64,000 bases of DNA from Thermococcus chitonophagus (GTDB lineage Archaea; Methanobacteriota_B; Thermococci; Thermococcales; Thermococcaceae): assembly GCF_002214605.1 (NCBI RefSeq), contig NZ_CP015193.1, positions 496,001 through 560,000 of the forward strand, in the 5' to 3' direction. Position numbers and translations under genes: made by a program. The notes under the pieces were generated by a model. That model did not search any database. It worked only from the letters and a program-made list of their open reading frames with translations, and had not been told where the DNA came from. Of this stretch, positions 1 to 64,000 are shown piece by piece (positions within the stretch are counted from its first letter, which is position 1; the number at the start of each line of letters is the position of its first letter).

Positions 1-2259
1 GATAGGGCAATATGGTTTCCTCTGTCTTCACCTAGGTGGTACATGCCGAAATCTGGTGGAACATACTTCTATATATATAACTCGGAGGTTCCAACAATAT
101 GGCCCTCATTTAATCGATGGGTTTACTTTATGGATTTCACGCTTTCGTCTAAACATTCTCTACTTAACAAGGGCAATACCGACTTATTAGCAGATATCCT
201 CGGAAATATAGGAATTAAGTATTTGATAATTAGTAATGACACTACCAGACTAATTAACAGAAAAATCATCGGGTATCTAAACAAAAGTGAAGATTTTATG
301 TTAATATTTAACAATAGCCATTACTATGTATATAAAGTTTTAGATAATACTTCAAAAATTTCGACAAAATCCATTATAGTAATTGGTGGTGGCCTTAAAA
401 CTTTAGAAGATTTATGGCCGCTTAAGTTTTCTAATGGGTGTGTTGTCCTTTTAGATGACAATATTAACAAAAACGTTATTAGATACTCGGATACATTAGT
501 CCTTCCATTTTATTCACACTATTTAGACATTATGGTTCATTTTATTAACAGGAATGATATATATCCTCTAACCCGATATAACAAGGAAGGTGCGAGATAT
601 CCAACGGATCCCCACCATGGAATGTGGACTCCATATGTCTCAAACCTACCTCACAGATGGGAGTATCCATACAAAATGGATTACGGATTCTTTACATTTG
701 ACAAAGTTAAGGAAGTTAAGATCCCGATAAATATTCCTACAACTTCCAGCTATATTACATTTGCAAGGGTGTTTAAAAATAATGAGGGGGGGAAATTAAA
801 GTTTCGTATCGATAATTTTTCTTCTACAATAATCAATACAAGAGTAATCGACGATGCTAGATTTGTGTGGGTTAAGGTGGGAGAAGTAAATCTGAACAGA
901 GGGTTACATACACTAAACATTGAAAGTATTAATGGAAAGAATGCTATAAATATTATTGCTATTATTCCAAAAGAAGAGTATTTAAAAACTAAAAAATATA
1001 TCGAGAGGTTATTTTCAAATAAAAGTATCATATATGAACTAAAACTTATAAACAGTTCGTTAACTAGAGAACAAAAAACTGCAATTAGCATAATGAAAAA
1101 TGGGACCTACAGATTTGCACTAAAAGGGAGTGGCGTGGTTAGAGTATCCCTAGGAAATTACAGCTATGTTGCAATATTAAATAACTCTAGGCTCTGGTAT
1201 TCACCGCTATTTTACCTCACGATCGGCACATACAATCTAACAATCGAAGCTCTTTCTTCTAATATCCTTCAGAACCCGTCTTTTGAAAATGGTACTAGTG
1301 GATGGTCAATAGGAAATACAAAATTCAACGTCAGCTTAGACAACACTACTTCTATAGATGGTATCTACAGCTTGAAAGTCAAAACTAACATAACTAAACC
1401 ATTGAGTTGGAGCTGGATTGAGAGCGTGGCCATGAATGTAACCCCTGGAAGGGAGTATATCATTGTCACTCACATGAAAACATACAATGTTAATGGTAGC
1501 AATATTCCAATCGAGGGTTATTTTGAAAACTTCGGAAAGTGGCAACAACTTCGCCAATGCCCCACAGGAAGAACCGGAACTGGCACTTTCAATTGGACTG
1601 AATATCGTTGTATAGTTAAAATCCCAGAGAATGTCACGAAAATTCGCATAATACTTAACGCAGGCTGGGTTCTTGACCCAAGGAAAGGACCGGCAATTAC
1701 ATGGTTCGACGGCATCGGTGTTTATCCAGTTGATAAACTTCCAGTTCTTGATGTTGTCTGGCTTTATTCTGTCAACACTCCTAAGGAAACCCTTGAAGAT
1801 TTATTCATAGTCAACGGAATACCTGCAACTGTGAAGAACTACACTCGCATTAATCCTACCCTATGGAGAGTTAAGGTATATGCAACAAAACCATTTTTCC
1901 TTACCTTCGCCGAGGCGTATGATCCACTTTGGGAAGCAAGGGTTTACAAAGATGGGAAACTTGTAGAGAAAGTTAAGCCAGTCCCTGTTTATGGAGTCAT
2001 CAATGGGTTCTGGATAAACCAGACGGGTAACCTAACCATTATCCTCCGCTACATTCCCCAGGATTGGTTTGAAAGAGGCCTTGTAATATCAGCAACTACC
2101 TTCATCTTTAGCATACTTTACATCTTTTATGATTGGAGAAGAGAAAGGGGGGATAGATGGGCAAAGAAAGTTGAAAAGATAACTCAAAAGTCTAAACAAA
2201 AACTTGTATCCATAATATCCTCAATGTTCAGAAAGCTAACTGGGAGGTTCAAGCGATGA
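1..2259 (+). CDS. C-terminal part of a large membrane-linked surface protein with a carbohydrate-binding-like domain (5' end outside window)
   Basis: The reading frame is open from base 1, so the true start lies upstream; the first ATG in the window, at 43, is internal. About 752 residues are visible. From base 1259 there is a stretch that begins NPSFENGTSGW, typical of CBM4/9-like carbohydrate-binding folds. A single membrane helix near the C-terminus (nucleotides about 2074-2130, with FIFSILYIFYDW) is followed by a basic cytoplasmic tail. Many N-x-S/T sequons fit an exported glycoprotein. The stop overlaps the start of the next gene by 4 nt, and the next three genes are coupled, pointing to a surface-polysaccharide or glycosylation operon. 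The missing N-terminal part may hold membrane helices of a glycosyltransferase, but that is a guess. The first 1.25 kb is clearly more A+T-rich than the rest. Confidence 0.75.
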   Translation, partial: DRAIWFPLSSPRWYMPKSGGTYFYIYNSEVPTIWPSFNRWVYFMDFTLSSKHSLLNKGNTDLLADILGNIGIKYLIISNDTTRLINRKIIGYLNKSEDFMLIFNNSHYYVYKVLDNTSKISTKSIIVIGGGLKTLEDLWPLKFSNGCVVLLDDNINKNVIRYSDTLVLPFYSHYLDIMVHFINRNDIYPLTRYNKEGARYPTDPHHGMWTPYVSNLPHRWEYPYKMDYGFFTFDKVKEVKIPINIPTTSSYITFARVFKNNEGGKLKFRIDNFSSTIINTRVIDDARFVWVKVGEVNLNRGLHTLNIESINGKNAINIIAIIPKEEYLKTKKYIERLFSNKSIIYELKLINSSLTREQKTAISIMKNGTYRFALKGSGVVRVSLGNYSYVAILNNSRLWYSPLFYLTIGTYNLTIEALSSNILQNPSFENGTSGWSIGNTKFNVSLDNTTSIDGIYSLKVKTNITKPLSWSWIESVAMNVTPGREYIIVTHMKTYNVNGSNIPIEGYFENFGKWQQLRQCPTGRTGTGTFNWTEYRCIVKIPENVTKIRIILNAGWVLDPRKGPAITWFDGIGVYPVDKLPVLDVVWLYSVNTPKETLEDLFIVNGIPATVKNYTRINPTLWRVKVYATKPFFLTFAEAYDPLWEARVYKDGKLVEKVKPVPVYGVINGFWINQTGNLTIILRYIPQDWFERGLVISATTFIFSILYIFYDWRRERGDRWAKKVEKITQKSKQKLVSIISSMFRKLTGRFKR

Positions 2260-3692
2260 AAAGGACATTACTCTTTACATTTTTGTTACTTATCACTCCT
2301 TATGTGACAGCTCAAAATGCTTGGTGGCCTATAAATACGTCTATCGAGAACATAAATGGGACTCTAATAGTTAAATCTTTAAAAAGTGAGCCCTTTACCC
2401 TTCTTGTTTCTCCCAGATATCCTTTAAATACCAGCTGGAAATTTAACGCTCTTGTTAAAGGGATTAATTTCAACGAGACTTATGTGGAAATAGGGTACTT
2501 CTCAAGTAATGGAACGTTCTTATATGCAACTAAATTTACAAAGATTGGTGAGGAAACCTTTGGATGGATAAATCTCACCGTCATTGCTACTCCTCAAAAG
2601 GATGCAAACTTTACGGCTTTGATGTTTGTTTTTAACGGTTCTGGTACTCTTTTTATCCGAAACTTTACAGCAACTCCTGTAAATGCGAGTTCCCTTAGCG
2701 TGAATTCAACTTTCATTGCTCGCTACCTCTCTTTAACTGATATCCTCCTAGAGCTCAAGCCAAAGAAATACCTGATAGTTAATGAAAGTGACCTTGTAGC
2801 CTTAATAATCCTAAATGGGGAAGAGTACCATCCTGGCGATGAAATAAGGGCTGATTTCTACATAATGAATAAAGTCGGCATTGTGGACGAGGTTGATATT
2901 AAACTCGAGGTTTACTACCATGGAATAAAGGTGTATTCGTACTCACATCCCTCTTGGAGGGAATATTCAGCTGGCAAAATAGTTCACATCTTCCAATCCT
3001 CTAGATTGCCTAGAATAACCCCTCCGGGTAAGTACACGCTGAAGTTCTACATAACCCCTAAGGGAAGAGAGCCTAAGGTTGCCACCACCACAATAGTAGT
3101 TAAGCCTACTCTTTCGTGGTTTGCGATGGTCTTTGTCGCTATATCCTTTATGTTATTGCTAGGAATTGTTCTTGTAAAGGCTCCAAAGTTCATAGAGCCT
3201 GCAGTCTTAGGACTTAAAAAGGCCTACAAGGAGTTTTCAGTTGGACAAAAGTTCGTATTCTATGCAATTGTTGGCCTGATCTTATCAGCTATTGTGCTTG
3301 CATTAGGAGCTGAAAATTATGCAAACGACATCGCAATTGGGGTTTACTACCTATTATTAATTGGAGTCATAAACTTGTGGATTGAGTACTTCGAGCCCAA
3401 ATGGGATAATCCCAATATTAGAACGATCGCAAGTTTTTACTTACTGGCTCTTCTCTTGTATCTCTCCCGTGTCCAGCTGACTATTTATCCCTCAATGATA
3501 TCTCTGGGAATTGGAATATCCTTAAGTGTTCTATACTTACGCTCAAGGCCTAAGAGAAAGCTCAGGGTCATTTACGTATCGAGGAAAGATGGGGAGTTAT
3601 TCATGATTGCTGAGGATGAGGAGTGGAAGTATATGGCGATATCTTCAGGTGATTCGTTTATGCTCGTCGGGAAGAGGAGGGAAGGCAAATGA
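2256..3692 (+). CDS. Membrane protein with large extracellular beta-rich region and C-terminal helices
   Basis: This protein has 478 residues. An N-terminal signal peptide (MKRTLLFTFLLLITPYVTAQ) precedes about 270 extracellular residues rich in N-x-S/T sequons and beta-strand-like segments. Residues about 180-285 resemble an Ig-like or NPCBM-associated domain, with short motifs such as GEEYHPGDEI and PPGKYTLKF. Roughly five membrane helices follow from residue 288, then a short cytoplasmic beta-rich tail. It overlaps both neighbours by 4 nt (ATGA), so it is translationally coupled to the upstream surface protein and the downstream glycosyltransferase. I do not recognise a named family. A role in building or anchoring surface glycans is inferred only from context. 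Confidence 0.8.
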   Translation: MKRTLLFTFLLLITPYVTAQNAWWPINTSIENINGTLIVKSLKSEPFTLLVSPRYPLNTSWKFNALVKGINFNETYVEIGYFSSNGTFLYATKFTKIGEETFGWINLTVIATPQKDANFTALMFVFNGSGTLFIRNFTATPVNASSLSVNSTFIARYLSLTDILLELKPKKYLIVNESDLVALIILNGEEYHPGDEIRADFYIMNKVGIVDEVDIKLEVYYHGIKVYSYSHPSWREYSAGKIVHIFQSSRLPRITPPGKYTLKFYITPKGREPKVATTTIVVKPTLSWFAMVFVAISFMLLLGIVLVKAPKFIEPAVLGLKKAYKEFSVGQKFVFYAIVGLILSAIVLALGAENYANDIAIGVYYLLLIGVINLWIEYFEPKWDNPNIRTIASFYLLALLLYLSRVQLTIYPSMISLGIGISLSVLYLRSRPKRKLRVIYVSRKDGELFMIAEDEEWKYMAISSGDSFMLVGKRREGK

Positions 3693-5020
3693 AAAGAATA
3701 TTTGTTTTGTGGTTTGCTCTAATATTCCTCCCACTTTTTACCCTCAGACTTTTTCAGGATGAGATGCTGTATATCAATCTTTCAAAATTAGCATTTTCCC
3801 TGACTTTTAGGCCCAGATCCTCCCTAGTCTTCCTATTAACGTCACCTCTAGCTGTTGTATCCAACGTTCACGCGAGAGTTTTTCTGCTTAGGCTTTCCAC
3901 ATCTCTGGCAACGTTGCTCGATGTTCTCCTGATTTATAAGATAGCTGAAAAGTTGTTTGGGAAAAGAGAAGCGTTCCTCAGCTCAATTCTTTTCCTTTTC
4001 GCATTTACCGTTCTAAGGTATGGGGCAAGATACACCCTTGAACCCTGGGGGACTCTCTTTATGCTACTAGCCGTTTATTGGCTTGAAGATAAACCCCTTT
4101 TGTCCTCAATATTCGCAGGCTTGGCATTCTGGGCAAGAGAATCTTGGCTCGTTGTTTGGCCCTTCTATCTGTACTATGCAAGGATCACCAAAAGGCGAGA
4201 ATTCTTGAAGATCTTTGTGGTATCATTAGTTGTAGTAACCCTAAACTTCCTTTTTATGTACTTGGTTAGTATAGGATACGGAGGGTTTGAAAAAACAACT
4301 GTTATAACTTATCCATCTCGAACGATAATGTCTTTCTCATCCTTAATCCCGCTCTTGATCAGGGATTGGATCGAATTTATAGTTGCATATCCCCTCATAA
4401 CGATCGGCTTCCTATATGCACTGAAAGAAAAATCAAGCCTCAAGGTTGTCTCAATTGGAGCTCTTTTTACCCTTAATGGAATAATTGGCTTCATTATCAA
4501 TGGGCCCTTTGAAAGATACGCCTTTGGCTCTCTTGCATTTGCAAGTATCTTCGCTGGCAGAGGCCTAGTGCTCCTGTATGAGAAGTTTAAAGTTGGATTT
4601 TCGCTGGAAAAAGTTCTGGCTATATTTTTAATAGCTAAATTTGTAGTGTTCAACATTGCAGTCATAGAGTTCAGCGACATAGGGGCAGAGGGTATTCAAG
4701 ACTATGGGTACTGGTATGACGCGGAGGTATTCAAGATACTAAGCGAGCATGCTAATCCTCAGGAGTTCTTAGCTGGGACTCCCCATCCTCTACTTTTGGG
4801 TTTCAGAAATTATTGCTGGCCAGATAGGAACATATCCAAGGCAATATCCTGGGATCCTGACTGGTTGATAACCTTCAAAGCATGGGTTACCATAAACAAT
4901 ACAAAAGACTTGGAGGTATGGTATGTAGGTCCCTATGTGGTAATTCATGCTAAAAGGAAAGGTGCTATAAAAGAAAACGTTCACCTAGGAAATCTTGAGT
5001 TCTGGAAGCTAAGAAAGTAG
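3689..5020 (+). CDS. GT39/PMT-like polyprenyl-linked sugar glycosyltransferase, integral membrane
   Basis: This protein of 443 residues has about ten membrane helices. The acidic pair in the first loop (FQDEMLY) and the later RYGARYTLEPWGTLF segment match the layout of the GT-C superfamily (PMT/ArnT/glycosyltransferase 39), which move a sugar from a lipid-phosphate carrier to an acceptor outside the membrane. The last 80 residues form a soluble tail. The start overlaps the previous stop by 4 nt. The last 56 nt overlap the 3' end of the convergent GT4 gene, so the two coding regions share DNA. Donor and acceptor cannot be told from sequence. Confidence 0.8.
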   Translation: MKRIFVLWFALIFLPLFTLRLFQDEMLYINLSKLAFSLTFRPRSSLVFLLTSPLAVVSNVHARVFLLRLSTSLATLLDVLLIYKIAEKLFGKREAFLSSILFLFAFTVLRYGARYTLEPWGTLFMLLAVYWLEDKPLLSSIFAGLAFWARESWLVVWPFYLYYARITKRREFLKIFVVSLVVVTLNFLFMYLVSIGYGGFEKTTVITYPSRTIMSFSSLIPLLIRDWIEFIVAYPLITIGFLYALKEKSSLKVVSIGALFTLNGIIGFIINGPFERYAFGSLAFASIFAGRGLVLLYEKFKVGFSLEKVLAIFLIAKFVVFNIAVIEFSDIGAEGIQDYGYWYDAEVFKILSEHANPQEFLAGTPHPLLLGFRNYCWPDRNISKAISWDPDWLITFKAWVTINNTKDLEVWYVGPYVVIHAKRKGAIKENVHLGNLEFWKLRK

Positions 5021-6029
5021 ACCTTCTCCTTCCAATGACTCCCATCTTTCTCCTGATTTTCTCATTCTCGAGCAAGAGCCTCAACGCCCTATTGATATCT
5101 TTCTCACTAATTCCTATGACAATTCCACACTTCCCATCTTCAACGATAACAGGTAGCTCCCCAACCCCAGTAACTACGACTGGAGTTCCAAGTAGCATGG
5201 CCTCTATAACAACCATCCCAAATCCCTCGCTCTTTGAAGACGGCAGAACAAGTACTTTGGCGTTCTTATAGATTTTTACTAGGTCTTCTTTACTAACGAA
5301 TCCTTTAAACTCTGCATCCACTCCAAGTCTCCTTGCTTCTCTAATGTAGTACTCCCTCAGGTCTCCATCTCCAACGACAACTAACTTGCCATTTATCCCC
5401 TTCATGGCCCTTAGTAGCAACTCCAAGTTTTTCCACCTGTGGTACTTCCCCAGCTGGCCAACAAATAAAACATAGCTTCCTCTATAGTTTGGTTCTGCCC
5501 TTAAAAAGGCCTCATCAACTGGAGGGTACCTAACTTTAGCCCGAAACCTCTTCCTTTTTAGTACCCTCTGCACGTACCTTGAGACGGCTATTATCCTGGT
5601 ATTCCTTAACGTAATTCTCTCCACGGTCTTTTCATAAACTCTCGCTAAAATATCTACCAAGGATCCCTTTACGAGCTCGCCTGTATGGTAAAAAACCACA
5701 ACATCTATCCCAAGGATCTTCCCAACGAGAGAAGCAACATCAGCATAGAAGGGAACTGGAGTGTGGGCTATTATCAAATCCGTCTTCTTGGCAATCTTTA
5801 TCACTTCAAAGGGAAGCTGCACCCTTATTGGGGTGTTTGAGAGTATGAAGTTCGGCTTTTTTCTTATAACCTTGATATTTCCGATTTCCTCCTCCCTTTC
5901 CTTTCCCCTTGTTGCACACACAACGGTAACCTCGTGCTCTTTAGCCAGATCTTTAGCGAGTTTAAATGCATACCTCTCAAGACCTCCTCCCTCTGGATAG
6001 AAGTAGGGGGAGAGCATGAGGATTTTCAC
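4965..6029 (-). CDS. GT4-family glycosyltransferase (GT-B fold)
   Basis: This protein of 354 residues begins MKILMLSPYFYPEGGGLERY, the usual GT4 N-terminus with a GGxE acceptor loop. The nucleotide-sugar site is seen in the C-terminal half: FVGQLGKYHRWKN, then EGFGMVVIEAMLLGTPVV with the E-x7-E motif. No membrane helices are present, so it acts at the cytoplasmic face. It overlaps the upstream GT2 gene by 4 nt and is probably co-transcribed with it. The C-terminal 25 residues lack the usual GT4 ending and lie on DNA shared with the convergent gene, so the tail may have been altered. Likely role: adding a sugar during assembly of the lipid-linked glycan. Confidence 0.88.
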   Translation of the reverse strand: MKILMLSPYFYPEGGGLERYAFKLAKDLAKEHEVTVVCATRGKEREEEIGNIKVIRKKPNFILSNTPIRVQLPFEVIKIAKKTDLIIAHTPVPFYADVASLVGKILGIDVVVFYHTGELVKGSLVDILARVYEKTVERITLRNTRIIAVSRYVQRVLKRKRFRAKVRYPPVDEAFLRAEPNYRGSYVLFVGQLGKYHRWKNLELLLRAMKGINGKLVVVGDGDLREYYIREARRLGVDAEFKGFVSKEDLVKIYKNAKVLVLPSSKSEGFGMVVIEAMLLGTPVVVTGVGELPVIVEDGKCGIVIGISEKDINRALRLLLENEKIRRKMGVIGRRRSTFLASRTQDFLGERFLL

Positions 6030-7141
6030 TCGAACCCCTCCTTAAGCATGAAGATGCTTATAAAGAACGAGAAGAAGACAACCTGCAGTCCGACGGCTAT
6101 TAAGGTTAGGACTAAGATTGCAGCCTTAACCTCATAAAGTTCCCCATAACCTCTCCTGTACCACTGGTAGAATATCCACAGTCCCAGGAGGAATCCCGAG
6201 ATTATCATGAACCCTCCAAGTGCTAGACCTTCCTCCAGTATAGAGTATCTCATGAAAAACTCCGTTAGCTCATCGGGCTTTGAGAATCCCTCCTTCACTG
6301 CATAAACTTTGGCAGATATCCCGAAGTTGAGGACTTGCAAGCCCACTATAGCGAGAAGGCTTCCCAGGATCATCGTGTGAACCCTAAAGGGGTTCGTGTT
6401 ATAGGCGTAGATCATAAGGGCTATCCCTAAAATAATTATCAATATTCCGGGAATTAGGAAGAGGTACGTTGGTGAATATAGGAGCATCAGCCTTAGGTGC
6501 CTCCAGCCGTCCTTCAGCGAGTGGAGCTTTGATTTTCCTATTCTGGGATAATAGGTGATAGGAACCTCCTTGATCCTTAAACCGGCCCTCACGGCCTCTA
6601 TTATCATCTCACTAGCAAATTCCATCCCCCTGCACTTGAGGTTCAACCTTTCCAGAACTTCCCTTTTGAAAGCTCTCATCCCACAGTGTGCATCTGAAAC
6701 GTTTGTCTTGAAGAACACATCTAAGATCTTGGTGAGCAAGGGATTGCCGATGTACCGGTGAAGCCATGGCATGGCTCCGGGTAGAATTTTGCCCTTAAGC
6801 CTAGTACAAATGACCAGGTCGGCTTCGTCCTTCATAAGGGGTTCTAAAAGTCTAGGAATGTCCTCGGGCGGATAGCTCCCATCAGGATCCATCATCACTA
6901 TGTATTTCCCTTTCGCGACCTTAAAACCCTCGAGGTACGCTCCCCCGTACCCTTTGCTCCTCTGCCTTATCACCTTGGCCCCCAATCGTTGGGCTATCTC
7001 AGGAGTTCTGTCCTGGCTCTTATCGACCACTATTATCTCGTACTCTACCCCCATATCCTCCAGAACTTCCTTTATCCTTGGGAGTACAGCCTTTATTGCT
7101 TCCTCCTCGTTCATCGTTGGCAGAATCACTGAAACGTCCAT
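6026..7141 (-). CDS. Dolichol-phosphate mannose synthase-like GT2 glycosyltransferase with C-terminal membrane helices
   Basis: This protein of 371 residues has a GT2 catalytic domain (about 1-225): start motif SVILPTMNEEEAI, metal-binding MMDPDGSYPPED, and the catalytic-loop region with CGMRAFKRE. Four membrane helices follow (about 228-250, 260-282, 310-335, 345-368). A GT2 domain plus four helices is the layout of the structurally known P. furiosus dolichol-phosphate mannose synthase, so transfer of a sugar (mannose or glucose) from a nucleotide to dolichol phosphate is likely. The product would feed the GT39-like enzyme and AglB nearby. It lies divergent from aglB across a 78-nt promoter region. 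Confidence 0.88.
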   Translation of the reverse strand: MDVSVILPTMNEEEAIKAVLPRIKEVLEDMGVEYEIIVVDKSQDRTPEIAQRLGAKVIRQRSKGYGGAYLEGFKVAKGKYIVMMDPDGSYPPEDIPRLLEPLMKDEADLVICTRLKGKILPGAMPWLHRYIGNPLLTKILDVFFKTNVSDAHCGMRAFKREVLERLNLKCRGMEFASEMIIEAVRAGLRIKEVPITYYPRIGKSKLHSLKDGWRHLRLMLLYSPTYLFLIPGILIIILGIALMIYAYNTNPFRVHTMILGSLLAIVGLQVLNFGISAKVYAVKEGFSKPDELTEFFMRYSILEEGLALGGFMIISGFLLGLWIFYQWYRRGYGELYEVKAAILVLTLIAVGLQVVFFSFFISIFMLKEGFE

Positions 7142-7172
7142 GTTAATTCCCGTCCCTTAATATCTCCTTGGA

Positions 7173-7188
7173 GCTTAAAAAGTTATAA
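7173..7188 (+). promoter_or_regulatory. Probable TATA promoter of aglB
   Basis: The A+T-rich segment gcttaaaaagttataag lies about 35-45 nt before the aglB ATG, with a purine-rich ribosome binding site (aaagggg) just upstream of the ATG. This spacing is usual for Thermococcales. The divergent GT2 gene starts only 78 nt away, so both promoters must sit in this gap. Confidence 0.45.
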
Positions 7189-7219
7189 GGGAAGGCATTT
7201 AAATTCAGGAAAGGGGAAT

Positions 7220-9403
7220 ATGAAGAGGGAAAAGTACCTGCTCATCGGCATCTTAACCCTAGCCATAGTACTAAGGTTGCTGCCATTGAGGTTTAATTAC
7301 ATGCTCGGCTATGATCCTTATTTTCACCTTAAGTACATAGAGTACTCCTTGGAAAAAGGCCAATGGATAAACTTCTTTCCCTACGCCTTCGGTCCTTGGG
7401 GCATGCAGGTTCACAATTACCATCCCCTTGGCCTCTGGATGACCCCCGGTTACCTATCTAAAGTCCTTCATATTTCCCCGGAAGTTGCGTTTAAGTTAAC
7501 TCCCCTGATATTTGGAATTCTCACCTTGGTCTTTCTGTGGTATGGTCTTCGAAAGATGTATAATGATAAGGTTGCCCTACTTGGAACTTTCCTTCTTTCG
7601 GTAAGCTTCGCTCACATAATGAGATCATGTGCTAACTACTACAGGGGAGACAATTACATGCTGTTCTGGTACTCACTCGTGTTCTTGGGGTTTTCCATCA
7701 TGTTTGAAAGGCCAAAAGTAGCTTATCCACTAATTCTGCTATCTCTATCCTTCTCATCGATATTCTGGCAGGCTTATTACCCAATCTTCGTTCTGGCCCT
7801 TGTTAACGCCCTCATGCTCTCGATCTGGGGCTTTCTCTATGGTGATAAAACTACCATTAAGAAGGTAGCAGTCCTTGTAGCGGGAACACTTGGTTCTGCG
7901 GTCTTAGCTGGAATCCTTGGGAGGTACTTTGGTTACGGCATGTTTGGCTACGACAGATCACTTCCAAGACAGTTCACGATCTTTAAGGTTAAGTTCTTAG
8001 GAGATGCATTCTTGACTTACTATATCTTCCTAGCCTTAGCCACAGTTGCCGTTTTAGCCGTAATGCTACTCCTTAAAGAGAGAATGAGCTTTAGAATGAA
8101 AGTGGCCTTTATTGGGGTGCTGGCTCTTGTATCTCTCTTCGTTCTTGGTAAATTTTACTCGGGCCTGAGCACACTATTCAAAGCACTTCCAATCTCTGAA
8201 ACACAGAGGCCTAGCATAGGGGACTTTTGGGAGGCATATGGGCTTCAGATATTTTTAATTCCTCTAGCCGTGCTTAAGTTCAGGAAGCCAGACAAATGGG
8301 ACTTTCTTATTCTGGGCACGGCAATAGCTCTGCTTCCAATGGCCTTTATATGGACGAGGTTCTTCTTCATTGCCTCCATTGCCCTCTCAATGCTTCTAGC
8401 CCTGGGGTTCTCTTCCTTAAAGCTTAAGAAAACTGTGGCAACGGCTGTAGTTACTTTGGTTCTCCTAGCGTCATTCCTCCACGGCTTCTACTACACCTAT
8501 CATTTAAAACCGGAGATGAGCGACAACTGGGAGAGGGCTCTTGACTACCTCGCGAACCACTCAAACGTAAACGATGTAGTTATGGTCTGGTGGGACTACG
8601 GAAACTGGGTGACGTACTATTCTACGAGGGCTCCCGTTGCCCAGATAGGCCCGAGTGCATTCGTCGCGAAGTACTATCTAGGCCTTGTAGGTAATAGATC
8701 CCTCATGGGCATGGGTGTTGACTACGTTATTGTAGCATTGAATTACATCTACAAGTCAAAGGCAATAGTTGAGACTGCGGGGTTAAACCCGAAGACATCC
8801 GGCTACGGTCTTCTGATTCTGTATCCTGCAGGGAGGGAGGGGGGCTACCTGAGGTTCTATGGTGATGGTGTAAATGTTCTCGTCGGAAAGGACTTCATCA
8901 TGACAGTCCATGGCCAGCCGGTTCTTCCCAGGGAAGTTTTCATAGAGGATAAGTCGGGGATTAAAAGCTTTAGAGTGGATCAAAAATCTGATCTGTATGT
9001 TTACGTGAACCTAAACTACAACTACGCCATAGTCACGAACGCAAAAACATTCAACACTCCAATGATAAGACTACTCTTCACCAACGGCACTCCTGGATAC
9101 AAGCTCGTTTACTCGGACGGCGGAATAATCAAGGTGTACAAGTTTGAACATCCAAACGTTGCAGTTAAAAGAGAAGGGAGCAAAATCGTCATGGCATTTT
9201 CGGATCCCGTGGGAAGTAAATTAGTGGTAGAGGGCTTCCTAGATAATGGTACCATGGTCTACAGGAAAGTTTTCAACGTGAAGGGCATGGAAGAACTCTC
9301 CCTCCCCCAGGATTTAAACGGTAGCGTCGTGGTTAGGTATGCATACATAGGAAAGTACGTTCTTGACAGGGGTGTCTTCAGGATAGATGACCTCAAAGGA
9401 TAA
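7220..9403 (+). CDS. aglB: Oligosaccharyltransferase AglB, short form
   Basis: This protein of 727 residues has about 12-13 membrane helices in the N-terminal 425 residues and a soluble C-terminal domain. The invariant WWDYG motif is at residues 457-461, in the sequence VWWDYGNWVTYY. The first acidic motif is GYDPYFH near residue 30, and RGDNYM near residue 140 fits the second acidic, metal-binding loop. The PSIGDFWEAYG segment fits the external-loop-5 TIxE-like motif. The enzyme transfers the lipid-linked oligosaccharide to Asn in N-x-S/T on the outer face. About 727 residues matches the AglB-S class of Pyrococcus, distinct from the long AglB-L paralogue. The flanking glycosyltransferases support a glycosylation locus. 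Confidence 0.95.
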   Translation: MKREKYLLIGILTLAIVLRLLPLRFNYMLGYDPYFHLKYIEYSLEKGQWINFFPYAFGPWGMQVHNYHPLGLWMTPGYLSKVLHISPEVAFKLTPLIFGILTLVFLWYGLRKMYNDKVALLGTFLLSVSFAHIMRSCANYYRGDNYMLFWYSLVFLGFSIMFERPKVAYPLILLSLSFSSIFWQAYYPIFVLALVNALMLSIWGFLYGDKTTIKKVAVLVAGTLGSAVLAGILGRYFGYGMFGYDRSLPRQFTIFKVKFLGDAFLTYYIFLALATVAVLAVMLLLKERMSFRMKVAFIGVLALVSLFVLGKFYSGLSTLFKALPISETQRPSIGDFWEAYGLQIFLIPLAVLKFRKPDKWDFLILGTAIALLPMAFIWTRFFFIASIALSMLLALGFSSLKLKKTVATAVVTLVLLASFLHGFYYTYHLKPEMSDNWERALDYLANHSNVNDVVMVWWDYGNWVTYYSTRAPVAQIGPSAFVAKYYLGLVGNRSLMGMGVDYVIVALNYIYKSKAIVETAGLNPKTSGYGLLILYPAGREGGYLRFYGDGVNVLVGKDFIMTVHGQPVLPREVFIEDKSGIKSFRVDQKSDLYVYVNLNYNYAIVTNAKTFNTPMIRLLFTNGTPGYKLVYSDGGIIKVYKFEHPNVAVKREGSKIVMAFSDPVGSKLVVEGFLDNGTMVYRKVFNVKGMEELSLPQDLNGSVVVRYAYIGKYVLDRGVFRIDDLKG

Positions 9404-9539
9404 TTTAACCTGCCTAGTTTTGTGACAACTTCTCTCAAATTTTTTTGTACAATTGATAAGACTCCTAAGGGCAAGGTATAATAGCTGAGCCTCTAACTTT
9501 CTGGGTGCTGATAATATTACAGCGATTGCCCCTTTTTAA

Positions 9540-15344
<5,805 letters not shown>

Positions 15345-15660
15345 CCCTTTTTCTTTCTCTATTTGAGAGTGGTTATATGGCTTACGTTCTGGAGTAAGCT
15401 TGGAAGAGGAGAAGGTTAGGGGGAGGCCTAGGCTACTAGGTTATCTTTAGAGGTTCCCTATAGGGGGTAAGCTAATTAGGAAGGATAGTTGCGGAGAAAC
15501 TAAGGAACTTCAAGAATTCATCTTGTGAAAAGGTAATGAATGTATTTTTGCATTTGTTCATGATAAAGTGGAGTTCCCGGGTATTCTAAGGAAGAGCCAG
15601 AAATGCTGTAACTCGAAAGACTTAAATTTTGTAATACAGAATTTGCTTATGGTGAATTAC
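15345..15660 (+). other. Non-coding or decayed stretch between nrdJ and vapB
   Basis: This stretch of 316 nt has no open frame with recognisable content in either direction. A T-rich run directly after the nrdJ stop could be its terminator. The A+T-rich segment cttaaattttgtaatac, about 30-35 nt before the vapB ATG, is a likely promoter for the toxin-antitoxin pair. The middle may be remnants of an older gene, but I cannot name one. Confidence 0.4.
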
Positions 15661-15894
15661 ATGACTTCGGTTGTTATAAGCATTCGAATCCCACCAGAGC
15701 TAAAAAGGGAAATGGACAAGCTTAGGGGAGAAATTAACTGGAGTGAAGAGATAAGAGAGTTCATAAAAAGGAGGATAGAAGAAGAGAGAAAGCGAAAGGC
15801 TCTTGAAAGGTTTATAGGCATAGTGAAGACGCTTCCCGAGGCGCCCAGAGGAGCGGCAAAAAATCTCGTGAGGGGGGATCGTGATAGTCATTGA
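15661..15894 (+). CDS. vapB: VapB-type antitoxin
   Basis: This protein of 77 residues is a small, charged protein whose N-terminus (SVVISIRIPPELKREMDKL) fits a ribbon-helix-helix DNA-binding fold, followed by a lysine- and glutamate-rich helix. It should bind its own promoter and neutralise the adjacent VapC. The ATG at 15661 has GGTGA 5 nt upstream; longer in-frame starts lack this site. It overlaps the toxin gene by 14 nt, the usual VapBC arrangement. Confidence 0.85.
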   Translation: MTSVVISIRIPPELKREMDKLRGEINWSEEIREFIKRRIEEERKRKALERFIGIVKTLPEAPRGAAKNLVRGDRDSH

Positions 15895-16297
15895 TACTTC
15901 GGCATTCTCAAAGGTTCTCATTAGGGAAGAGGGCTGGGAGGAAGTAGTTCCCTATCTACAGCCAGAACGAGAACCGTACACGGTAGAGATGCTGATCACT
16001 GAAGCGACGAATGTGCTGTGGAAGTACGTTACTAAGTACAAAGTTTTTGGTAGGGAAAAAGCGGAGGAACTTTATAATGCAATGGTTGAGCTAGTTAAGG
16101 AGGGGCTTCTAATTGTTGAGCCGAATTCAAAGTATCTAAAGGAAGCCCTAAGGATCGCCATTGAAAGAGAAATTGCCGTTTACGATGCCCTTTTTATAGC
16201 TCAAGCGTTAAGTCTCAATGCTCCTCTCGTTACTTGTGATGAAAAGCAGGGGGAAAAAGCCAGAGAGATTGGAGCTGAAGTTATACTTATTAAATGA
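15881..16297 (+). CDS. vapC: VapC-type PIN-domain ribonuclease toxin
   Basis: This protein of 138 residues starts at GTG with a G-rich binding site. PIN acidic residues are present: IDTSAF (Asp5), TEATNVLWKY (Glu), YDALFIAQA (Asp) and VTCDEKQGEKA (Asp). This set of metal ligands is expected for an active Mg-dependent RNase that cuts tRNA, rRNA or mRNA. It is coupled to the upstream antitoxin. Downstream DNA contains gene fragments, consistent with a variable region. Confidence 0.88.
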   Translation: MIVIDTSAFSKVLIREEGWEEVVPYLQPEREPYTVEMLITEATNVLWKYVTKYKVFGREKAEELYNAMVELVKEGLLIVEPNSKYLKEALRIAIEREIAVYDALFIAQALSLNAPLVTCDEKQGEKAREIGAEVILIK

Positions 16298-16313
16298 TGA
16301 GAAATGAGCAGGG

Positions 16314-16394
16314 ATGAAAATGCTGGGGTTCATCCTCTTGGGCCTAGCAATAGAATTCTTAGTTGGGCTCAGCGGAGTTGGTGGGCGGGTTTAA
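16314..16394 (+). pseudogene. Short remnant resembling the N-terminus of a TauE/SafE-type membrane transporter
   Basis: This frame of 26 codons reads MKMLGFILLGLAIEFLVGLSG and continues VGGRV before a stop. The GLSGVGG glycine motif after one hydrophobic helix is the typical start of sulfite-exporter TauE/SafE proteins, which normally run to about 250 residues. No continuation is found downstream. I take it as a truncated remnant. The sample is short, so chance resemblance is possible. Confidence 0.4.
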
Positions 16395-16491
16395 ATATTC
16401 CCTATCTAATATCTCGATATGGGGTTGGAATTGTAGAACAAATTTTTTTGACTCTTATTCCACAAATTAAAGACATGAACATTGTAGTGTA

Positions 16492-16800
16492 GTGAGGTTT
16501 ATCCTCTCCAGATACGGCGGAAATGTTATTACAAAGGAAGAACTGGTTAAGGTATGTACTAAATTTAATGCTGATCCAGAGTATGTAGTGCACTATCTCC
16601 TGTCCTATGGCTATGCAGTTCGTATTCTCCGAGGGCTCTATTATGTGAAGACTGTTGAGGAATTTAAGCTGAAAAGAGCTTTAAAACCGTTGAAGATTAT
16701 TGGACTTGGCCTGGACAGACTTGGGTTAAAGTGGTATTACGGTCTCTTCACGGCCTTTAGATTAAATCCCCTCACGCTTCTCACTAAGATATTTCGATAG
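16492..16800 (+). pseudogene. Probable truncated AbiEi-like (type IV toxin-antitoxin) protein
   Basis: This frame has 102 residues, starting at GTG. The first half reads as a winged-helix-like domain (VITKEELVKVCTKFNADPEYV, then LLSYGYAVRILRGLYYV) and the second half resembles the linker that precedes the AbiEi antitoxin core (LGLDRLGLKWYYGLFTAFRL). The frame then ends abruptly where such proteins normally continue for another 100 or more residues. No matching continuation is evident. It is either a broken gene or a short stand-alone version. Confidence 0.45.
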
Positions 16801-17019
16801 GATCTATAACAACCGGCCGTTTTATTTCCGGATAAAGCTCGTGATAGGCATCGAGAACATCAATGAATCCCCTTGGCGTCATAGGATGGAAGATTATTGA
16901 GAATATACACCATTTGACTAGTGTTTTGTCAAGTATGAGGGAAATTAAGGGTTCCACTTTCTTGGGTTTTTGGTGCCCTAGCTTTCTCACCTAACCTAGG
17001 TTTTGGATTTGGGAAATTT
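16801..17019 (-). other. Non-coding or decayed stretch with a short minus-strand open frame
   Basis: A minus-strand frame (16784-16990, 68 codons) contains a protein-like segment ending FHPMTPRGFIDVLDAYHELY, followed by IKRPVVIDP, which looks like real but broken coding sequence. I cannot assign a family. No ribosome binding site precedes its first ATG. The stretch is best read as gene debris. Confidence 0.35.
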
Positions 17020-17226
17020 GAAAGACTGTTGGTAACTCTTGGAGATAGCATTGTTTGGTGGATGTAACATGGATTTCAAGATCTGGGGATAAAAACTTTG
17101 GAAATCCTAAGGGGTGATGAGAAGTTTGAAAATCCGGAGGTTTTTATGGATACTCCAAAAATGACTCCAGATGAGGAAGCTGGGCTTGTAATAAAGAAAG
17201 CGAGAGAACTCGGATATCTGTCCTAA
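17020..17226 (+). pseudogene. Fragment of an unrecognised protein with an internal stop
   Basis: One frame reads RLLVTLGDSIVWWM, stop, then HGFQDLGIKTLEILRGDEKF and on to PEVFMDTPKMTPDEEAGLVI, ending KKARELGYLS at a TAA. The composition is clearly protein-like (a C-terminal end with amphipathic helices) but the in-frame TAA at 17065-17067 and the lack of a start mean it is not expressed as one product. Family unknown. Confidence 0.4.
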
Positions 17227-17367
17227 TCTTATTCCTATTTTTCTTTTGAAAGTCTCGTCCTTTAGGGCGAGGATGCTTGTTCCGGGTTTTATTTTAGTGA
17301 ACTGTTGGAACGGTGTCCCTTTTCAAGCCATGTATAAACCTTTAAAACACTAACTCGACGAACTGAC

Positions 17368-18246
17368 ATGAACATTCCAGAGATGCTTTCACTGATCCTC
17401 CTGGGCTACCTGCTCAGGCGAGCAATAAAGAGCGAGAGGTTCTTCTACATCCTGAGAAGGCTTGTAAATGAAATTCTCTTCGCCTTATTTGTCTTTGGAA
17501 ACGTCGCTAGCAAAGACCTTTCTTACCTGCTAAAGATAAAGATAGTTTTCCTGTACGTGTTCTTGGTTATAGGAATAAGCCTCTTCGCTTCATTTTTGTA
17601 CTCAAAGCTGTTTGTAAAAGATAGAAAATGGAGAGGCGCCTTGATGGTTCTCTCCTCCTACCCAAATACCGCAGCTTTAGGATTCCCAATAGCGAGCCTT
17701 TTCTTGGATGATATAACTCCCGTGATTCTGTACTCAACGACTAACTCCTTGATAATCCTTCCGATTGTAACCTTTATAGCCGCACACTACTCCACGGGAG
17801 GGGCCTCCGTAAAGGAGAGCTTCAAGAAAGCCTTGAGGTTTCCCCCAACGCTTGCCAACCTGCTAGCTTTAACCCTTGTTATAGCTGGGATCAGGTTGCC
17901 GGACTGGTTCCTCAATCCCATAAAGACCGTGGGATGGACTAACATCCCTCTGCTCCTCGTGTACTTCGGTTCCAGGATATCTCTGGGTAAGTTCTCCGTA
18001 AGGAAGTTAATAGAGGTTGCAACTTTTAGGAGCTTGATACCTTTTGCATTCGTCTATGCAACCCTGCACGGTTATCCCAGGGAGATATTCTATGCGATAT
18101 TGGTTGAAGCCTCGATGCCACCTGCAATAGCCGCCAACGCAATCTTAGCCCAATACGAACTCAAGGCTGAAGAAGCGATAAGTGTAACCTTCGTGTGGAC
18201 GCTAATAGTTATAGCCTTCTTCTCCATACTGGCTTGGAGGTGGTGA
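17368..18246 (+). CDS. AEC-family (auxin efflux carrier type) membrane transporter
   Basis: This protein of 292 residues has about nine to ten membrane helices in two groups. The motif SSYPNTAALGFPIASLF is the hallmark of the AEC family (NTxxLG/FP), and the second half has the matching segment ASMPPAIAANAILAQYE. Members export or import carboxylates and related anions; the substrate here is unknown. There is no clear ribosome binding site before the ATG. The segment tttaaaacac about 27 nt upstream suits a promoter that yields a leaderless transcript. The downstream small membrane gene begins 1 nt after its stop. Confidence 0.85.
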   Translation: MNIPEMLSLILLGYLLRRAIKSERFFYILRRLVNEILFALFVFGNVASKDLSYLLKIKIVFLYVFLVIGISLFASFLYSKLFVKDRKWRGALMVLSSYPNTAALGFPIASLFLDDITPVILYSTTNSLIILPIVTFIAAHYSTGGASVKESFKKALRFPPTLANLLALTLVIAGIRLPDWFLNPIKTVGWTNIPLLLVYFGSRISLGKFSVRKLIEVATFRSLIPFAFVYATLHGYPREIFYAILVEASMPPAIAANAILAQYELKAEEAISVTFVWTLIVIAFFSILAWRW

Positions 18247-18247
18247 G

Positions 18248-18436
18248 ATGGATAAGAGAAAGGTTTACAGACTGCTCCTCGTTTTGGTTTTGATCCTCAC
18301 CATTGTATACACCTTAAGCATCCTGGGATACCTTCCCTACTTTCCCTACTTTCTAGCTTACTACATCGTAGTGTTCTTCATAGTCTTGTTTCTGGCTCTG
18401 AGGTGGCATGAGAGGCTTAGGGGCTGGAGATTATAA
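18248..18436 (+). CDS. Small two-helix membrane protein
   Basis: This protein of 62 residues has a short basic N-terminus, then two hydrophobic helices (VYRLLLVLVLILTIVYTLSI and FPYFLAYYIVVFFIVLFLAL) and a basic tail. It begins 1 nt after the transporter stop and is probably translated from the same mRNA. It may be an accessory subunit or an independent small protein. No family recognised. Its 3' end overlaps the end of the convergent ATPase remnant by 6 nt. Confidence 0.6.
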   Translation: MDKRKVYRLLLVLVLILTIVYTLSILGYLPYFPYFLAYYIVVFFIVLFLALRWHERLRGWRL

Positions 18437-19490
18437 AGCTTTAGAAATAACTTTCCTTACAACTGGGTCAATTATCCTATATCTCCCCTCTTCTTTCCTT
18501 ATCCATCCCATCTTCTCGAGGTTCTTGAGTAGATTGGCGAGCCGTGAGTTTGGAACTTCTCCAGCTCTCACCTCAATGTATTCCTTTATTAGTTCCCATC
18601 TGTCTAGGCCCAGGGATATTGCCTTAAGGATTAGGGAGTATCTTGGGCTCTTCTTTTCTAACTCTCTTACTTCTCCTATAATCATTGCCTCTGCCTTCCT
18701 GAGCACTTTCTCCATAGCCTCTTCGAAGCTTTTAGTGTGAATGTAGCTGTAGCCGAATTCAACGAGCCAGCCGGGGATTCCGTCAAGGAAGTTAACTGCC
18801 TTTTCTATTTCCTCTTCACTAATCTTCACTCCTGCTTCCTCAAATCCCCTCCTCAAGAACTCCTTAGATAAATCCCTCGAGAAAGGCTCAACTGTGACCT
18901 CCCCGTAAGCCCTTCCGTAAAGTGGGGAGTTGTAGTCATCAATTCCCAGGAAATCGTGTAGCAAACCAACTTCTGAACCTGAGAGTATGAAGGAGAGGCT
19001 CTCAAGATTGTCGTAGGCGTATGCCACTAACGCTAGAAACTCTTTACCACCTCTCGCTCCGTAGAATCTCAGGTATTGAGCTTCATCTATTGCAATTACT
19101 GCCCCTACTTCATTAAGGCTCAGAAAGAGACGATTCTCTGCTCAACTTTATCTCTACTCCCGTTACTTTAACCCCCTCTATTCTTCTAAGGATCTTTGCC
19201 AACTCCTTCCTCCATGTAGGCTTTGTTGCATTTAAGCTTCTTTCTATGGCTTTTTTCAGTGAATTGCTACTTATCCAGCCTCCTGACTCGAAGTAAAGCT
19301 CTCTCGCATCTATGTAAATGCCATTTAGTTCATTTAGGGCAACCTTAAGGATCGATGATTTTCCAATTCTTCTGATCCCTAAAAGCAGGGTTAGAGGGTA
19401 TCTTTTAGTTGCCTCAATTAACTCTTCCAGCTCCTCCCCCCTGTCAAACAACTCCTCTCTTCTTGTTTTTGGCCTCGGATCAAACAGCAT
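18431..19490 (-). pseudogene. Frameshifted archaeal ATPase (PF01637-like AAA family)
   Basis: Two frames together give about 350 residues, the normal family length. The N-terminal part (19490 down to about 19120) starts MLFDPRPKTRREELFDRGEE and carries the Walker A region LLLGIRRIGKSSIL. The C-terminal part (ending at 18431) continues VGAVIAIDEAQYLRFYGARG (Walker B) and HDFLGIDDYNSPLYGRA, then a winged-helix end. The switch of frame lies at about 19115-19140, between helix ends of the two parts. A single-base change or a sequencing error would explain it. These ATPases occur as many paralogues in Pyrococcus and their role is unknown. Confidence 0.8.
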
Positions 19491-19546
19491 GTAATGCCCC
19501 CGTAACCTAGTAACGGTACCATTACTTAAATTAAATTTGGTGAAAG

Positions 19547-20182
19547 CTAGATTACATCAAACCTCAGCCAATAGTACCTCTCATCTTCTTCGATGCTTAT
19601 CGGCTTTAGCTCGAAGCTCCTCGTGTATAGTGGGGACTTAGTAACCACCGTGTGGAACTCTCCATACTCTCCCAGCGGATCTATTCCTGGGTTCTTGGCT
19701 AGGAACTCTTCGAGATCTCTTTCACTTCTGAACGTGTATCCCAGGAACTCTCTTGAAAGCCTGTTCTTATCTACGGCTATTATCGAGTATTCAAACCCCT
19801 CACTCAAAATTTCCCTGGCCAGCTCATGGGTGTCCATTCCAAAAAGTGGCTCCACCAGCTTTAGCCCCGCCTCCCTCGCTATCCCTTCAAGCCACCTGTA
19901 GTGATCCTCTATCTTCACATCTCCAGCTATTATCGCCTCCACAGAGAGGGCCTTAAGGTTCTCGATGAGCTTTTCCGTTCCTTGGCTCATGTCAAATGTG
20001 AGCATTGCCTTTCCCATTGAATTAGCTAGCCTCCTAAGAGAGCGTAAGTTCTCATAATGGGGGGAGAGTCCGATGGTGGTCTTCAATGCTAGTAGGTAAG
20101 TGACGTCGTATCCAAGCTTTTGTGCCAGGTAAACGGCATAGAGACCGTCCTTTCCTCCCGAGAATAGGGCTATCGCCTTCAT
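19547..20182 (-). CDS. dph6: Diphthine--ammonia ligase (Dph6-type PP-loop ATPase)
   Basis: This protein of 211 residues starts with MKAIALFSGGKDGLYAVYLA, where SGGKD is the PP-loop of ATP pyrophosphatases. The segments AIIAGDVKIEDHYRWLE and LVEPLFGMDTHELAREIL are the family signature of the diphthamide amidation enzyme. It uses ATP and ammonia to finish diphthamide on elongation factor 2. It is divergent from the cmr operon. Confidence 0.85.
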   Translation of the reverse strand: MKAIALFSGGKDGLYAVYLAQKLGYDVTYLLALKTTIGLSPHYENLRSLRRLANSMGKAMLTFDMSQGTEKLIENLKALSVEAIIAGDVKIEDHYRWLEGIAREAGLKLVEPLFGMDTHELAREILSEGFEYSIIAVDKNRLSREFLGYTFRSERDLEEFLAKNPGIDPLGEYGEFHTVVTKSPLYTRSFELKPISIEEDERYYWLRFDVI

Positions 20183-20281
20183 GCTTGCATGTTATACGTT
20201 TCTGCTTATAGCGGTTTTCCCTGGGATTTGCTATACTATTAAATGTTCTTCAATATTCAAATAATTTTAACCTTTTCGCAG

Positions 20282-20297
20282 AAAAATTTTTAATACT
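20282..20297 (+). promoter_or_regulatory. Probable promoter of the cmr operon
   Basis: The segment gcagaaaaatttttaatact reads as a purine-rich BRE followed by a TATA-like element. It lies about 70 nt before the cmr1 ATG at 20365. The whole gap between dph6 and cmr1 is A+T-rich. A start of transcription near 20320 would leave a leader of about 45 nt carrying GGGGGATGG. The operon genes have tight or overlapping junctions, so one promoter may serve all eight. Confidence 0.45.
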
Positions 20298-20364
20298 TTA
20301 ATCTGCAGTATTAGTGGACACTCTTTCCTGTTATCTACATCCTCAAATTTATGGGGGATGGTTA

Positions 20365-21663
20365 ATGTACGAGGTTACGTTTGAATTGGAGAATATTACT
20401 CCCCTTTTCATGCACGGTGCCGACCAGAGCACGGCAGAATTTCGGGCTGCCAGCGTGAAGGGAGTAATGAGATGGTGGTTCAGGGCCTTGGCTGGAAATT
20501 ACTTTGGAGATAACATCTCTGGGCTGAAGAAAGCGGAGTGCAGAATTTTTGGGTGTGCTGAAAGTGAGGTAAGGAAAAGCCTCGTTACTGTAGTAGCTTC
20601 AGCATCTAGCCCCCCAAATGGTTATATTGATAAAACTTCTAATAGCTGGAAAAATGCCATTGCATGGTCTGAGTACGTAGACTACTTCTTCTTTTCGATG
20701 CTCGACAAAAAGAGGGAATCTAATAAGATAAAAATTAAAAGTAAATCAAGTTTCTTCCCGCCACAATCAAGATTCCGAGTTATTCTTAGATCGCCAGATA
20801 GACGAGCGTTGGAACTTGCAGAGGCCTCTCTGCTATTGGCAATACACCTTGGTGGTTTTGGCCTCAGGGCAAGAAGAGGGGCTGGTAGCCTAAAGATCTC
20901 GAAAGTTTCGGGAGATTGCAGTTTTGATGATTGCAACTCTTACGTTGTTGAGACTCCTGATGAGCTGAGAGATATTATTGAGACGATATTGGAATTCAGT
21001 GAGCAGGCACTCGCGGGGCCTGGAGATGAATTATCTCGTACGCCCATTGAAGGGTACCCTAAATATCCTATACTTCATCCTGAGTATGCTGCTGTCTTCG
21101 TGCTTGACCATGAGCGTCCAAAGGATTGGATAGGGGCCTTAGATAATTTTGGGAGATGGTATCTTGGCAGGAAGGCAGGTAGGAAATTTGTGGATGGTTT
21201 CAGATTCAAGTTTGCTGATTATAATCTATCTCATGATCTTAATAGGGGTATAGGAGGCTCCTCAAGCAAGGAAAAAAGATATTACTTAGGGTTGCCCCTT
21301 ATCTATGCAAACTATAAAGTTACCGTTGAGGGCGTGAAAGGAGCCCCCCGTAATTGCCCCAAGGAGAGTGATCGGCTTATAAGAAGAAGAGCTTCTGGTT
21401 ATTGGTTATCTCTGTCCCAATTTGGAGACACAGTATCTCCAGTTGTAACTGTCTTTGCTTATCAGCTGTATCCAGAATATGAAGGAAGGTTCTGCTTTAG
21501 GAAGAAAATTAAGGGGGAAAGGGATAGGATTGGACTAATAACTCTTGAGAATCCGATTTCTCATAGAGCCGAAGATAATGAGGCTGTTGTTAATTTCTAT
21601 AGGGAGAAGTTCATTGGTGATAAAGGTTTAGCTGGATATAAGGTCTGGCCTGGGAGGGTTTAA
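20365..21663 (+). CDS. cmr1: Type III-B CRISPR protein Cmr1 (RAMP)
   Basis: This protein of 432 residues is a Cas7-like RAMP at the end of the Cmr backbone near the 3' end of the crRNA. It starts MYEVTFELENITPLFMHGAD, the family N-terminus, with VKGVMRWWFRALAG soon after, and a glycine-rich RAMP loop, GGFGLRARRGAGSL. A longer in-frame start at 20314 (GTG) lacks conservation; the ATG at 20365 has GGGGGATGG upstream. Cmr2 begins 1 nt after the stop. The gene is more A+T-rich than cmr2 and cmr3. Confidence 0.93.
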   Translation: MYEVTFELENITPLFMHGADQSTAEFRAASVKGVMRWWFRALAGNYFGDNISGLKKAECRIFGCAESEVRKSLVTVVASASSPPNGYIDKTSNSWKNAIAWSEYVDYFFFSMLDKKRESNKIKIKSKSSFFPPQSRFRVILRSPDRRALELAEASLLLAIHLGGFGLRARRGAGSLKISKVSGDCSFDDCNSYVVETPDELRDIIETILEFSEQALAGPGDELSRTPIEGYPKYPILHPEYAAVFVLDHERPKDWIGALDNFGRWYLGRKAGRKFVDGFRFKFADYNLSHDLNRGIGGSSSKEKRYYLGLPLIYANYKVTVEGVKGAPRNCPKESDRLIRRRASGYWLSLSQFGDTVSPVVTVFAYQLYPEYEGRFCFRKKIKGERDRIGLITLENPISHRAEDNEAVVNFYREKFIGDKGLAGYKVWPGRV

Positions 21664-21664
21664 T

Positions 21665-24538
21665 ATGGGAAGACCTTGGGAAGTTTATTCAGATGCATTC
21701 CTAGAAGTTGCTCCTTCAAGGATCCTTGGCTATCTATTGGGCCTCAATGACCTGCCAGAGGAGTGGAAGAAGCTTTCGAGCTATTCCCCTAAGGATTCTC
21801 GCACTTTAACCAAGTTCGTTCTCAAGCATCCAATAAGTACCAAAGAGAAGGAATTAGTGCACCTATCTAAGTTCTGGAGAAACTCCTCACAAAATGAAAA
21901 AGAGGAATTTTTGAATGCACTTAGGAAAGCTGAAGATGATGTTGTCAATAAGCTGAAAAACGCCGGTTCCATGGAGGAGTTCGCGAAGTTGTGGAATAAT
22001 CTGCCCAAGATGCTTAAAGATGCCTACGAGAAAGAACTGAAGCAACTAAACCTAACTCCCGAAATTGCGGGGGAACTAGTTAATCTCCCGGCAGATCCCT
22101 TTGTTCCAGACCATGACTGGCTCAGTAGACTTGACATCTACGCCCAGCTAAAGGCCGGAAATGGAGAGGCAACTCTAGTAAGGTTTAAACTCTCCCCCGT
22201 TCAGGGATTCATAGGCAACGCGAGAACCGAGAGGGATCTGTGGGCGGGCAGTCACATACTAAGCTTCCTCACGTACCTAGCTATATCCAGGCTCTGGAGG
22301 AAGTTTGGCCCAAATGCCATTATAGTTCCCCACCTTAGAGGCCAGCCGTTCTTTGAGCATGAGCTTAAGATACTGAAAGAGAGGGACAAGCTGGACATAG
22401 CTAACATGCCCAACAAAGTTCTCGCGATAGTCCCGGGAACCGTTGATGTTAACGAACTTGAAGAAGAAGTTAGGAACGAGATCAGGGGATTCCTTGAGAA
22501 GTTGTTCCAGGCAGCTTGGAGCTTTTATAAGCTCGGCGACATTTTCGAAGAGGATCCAGTTTATAATGAAACCGTTCGCAACTACTTCTCAATAACTGTT
22601 GAGGCGTTTCCGCTTTCTAAGACTCCTGGCATTGAAAGTGCTCTGAGGAAGTACCTAAGCATTGTCGGTGATAGTAATGAAATCCACTACTACTCTGAGG
22701 TTTTTGCAATTCTCGATCAGCTGACTGACTTTAAGTCTGTGGAGCACTTCCCGCCTGAGCAACCCAAGGGCTTTAAGTGCACACTCTGTGGAGAGAACTT
22801 GGCAGTGGGGGGCAGAGATGAAGAAGACAGCGTCAAACACAGCTGGAATACCCTGCGAAACAAGCTCAGAAGCAGGAGAATATATGATATCAAAGAAAAT
22901 GAGAGGCTATGTCCTCTATGCCTCGTTAAGAGGTTCTATCCGAGGTTCTATTCCCTCTGGAAGGCGGATTACTTGTGGGTGGAACAAACCGCAGAAGGCA
23001 TCTCTGAGAGAGTGGATGAGCGGAGCGATCAGCAGGGGCCAAAAGGCTTCATGTCAGTGAGCGAAGTTGCAATGAGGAGGGTTACGGAGAAATCTCTAGA
23101 CAGGTTCAATAAAGATGAGCTGTTCGTGACAAATGAGTCTGGATCAAAGGTCAGGCCTGTAACGTGGTATGATATTTTCCTCCACCAGCTCTTTTACACG
23201 GGCGCTAGAAGCGAGTGGAGGGGAGAAGTGAAGCCTCCGAAGTTCGGTGGGAGTACAAAACAAGAGTTCGAAGGCATACTTGCTCAGCTTGCAGGCTACT
23301 TAAGGCCCCTGTTCCAAGGGCTTGAGCCGGACTGTGAGGTTTTGTACAAGGATAACTTAAGAAGTGAGGATGCGGTTGCGAAGGTCTTTGGCGTTGATAG
23401 GGACTCGTTACCATCTGAAATTAACTTTGAGGACCTGAAAACTGGGGTATCTAAACTCGAAGATCTGGTAGGTGAGCCTCCCAAGTACTATGGCCTTCTT
23501 AAGATGGATGGAGACAACATGGGTAAACTCCTGAGCGGTACAAAGAGCGTTAAAGACGTTGGCGAATACACACTAGCTGGCGAGGGGCTGGGGGTTAAGA
23601 GGCCCTCAACGCCAACCGTTCACGTGGCAATAACCCGCTCCCTCAGCAACTTTGCGGTGAACCACGTTCCAAAGATATCAAAGGATTATGGTGCTGAGCT
23701 GCTGTATGCTGGTGGTGATGATGTCTTTGCCGTCGCTCCAACTGATACGGTGTTCTCACTAGCTTATGAAATCCAGAAGAAGTTCCGTGAGGACTGGAAT
23801 GGATTTGAGTACCTCCAAGGAAGCAGTAGGAGCATGAGCGCCGGGATTTTGATAACCTACTACAAGGAGCCTCTCTATATAGCGGTGAGAAAGGTTGCGG
23901 AGCTTGAGCATCTTGCAAAGGAGAGCGGTAGAAACGCAGTTGCAATAGGGTACAGGAAGCACAGCGGCACTTACTACTGGGTTGTAGCAAACTGGAGCGT
24001 TTTCTCTGGGGAACACTTGGAGAGTTTCCTTAAAGAAATGAGAAATGGCAAGATAAGCAGGAAGTTGCTTTATGAGCTGGACACTAAGGTATGGCCAAAC
24101 GATCCTCTGGCGGTTTTGAATTTAGTTAAATACGAAGTGTCGAGGCATTCAAGCTATAGAAAGGATGAAAAAGAAGCCCTGGTTGACAGGTTTGCTGAGT
24201 TTCTGTGGATCGTGAGGAACATAAGGGTAAGGATTGCAAGTGGGGAAGTTCCTGGGGTAGATGCGGGGGTAGTTAACGATCTCGTGGCTGAGGTTATAGT
24301 GGATGATCCTGAGAACCCCAACAACGATTCCTTTGAGAAAATAAAACAGGTAGCAGAATCCATATGGCAGAGACGCGATCCCGAAACTGCATGGTTCATT
24401 GAGTTGCAGAATAAATTGGCTCAGGAATTTAGTGAAAAGCAGGCCAAGATAATAGCCGGTCTAGTTTTGAAGAAGCAGGTTTGGGGAGCTTCGGTTCTCC
24501 TCAAGATCCTCCTAGAGGCGGGGTGGGCCTTATGGTGA
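21665..24538 (+). CDS. cmr2: Type III-B CRISPR large subunit Cmr2 (Cas10) with intact GGDD cyclase motif
   Basis: This protein of 957 residues is the signature subunit of the Cmr complex. When target RNA binds it makes cyclic oligoadenylates. The first palm domain contains SPVQGFIGNARTERDLW (about 177-193). A Cys4 zinc site is seen (CTLCGE near 376, then CPLC near 417). The second palm has KMDGDNMGK (about 613-621) and YAGGDDVFA with GGDD at 683-686, so cyclase activity is expected. In the N-terminal region (1-150), no His-Asp pair is found where active HD nuclease domains carry it; only KHP near 54-56 and PDHDW near 148-152 remain. The last 7 residues are encoded across the cmr3 start region. 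Confidence 0.95.
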   Translation: MGRPWEVYSDAFLEVAPSRILGYLLGLNDLPEEWKKLSSYSPKDSRTLTKFVLKHPISTKEKELVHLSKFWRNSSQNEKEEFLNALRKAEDDVVNKLKNAGSMEEFAKLWNNLPKMLKDAYEKELKQLNLTPEIAGELVNLPADPFVPDHDWLSRLDIYAQLKAGNGEATLVRFKLSPVQGFIGNARTERDLWAGSHILSFLTYLAISRLWRKFGPNAIIVPHLRGQPFFEHELKILKERDKLDIANMPNKVLAIVPGTVDVNELEEEVRNEIRGFLEKLFQAAWSFYKLGDIFEEDPVYNETVRNYFSITVEAFPLSKTPGIESALRKYLSIVGDSNEIHYYSEVFAILDQLTDFKSVEHFPPEQPKGFKCTLCGENLAVGGRDEEDSVKHSWNTLRNKLRSRRIYDIKENERLCPLCLVKRFYPRFYSLWKADYLWVEQTAEGISERVDERSDQQGPKGFMSVSEVAMRRVTEKSLDRFNKDELFVTNESGSKVRPVTWYDIFLHQLFYTGARSEWRGEVKPPKFGGSTKQEFEGILAQLAGYLRPLFQGLEPDCEVLYKDNLRSEDAVAKVFGVDRDSLPSEINFEDLKTGVSKLEDLVGEPPKYYGLLKMDGDNMGKLLSGTKSVKDVGEYTLAGEGLGVKRPSTPTVHVAITRSLSNFAVNHVPKISKDYGAELLYAGGDDVFAVAPTDTVFSLAYEIQKKFREDWNGFEYLQGSSRSMSAGILITYYKEPLYIAVRKVAELEHLAKESGRNAVAIGYRKHSGTYYWVVANWSVFSGEHLESFLKEMRNGKISRKLLYELDTKVWPNDPLAVLNLVKYEVSRHSSYRKDEKEALVDRFAEFLWIVRNIRVRIASGEVPGVDAGVVNDLVAEVIVDDPENPNNDSFEKIKQVAESIWQRRDPETAWFIELQNKLAQEFSEKQAKIIAGLVLKKQVWGASVLLKILLEAGWALW

Positions 24539-25539
24539 TGGAGATCTTCCCAAATGACGTTCTAATGTTTAGGGAAAGCAGGGAGTTTTCCGCCGGCGAG
24601 TACCATGTTGCCGTGACTAGAGAACCACTACCTCACACGATAGCGGGGGCAATTATGGCAAACCTCTACCTGAAAGGAGGAGTTGACTTAATAAACTACA
24701 ACAGTGATTTAAAACGGTGGAAGCCTGGGTTCTCAATTCTCGGTGTTTTCTTCGCTAAAGGCGGTAAACCACTATTTCCTCTTCCCAAAGATCTTGTAGC
24801 TATTGATAACGGCGTAGTTTATCCCCTCAGGCCCAGGGAAGTTTTGGGCAGAGTTATAGTAGTTGCCAAAAGTGAAGGTAATGAAACCCTCAGATTTAAG
24901 CCCGCCGGAGGCTTTCTAACGTTAGATGCCCTTACCCGCTACCTAGCTGGGGGTAGTGGGCCATTTAATCCCGTACCTACTGGGGATGTATACGTATTGG
25001 AGGAGCGCGTAGGCATTGGCATCGATAGGGACAGGAGGGTTGTGGTGGAGGGCCTGCTGTACCGTACTGTAAACCTGAGGGTCAGGGAGGGAGTCTCGCT
25101 CAAAGTGTACTTTGAAAGGGGTGAAGACAAAGTTAAGGGGATCATCGAGGAGAAAGGCATGCTTAGGCTGGGAGGTGAGTCCAGGTTTGCCACGTACAGG
25201 TTCAACGGAGATGAGTTTCCGGTGAAAGTTAATGATAGGGAGAGTCGTCTTATCCGCCTGTACTTTGCGACACCTTTAATTCCCGGAGGTGGCATTAGGG
25301 AAGTTTTAAAGGAACTGAAAATCAAGGGAAGAATTCTGAAAATATTTACGGGAAGGAAAATTGCCGTAACCGGCTGGGACATGAAGGCTAAAATGCCCAA
25401 AGAGACTCTCTACGCGTATCCACCTGGAACCGTGGTCTGGGTTGAGGCTGATGAACCCGTTAAGATTGGAAAGCCACTGAAGGCAGGCCTCATGAAGGAG
25501 TTTGGTTACGGACTAGTTCTTCCAGGGGTGATGGGGTAA
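24538..25539 (+). CDS. cmr3: Type III-B CRISPR protein Cmr3 (RAMP)
   Basis: This protein of about 333 residues is a Cas5-like RAMP that pairs with Cmr2 and holds the 5' repeat tag of the crRNA. Family features include the start MEIFPNDVLMFRESREFSAG, the HTIAGAIMANLYLKG segment near residue 40 and the C-terminal glycine-rich KEFGYGLVLPGV. I chose the ATG overlapping the cmr2 stop (TGATG); an ATG 6 nt earlier is also possible, and an open frame further upstream lies inside cmr2. Its stop overlaps the start of the next gene by 1 nt. Confidence 0.92.
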   Translation: MEIFPNDVLMFRESREFSAGEYHVAVTREPLPHTIAGAIMANLYLKGGVDLINYNSDLKRWKPGFSILGVFFAKGGKPLFPLPKDLVAIDNGVVYPLRPREVLGRVIVVAKSEGNETLRFKPAGGFLTLDALTRYLAGGSGPFNPVPTGDVYVLEERVGIGIDRDRRVVVEGLLYRTVNLRVREGVSLKVYFERGEDKVKGIIEEKGMLRLGGESRFATYRFNGDEFPVKVNDRESRLIRLYFATPLIPGGGIREVLKELKIKGRILKIFTGRKIAVTGWDMKAKMPKETLYAYPPGTVVWVEADEPVKIGKPLKAGLMKEFGYGLVLPGVMG

Positions 25540-26528
25540 TGGGCGTGTACCATATTTCTGGCCTGGGCCTTAGCCCGGGAGCCCTAACAATGCCCCTTAC
25601 GTGTGTGTACATCCTCCAGGTGGCGGCAAGGTTTGGGCATGAGGAGGCAAGAAAGTTCTTTGAGCTCTCCGGAGAGGCCCCCAGAAAGGGGAGCTATGAG
25701 AAGCACAAGGGTGAGCCTGAGGCTATAATAGTTCTGGACTCTAAGGAGGCCATAGAAGGTGGGCTACCCCTTAGGTACGAATCTCGCTGGTTCAAGATGC
25801 AGTCTAATGGTAAGGAGCCGATTGAAAGGCCTATCGTGAAGTACATATGCAAGCTTCTCTCGCACCTAAACGGCATCCTGGAGAAGGAAGGACTTGACGC
25901 TATAAGTCTCCCTAAGTACCTATATTTAGTTACCGTTGACTATCAGGACTTTGAGAATGCTTTAGATACTGCCGGAGCTCTGCTCCTTGGATTTGAGAGG
26001 AAAGAGGTGTGGGTTAACCTGATCGGAGGCTCGAACCAGCTAAACTTAGCTTTGATGATAGCCGGTGATTACACGATGATTCCAGCCAGATACTATTATG
26101 TCTTTCAAAATTCGAGCAGGCTGGAACCAGAGTGGCTAGATAAGCTCCCCAGGAAAAGAGAAGACTTCATGAGGTCTGCAGATATAATACTGAATCGTTG
26201 GTACGATCTGCCTCCCCTAAACCTGGGCTACGGGGATATTCTGAGGAGGTTAATTGATGAATTTAGCTACAGGCAGGTAATCTCGAGAAGCGAGCTGGAG
26301 CAGATAATAGCGGACGCTGGTTATGGGAGGCCCAGCGAATTCATTCCAAAGCTCATCAGCACCAGATACATTGTTCCCCTTGGAAAAGACGTCTTCGGTG
26401 CAGGAGGAATGCTTGAACGTGTGAAAACGCTGTTTGAAAAAATCGAGGAACACAGGAAGAATCTGAGAAATATGGACATCAGGAGGTACCTCGGAGATAA
26501 AATGAAGGAGGTTGAGTTCTCATGCTGA
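25539..26528 (+). CDS. CARF-domain protein with probable winged helix, CRISPR accessory
   Basis: This protein of 329 residues sits between cmr3 and csx3. The N-terminal region (about 1-185) fits a CARF domain: an opening beta strand with GLGLSPGAL, and later VWVNLIGGSNQLNLALMIAG, where the glycine-rich GGSNQ is the usual ligand-binding loop for cyclic oligoadenylates. The C-terminal half (about 220-290) resembles a winged helix (ISRSELEQIIADAGYGRPSE, then a wing-like IVPLGKDVFGAGG). No HEPN R-x4-6-H motif is found, so it is unlikely to be a standard Csx1/Csm6 RNase. It may be a ligand-controlled DNA-binding regulator, as in Csa3, or an uncharacterised effector. The ATG overlaps the cmr3 stop. 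Confidence 0.7.
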   Translation: MGVYHISGLGLSPGALTMPLTCVYILQVAARFGHEEARKFFELSGEAPRKGSYEKHKGEPEAIIVLDSKEAIEGGLPLRYESRWFKMQSNGKEPIERPIVKYICKLLSHLNGILEKEGLDAISLPKYLYLVTVDYQDFENALDTAGALLLGFERKEVWVNLIGGSNQLNLALMIAGDYTMIPARYYYVFQNSSRLEPEWLDKLPRKREDFMRSADIILNRWYDLPPLNLGYGDILRRLIDEFSYRQVISRSELEQIIADAGYGRPSEFIPKLISTRYIVPLGKDVFGAGGMLERVKTLFEKIEEHRKNLRNMDIRRYLGDKMKEVEFSC

Positions 26529-26821
26529 AATTTAAAACAGTTGAGCTTGAAGAATTCACTGTAGTTCATTTTGAAATAGATGGGATTCTTGAGCCTAAGG
26601 AGCTGAAGTCTCTTAATCCACCAAAAGTTAAGGCAAATAAGGGAGTAGTTCTCAGCGGAAGGGGCCCAATATGGCTCTACGCCTTTCTCGTTCACCACTA
26701 TCATCCGGTCGCTTGGGTCGGTACTTATGACCCCAGGATTGGAGTCGTAGTTGTTGAATCACATGTTCCTGGAGTTGAGCCTGGTGACGTTTATCAACTC
26801 AACATAGAGGAGGTGCTCTAG
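26522..26821 (+). CDS. csx3: Csx3/Crn3 ring nuclease
   Basis: This protein of 99 residues has the full length of the Csx3 family. Conserved features are LSGRGPIWLYAFLVHHYHP and AWVGTYDPRIGVVVV. His61, Asp70 and Arg72 correspond in position to the catalytic residues reported for Archaeoglobus Csx3 (His60, Asp69, Arg71). The family was described as a cyclic tetra-adenylate ring nuclease (Crn3) that switches off the type III signal. It overlaps the CARF gene by 7 nt and ends just before the cmr4 ATG, so it is expressed with the complex. Confidence 0.85.
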   Translation: MLKFKTVELEEFTVVHFEIDGILEPKELKSLNPPKVKANKGVVLSGRGPIWLYAFLVHHYHPVAWVGTYDPRIGVVVVESHVPGVEPGDVYQLNIEEVL

Positions 26822-27706
26822 ATGTATAAGGAGGCGTTGGTTCTCGGGTTGTATTCCATAACTCCTGTCCACGCAGGAAGTGGGGCCGAGCTGAGTGTTA
26901 TTGATCTGCCAATTCAGAGGGAGCGCCACACCGGCTTCCCAACCATATGGGGCCAAAGCCTTAAGGGAGTGTTGAGGAATGCATTTGAGAAGGAGGACAA
27001 GGATAAAGGAGTGATATACTCTATTTTTGGACCAGACACGGAGAGAGCAAGTGAACACGCAGGTGCAATTTCAGTAGGAGATGCGAGGATACTGCTATTC
27101 CCGGTGAGGAGTGCTAGGGGTGTCTTTGCCTATGTTACATGTCCTATGGTTCTGGAGAGGTTTAAGAGGGACATGGAATTTGCTGGGAGGAGTGATATTG
27201 CAAGCTTTAACATTCCTGAGGTTGTTAAAGATGGGAAAGCGTTGGTACATAAAGACTCGATACTCACAATAAACAGGAACAATAAAGCTTTAGTCGTGTT
27301 AGAAGATCTCCTCTTGACTGCTGAAGAGAATGACTTCTCACAGATTATCGATGCAATAAAGAAAATTGTTCCAGACGGCGTAGATGATCTGGGGAAGAGG
27401 CTTGTCATAGTTAGCAACAACGTATTCAGTGCCTTTGTTAAGTTCTCCACGGAGATAGTCGCTAGAATAGCCATAGACCAAAGCAGAGGTACAGTTAAGG
27501 AGGGTGGCCTTTGGTACGAGGAGTTTTTACCTGCGGATACCCTTCTATACTCGATAATAGCAATATCCGAGCCTAAAGGAGGCTCATTAAAGGATGCTGG
27601 GATGGTTAAGAGGGAACTCCAGAGCTTCTTGGATAGCAAGAAGTACCTTCAGGTTGGTGGGGATGAGACCGTCGGAAAGGGCTTTGTAAAAGTAAAGGTT
27701 CTCTGA
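26822..27706 (+). CDS. cmr4: Type III-B CRISPR protein Cmr4 (RNA-cleaving RAMP)
   Basis: This protein of 294 residues is a Cas7-like backbone subunit present in several copies, which cuts the target RNA every 6 nt. The N-terminus HAGSGAELSVIDLPIQRERH matches the Cmr4 signature; Asp28 corresponds to the catalytic aspartate reported for P. furiosus Cmr4 (Asp26). The next segment WGQSLKGVLRNAFE is the usual RAMP contact. The C-terminus has the glycine-rich LQVGGDETVGKGFVK. It starts directly after the csx3 stop. Confidence 0.94.
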   Translation: MYKEALVLGLYSITPVHAGSGAELSVIDLPIQRERHTGFPTIWGQSLKGVLRNAFEKEDKDKGVIYSIFGPDTERASEHAGAISVGDARILLFPVRSARGVFAYVTCPMVLERFKRDMEFAGRSDIASFNIPEVVKDGKALVHKDSILTINRNNKALVVLEDLLLTAEENDFSQIIDAIKKIVPDGVDDLGKRLVIVSNNVFSAFVKFSTEIVARIAIDQSRGTVKEGGLWYEEFLPADTLLYSIIAISEPKGGSLKDAGMVKRELQSFLDSKKYLQVGGDETVGKGFVKVKVL

Positions 27707-27716
27707 GGTGGTGTCC

Positions 27717-28154
27717 ATGGACATCAGAACGCTTGAGCAGAAGAGGGCAGAGTTTGCTTACAATAAAGTCCTTGAGGTAAGGGGAACGAGCGAGGAGATT
27801 CAGAAGAAGTATAGGTCTTACGTTAGAAGCGCGCCTACCCTGATACTAACCAATGGCTTGGGCCAAACCTTAGCATTCTATCTTTCGAAAATTGGGAATT
27901 CTAATGGGGACTATGAAGAAATAAATCTTAACGACTTAAAAAAGGCTGACCAGAAGGCCTATGCCTACCTCTACAAGCACATAGCGGAGTGGCTTGATGA
28001 GAAAATAATTCACAGCAAGAACCCTATTGAATACTATACCAGAGCAAGCTCGACAGAAGTTTTAACGCTAACTGAGGAAGTCATTGCCCTCCTCAAGTGG
28101 ATGAGGCGTTTCGCTGATGCCATGCTTAAAGGGGACGAGCGAGGTGAGGAATAG
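27717..28154 (+). CDS. cmr5: Type III-B CRISPR protein Cmr5
   Basis: This protein of 145 residues is the small all-helical subunit of the Cmr complex. Family features include RTLEQKRAEFAYNKVLEV, YVRSAPTLILTNGLGQTLAF and the C-terminal LLKWMRRFADAML. I chose the ATG at 27717, preceded by GAGGTGG; an in-frame GTG at 27708 is less likely. The end overlaps the GTG of cmr6 by 1 nt. Confidence 0.92.
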   Translation: MDIRTLEQKRAEFAYNKVLEVRGTSEEIQKKYRSYVRSAPTLILTNGLGQTLAFYLSKIGNSNGDYEEINLNDLKKADQKAYAYLYKHIAEWLDEKIIHSKNPIEYYTRASSTEVLTLTEEVIALLKWMRRFADAMLKGDERGEE

Positions 28155-29161
28155 TGGCTCCACTGTACTTCCTCTCCAGGGATCTCCTTTCAGTCCTTAG
28201 GGACAGGGATGGCAAAATCACACTGCGAACTGTAGACAATCTCTCCCTCCTTCTCAACAAATTTGCCCCCTTTTTAGAGGAGAATGGACTAAAAACTGGA
28301 GGAAAAGCCTTGAAGAGGGTGCTTAAGAAGATAGTAATTCCGAAATACTTGGTCAGAACTTACAGAGATTTTTACAAAAGGTACAAAGATGAGTTTTTGG
28401 AGTCGATTGACGCTAAATGGGGAATTTTAGCAACTAAGTCAAGGCTGGTCGTTGGCCTAGGAGATGAGAGCATCTATGAAACGAGCATAAGGCTCCTGAG
28501 AAACTACGGCGTTCCATACATTCCTGGATCGGCAATAAAAGGCGTAACAAGGGCTTGGTCAATTGAAATGCTGGCAGAATTACTTGAAGGTGCTGATGGA
28601 TTTAGTAAGGATTTCTTTGAGAGGGCAGGGGAAGTTCAGGAATTGCTCTCTAAGGGGGACGCAGATGGATTTCCTGGTAAAGTCAAAGTGCCCAGTCACG
28701 CAAGTGGAGAACTTAATGAATTTCTTTGTGCTTTTGGTGTCTGTAATGATTCTGAGAGCGATGTTAATCTCAGGGGAATAGTTAGGGATATCATTGATAT
28801 ATTTGGGACCCAGGACAAGGAAGGTAGTATCGTGTTCTTTGATGCCTTGCTAGTTCCAAGAGAAGACGAAGGGCCAATGGATGTATTTGAGTGGGACATA
28901 ATGAATCCCCACTATGGGCCATATTATCAGCAGGATAACAAGCCTCCAGGAGATTGGTATAATCCTGTTCCCGTGATATTCCTTACAGTGAAGAGTGGAG
29001 TTCAGTTCTTGTTTGCCGTTGCACAGTCATCAACAGCCGAGAAGAATCTCACTGAAGTTGCGTGGGAGTTAATGGTTGGAGCACTAAAGCATCATGGTGT
29101 TGGTGCAAAAACTAGCCTTGGATACGGTCGTTTTGAGGAGAAAAGTAAACAAAACCAGTGA
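28154..29161 (+). CDS. cmr6: Type III-B CRISPR protein Cmr6 (RAMP)
   Basis: This protein of 335 residues starts at GTG overlapping the cmr5 stop. It is a Cas7-like subunit at the 3' end of the backbone. Features include YETSIRLLRNYGVPYIPGSA followed by IKGVTRAW (RAMP signature), then DIFGTQDKEGSIVFFDAL, and the C-terminal glycine-rich HGVGAKTSLGYGRFE. It is the last gene of the operon; no cas6, cas1 or cas2 follows. Confidence 0.93.
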   Translation: MAPLYFLSRDLLSVLRDRDGKITLRTVDNLSLLLNKFAPFLEENGLKTGGKALKRVLKKIVIPKYLVRTYRDFYKRYKDEFLESIDAKWGILATKSRLVVGLGDESIYETSIRLLRNYGVPYIPGSAIKGVTRAWSIEMLAELLEGADGFSKDFFERAGEVQELLSKGDADGFPGKVKVPSHASGELNEFLCAFGVCNDSESDVNLRGIVRDIIDIFGTQDKEGSIVFFDALLVPREDEGPMDVFEWDIMNPHYGPYYQQDNKPPGDWYNPVPVIFLTVKSGVQFLFAVAQSSTAEKNLTEVAWELMVGALKHHGVGAKTSLGYGRFEEKSKQNQ

Positions 29162-29662
29162 TCTTTTAGTTCAGTTTGGTGCCTCATTAGTCGAGATTAT
29201 TCATTTTTTCAATTTTCCTTGGGACCTTCAGAAAATTTCTATTTCTCTTGGAGTTCCCAAGCTCTTCTCTCAATTATTATCACTTCCCACAATGCCTAAC
29301 TCCACGACTGTTCAGAGGAAAGTTCTTAGAGAAATAGGGAACTCTATCCTGAGCACATAGGAAAAGTTTTTGCGCAAGAACACGACAGAAGAAACGATAC
29401 CATAATTTTTCGCTTAAATTTTATTCTATTCCGAAGGCGTGGGATAGGCCTTCTGAATAAAGTCAAAGTGTTTGTCGCGAGTCAAAGACGAAAAATTGTT
29501 CGAATTTGGAACTTAGGAAATGAGTCACGGGACATAAAAGTGGTCTCGTGACCCCTTATGAAGAAGTGCTAGAAAAGGAGTTCCTAGCCAACAGCTTGAG
29601 GTCTTCATGGAATTGTTTAGTGGAGCAATGGGAGTAGTATTTAGATGAATTGTGATGTTGGG
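29162..29662. other. Long gap after cmr6 with no confirmed gene
   Basis: The 501-nt gap shows no CRISPR repeats and no coding frame with ribosome binding site. An unbroken plus frame (about 29165-29357, in frame with a start inside cmr6) gives about 65 protein-like residues, including HFFNFPWDLQKISISLGVPK and TTVQRKVLREIGNSIL, which may be debris of a mobile or transferred gene. Two inverted repeats lie further on, one around 29433-29455 (gaaggc ... gccttc) and a stronger one at 29524-29552. Confidence 0.4.
29524..29552. repeat. Inverted repeat able to form a 10-bp hairpin
   Basis: The arms GTCACGGGAC and GTCTCGTGAC are separated by 9 nt (ATAAAAGTG); one position pairs as a wobble or mismatch. 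The arms are G+C-rich in an otherwise A+T-rich gap, so the structure may form in RNA at high temperature. Function unknown; it may end a transcript or belong to a small RNA. Confidence 0.5.
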
Positions 29663-29738
29663 TGGTAGCCCCGCCGGGATTCGAACCCGGGTCGCGGGAT
29701 CCAAAGTCCCGCATGCTTGGCCGCTACACCACGGGGCT
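29663..29738 (-). tRNA. tRNA-Gln (anticodon TTG), CCA encoded
   Basis: The minus strand folds into a complete cloverleaf of 76 nt including the encoded CCA. The acceptor 5' strand is AGCCCCG and the 3' strand CGGGGCT with discriminator A. The anticodon stem-loop is CGGGA-CTTTGGA-TCCCG, with anticodon TTG reading CAA. The T arm has CCCGG-GTTCGAAT-CCCGG. A box A-like AAGTTTAAAAGG lies about 30 nt upstream on the same strand. Confidence 0.95.
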
Positions 29739-29837
29739 ACTCCCAATCTAAACCTCCCACATTGCCTTTTAAACTTAATCTTTTCCAAATTGGAATAATT
29801 ATTGCCAATAAATGATATAATAGTATTTAATTAATCA

Positions 29838-29855
29838 CGATAAATTTAAATTCCC
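29838..29855 (+). promoter_or_regulatory. Probable promoter of the stomatin-NfeD operon
   Basis: The segment cgataaatttaaattccc lies 30-45 nt before the stomatin ATG, with GGTGA about 10 nt before the start codon. Position and composition fit a Thermococcales TATA box. Confidence 0.5.
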
Positions 29856-29884
29856 TCGGGGATACTTTAACTGGTGACTCCTCT

Positions 29885-30826
29885 ATGATAGGGGCAGGAG
29901 GTATCGCATTAATAATCCTGGGCATCTTCCTCCTGGTAATGCTCCTGTTGAGCGTTAAGGTGATACGGCCCTACCAGAAAGGTCTCGTGGAAAGGCTAGG
30001 AAAGTTCAACAGGATCCTCGACCCAGGAATACACTTCATAATCCCCTTCATGGAGAGGGTAAAGATAGTTGACATGAGGGAGCATGTTATTGACGTCCCT
30101 CCCCAGGAAGTCATATGTAAGGACAATGTTGTGGTTACCGTAGATGCAGTAGTCTACTATCAAGTGCTTGATCCAGTTAAAGCCGTTTACAACGTCAGCG
30201 ACTTCTTGATGGCTATAGTTAAGCTGGCCCAGACTAATTTAAGGGCCATTATAGGTGAGATGGAGCTCGATGAGACCCTAAGTGGCAGGGATATAATCAA
30301 TGCGAGGCTTAGGGAAGAGCTTGACAAGATAACGGATCGCTGGGGAGTCAAGATTACTAGGGTTGAGATCCAGAGGATAGATCCACCAAAGGACATCCAG
30401 GAAGCAATGGCCAAGCAGATGACTGCTGAAAGAGAAAAGAGGGCTATGATTTTACTTGCGGAAGGTAAGAAGGAGGCAGCAATCAGGGAGGCTGAGGGAC
30501 AGAAGCAGGCCGCAATACTGAGGGCTGAAGGTGAGAAGCAGAGGCAGATATTAATCGCGGAAGGTCAGGCCGAGGCAATAAGAAAAGTGCTGGAGGCGCT
30601 AAAGTTAGCCGACGAGAAGTATTTGGCCTTGCAGTACATAGAGAAGCTTCCAGAGCTCGCTAAGTACGGTAACTTGATAGTTCCCTACGAGACTGAAGCA
30701 TTAATAGGCCTCCTCAGGATACTGCAAAAGCTGAAGGAAGAGCCTCCAAAGCTTCCAAAGCCCGAAGAACCTAAAAAGGAGAATGGAGATGAGGATATAG
30801 AGAAGCTTGAGAAGATGATGGGGTGA
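29885..30826 (+). CDS. Stomatin/prohibitin-family membrane protein (SPFH domain)
   Basis: This protein of 313 residues has one N-terminal membrane helix ([20 protein letters not shown]), then an SPFH domain starting [21 protein letters not shown], and a charged coiled coil with repeated AxAEGxKQA units around residues 175-225. Such proteins assemble into ring or cage oligomers on the membrane and control partner proteases or channels. It is directly upstream of a short NfeD gene (4-nt gap), the classic stomatin-NfeD operon. The set resembles the P. horikoshii PH0470-PH0471 pair rather than the protease-containing PH1511-PH1510 pair. Confidence 0.93.
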
Positions 30827-30830
30827 TGCT

Positions 30831-31256
30831 ATGCTTGTCTTCCCAATTCTACTTTTGATCCTGGGCCTGCTGATAATACTCTTGGATATGATGGTTGCGG
30901 CGTTTATAACACCAATAGGGATAGCATTTGCTGTCCTTGGTCTCTTACTGATGTTTGGAATCAACTTCTATGTGTCGTTCGTTGTATCCCTGATCTCTGC
31001 CGTTGTTTCGTACATGCTCTTTGCCAGGTTCATAAAGAAGGAAACCAGGGATCTAGGCAGGGAGAAGTACACTTTTGAGCTTAAGGGCAAAGTGGGTAAA
31101 GTTGTCAAGGTCGCTCAGGATCACTACCTCGTTGAACTTGAGGGAGATACATGGATAGCTTACAGCGATGAAAACCTGAGCGTGGGGGATGAAGTTGAGG
31201 TAATTGACGTTGATGGCTTGAAGCTTAAGGTCAGAAAGAAAACTCTTCAGCGGTGA
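30831..31256 (+). CDS. Short NfeD homologue (membrane segment plus OB-fold domain)
   Basis: This protein of 141 residues has three to four membrane helices in the first 70 residues and a C-terminal OB-fold domain from about 85 ([20 protein letters not shown], then [19 protein letters not shown]). It lacks the N-terminal ClpP-like serine protease of long NfeD proteins. It probably binds the upstream stomatin and influences its assembly. The 3' end overlaps the convergent zinc-ribbon gene by 26 nt. Confidence 0.9.
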
Positions 31257-31908
31257 GCTCTTCAACCACTCTCTCAAACTCGTTTACTGGGGTGAACTTG
31301 AAGCCGCATCTGTCGCACACAAGAACACCTTTTTCTTCTCTCAGCGGGGAGAAGCAAATCGGACACCTGTATTCTTCCCTGTAAAGCCTATCAAAAATTT
31401 CATCAACCATGACAAGTAGCTTTAAGTCCTCCTGCCACTCCTCGTATAGACTTCCCCAGTAGGGAACTGACAACGGAACCTTATCCTCGATTATGAGCGG
31501 ATTTATTCCCAAGCTCCTGATTCCCCGTGGCAGTTTTTGCGCGGGCTCAATCGATACTACCTCTTGATCGTAGAGCTCTATCCTTTCAGCTCTTACAGTT
31601 ATCCCTTTCCCTATTCTCCCTCTGAGGGGAAATATCTGAATGAAAAGCCTGTCCTCCTCAATATCCCAGCTCGCCGTAACTCCAGTATTGCCTTTGGTGT
31701 AGAACATTGTGAAGTACCTCTCATCATCTTCCTCGGAGGAGAATGAGAATCCCAATTTATTGAGGGCTCTCCTAATAAAGTTTGGCTTAGGAAATCTTTC
31801 ATAGGCTAGAATATACTCCCCTATCCATCCGGCGAGGGCCATAGAGTAACCCACATAGGCCTGCCTCTGAACTTGTAGGTAGGCTATCCCTGGGATGAGC
31901 TTCATCAA
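31231..31908 (-). CDS. Uncharacterised protein with C-terminal zinc ribbon
   Basis: This protein of 225 residues has a zinc ribbon near the C-terminus: [20 protein letters not shown], with a Cys pair before and after (residues about 188-210). The N-terminal 180 residues contain beta-rich stretches ([20 protein letters not shown]) but match no family I recognise. No membrane helix or signal peptide is present. It begins 9 nt after the stop of the upstream exchanger gene (31918) and may be co-transcribed. Function unknown. Confidence 0.75.
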
Positions 31909-31917
31909 GTTAAGTTC

Positions 31918-32850
31918 TCACGCGGGTATATACACTTTTCCCTGGGTTAGCAGGTACAGGAAGTATCCATAGATGAGGAGTAGTACAATTGCCGTCTTTC
32001 TTCCGACCTTGTGGTTTCTGAAGAGGGAGACCGTAAGGACGAGCATTACTCCTAAGGTTATCGGCATTACAACCTTCATTATTGACTCATCGACGGTTAT
32101 TGGTCTTATAACTGAGGCTATCCCAATGACCATGAGGATATCAAGTATGTTCGCCCCAATTATGTTTCCAACGCTCACGTTGGGTATCTTCTTCAGGGTT
32201 GCAGTGAGTGAGTTTGCAAGTTCGGGAAGTGATGTCCCTATTGAAACCAAGGTCACGCCTATAACGACCTCTGGAATGCCCATTGCTCTGGCGATTTTTA
32301 CGGCGCTGTCAACTACCAATTCCGCCCCGGCTATTACCATTCCTCCCGAGAGGAAGAGTATGAGTACTTCTTTGGCTACGCTACCGTTGCCTCCCTCAAC
32401 TTCCTCCAAGGTAATGTGCTTCTTGTAGAGGTATCCCAGGAAGAGGAAGTACAGGAGTATTAGGGTGATTCCATCTACCCTTGATATTACGCCGTCAGAC
32501 ATTAGGAACCATGCGTAGATTGAAACCCCAAGCATTATTAGGGAGTTCTCACTCGCTATCTTATCCACCTTGAGGGGCATTATCATGGCTGAAACTGCCA
32601 GAATTAGGGCTATGTTGGCTAGGGCACTTCCCACAGCATTCCCCAGGGCAATCCCGCTGTTGCCCTTGTAAGAGGAGATTGCCGAAACAGTGACTTCTGG
32701 CAGTGTTGTAGCTATACTTGCCAAAACTAGGGCTATTAAAAACTCGCTAACACCAAAGGCTTTAGCTATTCTGGTTGCAGCTTCAACGAATATATCACTC
32801 CCCTTTATTAGTAAAGCTAGGCCAACGATGAACGCTATGATCTCTATCAC
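31918..32850 (-). CDS. Cation/calcium antiporter of the CaCA family (YrbG-like)
   Basis: This protein of 310 residues has ten membrane helices arranged as two inverted halves. The alpha-repeat motifs are seen in each: TTLPEVTVSAISSYKGNSGI with GNAVGSALANIALIL, and GTSLPELANSLTATLKKIPN with GNIIGANILDILMVIG. The acidic residue after the P of TLPE/SLPE coordinates the cation. The protein probably exchanges Na+ or H+ for Ca2+ or another divalent cation. Confidence 0.92.
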   Translation of the reverse strand: MIEIIAFIVGLALLIKGSDIFVEAATRIAKAFGVSEFLIALVLASIATTLPEVTVSAISSYKGNSGIALGNAVGSALANIALILAVSAMIMPLKVDKIASENSLIMLGVSIYAWFLMSDGVISRVDGITLILLYFLFLGYLYKKHITLEEVEGGNGSVAKEVLILFLSGGMVIAGAELVVDSAVKIARAMGIPEVVIGVTLVSIGTSLPELANSLTATLKKIPNVSVGNIIGANILDILMVIGIASVIRPITVDESIMKVVMPITLGVMLVLTVSLFRNHKVGRKTAIVLLLIYGYFLYLLTQGKVYIPA

Positions 32851-32869
32851 TTCTCCTCCCGGTTTCGGA

Positions 32870-33827
32870 TTATATCATGTCCTTTAAATATTTCCTTATA
32901 GCGTTCAGCTCTAGCCTTCCCTGTGGTCTTAACATCATCCTTCTCGGATCCAAGAAAAGGATGTTTTATCTAATCAACTACTCAATATCTTTGCTTATTT
33001 CAAACCTCCTTATTGATTCTTTATTTTCAAACTCCGATAGAACCTTTGATCGCCCTATTGCAGAGTTCCTCATCCCGGTTTTTTAGGGTCGCAAGGGAGA
33101 ATGCCAGCCAGCTTGTCCTCTCTCCAAGTTACTCTTAGTAGGTAGATAGGTTTTCCCAATCTCTCTTTCCTTGGGATTAAATCCGTTGCCCCTTAGGAAT
33201 CTCATATAGTTGTTTCCTCGTTGAAGTCATCCACGAGAATGTATTGGGCCCTTCCTTGTAACATTGCCTCTCCATATCTTTTGGACAAATAGACTGTCTG
33301 ACGTTACAACAAAAACATGGGCGAGGTGGCTCTCTTTCGTTATGTGGATGAAGATGTTGAAGAGCTCGTATATCAAGGATCCATCCAACATTTAGGCCTC
33401 CCAATAACTTGAAGCTCGTCGAGAATAAAAATGGGGTTTTCAAGCCCCTCTAATCTCTTATAGGAGTGTTGCAATGTAAGAAAAGGCGTTTTTGGCTTTT
33501 CTCTCTTAGAATTTCTTTAAGGAGCTGGTATGGTATTGGCATCCCAGGACTTCTCCCGCGGAGAGTGCTATGGAGGCTACTTCTTTAAGTGTTTTTTCTT
33601 TCTTCTGAATCTATTGAAAACAGGAACATCCAAAAATTCATCGTAGCTTGTTACCGGTGTTCTCCTGAGGTTTACATAATATGTATTCTTTGGGAAGCCT
33701 CTTGAGGAACTCGAGAACTAGTGCAGTTTTCCGGAGCTTTATTGGCCCATACACCACGTAACCACTGTGGCTCATTGGTCACTATGGAGGACAGTTCTTT
33801 TAGCTTGCTTTCCTTGTTAAAGAACAT
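32870..33827 (-). pseudogene. Multiply frameshifted archaeal ATPase (PF01637-like)
   Basis: Fragments in several minus-strand frames reconstruct one protein. The start at 33827 reads MFFNKESKLKELSSIVTNEP, continuing in another frame as GYVVYGPIKLRKTALVLEFL (P-loop region, degraded) and LKRLPKEY. The middle has a frame with LLGGLNVGWILDIRALQHLH. The end gives FEISKDIE, then LIRKNILFLDPRRMMLRPQG and RLELNAIRKYLKDMI with TAA at 32870. The number of frame changes and stops shows an old pseudogene. It is the second broken ATPase of this family in the window (see 18431-19490). Confidence 0.75.
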
Positions 33828-33828
33828 T

Positions 33829-34902
33829 TTAGACACCCAAGTCCTTTAGTATCTTCTCTATATCCTTAAGTCTGTCTTCCTCTTTTTCTTCCTCGATTTC
33901 AACGTTCCCTAGCGTTGTTATGAGTTCCTGTACCTGCTTTTCGAGCCTCTTGAGTTCTTCAAACTGAAGCCTCAGCTTTTCGTAGAACTCCTTCTCGATT
34001 GGTGTTACTGGGATTGGGCTCTCTATCTTCTCTGCTATTTTGTCTAGTTGACCAGTGAGATCATAAATAGCCTTGTGAATTCTTATGAAGCTCTTTTCAG
34101 GGCTTAGCTCCTTACCATCTTCGCTCATCGGTAGCTTAAGCCTCTTTATTCCAACTATGACGGACGTTAAAGCTGAGTACACTTCATCTTCGGGCATTGA
34201 GATCACGGCGAGCTTCCTCAGCTCTTTAAGTAGCTCTATTAAAGTCTCTTTCAGTTTTTCAAACTCTTCAACGCCCTTGCCAGTCAAAACGTAGACCTTG
34301 GCCAGATCCCTAAGAGAGAGAAGGGCTCTCTTTGCTTGTAACAGTCCATCCTGTATCCTCTCCGGCGGAAGGTCGATAGTCAGCGTGAGAAGGTCAAGGA
34401 ACTCTTTAAGCTCTTCCTCTTTCTTCTCTTCAAGCGTCTGCTCGAACTTCTCTATCTCCTCCTGTAGCTCTTTGAGTACCTCTTCTTTAACTGAATCCTT
34501 CACCTGCTCTTTCAAAACCTCCGGATCGAGTTCCCTAAGCTTTGCCATAATCTCATCAAGCTTCGAAGGTAAAGGCTCAAGGGCAAGGACTTTTGATCTT
34601 AACTCTTTATACTCCTTCTCGAGAGAAGAGATCCTATCTTGAACGCTCTTAATCTTCCAAGAAATAATTTCGTCAACAGATTTCTCTTCTTTCTTACTCT
34701 CCTCAATTATCTTATCCTTAAATTTCTTGAGTTCGTCCTGAACCCAGGATTTTATTTTTCCAAGCTCGCTTTCCTGCTCATTAATCAAATCCTTGAGCTC
34801 GAAGTATTTTGAAGTTACCTTATTCACCGTGCTGTTAACATAATAAATTAGGAATCCAGAGATACCAATGAAGAGCAGAGCTAGGGCTATGTATCCCAGC
34901 AT
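33829..34902 (-). CDS. Membrane-anchored coiled-coil protein of the chemotaxis cluster
   Basis: This protein of 357 residues has one N-terminal membrane helix (LGYIALALLFIGISGFLIYY), a long charged coiled coil (about 30-165), and a helical C-terminal module (about 190-340) including KLPMSEDGKELSPEKSFIRI and IPVTPIEKEF. This module is shared with the protein at 45465-46223. It is the third gene of a unit with the cytoplasmic MCP and CheW (47-nt gap to cheW), so a structural role in the signalling array is likely. No known family recognised. Confidence 0.8.
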   Translation of the reverse strand: MLGYIALALLFIGISGFLIYYVNSTVNKVTSKYFELKDLINEQESELGKIKSWVQDELKKFKDKIIEESKKEEKSVDEIISWKIKSVQDRISSLEKEYKELRSKVLALEPLPSKLDEIMAKLRELDPEVLKEQVKDSVKEEVLKELQEEIEKFEQTLEEKKEEELKEFLDLLTLTIDLPPERIQDGLLQAKRALLSLRDLAKVYVLTGKGVEEFEKLKETLIELLKELRKLAVISMPEDEVYSALTSVIVGIKRLKLPMSEDGKELSPEKSFIRIHKAIYDLTGQLDKIAEKIESPIPVTPIEKEFYEKLRLQFEELKRLEKQVQELITTLGNVEIEEEKEEDRLKDIEKILKDLGV

Positions 34903-34949
34903 CTTAGTCCTCCGTGTCTATAGTTGGTTAACTTAAATTAAAATTTATG

Positions 34950-35387
34950 CTAAATGCTCTCCCCTAATAGCTTGTCTAGGTCGAGCATTATGAGTAGCCT
35001 TTCGCCGTTGTTTATCTTAGCTATTCCTTTTATAAACCTCATGTCTACCTTCGAGGCAAGAGTCTTTGGTGGTTGCTCAATCTGATCTTCAGTGAGGGTT
35101 AGAACATCCGATACGGCATCCACTATAACTCCAACGATCTCGCCGTTTACTTCAGCGATTATTATCTTCTTGTTGCTTAGATCTTCATCATCATAGTATC
35201 CGAGGAGCTTTTTGAGGTTCACTACAGTGGTTATCTGACCTCTGAGGTTTATTACTCCCTCTACGAAGTCTGGGGCGTTTGGAACCCTTGTTATGGGCAT
35301 CATCTCCTTTATCTCTCTGACCTTGGATATCTCCAGGCAGAACTCCTCATTTCCCAACCTGAATGCAACAACCTGAATCTCCGTCAC
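34950..35387 (-). CDS. cheW: Chemotaxis coupling protein CheW
   Basis: This protein of 145 residues is a single CheW-like SH3-type beta-barrel domain. It has [20 protein letters not shown], then [20 protein letters not shown] and [20 protein letters not shown], the family landmarks. It links receptors to CheA at the membrane. Its start overlaps the MCP stop by 4 nt, so CheW is coupled to its receptor. Confidence 0.95.
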
Positions 35388-36535
35388 TTTCTACCACCCC
35401 TTACATTTTCTATTTCTTGAAGAGCCTTGTCAAGTTCCTCCTTTAGCTTTTCTGCATTATCTCTTATTGTATCTAGGGTCTCGAGAGAAGATTTAATTGT
35501 CTCTACAAGCTGGGTCGCAAAATTCAAGTTATCAGAAACGTCTTTTGATATGGAGTCTATCTTTTCAACGAGCATCTGAACAGAGTTTGCTTGCTCGTCT
35601 ATCCCTTCTGACAGCTCTTTTACCATGTTTGCTGTTTCATTGGCTCTCCTAGCAATATCATCGAACGCTGCTATTAGCTCCTGTATTGCATCTTTTACCT
35701 CCTGGGTTACTCTCGCATTTTCCTGAATTGATTCAATTACCCTGTTTATGTTCTCTTGCATCTCCCTTATCAAGTCCCTTATCTGCTCTGCAGATCTCTT
35801 AGACCTGTCTGCTAGCTCTCTTATATTCTCAGCTACAACTGCGAAGCCTTTTCCAGCTTCTCCTGCCCTTGCAGCCTCTATGGCTGCATTTAGCGCGAGT
35901 AAGTTTGTCTGTCCAGCTATGGAGGTTATAACGTAGACGATCTCGTCTATCTTTTTTGAATAGTCTGCAAGAATATTTACGGCCTGTCCCATTTCCTCAC
36001 TAACCTCGCTTATTCTGGCAACCTTTAGTGCGGCGTTATCAGAAATTTCCTTACCCTTCTCTGCCATCGATGCAGATTCAAGCGCGAACTCTGAGAGTTG
36101 TTGAGCTTGAACGTTCATCTCCTCTATACCTGCGGATAAAGTTTGAATGTAATCATTTACCTCGGCTATCTTCATGCTTTCATTTTCCAACCTTGATACC
36201 AATTCATTAGTTGTTTCTAGGTCCCCTACCTGAACAGATTCGAATTCTCTTTCTAAGTTTTCGGCGGTTTTTCTAGCTTCTCGTATGTGTACCTCAACTT
36301 TTTCTAACACCTCTACGGTTCTTTTTGGTCCGTATATAGGTCTTCTTAATCTCCTTTTGACTTCCTCTAGAACCTTGGCATCTTCCTCTAGCAACCCGAG
36401 TGGGGGCTTTGGATCCTTGCCCTCTAGAACCTGCCTTAGGTAGTTCATTACTTCCCTAAATAAATAGTCGTTTTTCTCCCTTTTGCCTGAATTAACTAGG
36501 AAGATGCCAGTAAGGGGGAGGAAAAATAATCCCAA
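35384..36535 (-). CDS. Cytoplasmic-type methyl-accepting chemotaxis protein
   Basis: This protein of 383 residues contains the conserved signalling hairpin, [20 protein letters not shown], then [20 protein letters not shown]. The methylation helices flank it as charged coiled coils. No extracellular sensor is present; the first 18 residues ([16 protein letters not shown]) are hydrophobic but short. The start is TTG at 36535, with AAGGAGGCGAG 8 nt upstream, a strong site. It may sense an internal cue or associate with the membrane through partners. It heads a unit with CheW and a coiled-coil membrane protein. Confidence 0.9.
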
Positions 36536-36829
36536 CTTTCTCGCCTCCTTGGAAAGTTTTTAATTGATCATCATCGATATTGGAGCAAGTGTAATTTCAA
36601 CGATTACGACTATAATTTGGCCAAAATCTGATAAAAAGTTTTCGTTATGCTACATTCATAAATTTGTGTAGTTTCATGCCTTTATTCACCAGTTAGAAAG
36701 ACCTACAAGGGTACCTACACAACTACGTGCATAAAAATATTTTTATTAAAGGTTTGCGAGTATTGTATAAGGAACGAAAACCTCTTTAAACGCTTGGATA
36801 TCCCTCAACAACTCGGAGAGGGACTGATG
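36536..36829. promoter_or_regulatory. Divergent promoter region of the chemotaxis cluster
   Basis: This 294-nt A+T-rich gap separates the minus-strand MCP unit and the plus-strand cheR unit. The segment ataaaaatatttttattaaagg (36731-36752) resembles a strong TATA element for the plus direction, about 80-100 nt before cheR. It also has partial dyad symmetry (aaaaatattttt), so a regulator or the opposite promoter could use it. The region just before the MCP start carries its ribosome binding site. No clear protein coding. Confidence 0.4.
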
Positions 36830-37669
36830 ATGCAATCCCAGAAAGGATATGAATTGATTAAAGCCGAAATTTTCAAGCGGTTAGGCGTTAGTATGGATGC
36901 TTATAAGGATTCCTACCTTCAGAGGAGAATTAGAGCTAGGATGAGAAAGCTTGGGATTACGGACTACATGGAGTACTACCGTTTGCTAAAGACGAATAAG
37001 GATGAATTCGAGGAGTTATTGTTCACGATCGCAATAAATGTTACCGAATTCTTTAGAGACCCAATAGTCTGGAAGACATTTCAGAACAAAATACTGCCTG
37101 AGCTGATTGACTTCAAAAAGAAGCAGGGAGTAAGATCGATAAAAATCTGGAGTGCTGCTTGTTCGACAGGACAGGAGCCATATTCAATTGCGATGACACT
37201 TTACGAGGTTTTGGGTCAGAACCTTGGGGGGTTTAGGGTCTCAATACTTGCAACTGATATAGACAGAGAGGCACTTCAGGCTGCTATGAAAGGTGAGTAT
37301 CCAGTTGATGCCGTCGAAAAACAGGTTCCTAGGCACATGATTCCCAAGTACTTCGAAAGAATAAGTGAGGAGAGATACAGGATAAAACCCTTCGTCAAGA
37401 GACTTGTAACCTTTAGGTGGCTTAACTTGCTGTCCTCACCTTATCCGAAGGGCTTTGATGTGATATTCATTAGGAACGTGCTTATTTACATGAACAGAGA
37501 AGCTCAAGAGGAGATATTCAAAAAGCTTTATGATTCTCTTGAGGATCACGGTTATCTTATCCTAGGTAAAACCGAGACAATCCTGGGAAATGCTGCGAAG
37601 TTGTTTAAGCTTTACGATCTCGTTGCTAGAGTATATAAGAAGAATTTGGAGGTGAAGAAGCATGGCTAG
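36830..37669 (+). CDS. cheR: Chemotaxis protein methyltransferase CheR
   Basis: This protein of about 279 residues methylates glutamates on the receptors using S-adenosylmethionine. The N-terminal helical domain precedes INVTEFFRDPIVWKTFQ, and the AdoMet site WSAACSTGQEPYSIAM is typical of CheR. FDVIFIRNVLIYM matches the later catalytic core. I chose the ATG at 36830 (36827 is adjacent) preceded by GGAGAGG. Its 3' end overlaps cheY by 8 nt. Confidence 0.95.
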   Translation: MQSQKGYELIKAEIFKRLGVSMDAYKDSYLQRRIRARMRKLGITDYMEYYRLLKTNKDEFEELLFTIAINVTEFFRDPIVWKTFQNKILPELIDFKKKQGVRSIKIWSAACSTGQEPYSIAMTLYEVLGQNLGGFRVSILATDIDREALQAAMKGEYPVDAVEKQVPRHMIPKYFERISEERYRIKPFVKRLVTFRWLNLLSSPYPKGFDVIFIRNVLIYMNREAQEEIFKKLYDSLEDHGYLILGKTETILGNAAKLFKLYDLVARVYKKNLEVKKHG

Positions 37670-38024
37670 GATATTGATAGTTGACGATGCGGCCTTTATG
37701 AGAATGCTCCTGAAGAAAATCCTGACCCAAGCAGGACACGAGGTTGTTGGAGAAGCAAGCAATGGAAAGGAAGCAGTGGAGCTCTACAAGAAGCTAAAGC
37801 CAGATCTAGTGACTATGGACATAGTTATGCCAGAAATGGACGGAATAACCGCTGTTAAGGAAATAATGAAAATTGATCCAAACGCCAAGATAATCATGAT
37901 CACTGCAGTTGGTCAGGAAGCTAAGGTCATGGAGGCCCTGAAGAGCGGGGCCAAGGGATACATTGTCAAGCCATTCCAGGCTCAGAAGGTCATAGAAGAG
38001 GTAAACAGAGTATTATCATCGTAA
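37662..38024 (+). CDS. cheY: Chemotaxis response regulator CheY
   Basis: This protein of 120 residues is a stand-alone receiver domain: acidic pair [10 protein letters not shown], phospho-acceptor Asp in [13 protein letters not shown], Thr in [10 protein letters not shown] and Lys in YIVKPFQA. It carries the signal to the archaellum motor, in archaea through CheF. Confidence 0.97.
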
Positions 38025-38034
38025 CGGTGGTAAC

Positions 38035-39141
38035 ATGCCCCTGCTTAACAAGAAAATCAGAGTGTTAGTTGTAGATGACTCAGCGTTCATGAGGAAGATA
38101 CTCAAGGATATCATAAACTCTGACCCAGAGCTCGAAGTTTGCTGTGAGGCAAGAGATGGCGTTGAAGCAATAGAGATGGTTCAGAAGCACAGGCCCGATG
38201 TTATAACCTTAGACATTGAGATGCCAAGAATGAACGGTCTTGATGCTCTTAGGATAATCATGAAGAAGTACCCCACCCCTGTGATCATGATAAGTGCATT
38301 GACCCAAGAAGGCGCCGAGGCGACAATAAAAGCCTTAGAATATGGTGCAATTGACTTCATCCCCAAGCCCTCCTCTTCAATCTCAATAAACATGCGAGAG
38401 ATGAAGGATGAGATCATAGCGAAGATCAAGGAGGCGGCAAAGGTTCCAAGAAGGTTCCTTGAACTCAAGAGGATAAGGCTACTAAGGGCGCAGAAAGTTA
38501 GGAGAACTAGGCCCTCAGTGCCCGCGAGGATTGCCGTCGCAATTGCCGCCTCAACTGGTGGTCCTCAGTCCCTCCTCAAGATATTCCCGAAGTTTCCCGA
38601 GGATTTAAAGGCGGGAATACTGCTCGTGCAGCACATGCCCCCAGGGTTTACCAGGTCTTTCGCGAAGAGGCTTGACAGTGTATCTAAGATTGACGTTAAG
38701 GAGGCCGAAGAGGGTGACGTGGTTGAAGAGGGGAAGGCCTACGTTGCTCCCGGTGATTATCACATGGAGGTAACGTTACGAAATGGAAAGCCCGTAATTA
38801 CCCTGAACAAGAAGCCTAAGATCCACGGTGTCAGGCCTGCAGCCGATCCTATGATGATCACTGCAGCTCAAGTTTTCGGCAGAAGAACTGTTGGAGTTGT
38901 CATGACTGGGATGGGAAGAGATGGAGCACAGGGAATTGTGGAAATAAAGAAGAAGGGTGGAATAACAATAGCTCAAGATAAAGAGACGTCGATAATCTTT
39001 GGAATGCCCAAAGCTGCCATCGAAACTGGAATGGTTGATTACGTAGTTCCTCTGGATAAAATACCTGAGACAGTGGTTATGGCCGTGAACAAGATACGAG
39101 GGGGTGGTGTCATTGGAAGACCTTTCACAGTATCTAGATGA
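38035..39141 (+). CDS. cheB: Protein-glutamate methylesterase CheB
   Basis: This protein of 368 residues has an N-terminal receiver domain ([10 protein letters not shown]; Asp in [12 protein letters not shown]) and a C-terminal methylesterase with the catalytic set ASTGGP (Ser), [10 protein letters not shown] (His) and GMGRDGAQG (Asp). It removes receptor methyl groups and opposes CheR. Its 3' end overlaps cheA by 38 nt. Confidence 0.97.
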
Positions 39142-41425
39142 ATTTCTAGCGGATGCGAGAGACAGAATTGACAGCCTTAGCAATGCCATCCTTACCTTAG
39201 AGAAGATAGTGAAGGAGGGAGGTAGCGAAGAAGAGAAGATGGAGCTCATAAATCAGATATTCAGAGATGCTCACACGCTTAAAGGTACTGCTGCAACCAT
39301 GGGCTTCATGAAGCTCAGTGAAACCGCTCACAAAATGGAAAACCTTTTTGATGCGATAAGGAATGGTCAGGTTGAGCTTACACCAGAGTTAGTTGACCTC
39401 GTTCTTGAGTTCCTCGATGCCATTGAGGCTATGGTAGATAATATTGAAGAGACTGGTAGTGAAGGCGATGTTGACGTTTCAGAATTGTTTGCGAGAGCAG
39501 ATGAGTTTATGGGAAAGGCAGGTGAAGAGAAAGTAGAAGAGAAGAAGGAGGAAAAGCCGGTAGAAGAAGAGAAGAAGGAGGAGCAAGAGAAGCCCGAGGA
39601 AGAAAAGCCTGTAACGGGTAAGGTATATCATATAAAGGTTTACTTCCAGAAAGACGCCCCCCTCAAGGGAGTGAGAGCATTCCTAATTCTCTCGGATTTA
39701 GAGGAGAGAGGGGAGGTACTCTGGACAAATCCAGATAGGAGAGTTATTGAGGATGGTAACGCTAATCAAGATGTTATAGAATTCAAGGTCGCTACTGATG
39801 CTCCCAAGGATGAGCTTGAAAAAGTCATTAAGAGACATCCTGAAGTTGAGAGAGTTGAGATACTAGAGGAAGGCGAGGAGAAAAAAGAAGAAAGTGGTGA
39901 GAAGGAGTACATAATCAGGGTATTCTTCCAGCCTGATGCGCCACTTAAGGGACCTAGGGGATACCTTATTCTCCAAGACTTAGAAAAAATTGGTATGATA
40001 ATAGAAACTAATCCCAGCAGGCAGGATATCGAGAATGGGAACTTTATCGAGAACAAATATTTTGAGGTTAGGCTTAGAACCCAAGAGAGTGAGGATAAGA
40101 TCAAGGAGATACTCAAAAAGCATCCTGATGTTGTGAGCTTTGAGATTTCCACAGGAGAAGAGAAGAAAGAAGAGAAAACTGAGAAGGGAGAGAAAAAGCC
40201 TACAAAGTCTCAACAGCCACCAAAGCAGCCGAAAAAGCCTTCAAAAATAGAAACTCCTAGAGTTAAGGTTTCTAGGATAATTAAGATCGATGTTAGTCAC
40301 CTTGACAAGCTGATGAACCTCGTTGGTGAGCTCGTAATCACGAAAGGTAGGTTAGAGCAGATAGCTGAAAGACTCGGTGACAGGGAGCTATTGGAGACTC
40401 TCTCAACTCTATCAAGGTTACTCACTGAGTTACAGGACGAAATAATGGAGATGAGGCTAACGCCAATAGCAGAGGTCTTCAACAAGTTCCCCAGGATGGT
40501 TCGTGAGCTGGCGAGGAAGATGGGCAAGGAAGTTGAGTTCATAATGGAGGGTGCCGATATAGAAGTTGACAGGACGATTCTCGAGAAACTTGGAGATGCT
40601 TTGGTTCACCTGCTCAGGAATGCTATTGACCACGGAATAGAGCCTCCTGAGGAGAGAGTTGCCAAAGGTAAGCCAAGAACTGGTAGGGTTGAACTCATAG
40701 CGAAGAGAGAGAGGAATCACGTTGTTATAATTGTTAGAGATGACGGTAGGGGAATAGACCCGGAGAAGGTTAAGAAGAAGGCCATAGAGAGAGGCTTAAT
40801 TACCCCAGAAGAAGCGGCGAGTTTAAGCGATGAAGAGGCCATCAATTTAATATTCCTGCCAGGATTCAGTACCGCGGATAAAGTCACCGATGTCTCTGGA
40901 AGAGGCGTTGGCATGGATGTGGTCAAGGAAGTCGTGAAGTCAATGAATGGTACCATTACAGTTCAGACAGAAGTTGGGAAAGGTACAACGTTCATTCTTA
41001 AGCTACCAATCAGCATGGCGATTATACAGGCCCTCCTCATTAGAGTTCAGAATGAGGTCTATGCAATACCAATTAACAACATTCTCGAGACAATCGAAGT
41101 TGAACCATCGATCCTCAAGACAATCGGTGGTAGGCACGTTATAGTCCTGAGGGGAGAGATAATCCCAGTTGTGATGCTACACGAACTCTTCGGTCTCCCA
41201 ACACCCGACGTTGAGAGGTTCCCTGCTATAATCGTCGACTATGGGGCCCAGAAGGTTGCAATAGGGGTCGATGAGCTGTTGCACAAGAGGGACATAGTCA
41301 TCAAGAACCTTGGCAAGTTCCTATCTAACATCAGGGGCTTTGCAGGGGCTACAATCCTGGGAGATGGAAGTGTCGTTCTCATCATAGACATTGGCGGTTT
41401 ACTCGGAGGTGGATATCATGGCTGA
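39104..41425 (+). CDS. cheA: Chemotaxis histidine kinase CheA with two P2-like domains
   Basis: This protein of about 773 residues has the HPt domain with the phospho-His in [14 protein letters not shown]. Two similar domains follow: the first begins [15 protein letters not shown] and the second [15 protein letters not shown]; each is about 85 residues with a charged linker, and they read as duplicated CheY/CheB-binding P2 domains. Then come a dimerisation domain, an ATP-binding domain ([26 protein letters not shown]) and a C-terminal CheW-like domain. The start is uncertain: GTG at 39104 or TTG at 39113; the latter is better placed to the GAGGGGGTG site. Confidence 0.95.
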
Positions 41426-42053
41426 AACCGAGAATTTTGAAGAGTACATCAAAAATTTAGACGAATTTGCAAAAAGTGCCTTAGTTGAAACTTTCAACAT
41501 AGGCGCCTCTCACGCTGCAACTGCTTTAAGCCAAATGACAGGTAAAGAAGTCAACATCTCCGTTCCAAATCTGAGGATAGTCGCAATAAAGCATGTTCCT
41601 GAGATCGTGGGAGAAGATGTTAAAGTTGCCGTCTACATAGAACTCGGAAAAGACTTCAGTAGCCATGCTTTCTTCATTGCAGATTACGATGACGCGCTTA
41701 AAATGTTTGACATAATAATGGGCAATCCCCCCGGAACGACGAAGGAAATGGATGAAATGGTTAAGTCTTCATTTATGGAGATGGGGAACATTTTAATTTC
41801 AGCTTTTGCAAATGCTCTCAGTGAGTTTCTCGGAATAACAATAGAGCAGAGCCCTCCGAGTTTGGCTATAGATTTCCTTCCTGCTATTCTTGACTTTGCA
41901 TTGGCGGACATTGGGAAATACTGTGATTATACTATCATCCTTGAAACTAAGATAACAATTAGTGGGGTTGAGTTCGAAGAGCACTTCTTACTCTTCCCGA
42001 AACCTGAAGATATGAAGAAGATTCTTGAGAAGCTGATGGGGGGATTAGCATGA
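41418..42053 (+). CDS. cheC: CheC-family phosphatase 1
   Basis: This protein of 211 residues has the two helical signatures S/D-x3-E-x2-N: SALVETFN near the N-terminus and SSFMEMGN later. CheC proteins dephosphorylate CheY-P and are stimulated by CheD. I chose the ATG at 41418 because of GGAGGTGG 6 nt upstream; the frame extends further but lies inside cheA. It overlaps cheA by 8 nt and the next cheC by 4 nt. Confidence 0.93.
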   Translation: MAETENFEEYIKNLDEFAKSALVETFNIGASHAATALSQMTGKEVNISVPNLRIVAIKHVPEIVGEDVKVAVYIELGKDFSSHAFFIADYDDALKMFDIIMGNPPGTTKEMDEMVKSSFMEMGNILISAFANALSEFLGITIEQSPPSLAIDFLPAILDFALADIGKYCDYTIILETKITISGVEFEEHFLLFPKPEDMKKILEKLMGGLA

Positions 42054-42676
42054 AGAAGAGCGAGTGGTATAAAGACATATTTAAAGAAGCATCAAACATA
42101 GCGATTTCCCATGCACTAACAGCCCTCTCCCAGATGATAGGCGGCCCTATAGAGATGGAGCCACCTGAAGTTGAGATAGTTTCTAGGGTGGAATTCCTCA
42201 AAAGACTAGCTGAGAGAGGAGTTTCCCAGGGATTCACTGTCATGTTTGATATAACTGAAGGTCTCTCTGGATTGACAATTCTTCAGTTCCCTAAGCAGAG
42301 TGCCCTAAACATCACCGCTGTATTAATGGGCATGGAACCTGGGAGTCTAACTGAACTTGATGAGATGGGTAAATCAGCAATAATGGAAGTTGGGAATATC
42401 TTAATCTCAGTTTATACTGATATCCTCTCGAACCTAATTGGGGAGCCTGTCTCTCTTAGTCCTCCTAAGCCCGCAGAATCTCTATACGATATTGAGAAGG
42501 AGCTTGGAAGACCAGACCTCAGGGATGTTGAGAGTATTATAATTTTCAAGTCTCGTTTCCACAAGCAAGACATAGGTGTTGAGAGTTTCTTCTACATTGT
42601 TCCGACTCCTGAATCCTTTACTAAGCTTGTGAAGAAACTAGAAAGCCAGGTCATTGAAGAGGTCGAGAAGCAATGA
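42050..42676 (+). CDS. CheC-family phosphatase 2
   Basis: This protein of 208 residues is a second CheC-like protein, with DIFKEASN and SAIMEVGN as the paired active-site motifs. It is divergent from its neighbour in sequence, so the two may differ in partners or in CheD binding. Overlaps on both sides (4 nt) show tight coupling. Confidence 0.92.
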   Translation: MKKSEWYKDIFKEASNIAISHALTALSQMIGGPIEMEPPEVEIVSRVEFLKRLAERGVSQGFTVMFDITEGLSGLTILQFPKQSALNITAVLMGMEPGSLTELDEMGKSAIMEVGNILISVYTDILSNLIGEPVSLSPPKPAESLYDIEKELGRPDLRDVESIIIFKSRFHKQDIGVESFFYIVPTPESFTKLVKKLESQVIEEVEKQ

Positions 42677-43167
42677 TGGTTCAGGAGATCAAAGTTGGAA
42701 TCGGTGATTATGCAGTTGGTAAAGGTAGGGGAATAATAAGCACGTATGGGTTAGGTAGCTGTGTCGGTATCACCCTTTACGATAGGGTTACCAAGGTCGG
42801 CGGATTGTTGCATGCCTTACTTCCTGAAGCTTCGAGGTATGGAGGCAGAGGAAATCCTGCCAAATATGTGGATACGGGGTTACAATTACTACTTAAGGAT
42901 GTCCTAAAGCTTGGAGCTTCAAAATTTAGGCTTGAAGCTAAGCTCTTTGGAGGAGCTCACATGTTCGACAATGTAAAGAGTGCAGATCTCATGATAGGTC
43001 AGAAGAACGTTGAAGTAGCAAAGCGGGAGCTCAAAAGGCTTGGAATAAGGCTTGTCGCTGAAGATACTGGTGGAAAGGGGGGTAGAACAATTTACTTGGA
43101 TTTATCCACTGGAAAGGTTCGAATGAGGAAAGTCTCAGGAGGAAAAGTTATTGAGAAAGTCTACTAG
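42673..43167 (+). CDS. cheD: Chemoreceptor glutamine deamidase CheD
   Basis: This protein of 164 residues has the Cys and His of the deamidase centre in YGLGSCVGITLYD and GGLLHALLPEAS; the Thr is in YVDTGLQLL. It deamidates receptor glutamines and binds CheC. Start at 42673 (ATG overlapping the previous stop, with a second ATG 3 nt later). Confidence 0.95.
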   Translation: MMVQEIKVGIGDYAVGKGRGIISTYGLGSCVGITLYDRVTKVGGLLHALLPEASRYGGRGNPAKYVDTGLQLLLKDVLKLGASKFRLEAKLFGGAHMFDNVKSADLMIGQKNVEVAKRELKRLGIRLVAEDTGGKGGRTIYLDLSTGKVRMRKVSGGKVIEKVY

Positions 43168-43180
43168 GGGGTGGTGAAGG

Positions 43181-45427
43181 ATGGAGTTCAAGAAGAAAGT
43201 TGCAGGGACAGTCATTGTAGGGATGCTATTACTTGCACTAATTTCAGGAGCACTAATGCTTTACGGTTCAAAGAGGGCAGCTAAAAGTGCTACAGAAAGA
43301 GTATTACCGGTAATGCAGAATTTCGCAGAGAAGGAGGTTTTGGCAGAAGTCAACAGAATAGGTGGGCAGTTTGATGCATTCTTTGAAGAAATAATAGCCC
43401 TGGGAAAAGTAGCTCAGAATATGGTATTAAATTCCCTGCAAGATATGAAAACAATTTATGGAACAGACTTTGGAGAGCCAGGCTATGACAAAGTTCTAAG
43501 GATGCTGTTATTAAGCAGGTTTAAGTTGATTCAAGAAGCTGAGCCTAGGATATACTATGTCTACTTTGGAGACATAAATGGAAATATGTACATGTACCCT
43601 CCAGAGGAACTTCCTCAGGGTTACGACCCAAGAGAGAGGCCATGGTATAAAAAGGCAGTTGAGGCAGGTCACGCAGTCTTTACTGACCCCTACCCAGATG
43701 CCACAACAGGAAAGTGGGTAATCACATATGCGATTCCGGTATACTACAATGGCCAGCTGATAGGGGTTATTGGGCTTGACGTGTTTATAGACACGCTTGT
43801 CAAAGAAATAAAAGAATCTAAGGTTGGGAAAACAGGTTACGCCTTTATATTAAACAAAGATGGTCTTACAATAGTACATCCAAACGAGGAATACATAATG
43901 AAGCTCAACGTGAACGACTATCCTCAGCTTAAGCCTATAGCCGACTTCCTCAAGAGTGGCAAGGAGGAGGGAATAATAACCTATGAATGGCAAGGAGTAA
44001 AAGTAATAGCTGCGGGTAGGAAGATTAAGGGCGTTGATTGGTACGTGTTTGCGAGAGCCCCAGAAGAGGAAATCACTGGGCCTGCACTGAATGCTATTTC
44101 CCTAATGGAGAAGGACATGCAGAAGAGCGCGCTACTGACGGTTGCAATATTAATAATACTTGCAATAGCGTTCATCGTGATTATGTACAGGATCATTGCT
44201 TCATCTCTAAAGCCGCTCATAAGCCTGGCCGATGTTGCTCAAGCGCTTGCTGAGGGTAAATTGAGTGAAGTTAGGGAGAAGCTCTCGAGAATCAGGTACC
44301 TTGAGAATGACGAAATTGGTGCACTCATAAGAGCATTTGAGGCAGTAGGAAAAGACATGATAGGGGCCCTACAGGCAATAAGCCAGAGACTGGAGAGGTT
44401 AGCCGAGGGAGATTTGAGTAACGGCCTGAGCGTTGAAGCTAAAGGTGAACTTAGAGAAGTCATTGAAGACGTCAAAACAGTGACTCAGAAACTCAAAGAG
44501 ACCATGGGAGCCCTAGTTGAAATGACGAATGAGCTTGAAAAGAAAGCGAATGTCCTTGCTCAAGTTGCTAATGATGTGACAGAATCAATAAACCAAGTTA
44601 CAGAGGCGATCCAGCAAGTTAGTACCGAAGCACAGAGGCAACAAGAGACTATTAACGAGATAACAGAGGGAGTAAGGCTCGTCTCACAGGTCAGCGAGGA
44701 GAGCGTTAGGGCTATGGATGAGTTTGAAACGGCTGTCAATGAAGTCGTCAACATAGCCAATGAGGGTAGCAAGAAGGGAGACGAAGCTCTCCAGAGGATA
44801 AGTGATATCCAGGAGATGATGAATGCAATCGAGGAATCAGTAAGTAAGGTTGCTGAGATGAGTAGGAACATTGAGGAGATAACAAACGTAATCACCAACA
44901 TAGCTGAACAGACTAACCTTCTGGCATTAAACGCGGCAATTGAAGCTGCTAGAGCAGGAGAAGCTGGTAGAGGGTTTGCAGTAGTCGCTCAGGAGATTAG
45001 AAAGCTTGCCGAGGAGAGTAAGCAGGCGGCTGATAACATTAAGAGCATAATTGACCAGATTACTGACGAAATAAGAGAAGCAGTTGAAACAACGAAGAAA
45101 GGAGTACAGGTCATTGGAGAATCCTCCGATACGCTCAGGGATTCAATAAGCTACCTTGGTAACATAGCAGAGTTACTTCAAGAAACAAGTGACAGAATGG
45201 GTAATGTTAAGTCCCAGATAGTTAAGACACAAGAAGAGATCGAAAATGCACTTAGAGCTCTTGAGAACCTCGCTGCAAGCGCTGAAGAAACCACCGCAAG
45301 TGCAGAAGAAGTCAGCTCTGCGATGGAAGAGCAAACTGCTGCTATTGAAGAACTTAGAAGGGCCTCCCAGGATCTCAAAGACATCGTGGACAGGCTGAGG
45401 GCAGTTATATCAAAGTTTAAGCTTTAG
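43181..45427 (+). CDS. Transmembrane methyl-accepting chemotaxis protein with extracellular dCache sensor
   Basis: This protein of 748 residues has membrane helices at about 8-30 and 310-335. Between them an extracellular double-Cache domain contains ERPWYKKAV and [17 protein letters not shown], with [18 protein letters not shown] linker and coiled-coil methylation regions precede the signalling tip [20 protein letters not shown], followed by [14 protein letters not shown]. The C-terminus has [20 protein letters not shown]. It is the main external sensor of this cluster; the ligand is unknown. Confidence 0.96.
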
Positions 45428-45464
45428 TTTTTCCCTATTTCATAATTTTTGGGAGGTGATGTGA

Positions 45465-46223
45465 ATGGATATCCTAACAATAATTGTCTTGGTGGTCGCG
45501 GTAGTAATTGCAGTGCTACTATCTTCAATGCTAATATCCAGCATGCTTTCAAAGCAGATGAGAGCTATCCAAGCAATGATAGCGACCAGTACCCTTGAAA
45601 CACCAACTAGAGAAGTTACTACTCCAACGAAGTCCATTGGAAGCAAAAAGGCTGAGGAAAGCTTTGAAAAAGAAAGAAAGAAGGTTTTCCAGGGAGGAGT
45701 TAATGAGGAAGAGATCCTTAAGAAGTTGAAGCAAGTTATAGACGAGAAAGTGCAAAATGTGCTGAATGAGGCTAAGCGGAAGAAAGAGAGACTACTAATG
45801 TTGCTTGATGTTGCAAGGGGATACGCTCTAGGTTTCATAAGCGAGGACGAATATAATGCATTCCTTATGAAAGTCTTGGCGGAACTTGATGAGTTCAAAA
45901 GACTATGGCTTGCAAGGTTTCCCTCTCAAAGTGATAGGGACAGACTAAACCAGATGATAAGCTACGTTGCTAGAACTAAACTGCCCATAGAAGTCAGGGA
46001 AAAGGGAAAAGAAAGAACAATAACTTTATCTCCCGATGAAGCGCTTATAAGGATAACCTCAAACATCAACAGCGCACTTTCAATACTAGATGATCTTATA
46101 AAGAAGAGGGGTGAAAATCCTGCCGTAACGCCACTTGAAATCCAACTTAGTCAAGAAGTTGAAAAGTTGAGAAAGAAAGTGGAGCAACTTGAGGCGAGGC
46201 TTCAAGAACTAGAGGCCCTCTAA
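45465..46223 (+). CDS. Membrane-anchored coiled-coil protein, second copy of the shared module
   Basis: This protein of 252 residues has one membrane helix (ILTIIVLVVAVVIAVLLSSM), a low-complexity linker, then a helical C-terminal module (about 108-252) with KLPIEVREKG, LSPDEALIRI and PAVTPLEIQL, ending in a coiled coil. The module matches that of the protein at 33829-34902 in order and spacing. It lies between the MCP and cheF genes. Likely cytoplasmic with a single anchor. No known family recognised. Confidence 0.8.
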   Translation: MDILTIIVLVVAVVIAVLLSSMLISSMLSKQMRAIQAMIATSTLETPTREVTTPTKSIGSKKAEESFEKERKKVFQGGVNEEEILKKLKQVIDEKVQNVLNEAKRKKERLLMLLDVARGYALGFISEDEYNAFLMKVLAELDEFKRLWLARFPSQSDRDRLNQMISYVARTKLPIEVREKGKERTITLSPDEALIRITSNINSALSILDDLIKKRGENPAVTPLEIQLSQEVEKLRKKVEQLEARLQELEAL

Positions 46224-46236
46224 TGGGGGCACAAAT

Positions 46237-47262
46237 ATGGCGATAGCTGAAACTAGAGTTAAAGTGGCTATTCAGTCCTCTTGGAAAAGCCTGAGGGGGG
46301 TTAGTTGGAGAGATGCCATAGCCCAGTTAGACTCGGATAGGCTTATAATAAAATATCTAAAAATGGGCGAGGTAGTTGGCGAGGACAGTTTTCCATTTTC
46401 GGCGTTGAGTGATATTAATGTTAGGATACCTGATGAAGTTAAGCTAAATCCTGAGAAAGAACACTTTGGAATGAAATTCTATATCCCCACGAGAGGAGAA
46501 CTCCTTCTTATTCTAACGATAGAGGAAAATCTCCTCATATATGACGAAAAGAAGTTTTTGGAGTTCATACACAAGATATTTGAAACGCTAATCAATGGAA
46601 AGCCTGCAATGATACAGCTCGCGAGGATAGTTGGTGGAGCAATAAATATGGAGTCTAAGTGGCAGAAAGGATGGCTTAGGGTAGTTAAGGTAAAATCAGC
46701 CAGGACACAAAAGACTGAAAGGAGTGTCGTTGTTATTACTGAGGAAAAGAAGCCAGTTTCAATATTCTCGGATATTGAGGATATAGAAATTGAGGAAGTC
46801 GATATGGATGGCAAGAAAGTTAGAGCGTGGAAGATAAGACACTATCACATTAACCAGAGTGTTACATCTTATCTCTATATCCCCGAAAGACAAACTCAAT
46901 TGTTCGTGCTTAGATACCTTCTAAAATACAACCCTGGGTTAATGGAGTTTATAATGAAGATAGCGGATGACTTTCCAACGCTGAAAGCAGAGTTTCAGGA
47001 GTTCATGGAGAGAGAATTAAAGGAACTTGAGGCTTTAGATGAAATGGAAAAGCAGATATTGGTGGCCCTTTACTCTGGAATAGATCCTTTAGAGTTGCAC
47101 CAATTCTTGGGCGTTAGTGAGAAGGAAATTGAGGAAATATATGATAGAATGATTGACAAGGGGCTTTTGAAGATTGTTATGATCCGAAAAGTTGTTGATT
47201 TAACAAACGAGGGAAGAAGGCTAGTAAACAAACTACTCAAGTACGGACTTGTTTCAATGTAA
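46237..47262 (+). CDS. cheF: Archaeal chemotaxis protein CheF
   Basis: This protein of 341 residues starts MAIAETRVKVAIQSSWKSLR and, given its length and place at the end of the che operon, fits the CheF family (formerly DUF439), which in haloarchaea links CheY to the archaellum motor. A C-terminal winged-helix-like segment is visible (LVALYSGIDPLELHQFLGVS, then KEIEEIYDRMIDKGLLKI). The 3' end overlaps the convergent gene by 26 nt. Confidence 0.85.
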   Translation: MAIAETRVKVAIQSSWKSLRGVSWRDAIAQLDSDRLIIKYLKMGEVVGEDSFPFSALSDINVRIPDEVKLNPEKEHFGMKFYIPTRGELLLILTIEENLLIYDEKKFLEFIHKIFETLINGKPAMIQLARIVGGAINMESKWQKGWLRVVKVKSARTQKTERSVVVITEEKKPVSIFSDIEDIEIEEVDMDGKKVRAWKIRHYHINQSVTSYLYIPERQTQLFVLRYLLKYNPGLMEFIMKIADDFPTLKAEFQEFMERELKELEALDEMEKQILVALYSGIDPLELHQFLGVSEKEIEEIYDRMIDKGLLKIVMIRKVVDLTNEGRRLVNKLLKYGLVSM

Positions 47263-47941
47263 ATAGCAGACTCATGATAGTTGGAGTTGTTATCTCTATT
47301 GTTCTTTTTATAATCCCAACTATTGGCATTTTTTCAACTCTGAATACTCCCGCCCCTTCTCTAGGCTCAGCTTTAACTACTGTAGTCGCTATTCTCTCAA
47401 GCTCTGGTAGGGGATCTAGTGGGAGCTTTTTTGTGACACTGGTGTCAATTACATAGATTGTTATGATCTTCTTATGCCCTAATAGTTTTTGTGTTTCAAT
47501 TATTATCTGATAGAATTCGCTAAATCTTGAGAGCAAGGCCATTAGTCTTTCACACCCTAGGACTAGAACAATAACACTCTCCTTCTTGTCCTTTAAGTAC
47601 TCTTCAAGAACGTCTCTGTATCTCTTTACATAGAGTAGATGCTCTCCGGCAACGCTAATTCTTTTTATGACCTTTCCAACATTAATTGTACCTCCAACCT
47701 TTATTACGGGAGTTTCTTGGAATATGTCTTGGAAGCCAAGTATCTTGAGGTGCTCTGAGAATACATGCAGTGTGTCGAGCATGTCAACTATAACGAGTTC
47801 TCTGCCCCTGAGCTCTGAATATTTCTCTAATAGGACTGCAAAGAATTCTGGGCCATAAGAACTTGATTCAGCTTTCATTAGTACTAGTTCCCCTGGGTTA
47901 AGAGTGTCAAGTAAGTTAAAAAGTTCATTCATGGACTCCAT
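47237..47941 (-). CDS. DUF257-like protein, KaiC-fold without a P-loop
   Basis: This protein of about 234 residues begins MESMNELFNLLDTLNPGELV, then LVLMKAESSSYGPEFFAVLL, where a RecA/KaiC-like ATPase would place its first strand and Walker A loop; the loop GESSxGK is not present. Other parts (RELVIVDMLDTLHVFSEHLK) match the DUF257 family, which I recall as mainly Thermococcales. I chose the ATG at 47941 with GTGGGGGA upstream. It converges on cheF. Function unknown. Confidence 0.65.
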   Translation of the reverse strand: MESMNELFNLLDTLNPGELVLMKAESSSYGPEFFAVLLEKYSELRGRELVIVDMLDTLHVFSEHLKILGFQDIFQETPVIKVGGTINVGKVIKRISVAGEHLLYVKRYRDVLEEYLKDKKESVIVLVLGCERLMALLSRFSEFYQIIIETQKLLGHKKIITIYVIDTSVTKKLPLDPLPELERIATTVVKAEPREGAGVFRVEKMPIVGIIKRTIEITTPTIMSLLFTLKQVRT

Positions 47942-47981
47942 AAGAGTCCCCCACACCAAAACTTATGAATGCAGGGGATAT

Positions 47982-49277
47982 TTAAGGTTTCCCAATTATT
48001 GCAATAACTATTGAGTTTACATTGGTGCCTGTTGGTCCCGTAAAAAGTAGGGCCCCAACTTTCTTTAGGGTTTCATAGGCATTATGAGTAAATAATTCCT
48101 TCTCGACGTCAATTCCTGCGTTTCTCAGCTTTTCATACGTTTCTCCATCAACTATTCCTCCAGCGGCGTCAGTTGGTCCGTCTGTTCCGTCTGTGTCGAA
48201 TGCGACTATAGTAACGTTAAGGCCAGCTATCTTCCTTGAAGCACTAAGAGCTATTTCCTGATTTGGTCCCCCCTTTCCACTTTCTCCTCTAATTGTTACT
48301 GTTGTTTCTCCTCCGAACACTAAAACTACTGGGGGCTTAAAGGGCCTTTTTCTTTCAAGGATCTCCCTAGCTATAGATGATATAAAGATCCCTGCTTCTC
48401 TTGCTTCACCCTCTAAAACTGTGGTTAGAATATGAGCGTCGAATCCCCTCTCTTTGGCTTTCCTTACAATTGCCTCACAGGACTTGGAATTGCTTGCCAC
48501 TAGGAAGTTGTATATGTTTGGAAGATCCTCTTTCAGAGTTTCTTCAATTTCTCCCTTTAATCCCTTCTCTATTACCATTCTAACACTTTCTGGTATTTCC
48601 TCCCATATTCCATACAGTTTAAGTATCCTTTCTGCATCTCTAAAAGTCGTTGGATCTTTAACCGTCGGGCCCGAGGCTATAGCTTCCAAGTTGTCTCCCA
48701 CGACATCTGAGATTATAAGAGCTATTCCAATACCTTTAATTCTCTTTGCAAGTTTTCCTCCCTTGACCTTTGATATGTGCTTTCTTACGGTATTTATCTC
48801 ATGGATCGTTGCTCCACTTTTTATTAGAAGTTCGTTTGTTTTCTTTAGATCTTCGAGGGTTATTCCCTCTTCTGGGAGCTCGAAAAGTGCTGATCCTCCA
48901 CCTGAAATAAGGATAAATACTATGTCCTCTTCTCTTACCTTGCTAAGAAGCTTGAGTGCCTCCTCAGCACCTTTTATCGAATTTTCATCAGGAATTGGGT
49001 GCCCTGCTTCTATGACTTTCACAGTCCTTAAAGGCCTTCCATAGCCGTACTTGGTTACTGCAATGCCCTCTTTGACTTCGACAGTGTCCTCTACAGCTCT
49101 AGCCATCTCGCAGGCAGCTTTCCCAAAGGCTATAACGTAAATATCTCCGCTTTTTGTAAACTCCTTTCCATTTACGATCAACTTATTTCCCTGTACTGCT
49201 ATTGCCCGTTTTACTGCCTTATATGGATCGGCGGCATTTATTGCTTCTTTAACGAGTTCTAATGCCAGTTCCTTCAT
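47982..49277 (-). CDS. Glycerate 2-kinase (MOFRL family)
   Basis: This protein of 431 residues phosphorylates glycerate. Motifs: YVIAFGKAACEMARAVED, LISGGGSALFELPEEGITLE, ASGPTVKDPTTF, and the C-terminal MOFRL domain FDTDGTDGPTDAAGGIVDG. In Thermococcales the enzyme probably makes 2-phosphoglycerate for glycolysis or gluconeogenesis. It ends a minus-strand pair with RNA ligase (11-nt gap). Confidence 0.93.
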   Translation of the reverse strand: MKELALELVKEAINAADPYKAVKRAIAVQGNKLIVNGKEFTKSGDIYVIAFGKAACEMARAVEDTVEVKEGIAVTKYGYGRPLRTVKVIEAGHPIPDENSIKGAEEALKLLSKVREEDIVFILISGGGSALFELPEEGITLEDLKKTNELLIKSGATIHEINTVRKHISKVKGGKLAKRIKGIGIALIISDVVGDNLEAIASGPTVKDPTTFRDAERILKLYGIWEEIPESVRMVIEKGLKGEIEETLKEDLPNIYNFLVASNSKSCEAIVRKAKERGFDAHILTTVLEGEAREAGIFISSIAREILERKRPFKPPVVLVFGGETTVTIRGESGKGGPNQEIALSASRKIAGLNVTIVAFDTDGTDGPTDAAGGIVDGETYEKLRNAGIDVEKELFTHNAYETLKKVGALLFTGPTGTNVNSIVIAIIGKP

Positions 49278-49288
49278 CTTCTCACCCC

Positions 49289-50431
49289 TTAGTCAACGAA
49301 GGCCTTTCCTCCAATTAACTCTCTAATTTCACTTGTAGCATCTGAATAAACCCTCTTGAAGGTTACCCTCCACATGCCGTTACTTAGTTCTTCTATATCA
49401 ACTATTTCTATGTTGAGGCCAAGCTTTTCGAAGTGTGTTACCATTTTGTATGCTGTCTCTATCTTCTTTACCCTTATTTTGAAGACTTCGGCAATATCCT
49501 CTCCCTGTTCAACATCGAGTATGCTTTCAACGAGGGGCTGGAGTAATGCCATCCCTAAGTCTTCGGCGAGCTTTCTTAGGCTCTCTCCCTTTAGCCTCTT
49601 TTCTGCAATATAAAATGCTAGCCTTGAGATTCTGCTTGTAAAGTATCCTGGGGGCAGTTCGTAGAAGACTCTTGCCCCTATCCTTATGTCGTTGATGTTA
49701 GCGAAGGGCGTAACGTATTTTACAATCCTCTTCATGTCAGGACTTTTCATGACTATGCCCTCTCTTCCCTCCCTGCTCAGTCTCTCTATTAGCTCGTATA
49801 ACTCCCCCAAGTCATTTCGCGTGAACTTTCCGAACACTTCAACATGGGGAATTCCATACTCCTCCGCTATTTTGAGCCTTTCTTCAACTGGTAAACTCTT
49901 TCCAGTGCCCTTTTCCTGAACGTCAAAGAGAAAGAACATTATGTCTTCCTTAACGTATGGGGGTCCTTCAACAAGGTACGGACTTTCAGGACCTGCCATT
50001 TCCCCAACAAGGATTAGATTTGGATTATCTTTAAAGAACTCTTCAGGTACGAAGTCAGCTATCCTCTCTGTTGTAAAGGGGCAGATAAAACCTCCTCTAG
50101 TTATCGCCACTATTTTGTCATTGACTTTGGCAACCCTTACATTGTAACCATCGACCTTCTCTTCGACGTAGAATTCCCTGTTCTTGAAGGCTCTTCTTAT
50201 ACCTTCTTCTAGATTAACGACCCTCTTTATATGGGGAAACCCTAAGATTACTTCCCTCTCATTAAAAATCACAGTGCCCCTTCTAAGCTTACCTGCTGAA
50301 TCTTTGAACCTTAAATACCTAATTCCATCGAATTCGTCTTCAACTATTCCTCCTTTCATTTCTAAAGTTTCTATCCTCTCTTGGGATACTCCAAGCTTTA
50401 GGAGTATTTCCTTAAACTTACTGCTGACCAT
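49289..50431 (-). CDS. ATP-dependent RNA ligase (Rnl3 family)
   Basis: This protein of 380 residues has the nucleotidyl-transferase motifs: motif I EEKVDGYNVRV with the AMP-bound Lys92, motif III FFLFDVQE, motif IV EGIVMKSPD and motif V IVKYVTP. A C-terminal helical domain (about 265-380) matches the Pyrococcus/Methanothermobacter homodimeric ligase, known to circularise RNA. The role may be RNA repair or circular RNA formation. It diverges from the deacetylase gene. Confidence 0.93.
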   Translation of the reverse strand: MVSSKFKEILLKLGVSQERIETLEMKGGIVEDEFDGIRYLRFKDSAGKLRRGTVIFNEREVILGFPHIKRVVNLEEGIRRAFKNREFYVEEKVDGYNVRVAKVNDKIVAITRGGFICPFTTERIADFVPEEFFKDNPNLILVGEMAGPESPYLVEGPPYVKEDIMFFLFDVQEKGTGKSLPVEERLKIAEEYGIPHVEVFGKFTRNDLGELYELIERLSREGREGIVMKSPDMKRIVKYVTPFANINDIRIGARVFYELPPGYFTSRISRLAFYIAEKRLKGESLRKLAEDLGMALLQPLVESILDVEQGEDIAEVFKIRVKKIETAYKMVTHFEKLGLNIEIVDIEELSNGMWRVTFKRVYSDATSEIRELIGGKAFVD

Positions 50432-50551
50432 ACATTCCCACCGAAGAAACTTCTCTTTGGGGTATTTTAAGTCGTAGGGTTATAAACTGCAAAAATTTTA
50501 TTAATTGTACATTGTTTATAAGTGAAGGAAATTTGTAGGAGGTGCGCTGAA

Positions 50552-51355
50552 ATGTTCGAGGAGATAAATGATTTTGAGACTGCCTTTAAGAGATTACTCA
50601 ATGAAGTCCTTGAATTCGATCTCCAGAATCCACTAAAAGACGTAAAGAAGGTTCTTTGTATTGAACCTCATCCTGATGACTGTGTTATAGGAATGGGAGG
50701 GACAATTAAGAGGCTAACGGACAGGGGGATTGAGGTGATATACATCTGCATGACTGATGGTTACATGGGGACTACTGATGAGAACATAACAGGACATGAA
50801 TTAGCTCAAATCAGGAGAAAAGAAGAAGAGGAAAGTGCAAAAATGCTTGGGGTAAAGAAAATTTACTGGCTCAATTACAGGGACACGGAGTTACCTTATT
50901 CTCGAGAAGTTAGGAAAGATCTTGTTAAGATAATAAGAAAAGAGAAGCCAGATGGGGTGTTTCTCCCCGATCCATGGTTGCCGTATGAAGCTCATCCTGA
51001 TCATAGAGCTACTGGATTCTTAGCTTTAGATGCGGTAGCATTCTCACCGCTCCCCAACTTCTCAAATATTGATCTTGATATAGGACTAAAACCACATTCA
51101 GTCTCATTTATAGGTCTTTATTATACAAGCAGGCCAAACTATTTTGTTGACATAACCGACGTCATGGATCTAAAACTCAAAGCCATTAGGGCCCATAAAA
51201 GCCAATTCCCTGATGACATCTGGGAAACTTGGGAACCTTTCCTTAGAACTGTGGCCTTATACTATGGGCAGAAGGCGGGAGTTAAGTATGCAGAGGGATT
51301 CAGAATAATGCCAGGGCTCTTTTATCACATCACGCCCTTTGCTGAACTTATATGA
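50552..51355 (+). CDS. dac: Diacetylchitobiose deacetylase (PIG-L/LmbE family)
   Basis: This protein of 267 residues removes an acetyl group from the non-reducing GlcNAc of diacetylchitobiose. Zinc ligands are in [10 protein letters not shown] (His40 and Asp43) and [11 protein letters not shown] (His151). I chose the ATG at 50552, which has AGGAGGTG 7 nt upstream; a longer frame begins at GTG 50522. The promoter probably lies in the A+T-rich stretch at 50480-50520. The 3' end overlaps the convergent vapC gene by 8 nt. It works in the cytosol with a glucosaminidase not present in this window. Confidence 0.9.
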
Positions 51356-51797
51356 GCTCTTTTTCTACCATTAACTCTACTTCTTTTAGAAATTTATTGA
51401 GAGGCATTGTATCCAAGCCAAACCTTCTTATCGGGTCATATCTCTTTGCATCGTCTGCAATTAAGAGGCTTCCTGTTTGAATGGCTGTTGCTGCGGTCAA
51501 TATATCCTCTATGTCTAAAATTATACCCTTTCTGAGCAGGTTTGCTTCAATTTGTGATGCCCTAATGATTATATCTTCGGTTAATGGGACTATCGTGTAA
51601 ATATCTTTAAGGATATCAAATTCAAGCTCAACGTTTTTCTTAAGGTATGCCCTTGCTGTTAGGTACCTGTATATTGTGACTATTGATAAATTAACGTTAA
51701 ACTTTGCCAGGGTTATCTCGAGTATCCTTTTTCTACTCTTCGAATGCATCTTTAGGAGGGCAGCACTATCAAATGTAATTTCTGGAGGAAGTGGCAT
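51348..51797 (-). CDS. vapC: PIN-domain protein, VapC-type toxin
   Basis: This protein of 149 residues begins [20 protein letters not shown], with the PIN Asp at residue 10. Acidic residues continue in [29 protein letters not shown] and [11 protein letters not shown]. These are the Mg-binding positions, though the N-terminal context is less standard than in the VapC at 15881. It begins 3 nt after the stop of the small upstream gene. The family position resembles PH0500. Confidence 0.8.
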
Positions 51798-51800
51798 GAT

Positions 51801-52010
51801 TCAACTCTCCTTTTTCTTTTTGATTATACTGATAAGGGTTTCAGCTTCATCGTCATTCATTACTACTTTGTCGACTTTCTTATCAAGTTCAACTAAGTGC
51901 CATGTCTCTATAAGTTTTTGGAGTACTTCGTCATATGATCTGGCTTCTAGCTTGTCCTTTAGCATTTTAATTTTCTTCCAAGTGCTTTCATCAACGGCTA
52001 TAGTCTTCAT
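51801..52010 (-). CDS. vapB: VapB-type antitoxin
   Basis: This protein of 69 residues begins MKTIAVDESTWKKIKMLKDK, typical for DUF217/VapB-like antitoxins with an N-terminal beta strand and helix. The second half is strongly charged. Its ATG overlaps the stop of the GH1 gene by 4 nt, so translation is coupled to the glycosidase; the toxin starts 3 nt after its stop. Confidence 0.8.
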   Translation of the reverse strand: MKTIAVDESTWKKIKMLKDKLEARSYDEVLQKLIETWHLVELDKKVDKVVMNDDEAETLISIIKKKKES

Positions 52011-53461
52011 TCAATCCCCTCCTCAACAACCTTCTTATAAGTCTCAACGCTCTTTCTTCTTGGAATCCTCTCCTTTGTTATGAGATCAACTTCATAGAGT
52101 CCAAACCTTATCTTGAATCCCATAGCCCATTCATAATTGTCCGTTAAAGCCCAGTGGAAGTATCCACCCACTTTTATTCCGTTCTCTATGAGGTTTTTAA
52201 CCTCCTTAACATGGTCAACGATATACCTTGGCCTTAGGATGTCTTTTGAATCCGCAATGCCATTCTCAGTTATGAAAACGTTCTTGTTATACTCATATGC
52301 CTCTGCCGTCGAGTCATAAAGACCCCTTGGGAATACTTCCCATCCAAAATCGCTTGTTGGATTATTGTCGGGAGATACACTGTTTGGATTTCCTGAGTAT
52401 CCGTATCCCTCAACTCCGACAAATGAAACAAGAGGTAATTCTTCGTATCTTGGCTCTATATACTTCACAACTTCTCTCGTATAATAGTTATTCCCTATCC
52501 AGTCGTTTCTCTTTAAGTGAGGTATTTTTACATACTCTCCAGATATCTCTATATCGAGTCTTCCCTTGTTCACCGCCTCTAAGAATAGCCTGTTGTGGAA
52601 TAAATCATAATTCTCTGCAGCTTTTTGGTCTTTTGGATTATTCGGGTTAAGGGGATATGCTGGTATTATATTTAGGATTATCCCTACTGGCTTATCTGAG
52701 AACTTCTTAATTGAATCATAAGCTCTAGCATGTGCTATCACTTGATTTAGAATTACCTTCTTAGCGGCAGTTGGATTTAGTATCCCTGGGGGCCATCCTA
52801 CATAAGGGGCCAGATAACCCAGCTCTGCGGTTACCATTGGCTCATCAAAGGTTGCCCAGTAGTCTACGTACTCATCAAACTTCCATGCTACATATGCTAC
52901 AAACTTTGCAAACTCTATTATTGCCTTTTCATCGACCCATCCTCTTGCTCTTGCCTTTTCTATGTTCGCTCTAACTTCAATAGGGTCATGAATCCATACT
53001 GGATTAGTTTGATGATTGAGAGTTACAAATGTTGTAAAGCCTAATTTTTTCAGGTTTTTTAGTACATCCATGTAATGTTGTACTTCTCTCTTATTTGCGA
53101 GCTCGTCGAGTTGTTCGAGATGCTCTTTCCTTATCTTGATTTTCTTTATGAAGCCATAACCATCTTGCTCTATACTTACATCAACGCTGAATGTTGGGCA
53201 TGGAAAAATTCTGCTCCACTCTATTGTCAGCTGATATGCGTTTAAACCTAGATTCTTCGCTAGCCTATGATCAATCTCATAGAGATCATAGTTGTTTATT
53301 CCTTCCTCTGGGAGATCTCCACTAACAAGCTCATTTTTGATGTTATAAGGATCACGAACCCATATCCACCAGTCGCTTCTTGAGTCGATATTCCTTCTAT
53401 AAGGATCTCCCATTTCGAATTGGAATGCCGATTGAACAACTCCCCAATAGAATTTCATCAT
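52007..53461 (-). CDS. GH1 beta-glycosidase (beta-mannosidase/glucosidase type)
   Basis: This protein of 484 residues is a family 1 retaining glycosidase. The nucleophile is Glu399 in VFITENGIAD, and the acid/base is Glu207 in YWATFDEPMV. The usual motif is T-F/L-N-E-P, so Asn is replaced by Asp here. QLTIEWSRIFP and the WALTDNYEWAMGF end match archaeal beta-mannosidase/glucosidase enzymes. No signal peptide: cytosolic. It probably hydrolyses imported beta-linked disaccharides. Start at 53461 with GGGG 4 nt upstream. Confidence 0.9.
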   Translation of the reverse strand: MMKFYWGVVQSAFQFEMGDPYRRNIDSRSDWWIWVRDPYNIKNELVSGDLPEEGINNYDLYEIDHRLAKNLGLNAYQLTIEWSRIFPCPTFSVDVSIEQDGYGFIKKIKIRKEHLEQLDELANKREVQHYMDVLKNLKKLGFTTFVTLNHQTNPVWIHDPIEVRANIEKARARGWVDEKAIIEFAKFVAYVAWKFDEYVDYWATFDEPMVTAELGYLAPYVGWPPGILNPTAAKKVILNQVIAHARAYDSIKKFSDKPVGIILNIIPAYPLNPNNPKDQKAAENYDLFHNRLFLEAVNKGRLDIEISGEYVKIPHLKRNDWIGNNYYTREVVKYIEPRYEELPLVSFVGVEGYGYSGNPNSVSPDNNPTSDFGWEVFPRGLYDSTAEAYEYNKNVFITENGIADSKDILRPRYIVDHVKEVKNLIENGIKVGGYFHWALTDNYEWAMGFKIRFGLYEVDLITKERIPRRKSVETYKKVVEEGIE

Positions 53462-53610
53462 CTTTCCCCAAGTTTACTTTATAGATCCATTCATTTTTAT
53501 AATTTTTCCAGCCCTGGAACTTGGAGGATATAATTCTGTCTTTTGGTGATGACTGGCAATAACATCAGAACGAATGTAAAAATAAATCCATTGGTGCTTT
53601 AAATTTTTCA

Positions 53611-53627
53611 CCAAAAACCTTATATAC
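53611..53627 (+). promoter_or_regulatory. Probable strong promoter of the ABC importer operon
   Basis: The segment ccaaaaaccttatatac has a BRE-like purine stretch and a near-consensus TATA box, centred about 54 nt before the ATG at 53678. The gap to the divergent GH1 gene is 216 nt and would hold both promoters. I saw no clear palindrome for a sugar regulator, such as TATCAC-N5-GTGATA. Confidence 0.6.
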
Positions 53628-53677
53628 ACTGGCACTCTTTTACAAATTTGACATGAATTATAATGAGGTGGTCTGCT

Positions 53678-55582
53678 ATGAAAAAGTACCTAGCCACAAT
53701 GTTGGTGGCCTTGTTCTTCCTCAGTACCGTTGGGGTAGTAGCTGCCCAAGAAGAACTTCCAAGAGAGCAAACCCTTTATACAGCAAACTCAGCCCCACCA
53801 ACAAACGCAAACCCTATCCAGGGAGGTAACATAATCCCAATAGCTGGTCTGGTTTTCGAGCCACTCTTCATGCTTAACTTCATGAAGACGGAACTTGTCC
53901 CATGGCTTGCTGAATATGGAAAGTGGGTTAAGCCAAATGTCTTTGAGGTTAAACTCAGAGAAGGTACCAAGTGGCAGGATGGTAAGCCCCTTACAGCTGA
54001 AGATGTTAAATTCTCATTTGAGTACTACCAGAAGGTCGGTCTTAAGGACTGGTCAAAGTATGGCCTTCAGGAGATAAAAGTCGTTGACGATAGAACCGTC
54101 CAGTTCATATTCAAGGAGACCCCCAACGTTTGGGCATGGAGGAATGAGCTCTACAGCGTTCTAATTCTGCCAGAGCACATCTTCAAGAACATCGACCCGC
54201 AGAAAGTTAAGACCATGACCTTCCTCGGCGATGAGCAGAAGTACCTTGTCGGTTCAGGTGCCTACAAGGTCTACAAGGTTATACCTCAGCAGAAGGCAAT
54301 CTTCATTAGGAACGATGACTGGTGGGGTGCAAAGTACTTCGGCCTACCAGCTCCAAAGTACATCGTCCAGCTCTACGTTGGTTCAAACGACCAGGCGGCT
54401 AACATGTTCCTTAAGGGAGACCTTGACGTAGGTACCTACTATGTCGACATCGTCGAGCTCAAGAAGAAGAACCCACACATCGTCAGCTGGCTTGACAGGC
54501 CACCATACTTCCCACCAGTTGTTCCAGTTATAATGTACTTCAACACCAAGCACAAGCCACTTGACAACCCACTCGTCAGGAAGGCCATAGCTGAGGCCAT
54601 CTGTCCAGCACAGATCGTCAAGCAGGGACCAATAAGCGATCTCCCAGACCAGACCCCGCTCGGTAACGTCATGAAGCCATGGAAGGAGAAGATCGGCGTT
54701 GACCAGCTAATTAAGGAGTACGGATGGAAGTACTGTGACCCAGTTGATGCAGCAAAGCTCCTCGATGAGGCTGGAATCAAGGACACAGATGGAGATGGCT
54801 GGAGAGAGTACAACGGTAAGGATCTCGTCCTAACGTTCGCTGCATGTGGTCCATGTAGCGACTGGATGCAGGCCGTAGAGATTGTCGTCAACCAACTCAA
54901 GGCTATCGGAATCAAGGTTGACGTTAAGAAGTACGACTGGGGTACAATGGTCAGCAAGCAGCAGGCTGGAGACTTTGACCTTACCATGCACTGGGCTGGA
55001 ACATTCAAGCCAGATCCATACAGCGTCTACTACGACTTAATGTACTACAAGAACGAGAGCGACAAGGGTGGAGCCAACTTTGGTAACTACTACAACCCAG
55101 AGGCTAACCAGCTTCTAGACGAGCTCGCTAAGACCTCAGACGAGGCCAAGCAGGTTGAGCTCCTCAGAGAGCTAACCAAGATCTGGCTTAAGGACGTTCC
55201 AGCAGTTCCACTCTACATGGGTACCTTGTTCTACGAGGCAAACACCCAGTACTGGGCTAACTGGCCAAACGCTGAGAACCCATACAGTGTCCCAATATTC
55301 TGGCCAGGCTTCGGTACCTGGGGTACAGCACTTGCATTCCTTGGTGTCAGGCCAGCTAAGGCAGTCGGCCCAGAGACAACTACCGTAGTCCAGACCCAGA
55401 CCGTCGAGAAGACCCAGACGGTAGAGAAGACCCAGACCGTTGAAAAGACACAGACTGTTGAAAAGACTGTCACAGTGACCCAGACAGCATCGCCAACTCA
55501 GACTAAGGGAGGTATCTGTGGTCCAGCAGCAATTCTGGCCCTAGCGGCAGTACCACTCCTCCTGAGAAGGAGGAGGCTCTGA
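53678..55582 (+). CDS. Extracytoplasmic substrate-binding protein of an Opp/Dpp-type ABC importer
   Basis: This protein of 634 residues has a signal peptide (MKKYLATMLVALFFLSTVGV, cut near VAAQ) and an SBP_bac_5 domain. A Thr-rich linker holds four TQTVEK repeats (about 55394-55466), then a C-terminal hydrophobic anchor ICGPAAILALAAVPLLL and RRRR. This archaeal design keeps the binding domain tethered outside. Pyrococcus relatives such as CbtA bind cellobiose and other beta-oligosaccharides, and the GH1 and GH5 neighbours fit. I chose the ATG at 53678 with GAGGTGGT upstream. Confidence 0.92.
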   Translation: MKKYLATMLVALFFLSTVGVVAAQEELPREQTLYTANSAPPTNANPIQGGNIIPIAGLVFEPLFMLNFMKTELVPWLAEYGKWVKPNVFEVKLREGTKWQDGKPLTAEDVKFSFEYYQKVGLKDWSKYGLQEIKVVDDRTVQFIFKETPNVWAWRNELYSVLILPEHIFKNIDPQKVKTMTFLGDEQKYLVGSGAYKVYKVIPQQKAIFIRNDDWWGAKYFGLPAPKYIVQLYVGSNDQAANMFLKGDLDVGTYYVDIVELKKKNPHIVSWLDRPPYFPPVVPVIMYFNTKHKPLDNPLVRKAIAEAICPAQIVKQGPISDLPDQTPLGNVMKPWKEKIGVDQLIKEYGWKYCDPVDAAKLLDEAGIKDTDGDGWREYNGKDLVLTFAACGPCSDWMQAVEIVVNQLKAIGIKVDVKKYDWGTMVSKQQAGDFDLTMHWAGTFKPDPYSVYYDLMYYKNESDKGGANFGNYYNPEANQLLDELAKTSDEAKQVELLRELTKIWLKDVPAVPLYMGTLFYEANTQYWANWPNAENPYSVPIFWPGFGTWGTALAFLGVRPAKAVGPETTTVVQTQTVEKTQTVEKTQTVEKTQTVEKTVTVTQTASPTQTKGGICGPAAILALAAVPLLLRRRRL

Positions 55583-55593
55583 ACCCTTCTACA

Positions 55594-55605
55594 TTATTTT
55601 TTTAT
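55594..55605 (+). terminator. T-run after the binding-protein gene, possible partial terminator
   Basis: The sequence acattatttttttatgg gives a run of seven T right after the stop, 25 nt before the permease start. In archaea such runs can end transcription. This may yield more binding protein than permease. No stable hairpin precedes it. Confidence 0.4.
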
Positions 55606-55629
55606 GGATAAAATCGAGGAGGGAGAGAA

Positions 55630-56622
55630 ATGGGATTTAAAAACTATCTCAAAAGAAAAATCGTCGTTTATCTTTTGACGTTTTTCTTCGCTGTTACTCT
55701 GAACTGGCTCCTTCCAAGATTAATGCCTGGTAACCCTATAGAAATTATGATAAACTCTGCTTTGGGATTGTCTCCCCAAGAGAGACAGACATTGTTGCAA
55801 TTTTATGAAGAGTTATATGGGTTAAATAAGCCCCTTTATGCTCAGTTTATAAGTTTCTGGAAATCACTGCTGACCGGGAATCTTGGGTATAGTATCCTTT
55901 ATAGAGCCCCGGTCACAGATTTAATCAAGCATGCTCTCCCTTATGATATCGCAATACTGCTTCCAGCAATAGTTCTAAGCTGGATAATTGGTAACTGGCT
56001 GGGTGCATTAGCAGGAAAGAACAAGAAATACGACAAGTATGTAATGCCACTGTTCTACTTCCTAGCAAGCATCCCATACTTTTGGTTTGCAATGTTGCTT
56101 GTCTATGTAGTGGGTGTCAAGTTGGGATGGCTTCCATACCAGGGAGCATACAGCCCTGACCTAGTTCCTAGCTTGTCTCTAACATTCATAGCAGATTTCT
56201 TAAAACACTGGATACTTCCATTCTTGAGCCTCTTTATAGTCATGATCGGTAGCTGGGCCATAGGAATGAGGAACATGATAATCTATGAGCTTGAGGCTGA
56301 CTACGTCAGGTACCTTGAGGCTCTAGGTGCAAGCGAGAAGTTAATGACCAAGCATGCTTACAGAAATGCAATTCTGCCCCAGGTTACTGGACTTGCCCTT
56401 CAATTAGGTCTAATGGTTGCCGGAGCTATTGCCACTGAAATAGTCTTCAACTACCCCGGGGTTGGCGTTCTATTAATGCGTGCAGCACTTAGCCAGGACT
56501 ACTTCCTCCTCCAGGGCGGTTTTCTAATGATAGTTATAGCCGTTCTAGTGGCAAACTTCGTGATAGACATAGTGTATGCATTCATCGATCCACGTGTTAG
56601 GGTTAGCTACACGGAGGGATGA
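55630..56622 (+). CDS. ABC importer permease, DppB/OppB type
   Basis: This protein of 330 residues has six membrane helices. The conserved start FAVTLNWLLPRLMPGNPI and the permease EAA loop (YVRYLEALGASEKLMTKHAY) match the B-type subunit of Opp/Dpp importers. It overlaps the next permease by 4 nt. It forms the channel with the following gene. Confidence 0.94.
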   Translation: MGFKNYLKRKIVVYLLTFFFAVTLNWLLPRLMPGNPIEIMINSALGLSPQERQTLLQFYEELYGLNKPLYAQFISFWKSLLTGNLGYSILYRAPVTDLIKHALPYDIAILLPAIVLSWIIGNWLGALAGKNKKYDKYVMPLFYFLASIPYFWFAMLLVYVVGVKLGWLPYQGAYSPDLVPSLSLTFIADFLKHWILPFLSLFIVMIGSWAIGMRNMIIYELEADYVRYLEALGASEKLMTKHAYRNAILPQVTGLALQLGLMVAGAIATEIVFNYPGVGVLLMRAALSQDYFLLQGGFLMIVIAVLVANFVIDIVYAFIDPRVRVSYTEG

Positions 56623-57539
56623 AAATGGAGCTAGTTAAGCTGGCATTTAAGAACAACAAGTTCAAATTTGGATTTGCTTTAATTGTCTTTTTCATAATAT
56701 TTGGTCTAGTTGGCCCACTGTTCACGCCCTTCGCGAGTGACGGTCTGTATTATGAGCAAGTAGGTAAAATCAAGCTTGCTTCATATTCAACTAAGACTCT
56801 CCCACCAATGACTAGGGAGAATATAACCACATACACAGGAAAAACCGTCGAAGTCCTCCACATCCTGGGAACCGACAAGGAGGGAAGGGATGTCTACACG
56901 GAGCTCGTGTACGGTTTAAGAACCTCACTATGGATTGCATTCCTTGCGGCAATAATTGGAACTATCCTGGGAATAACGATAGGTTTCGTCTCAGGTTACA
57001 AAGGCGGTCTAGTTGACGAGCTACTCATGATGTTCGTTAACATAATGCTGGTCATCCCTTCAATAGTCCTCCTGATCCTAGTTGCCGCATACCTCGAAGC
57101 AAGAAGCCCAGCAGTACAGGCCCTGATTATAGGTCTAACAAACTGGCCATGGGTAGCTAGGTCTGTTAGAGCTCAGACACTTTCTCTCAAAAACAGAGAA
57201 TTCGTGAACCTCTCAAGGCTAACGGGCCTCTCGGACCTCAGGATAATCTTCGAGGACATAATGCCGAACATGATATCGTACATAGTCATGGTTGGTATCC
57301 TCCAGATCAGTGGTGCAATTTTAGCATCAGCTACACTTGACTTCATAGGTCTAGGTCCAACGACAATGGTGTCCCTGGGAACTATACTCCAGAAGGCAAT
57401 AATGCACAATGCCCTTCAGTTCGGCTGGTGGTGGTGGTTCATCCCGCCAGGGCTCATAATAACCCTGATAATCACGGCATTGTTCTTCATCAACCTCGGA
57501 ATGGAGGAAGTGTTCAATCCTCGTTTGAGGAGGGAGTGA
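56619..57539 (+). CDS. ABC importer permease, DppC/OppC type
   Basis: This protein of 306 residues has six membrane helices with an external loop after the first. Motifs: HILGTDKEGRDVYTELVYG and the EAA-like loop FVNLSRLTGLSDLRIIFEDI. It is the C-type subunit, coupled to the upstream permease and followed 2 nt later by the first ATPase. Confidence 0.94.
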   Translation: MKMELVKLAFKNNKFKFGFALIVFFIIFGLVGPLFTPFASDGLYYEQVGKIKLASYSTKTLPPMTRENITTYTGKTVEVLHILGTDKEGRDVYTELVYGLRTSLWIAFLAAIIGTILGITIGFVSGYKGGLVDELLMMFVNIMLVIPSIVLLILVAAYLEARSPAVQALIIGLTNWPWVARSVRAQTLSLKNREFVNLSRLTGLSDLRIIFEDIMPNMISYIVMVGILQISGAILASATLDFIGLGPTTMVSLGTILQKAIMHNALQFGWWWWFIPPGLIITLIITALFFINLGMEEVFNPRLRRE

Positions 57540-57541
57540 GG

Positions 57542-58507
57542 ATGAGTATGCTTAGGGTTGAGGATCTTCGTGTTTATTACTCTACCCCAGTGGGTTATGT
57601 TAAGGCTGTGGATGGTGTTTCGTTTGAGGTTAAAGAGGGGGAAGTGTTCGGTGTTGCTGGTGAGTCCGGTTGTGGTAAATCAACCCTAGTCCACTCTCTA
57701 ATCCTTAGAAAACCCCCAATGAAGCACATGGGCGGTAAGGCATTATTCAAGGGCAGGGATCTAATGCAACTCTCTAGAGAAGAAGCTAGAAAAATCCAGT
57801 ATACTGAGCTCTCAATCATTCCACAGTATGCAATGAACGCGTTAAACCCTACAAAGAAGATCAAGGATATCGTCTGGGATCTTGCTAGAGAGCATGGTTA
57901 TACGGATAGGGAGGAAGTCGAGAAGTTACTCAGAGAAAGGCTTGCTATGGTCAAGCTTTCTCCTAAGGTTGCTGACATGTATCCTGTGGAACTCTCGGGT
58001 GGAATGAGGCAAAGAGCAACAATGGTCGTCTCCACACTATTAAACCCTGACCTCTTGATTGCTGATGAAGTAACTTCAGCATTGGACGTTACAACACAAA
58101 GAGTTGTCATTGAATTACTCCATTACTTCATGGAAGAGGGTATTGTAAAATCCATAATCTTCGTTACTCACGATCTAGCACTTTTGAAGCAGATTGCTGA
58201 TACTGTAATGGTCATGTATGCTGGGAAGGTTGTGGAGATTGGTCCAATGGAAGAAGTGATTAATGACCCAGCCCACCCGTACACGCAAATGCTCCTAAAC
58301 TCACTACCAAGGATGGGTGTTCACTACAAGAGGCAGAAGCTTCATGGAATCAGTGGTTACCCGATAAGTCTACTCAACCCGCCAAAGGGATGCAGGTTCT
58401 ATACAAGGTGTCCATACGCCATGGATGTTTGTCCAGAGAAGGAGCCTAAGTTCGTGAGGGTTGGTGAGGATCATTATGCTGCATGCCACATGCTTGGGGG
58501 TGAGTGA
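57542..58507 (+). CDS. ABC importer ATPase, DppD/OppD type
   Basis: This protein of 321 residues contains Walker A GESGCGKSTLV, ABC signature LSGGMRQRA, Walker B LLIADEVTSALD and switch His in VTHDLAL. The C-terminal oligopeptide-type domain has a Cys cluster, GCRFYTRCPYAMDVCPEKEP, then CH near the end, which in this family may hold an iron-sulfur cluster. I chose the ATG at 57542, just after the permease stop; the frame is open further upstream inside the permease gene. Confidence 0.94.
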   Translation: MSMLRVEDLRVYYSTPVGYVKAVDGVSFEVKEGEVFGVAGESGCGKSTLVHSLILRKPPMKHMGGKALFKGRDLMQLSREEARKIQYTELSIIPQYAMNALNPTKKIKDIVWDLAREHGYTDREEVEKLLRERLAMVKLSPKVADMYPVELSGGMRQRATMVVSTLLNPDLLIADEVTSALDVTTQRVVIELLHYFMEEGIVKSIIFVTHDLALLKQIADTVMVMYAGKVVEIGPMEEVINDPAHPYTQMLLNSLPRMGVHYKRQKLHGISGYPISLLNPPKGCRFYTRCPYAMDVCPEKEPKFVRVGEDHYAACHMLGGE

Positions 58508-58509
58508 TT

Positions 58510-59484
58510 ATGAATAACGGCAAGGAACTCGTTAAAGTAGAACACTTGACTAAAATCTTCACCTCTGGCCTTATTGGTGGTTTTGAAATTAGGGCTGTGG
58601 ATGACGTCTCTTTCACAATCAATGAGGGTGAAATCGTCTCTCTCGTGGGTGAAAGTGGTAGTGGTAAGACTACTATTGGAAAGTTAATCTTGAGGTTGAT
58701 CCAGCCAACCTCTGGCAGGATCTTATTCAAGGGTGAGGATATTCTACAGTTTGACAAGAAGAAGCTTAAGACTTACTACTATAAGCAGGTGCAGGCAGTG
58801 TTTCAGGATCCCTTTGCAAGTTTTAACCCCTTGCATAAGGTTGACAGGGCTTTTGACCTAGTCTTCAGGAGTTTTCTCAGAGATGTTTCGGAGGATGAAA
58901 AGAAGGAGCTTGTTGAAAAAGCTTTGGAGAGTGTTGGCCTTAACCCCAGGGAAGTCTTGGGTAAGTATCCTCATCAATTCAGTGGTGGGCAATTACAAAG
59001 AATATTGATTGCTAGGGCTTTGCTCGTTAGGCCTTCCCTACTAATTGCTGATGAGGCTGTGTCAATGCTCGATGCCTCAACTAGGATTGATATTCTAAAC
59101 CTCTTAGGAGAATTCAGGGATAAGTATGGTACTTCAGTCTTGTTTGTTACGCATGATTTGGCCTTGGGGTATTACATTAGTGATAAGACTATCATAATGT
59201 ATAGGGGTACGATTGTGGAGTGGGGTGATACTGAGAAGGTGTTTCATAATCCGCTCCACCCGTACACGCAGATGCTTTTGGAGAGTGTTCCTGATTTGAA
59301 TGTGAAGTGGGAGTTTAAGGGGATTGAGCCTGAGAGGGAGGAGGGGAAGGTTTACGAGATTAGGGGTTGTAGGTATGCTCCTAGGTGTGAGAAGGCAATG
59401 GACAAGTGCTTCAAGTTGAGACCCCCAATGGTTGAAGCCGAAAAAAACCATTGGGTAGCATGCTGGCTCTACTATAAGAGGTGA
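58510..59484 (+). CDS. ABC importer ATPase, DppF/OppF type
   Basis: This protein of 324 residues has Walker A GESGSGKTTIG, signature FSGGQLQR, Walker B LLIADEAVSMLDAST and VTHDLAL. The Cys cluster GCRYAPRCEKAMDKCFKLRP is at the C-terminus. ATG at 58510 is preferred over the GTG at 58504. The two ATPases are paralogous and form the heterodimer. Its end overlaps the endoglucanase ribosome binding site. Confidence 0.94.
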   Translation: MNNGKELVKVEHLTKIFTSGLIGGFEIRAVDDVSFTINEGEIVSLVGESGSGKTTIGKLILRLIQPTSGRILFKGEDILQFDKKKLKTYYYKQVQAVFQDPFASFNPLHKVDRAFDLVFRSFLRDVSEDEKKELVEKALESVGLNPREVLGKYPHQFSGGQLQRILIARALLVRPSLLIADEAVSMLDASTRIDILNLLGEFRDKYGTSVLFVTHDLALGYYISDKTIIMYRGTIVEWGDTEKVFHNPLHPYTQMLLESVPDLNVKWEFKGIEPEREEGKVYEIRGCRYAPRCEKAMDKCFKLRPPMVEAEKNHWVACWLYYKR

Positions 59485-59489
59485 CTTTT

Positions 59490-61013
59490 ATGAAATTCTT
59501 AACTTTCCTTCTCATGTTCTCTGTTTTCCTCGCACTCCTTTCCCCGGTGTTGGCTTCTTCTGTCTATTATGAGGCAGTTGATGGCAACATATACAAAGTT
59601 AACATGACAACCGGAGAAAGGGAGAGAATCTACCTGTTTGGGGTTAGTTGGTTTGGCTTTGAGCTTAAGGATCACGTTGTTTATGGCTTAAACGTCAGAA
59701 ACTGGAAAGATATCCTCAAAGACGTTAAAAGACTTGGCTTTAATGCTATTAGGCTCCCCTTCTGTAGTGAAACCATTCATGGTGCGATGCCCAATCCTAA
59801 CATGATAAACTATGATTTAAATCCTGATTTGAGGAACTTAACAGGCTTGGAGATAATGGAAAAGATAATTCAAGAGGCCAATAGACTCGGTATTTACGTG
59901 CTCCTTGACTATCATAGAATCGGCTGTACCGAAATTGAGCCCTTGTGGTACACGGATAACTACAGCGAGGAACAGTACATCCAAGACTGGGTGTTTTTGG
60001 CGAAGAAGTTTGGGAGGTATCCAAACGTTATTGGGGCCGACATAAAGAATGAACCTCACGATGAGGCATCCTGGGGGACTGGAGATAATACAGATTTTAG
60101 GTTATTTGCTGAGAGAGTTGGCAAAGCTATACTCAAAGTTGCCCCTCATTGGCTGATTTTCGTTGAGGGGACGCAGTATACTCACGTTCCTGAGATTGAT
60201 AAGGTGATCAAGGAGAAAGGTTGGTGGACATTTTGGGGAGAGAACTTAATGGGGGTCAAGTACTATCCCGTTAGGTTGCCCAGGGACAAGGTGGTCTATT
60301 CTCCTCACGTTTATGGGCCCAGCGTTTACAACATGCCCTACTTCGATTCCCCAGACTTTCCCAAGAACATGCCTCAAATATGGGAGACACACTTCGGTTA
60401 CTTGACGGGCCTTAACTATACCCTCGTGATTGGAGAGTGGGGCGGGAAATATACTGGCAAGGACAAAGTCTGGCAGGATGCCTTCTCGGACTGGTTAATC
60501 AAAAAGAGAATTTACAACTTCTTTTACTGGTGTCTGAATCCCGAAAGTGGCGATACTGGTGGGATATTCCTTGATGACTGGAAAACCGTGAATTGGGAGA
60601 AAATGAGAGTTATCTACAAGATAATAAAAGCAGCCGAGCCAAACTTTAATGAGCCGCTATTCATAATCTTGAAGAAGAACACTCCGGAACAGGTGTTTGA
60701 TAAGGGAGAGAAGGTAACGATATACTGGTATACGAATGGTGAGGTAATTGACTCTAACTTCGCTAAGTCTAACGAAGGCGAAATAGTTTTGACGTTAAAC
60801 GAGAGCATTAACCTTTACATAGTCGCCAAGAAGGGAAATGAAACCATGAGGAAAGACTTGTATCTTTCTGTAATAGAGCCGAATACTCCAATAACAACAA
60901 CTTCCCAACCGATGGTATCTGAGAGAAATCCTAGAATTTTCGCAATGCTTCTAGTGTCTTTGGGTATATTGAGTTTTGTAGTTTTTCTGGTTCTCAAAAA
61001 GAAGCTTGTTTGA
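59490..61013 (+). CDS. Secreted, membrane-anchored GH5 endoglucanase
   Basis: This protein of 507 residues has a signal peptide (MKFLTFLLMFSVFLALLSPV, cut after LAS), a GH5 catalytic domain resembling P. horikoshii EGPh (FGVSWFGFEL, LLDYHRIGCT), acid/base Glu188 in KNEPHDEA and nucleophile Glu316 in VIGEWGGKY. A small beta-rich domain follows (about 390-465), then a Thr/Ser segment and a C-terminal helix (FAMLLVSLGILSFVVFLVLK) with a basic end, so it is probably anchored to the membrane. ATG at 59490 is preceded by GAGGTGA. It should cleave beta-1,4-glucan outside; the importer genes lie upstream. Confidence 0.93.
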   Translation: MKFLTFLLMFSVFLALLSPVLASSVYYEAVDGNIYKVNMTTGERERIYLFGVSWFGFELKDHVVYGLNVRNWKDILKDVKRLGFNAIRLPFCSETIHGAMPNPNMINYDLNPDLRNLTGLEIMEKIIQEANRLGIYVLLDYHRIGCTEIEPLWYTDNYSEEQYIQDWVFLAKKFGRYPNVIGADIKNEPHDEASWGTGDNTDFRLFAERVGKAILKVAPHWLIFVEGTQYTHVPEIDKVIKEKGWWTFWGENLMGVKYYPVRLPRDKVVYSPHVYGPSVYNMPYFDSPDFPKNMPQIWETHFGYLTGLNYTLVIGEWGGKYTGKDKVWQDAFSDWLIKKRIYNFFYWCLNPESGDTGGIFLDDWKTVNWEKMRVIYKIIKAAEPNFNEPLFIILKKNTPEQVFDKGEKVTIYWYTNGEVIDSNFAKSNEGEIVLTLNESINLYIVAKKGNETMRKDLYLSVIEPNTPITTTSQPMVSERNPRIFAMLLVSLGILSFVVFLVLKKKLV

Positions 61014-61166
61014 TATTTCGGCGTTCCAAATCTCTATTCCCATTATATCTCCCTTCTCATCGTATTCTACCCAAACATCTTCCGTTACTTCGTCAGTATC
61101 AGTAACGTCTCCCTCTCTAATCAGAATGTATAGGATTTTGCTCTTTGGATCGTACCTAACTTTCAT
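60951..61166 (-). CDS. DUF2283 small protein
   Basis: This protein of 71 residues begins MKVRYDPKSKILYILIREGD with VWVEYDEKGDIMGIEIWNA, the DUF2283 pattern, a small beta-rich protein often found beside toxin-antitoxin-like pairs. The ATG at 61166 has GGTGA 5 nt upstream; a longer frame starts at 61178. Its 3' end overlaps the endoglucanase gene by 63 nt, convergent. No partner toxin (for example DUF4258) is seen. Confidence 0.75.
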   Translation of the reverse strand: MKVRYDPKSKILYILIREGDVTDTDEVTEDVWVEYDEKGDIMGIEIWNAEISNKLLFENQKNYKTQYTQRH

Positions 61167-61190
61167 GCATTTCACCATAGAACAGAATTA

Positions 61191-61267
61191 TGGTGGGCCC
61201 GCGGGGATTCGAACCCCGGACCTCCGCCTCGTAAGGGCGGCGTCATGACCAACTAGACCACGGGCCC
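61191..61267 (-). tRNA. tRNA-Val (anticodon TAC), CCA encoded
   Basis: The minus strand forms a complete cloverleaf of 77 nt including the encoded CCA. The acceptor 5' strand GGGCCCG pairs with CGGGCCC, discriminator A. The anticodon stem-loop CCGCC-CTTACGA-GGCGG has anticodon TAC, reading GTA. The T arm is CCGGG-GTTCGAAT-CCCCG. The upstream stretch tttataatttgaatttaaagg (minus strand) is a probable box A. Confidence 0.96.
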
Positions 61268-61324
61268 ATGCCCATGGATTACCTTTAAATTCAAATTATA
61301 AACCTTTCTCTTAGATGATGATCT

Positions 61325-62128
61325 TCACGGTACCCTGAGAGGACTCTCGATGATGAGCCCCCTCTCGTCTGATTCTTGATCTACCGACTTTAATGGTAGG
61401 ACGTGGGGGATTTCTCCATGAATTACCTTGGCCCTGACACCGTACACTCTCAGGATCATTTCTTCCGTTATTACCTTCCTGGGATTTCCCCTGCAGTAAA
61501 CTTCTCCCTTGTTCAGAACCACAACTCTATCCCCATATCTAATGGCAAAGTCCAGCTCGTGAAGTACTAATATTGTTACGATGTTTTCCTCCCTTGTTAT
61601 CTGCCTGACCATCTCCAGAACTTTAAGCTTGTTCTTGAGGTCGAGGTTGCTTATTGGTTCATCTAACAAGAGTATCCTTGGTTCCTTTGCAAGTGCTTGG
61701 GCTATGAATACTAATTGCCTCTGACCCCCGCTCAACTCCCCTATGTACCTCTTAGCAAGGTTCTCTATGCCAACCTTCTTCATGGCATTAAATGCCGCCA
61801 CTAAATCCTCTCTCTTAACCCTCCAAGACATCTGGGTTATCCTTCCAAGGAGAACGGTTTCAAGCACGGTTAAAGGGGCTCTTATGGAGTATTCCTGGGG
61901 TACGTAGCCTATCATTTTTACCCTATCCTCGTGATCCATTGGTTTTCCATTGAACGTTACTTTTCCTTTACACTTTAACATGCCCGCTATGCACCTTAGA
62001 AGTGTTGACTTACCCGCTCCGTTAGGCCCCAAGATTACCGTTATTTCCCCAGGATGGGCTTCAAAGCTAATGTTCTTGAGTACCTCTTCATCATAGGAGA
62101 AGCTTAGTCCTATTACCTCTAAGCTCAC
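61325..62128 (-). CDS. ABC transporter ATPase, FecE/BtuD type
   Basis: This protein of 267 residues has Walker A GPNGAGKSTLLR, signature LSGGQRQLV, Walker B ILLLDEPISNLDL and His in VLHELDF. It powers an iron-chelate, heme or cobalamin importer together with the next gene, which it overlaps by 4 nt. Confidence 0.94.
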   Translation of the reverse strand: MSLEVIGLSFSYDEEVLKNISFEAHPGEITVILGPNGAGKSTLLRCIAGMLKCKGKVTFNGKPMDHEDRVKMIGYVPQEYSIRAPLTVLETVLLGRITQMSWRVKREDLVAAFNAMKKVGIENLAKRYIGELSGGQRQLVFIAQALAKEPRILLLDEPISNLDLKNKLKVLEMVRQITREENIVTILVLHELDFAIRYGDRVVVLNKGEVYCRGNPRKVITEEMILRVYGVRAKVIHGEIPHVLPLKSVDQESDERGLIIESPLRVP

Positions 62129-63138
62129 CAGAACTCCCTCCTCTTTCTCATGACGAGGAACATGAAGAACGGAACCCCTATCATTGATGTGATTATTCCT
62201 ATCGGTAACACGGCTCCTGGGACAACGGATTTACTGATTACCGATGCAAAGGATAGTATGAAGGCACCGCTTAGAGCTGAAGCTGGGATGAGGAACCTCT
62301 GATCCTCTCCGATTAGCATTCTAGCTATGTGCGGTCCAACGAGTCCAACGAATCCAATAGTGCCAACGAAACACACTGCAACGGCCGTTAAAATTGATAT
62401 TAAAATTAGAACTTTGAGCCTTAACTCTTCAACATTTATTCCAAGGCTTTTCGCTCCATCATCTCCTAATCTCATCGCTGTTAGTTGCCATGCATTCTTA
62501 ATGAGGATCAAGAACGTTGGTAAAAATCCCAGGAATATTATCCCTGCCTTAGTCCAGCTGGCCTTTAATAAGCTACCGAACAGCCAAAATACTATAGCCT
62601 GAAGTGTTTCTTCAGACGCCAAGTATTCTATAAACGCAAGGGCGGAATTGAAGAGAAATACTATCCCAATTCCAGCCAGAACCATGATCTCCGTGCTGGC
62701 ACCTTTAATTTTCGCTATGGAGTATATCAGTAAGCTTGATAGCATTGCAAAGATGAAGGCGCTTATTGGAACAAAAACTATGTTTGCTCCAAGCAGGATT
62801 GCTAGAGCGGCCCCAAATCCAGCTCCCGCAGAAATTCCAAGGGTGTAGGGACTTGCTAGGGGATTATTTAGGATAGTTTGCATTTCAACTCCTGCGATTC
62901 CCAGGGAAGCTCCAACTAAAAGCGCTGTTATTGCTATCGGGAGTCTTATGTCCCATATTATAACTCTCGTTACGTTATCAACTGAGTTGGGCATTAAAAC
63001 GCCTAACAACACATCCTTAGGTGATAAGAATGCGGGTCCTATTGAGAGATCTAGAAGGAAAGAGAGGAGGCATGCAAAAAGAAAAAGTGTAAGGAGTTGA
63101 ATCCTCCTAATTATTATTCCTTTGTAAACTACCTCCAT
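62125..63138 (-). CDS. ABC transporter permease, FecCD/BtuC type
   Basis: This protein of 337 residues has about ten membrane helices. Family features are QTILNNPLASPYTLGISAGA and GFVGLVGPHIARMLIGEDQR. It forms the channel for an iron- or cobalamin-type substrate. The binding-protein gene lies 10 nt upstream on the same strand. Confidence 0.95.
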   Translation of the reverse strand: MEVVYKGIIIRRIQLLTLFLFACLLSFLLDLSIGPAFLSPKDVLLGVLMPNSVDNVTRVIIWDIRLPIAITALLVGASLGIAGVEMQTILNNPLASPYTLGISAGAGFGAALAILLGANIVFVPISAFIFAMLSSLLIYSIAKIKGASTEIMVLAGIGIVFLFNSALAFIEYLASEETLQAIVFWLFGSLLKASWTKAGIIFLGFLPTFLILIKNAWQLTAMRLGDDGAKSLGINVEELRLKVLILISILTAVAVCFVGTIGFVGLVGPHIARMLIGEDQRFLIPASALSGAFILSFASVISKSVVPGAVLPIGIITSMIGVPFFMFLVMRKRREFW

Positions 63139-63148
63139 CTTAGCTCCC

Positions 63149-64000
63149 TCATGGATCTGCTAAGCTTACTGCCCATGTTCCGTTGTACTCTACAGGTAAG
63201 AACTTCTCGTGAAATTCTTTCCATGATTTCTCTGGATCTATGTCCTTAAATGCCTCTGGATAGAACCATTTTACGAAATACTGGAGGGCTACGAAGTCAT
63301 AGATGTGTCCGTGAACGAAGTAGATGTGAATTGCATAAACCCTTTTGTTCTTTACAGCATTTAGATTTTCCCAACCTGGCTTCTTGATTATCTCTTTTAG
63401 CATCTCCTTTGCTCTCTCCCTGCTTACGGTGTAGCCTAAGTCAACGTTCCAGCCCTTCTTTCCGATGAATATTATGACGTCTGGATTTTCCTTGAGGACA
63501 TATTCTGGATTTATCTCCCCTGAGCTCTCTAGAACGTTTGCTGCTATGTTTATTCCTCCTGCGAATTCTATCATCTTCCCCCTGTAGTGGTTCCTTCCAT
63601 AGCTTGTCCATCCCTTACCCAGAAGTAGAACTTTTGGCTTTGGATACTCCTTCTCGACCTTTTGAAGTCTTTCGAGTATACTTTGAACCTGTTGCTTGTA
63701 ATACTGGATTAACTCCTTTGCCCTGTCCTCCTTTCCAAGTAGAATGCCAAGGATCATGGTGCTCTTTTCGTGGGCCGTTATGTTGAATGGTTCATAGTAG
63801 TCGATAAACACAACTGGAATTCCTGCCTTCTCTATCCTTTCTATCTGCTCCTTTGCATACCTATACTGCTCTTTTGACATTATCACAACGTCTGGCTTTA
63901 GTTCAATGACTTTCTCCGCACTGAACGTTCCCTTCCATGGGTATCCAACGTCTGGGATGTCCTTTATCCATGGGAACTTCTTTACATAAACTTCCCATAC
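63149..64000 (-). CDS. Substrate-binding protein of the iron/cobalamin-type importer (5' end outside window)
   Basis: The frame is open to the window edge; the first start in the window (GTG at 63886) is internal, as 38 codons upstream read as continuous protein (KFPWIKDIPDVGYPWKGTFS, then VIELKPDV). About 284 residues are visible. The segment ELKPDVVIMSKEQ and PKVLLLGKGWTSYGRNHYRG match the periplasmic-binding-protein-2 (FepB/BtuF) family. The ligand cannot be read from sequence. Confidence 0.88.
   Translation of the reverse strand, partial: VWEVYVKKFPWIKDIPDVGYPWKGTFSAEKVIELKPDVVIMSKEQYRYAKEQIERIEKAGIPVVFIDYYEPFNITAHEKSTMILGILLGKEDRAKELIQYYKQQVQSILERLQKVEKEYPKPKVLLLGKGWTSYGRNHYRGKMIEFAGGINIAANVLESSGEINPEYVLKENPDVIIFIGKKGWNVDLGYTVSRERAKEMLKEIIKKPGWENLNAVKNKRVYAIHIYFVHGHIYDFVALQYFVKWFYPEAFKDIDPEKSWKEFHEKFLPVEYNGTWAVSLADP

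Follow-up and report, generated by a model that had tools for sequence, protein, structure and literature searches.

A HEPN-less CARF–winged-helix protein and a Csx3 ring nuclease as a candidate cyclic-oligoadenylate signalling cassette in a type III-B operon of Thermococcus chitonophagus

A complete type III-B operon with the gene order cmr1-cmr2-cmr3-[CARF-wHTH]-[csx3]-cmr4-cmr5-cmr6 was identified by open reading frame and profile searches at positions 20314–29161 of a 64,000-nucleotide stretch of Thermococcus chitonophagus DNA (hereafter 'the window'). We hold with middling confidence that this operon is a self-contained cyclic-oligoadenylate (cOA) signalling cassette, in which the 329-residue protein carrying a CARF domain and a winged helix (wHTH) would serve as a cA4 effector that has no HEPN domain and works by contacts of another kind. 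The first-pass annotation of this DNA had proposed that signal, reader and off switch are encoded together. That part of the proposal stands, with a cyclase-type Cas10, a CARF protein free of a HEPN domain, and Csx3 all present, whereas the part that cast the reader as a DNA-binding transcription factor does not hold up well.

The coordinates, lengths and order of the genes given by that annotation all agree with our reading frames and profiles (Table 1), and cmr1 through cmr6 and csx3 all score above the NCBIfam cut-offs. The listed GTG start of cmr1 at 20314 is less likely than a later ATG near 20365. Tight or overlapping junctions, as had been described, are seen on all sides of the two additional genes: the first base of the CARF-wHTH gene is also the final base of the cmr3 stop codon, the end of that gene overlaps the start of csx3 by 7 nt, and cmr4 starts at the base directly after the csx3 stop codon. 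No CRISPR array was seen in the 64,000-nt window. A minus-strand tRNA-Gln(TTG) gene (29663–29738) lies just downstream of the operon, and the stretch between cmr6 and this tRNA gives no alignment in two sister genomes. Two adjoining minus-strand reading frames (198 and 125 aa; 18431–19490) look like one split archaeal ATPase gene. In a related locus (L013, genome G003), cmr1 at 1792–3117 is only 42% identical to that of the window, whereas the promoter and the cmr2-to-csx3 region are 88–96% identical, which points to an allele swap of cmr1 alone.

Table 1. Features of the type III-B operon, in window coordinates.
Feature	Position	Strand	Basis
cmr1	20314..21663	+	TIGR01894 85 bits, cut-off 28.65
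cmr2/cas10	21665..24538	+	TIGR02577 291 bits; PF22335; GGDD at residue 683; N-terminal HD motif absent
cmr3	24538..25539	+	TIGR01888 177 bits
CARF-wHTH protein, 329 aa	25539..26528	+	PADLOC profiles, AF2 model, fold search
csx3/crn3, 99 aa	26522..26821	+	TIGR02579 and PF09620 above cut-off; cA4-specific ring nuclease family
cmr4	26822..27706	+	TIGR02580 277.5 bits
cmr5	27708..28154	+	TIGR01881 119 bits
cmr6	28154..29161	+	TIGR01898 199 bits
Inverted repeat TAATACT-N9-AGTATTA, perfect	20291..20313	.	Promoter region; candidate operator, a lead only

The earlier assignment of a CARF domain and a winged helix to the 329-residue protein was confirmed by PADLOC profiles, by an AF2 model and by fold searches. 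Profile PDLC01864 (CARF3--CARF) matches residues 1–329 with an E-value of 5.3e-137 and is matched by all 18 homologues. A second profile, PDLC01427, named 'Csx1', likewise spans the protein from end to end (2.9e-110). Since a profile with this name fits a HEPN-less family, automated pipelines would call an RNase where there is none. The protein gave no match above cut-off in Pfam or NCBIfam, and PDB searches with one sequence and two profiles gave no CARF match at a useful E-value. Structure prediction, which had been suggested as a check, nevertheless yielded the CARF fold (model m2e1da5f12366; pLDDT 87.5, pTM 0.83). This model, built from 18 homologues, replaced one built from 11 sequences that had an unfolded N-terminus and mostly winged-helix matches. 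It comprises a CARF domain (residues about 1–228, with an insertion at about 45–125), a winged helix (about 230–289) and C-terminal helices (290–321).

Nearly all top matches of the model in Foldseek and VIA searches are CARF proteins. The CARF domain alone is matched best by Card1, Can2 and Csa3 (Z 11–12.5, rmsd about 3 over 120–135 residues), and residues from about 229 to 305 match winged helices (Z up to 9.1, rmsd 2.7 over 67 residues). All 25 columns that are invariant among the 18 homologues fall at or before residue 197, several of them in ligand-pocket loops and none in the wHTH; a GGSNQ sequence occupies residues 163–167. A HEPN active site was not found in the protein, whereas ten Csx1 controls all carry RNFxAH. 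The sole R-x4-6-H sequence, R49...H56, is not conserved and falls within or next to a loop modelled with low confidence. The earlier statement that the HEPN motif is missing is thus upheld, and the suggestion that the reader is not an RNase is borne out for RNases of the HEPN type. Distant homologues have the motif N-x-S-x-W-K-x-W ... I-L-x-E in common near the C-terminus (alignment A2); the genus to which the window belongs has it only in eroded form, at residues 311–324 (window 26469–26510).

The gene order proposed for a survey across relatives recurs in 9 of 94 Thermococcaceae genomes, and csx3 lies directly downstream of the CARF-wHTH gene in all nine. Eight of these loci are type III-B, with the pair between cmr3 and cmr4, and one (L016) places it at the end of a type III-A csm operon. 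Only two of the 85 genomes without the CARF-wHTH gene carry csx3 (G004 and G073; Fisher 5e-11, indicative only because the genomes are related, most counts come from kin and the p-values are descriptive), and in both cases CARF-PIN and/or CARF-HEPN effectors are nearby. Among Thermococcaceae III-B operons that do not have the cassette, eight hold a CARF-HEPN Csx1 of 476–523 aa (CARF9) in the slot between cmr3 and cmr4, including the second III-B operon of T. chitonophagus (L026). The slot is therefore occupied by Csx1 in eight operons, by CARF-wHTH plus csx3 in eight, and by both in none; the exceptions are csx3 alone in G004, a small reading frame in G050, and G086, where no intact cmr4 was found. 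The small frame (95 aa; L160, 6913–7197) has a weak likeness to Csx3 (E 9e-6) that PADLOC profiles did not confirm, and is possibly a decayed Csx3. In a type III-A locus of T. chitonophagus beside I-B genes (L025), a csx1/csm6-type CARF-HEPN gene is split between 8426–8782 and 8843–9544, and is probably broken.

This exchange with Csx1 places the CARF-wHTH protein in an effector role. The two proteins have in common the cmr3-cmr4 position, a CARF domain followed by an HTH, and the presumed role of cOA reader, but the CARF-wHTH protein is without HEPN and has no detectable sequence relation to Thermococcaceae Csx1. Compared with locus L014, the CARF and Csx3 proteins are 57 and 79% identical, whereas cmr1 to cmr3 reach 37–39%, and hence the pair behaves as a cassette. 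Relatives at 28–36% identity are spread over several further lineages of archaea, and most of them lie in type III loci. A contig scan with a single-sequence query gave no matches, while an alignment query gave four loci, two of them from new lineages; no relatives were found in viral contigs and plasmids.

By its sequence, the csx3 gene of the window encodes a bona fide Crn3 ring nuclease. It scores 114.7 bits against TIGR02579 (cut-off 55.4) and matches A. fulgidus AF_1864 in the PDB at 1.4e-27. The A. fulgidus residues S44, G45, R46, I49, H57, H60, D69, R71 and H80 are all kept, offset by +1, so the two family members have every catalytic residue in common. The catalytic-site counterparts here are H58, H61, D70, R72 and H81; this alignment and the profiles agree with the His61, Asp70 and Arg72 named in the first-pass annotation. 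Csx3 next to uncharacterised CARF proteins has been published (PMC7371418, Figure 1A legend). In contrast to the CARF neighbours of AF_1864, the CARF protein described here is a HEPN-less CARF-wHTH protein that replaces Csx1 in a fixed slot and whose gene overlaps csx3.

Among more distant homologues, the ring-nuclease partner is exchanged. One (L020) adjoins a Crn1/APE2256 gene (TIGR02619 2e-33; PDB 3qyf 1.8e-18), another (L049) has a Crn1/Csx14-like gene 9 nt upstream, and a third (L044) has two Csx14-like genes nearby, the scores in L049 and L044 being below curated cut-offs. In L021, L040 and L043, csx3 lies upstream of the CARF gene rather than downstream, and no adjoining ring nuclease was recognised for the distant homologues in L041, L042 (near a contig end) and L050. 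Because several homologues without csx3 sit beside other predicted ring nucleases, the CARF-wHTH protein is probably the reader rather than the off switch. Crn1 and Csx3 both act on cA4 (PMC12409355, PMC7371418), from which we infer that cA4 is the ligand and that the CARF-wHTH protein is not its main eraser.

The GGDD motif of Cas10 reported earlier is present. A feature that had gone unmentioned is that this Cas10 does not have the N-terminal HD nuclease motif, which is kept by the HD-positive Cas10s used for comparison, two others from T. chitonophagus. Loss of HD is seen in 10 of 10 testable Csx3-positive loci, with GGDD kept, versus 9 of 31 others (p 8e-5), although HD loss is general in one clade of Thermococcaceae Cmr2 and common in III-B systems also without the cassette, so that the III-B counts weigh little and only two III-A cases are independent. 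The remaining 22 of the 31 Csx3-negative Thermococcaceae Cas10s have HD, as HDPPDK or HDxGK. Within type III-A alone, HD is lost in both Csx3-positive loci (LLPLGR, LLHSIGR) and in none of 20 others. The Csm1 with the LLHSIGR variant, in which HD has become HS, is encoded in two reading frames (L096 in G073, 13613–16055). Loss of HD with retention of GGDD suggests output through cOA, and the window operon apparently acts only by RNA cleavage and signalling, judging from these motifs. The combination of an intact cyclase, no HD and no known effector has been used to find new effectors (Hoikkala 2024, PMC11229360).

We consider it rather unlikely that the protein is a Csa3-like transcription factor whose CARF-wHTH dimer binds its own or other promoters in a cA4-dependent, ligand-controlled manner. 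A wHTH fold is predicted, a catalytic domain is lacking, and Csa3, a type I-A-linked protein, has the same domain order and CARF fold (Z 11.3); the PADLOC clade CARF3 also includes Csa3-type models. The profile likeness is weak, with HFX_2341_N matched by 13 of 18 homologues and Csa3_N by 6 of 18. The HFX_2341 match (PF19810; best 1e-4) is below the curated cut-off and confined to the GG-loop region of the CARF domain, and we know of no CRISPR link for that family. Against Csa3 profiles, PF22662 gave 12.4 bits (cut-off 27), and TIGR01884 gave no match at E-values up to 1; an hhalign comparison with Csa3 came out at a probability of 13.5%, which favours neither reading. The Csa3 motifs T-h-G-F-(N/D)-E-x4-R and L-x2-G-h-R (PMC8699464) are absent: the corresponding positions read ISGLGLSPG and LIGGSNQ, whereas Csa3 proteins of relatives keep GFDEKF...R and LSGGMR. 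In Csa3a, conserved wHTH surface residues are mostly on the DNA face (PMC8699464), whereas no recognition-helix residue, nor any other wHTH residue, is invariant here. The mean net charge of the wHTH is +0.9, compared with +6.2 in Csa3 (Mann-Whitney 7e-7), although a near-neutral charge may still be compatible with a basic face. The wHTH also evolves fast, with a wHTH/CARF identity ratio of 0.58–0.75 (near-identical sequences left out) versus about 1.0 in 18 Csa3 proteins of relatives at comparable divergence (CARF identity of at least 40%). Unlike Csa3, moreover, the protein sits in type III operons beside ring nucleases. These observations, of which those on charge and conservation are indirect tests of DNA binding, weaken the regulator proposed in the first-pass annotation. 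A wHTH fold need not mean DNA binding: an HTH region also separates CARF from HEPN in Csx1 (PMC9704534), and a wHTH forms the C-terminal end of the ring nuclease SSO1393/Sis0811 (PMC10018336). The palindrome in the promoter region is a candidate operator, with one perfect match in each of three cassette-bearing members of the genus and none in six members without the cassette. However, it represents one inherited site in three related genomes, is matched by 21% of equal-length random Markov sequences, and was not found in the Thermococcus loci examined; with only one perfect site per genome, no regulon was seen.

When the whole chain is compared, the closest fold is that of SSO1393/Sis0811 (Foldseek E 6e-8; VIA Z 10.8, rmsd 4.8 over 202 residues), which has the same build of CARF followed by winged helix. 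This would fit a helper of Csx3, another ring nuclease or a buffer for cA4, which would bind that ligand and cut it slowly in the manner of Crn1. This role is improbable in our judgement. The Crn1 catalytic lysine (Sis0811 K169 in a GLK motif, placed from alignment numbering and equated by the GG-loop motif) is replaced by Asn166, invariant in 18 of 18 homologues; identity to SSO1393/Sis0811 is about 19%, the PADLOC clades differ (CARF3 versus clade 7), and neither the NCBIfam Crn1 models nor TIGR02619 match. Members of the family also have genuine ring nucleases of different types as neighbours, and loci with two ring nucleases make up only about 4% of ring-nuclease-positive loci (PMC12409355). 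Very improbable is a Csx3 accessory subunit, with translational coupling matching the production of the two proteins and the CARF protein delivering or gating cA4 for Csx3 filaments. The overlap or tight junction between the two genes is kept in Thermococcaceae loci, and the pair is found in both III-A and III-B backbones, but homologues pair with Crn1- or Csx14-like genes in place of csx3, and A. fulgidus Csx3 is active on its own (PMC7371418). An inert remnant of Csx1 that has lost its HEPN domain would account for the PADLOC label PDLC01427 and for the CARF-HTH-HEPN order of Csx1 (PMC9704534), yet we regard it as extremely improbable. The homologues used have uninterrupted reading frames and strongly conserved CARF domains across several archaeal lineages, and the idea of a truncated Csx1 was dropped when comparison with the local CARF-HEPN Csx1 gave no BLAST match and an hhalign profile-profile probability of 0.3%.

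Under the HEPN-less effector reading that we favour, target RNA would activate the HD-less Cas10, whose remaining catalytic output, judging by its motifs, would be the cyclase; the product would be cA4, as suggested by the cA4-specific partner ring nucleases. The CARF-wHTH protein would then act as receptor and effector in the slot and role of Csx1, with a non-HEPN output. Its wHTH and C-terminal helices may pass on the motion that ligand binding causes in the CARF dimer, either to a partner protein or, with no recognition of particular bases, to nucleic acid; binding to an operator in the manner of a classical regulator would not be its role. Csx3, whose translation begins in the overlap, would degrade cA4 and reset the system. 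Counting against a HEPN-less effector, the protein has no visible activity or catalytic motif, and a wHTH as the only output domain is unusual; the candidate operator at the promoter and the distant homologues with no recognised ring nuclease beside them also speak against it. A CARF-PIN gene is found within a few kb of the cassette in G042 and G061, and cA4 made here could act through such proteins or through the Csx1 of the other T. chitonophagus III-B operon.

Tentatively, the proteins described here may form a new type III effector family, namely HEPN-less and nuclease-less cA4 receptors that are paired, in operons with an HD-less Cas10, with a ring nuclease that can be exchanged, and that confer immunity through the winged helix by protein capture or by shutdown of a host machine. 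The existence of PADLOC profiles for the CARF family and the Csx3-CARF neighbourhood (PMC7371418) are already known. Our literature search found no paper joining 'CARF-HTH' with Csx3, nor any that describes a CARF-wHTH protein as a replacement of Csx1, exchangeable ring-nuclease partners or the link to HD-less Cas10.

New cOA effectors have been discovered where an active cyclase is accompanied by neither an HD nuclease nor a known effector, and here the candidate is singled out by gene slot, partner exchange and predicted structure. The proteins are thermostable and should purify easily. If the CARF-wHTH protein regulates transcription, a type III operon would contain a CARF regulator together with the off switch for it; if it does not, the protein would be an effector in which no catalytic domain can be recognised. 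In both cases, databases that label it Csx1 predict the wrong activity.
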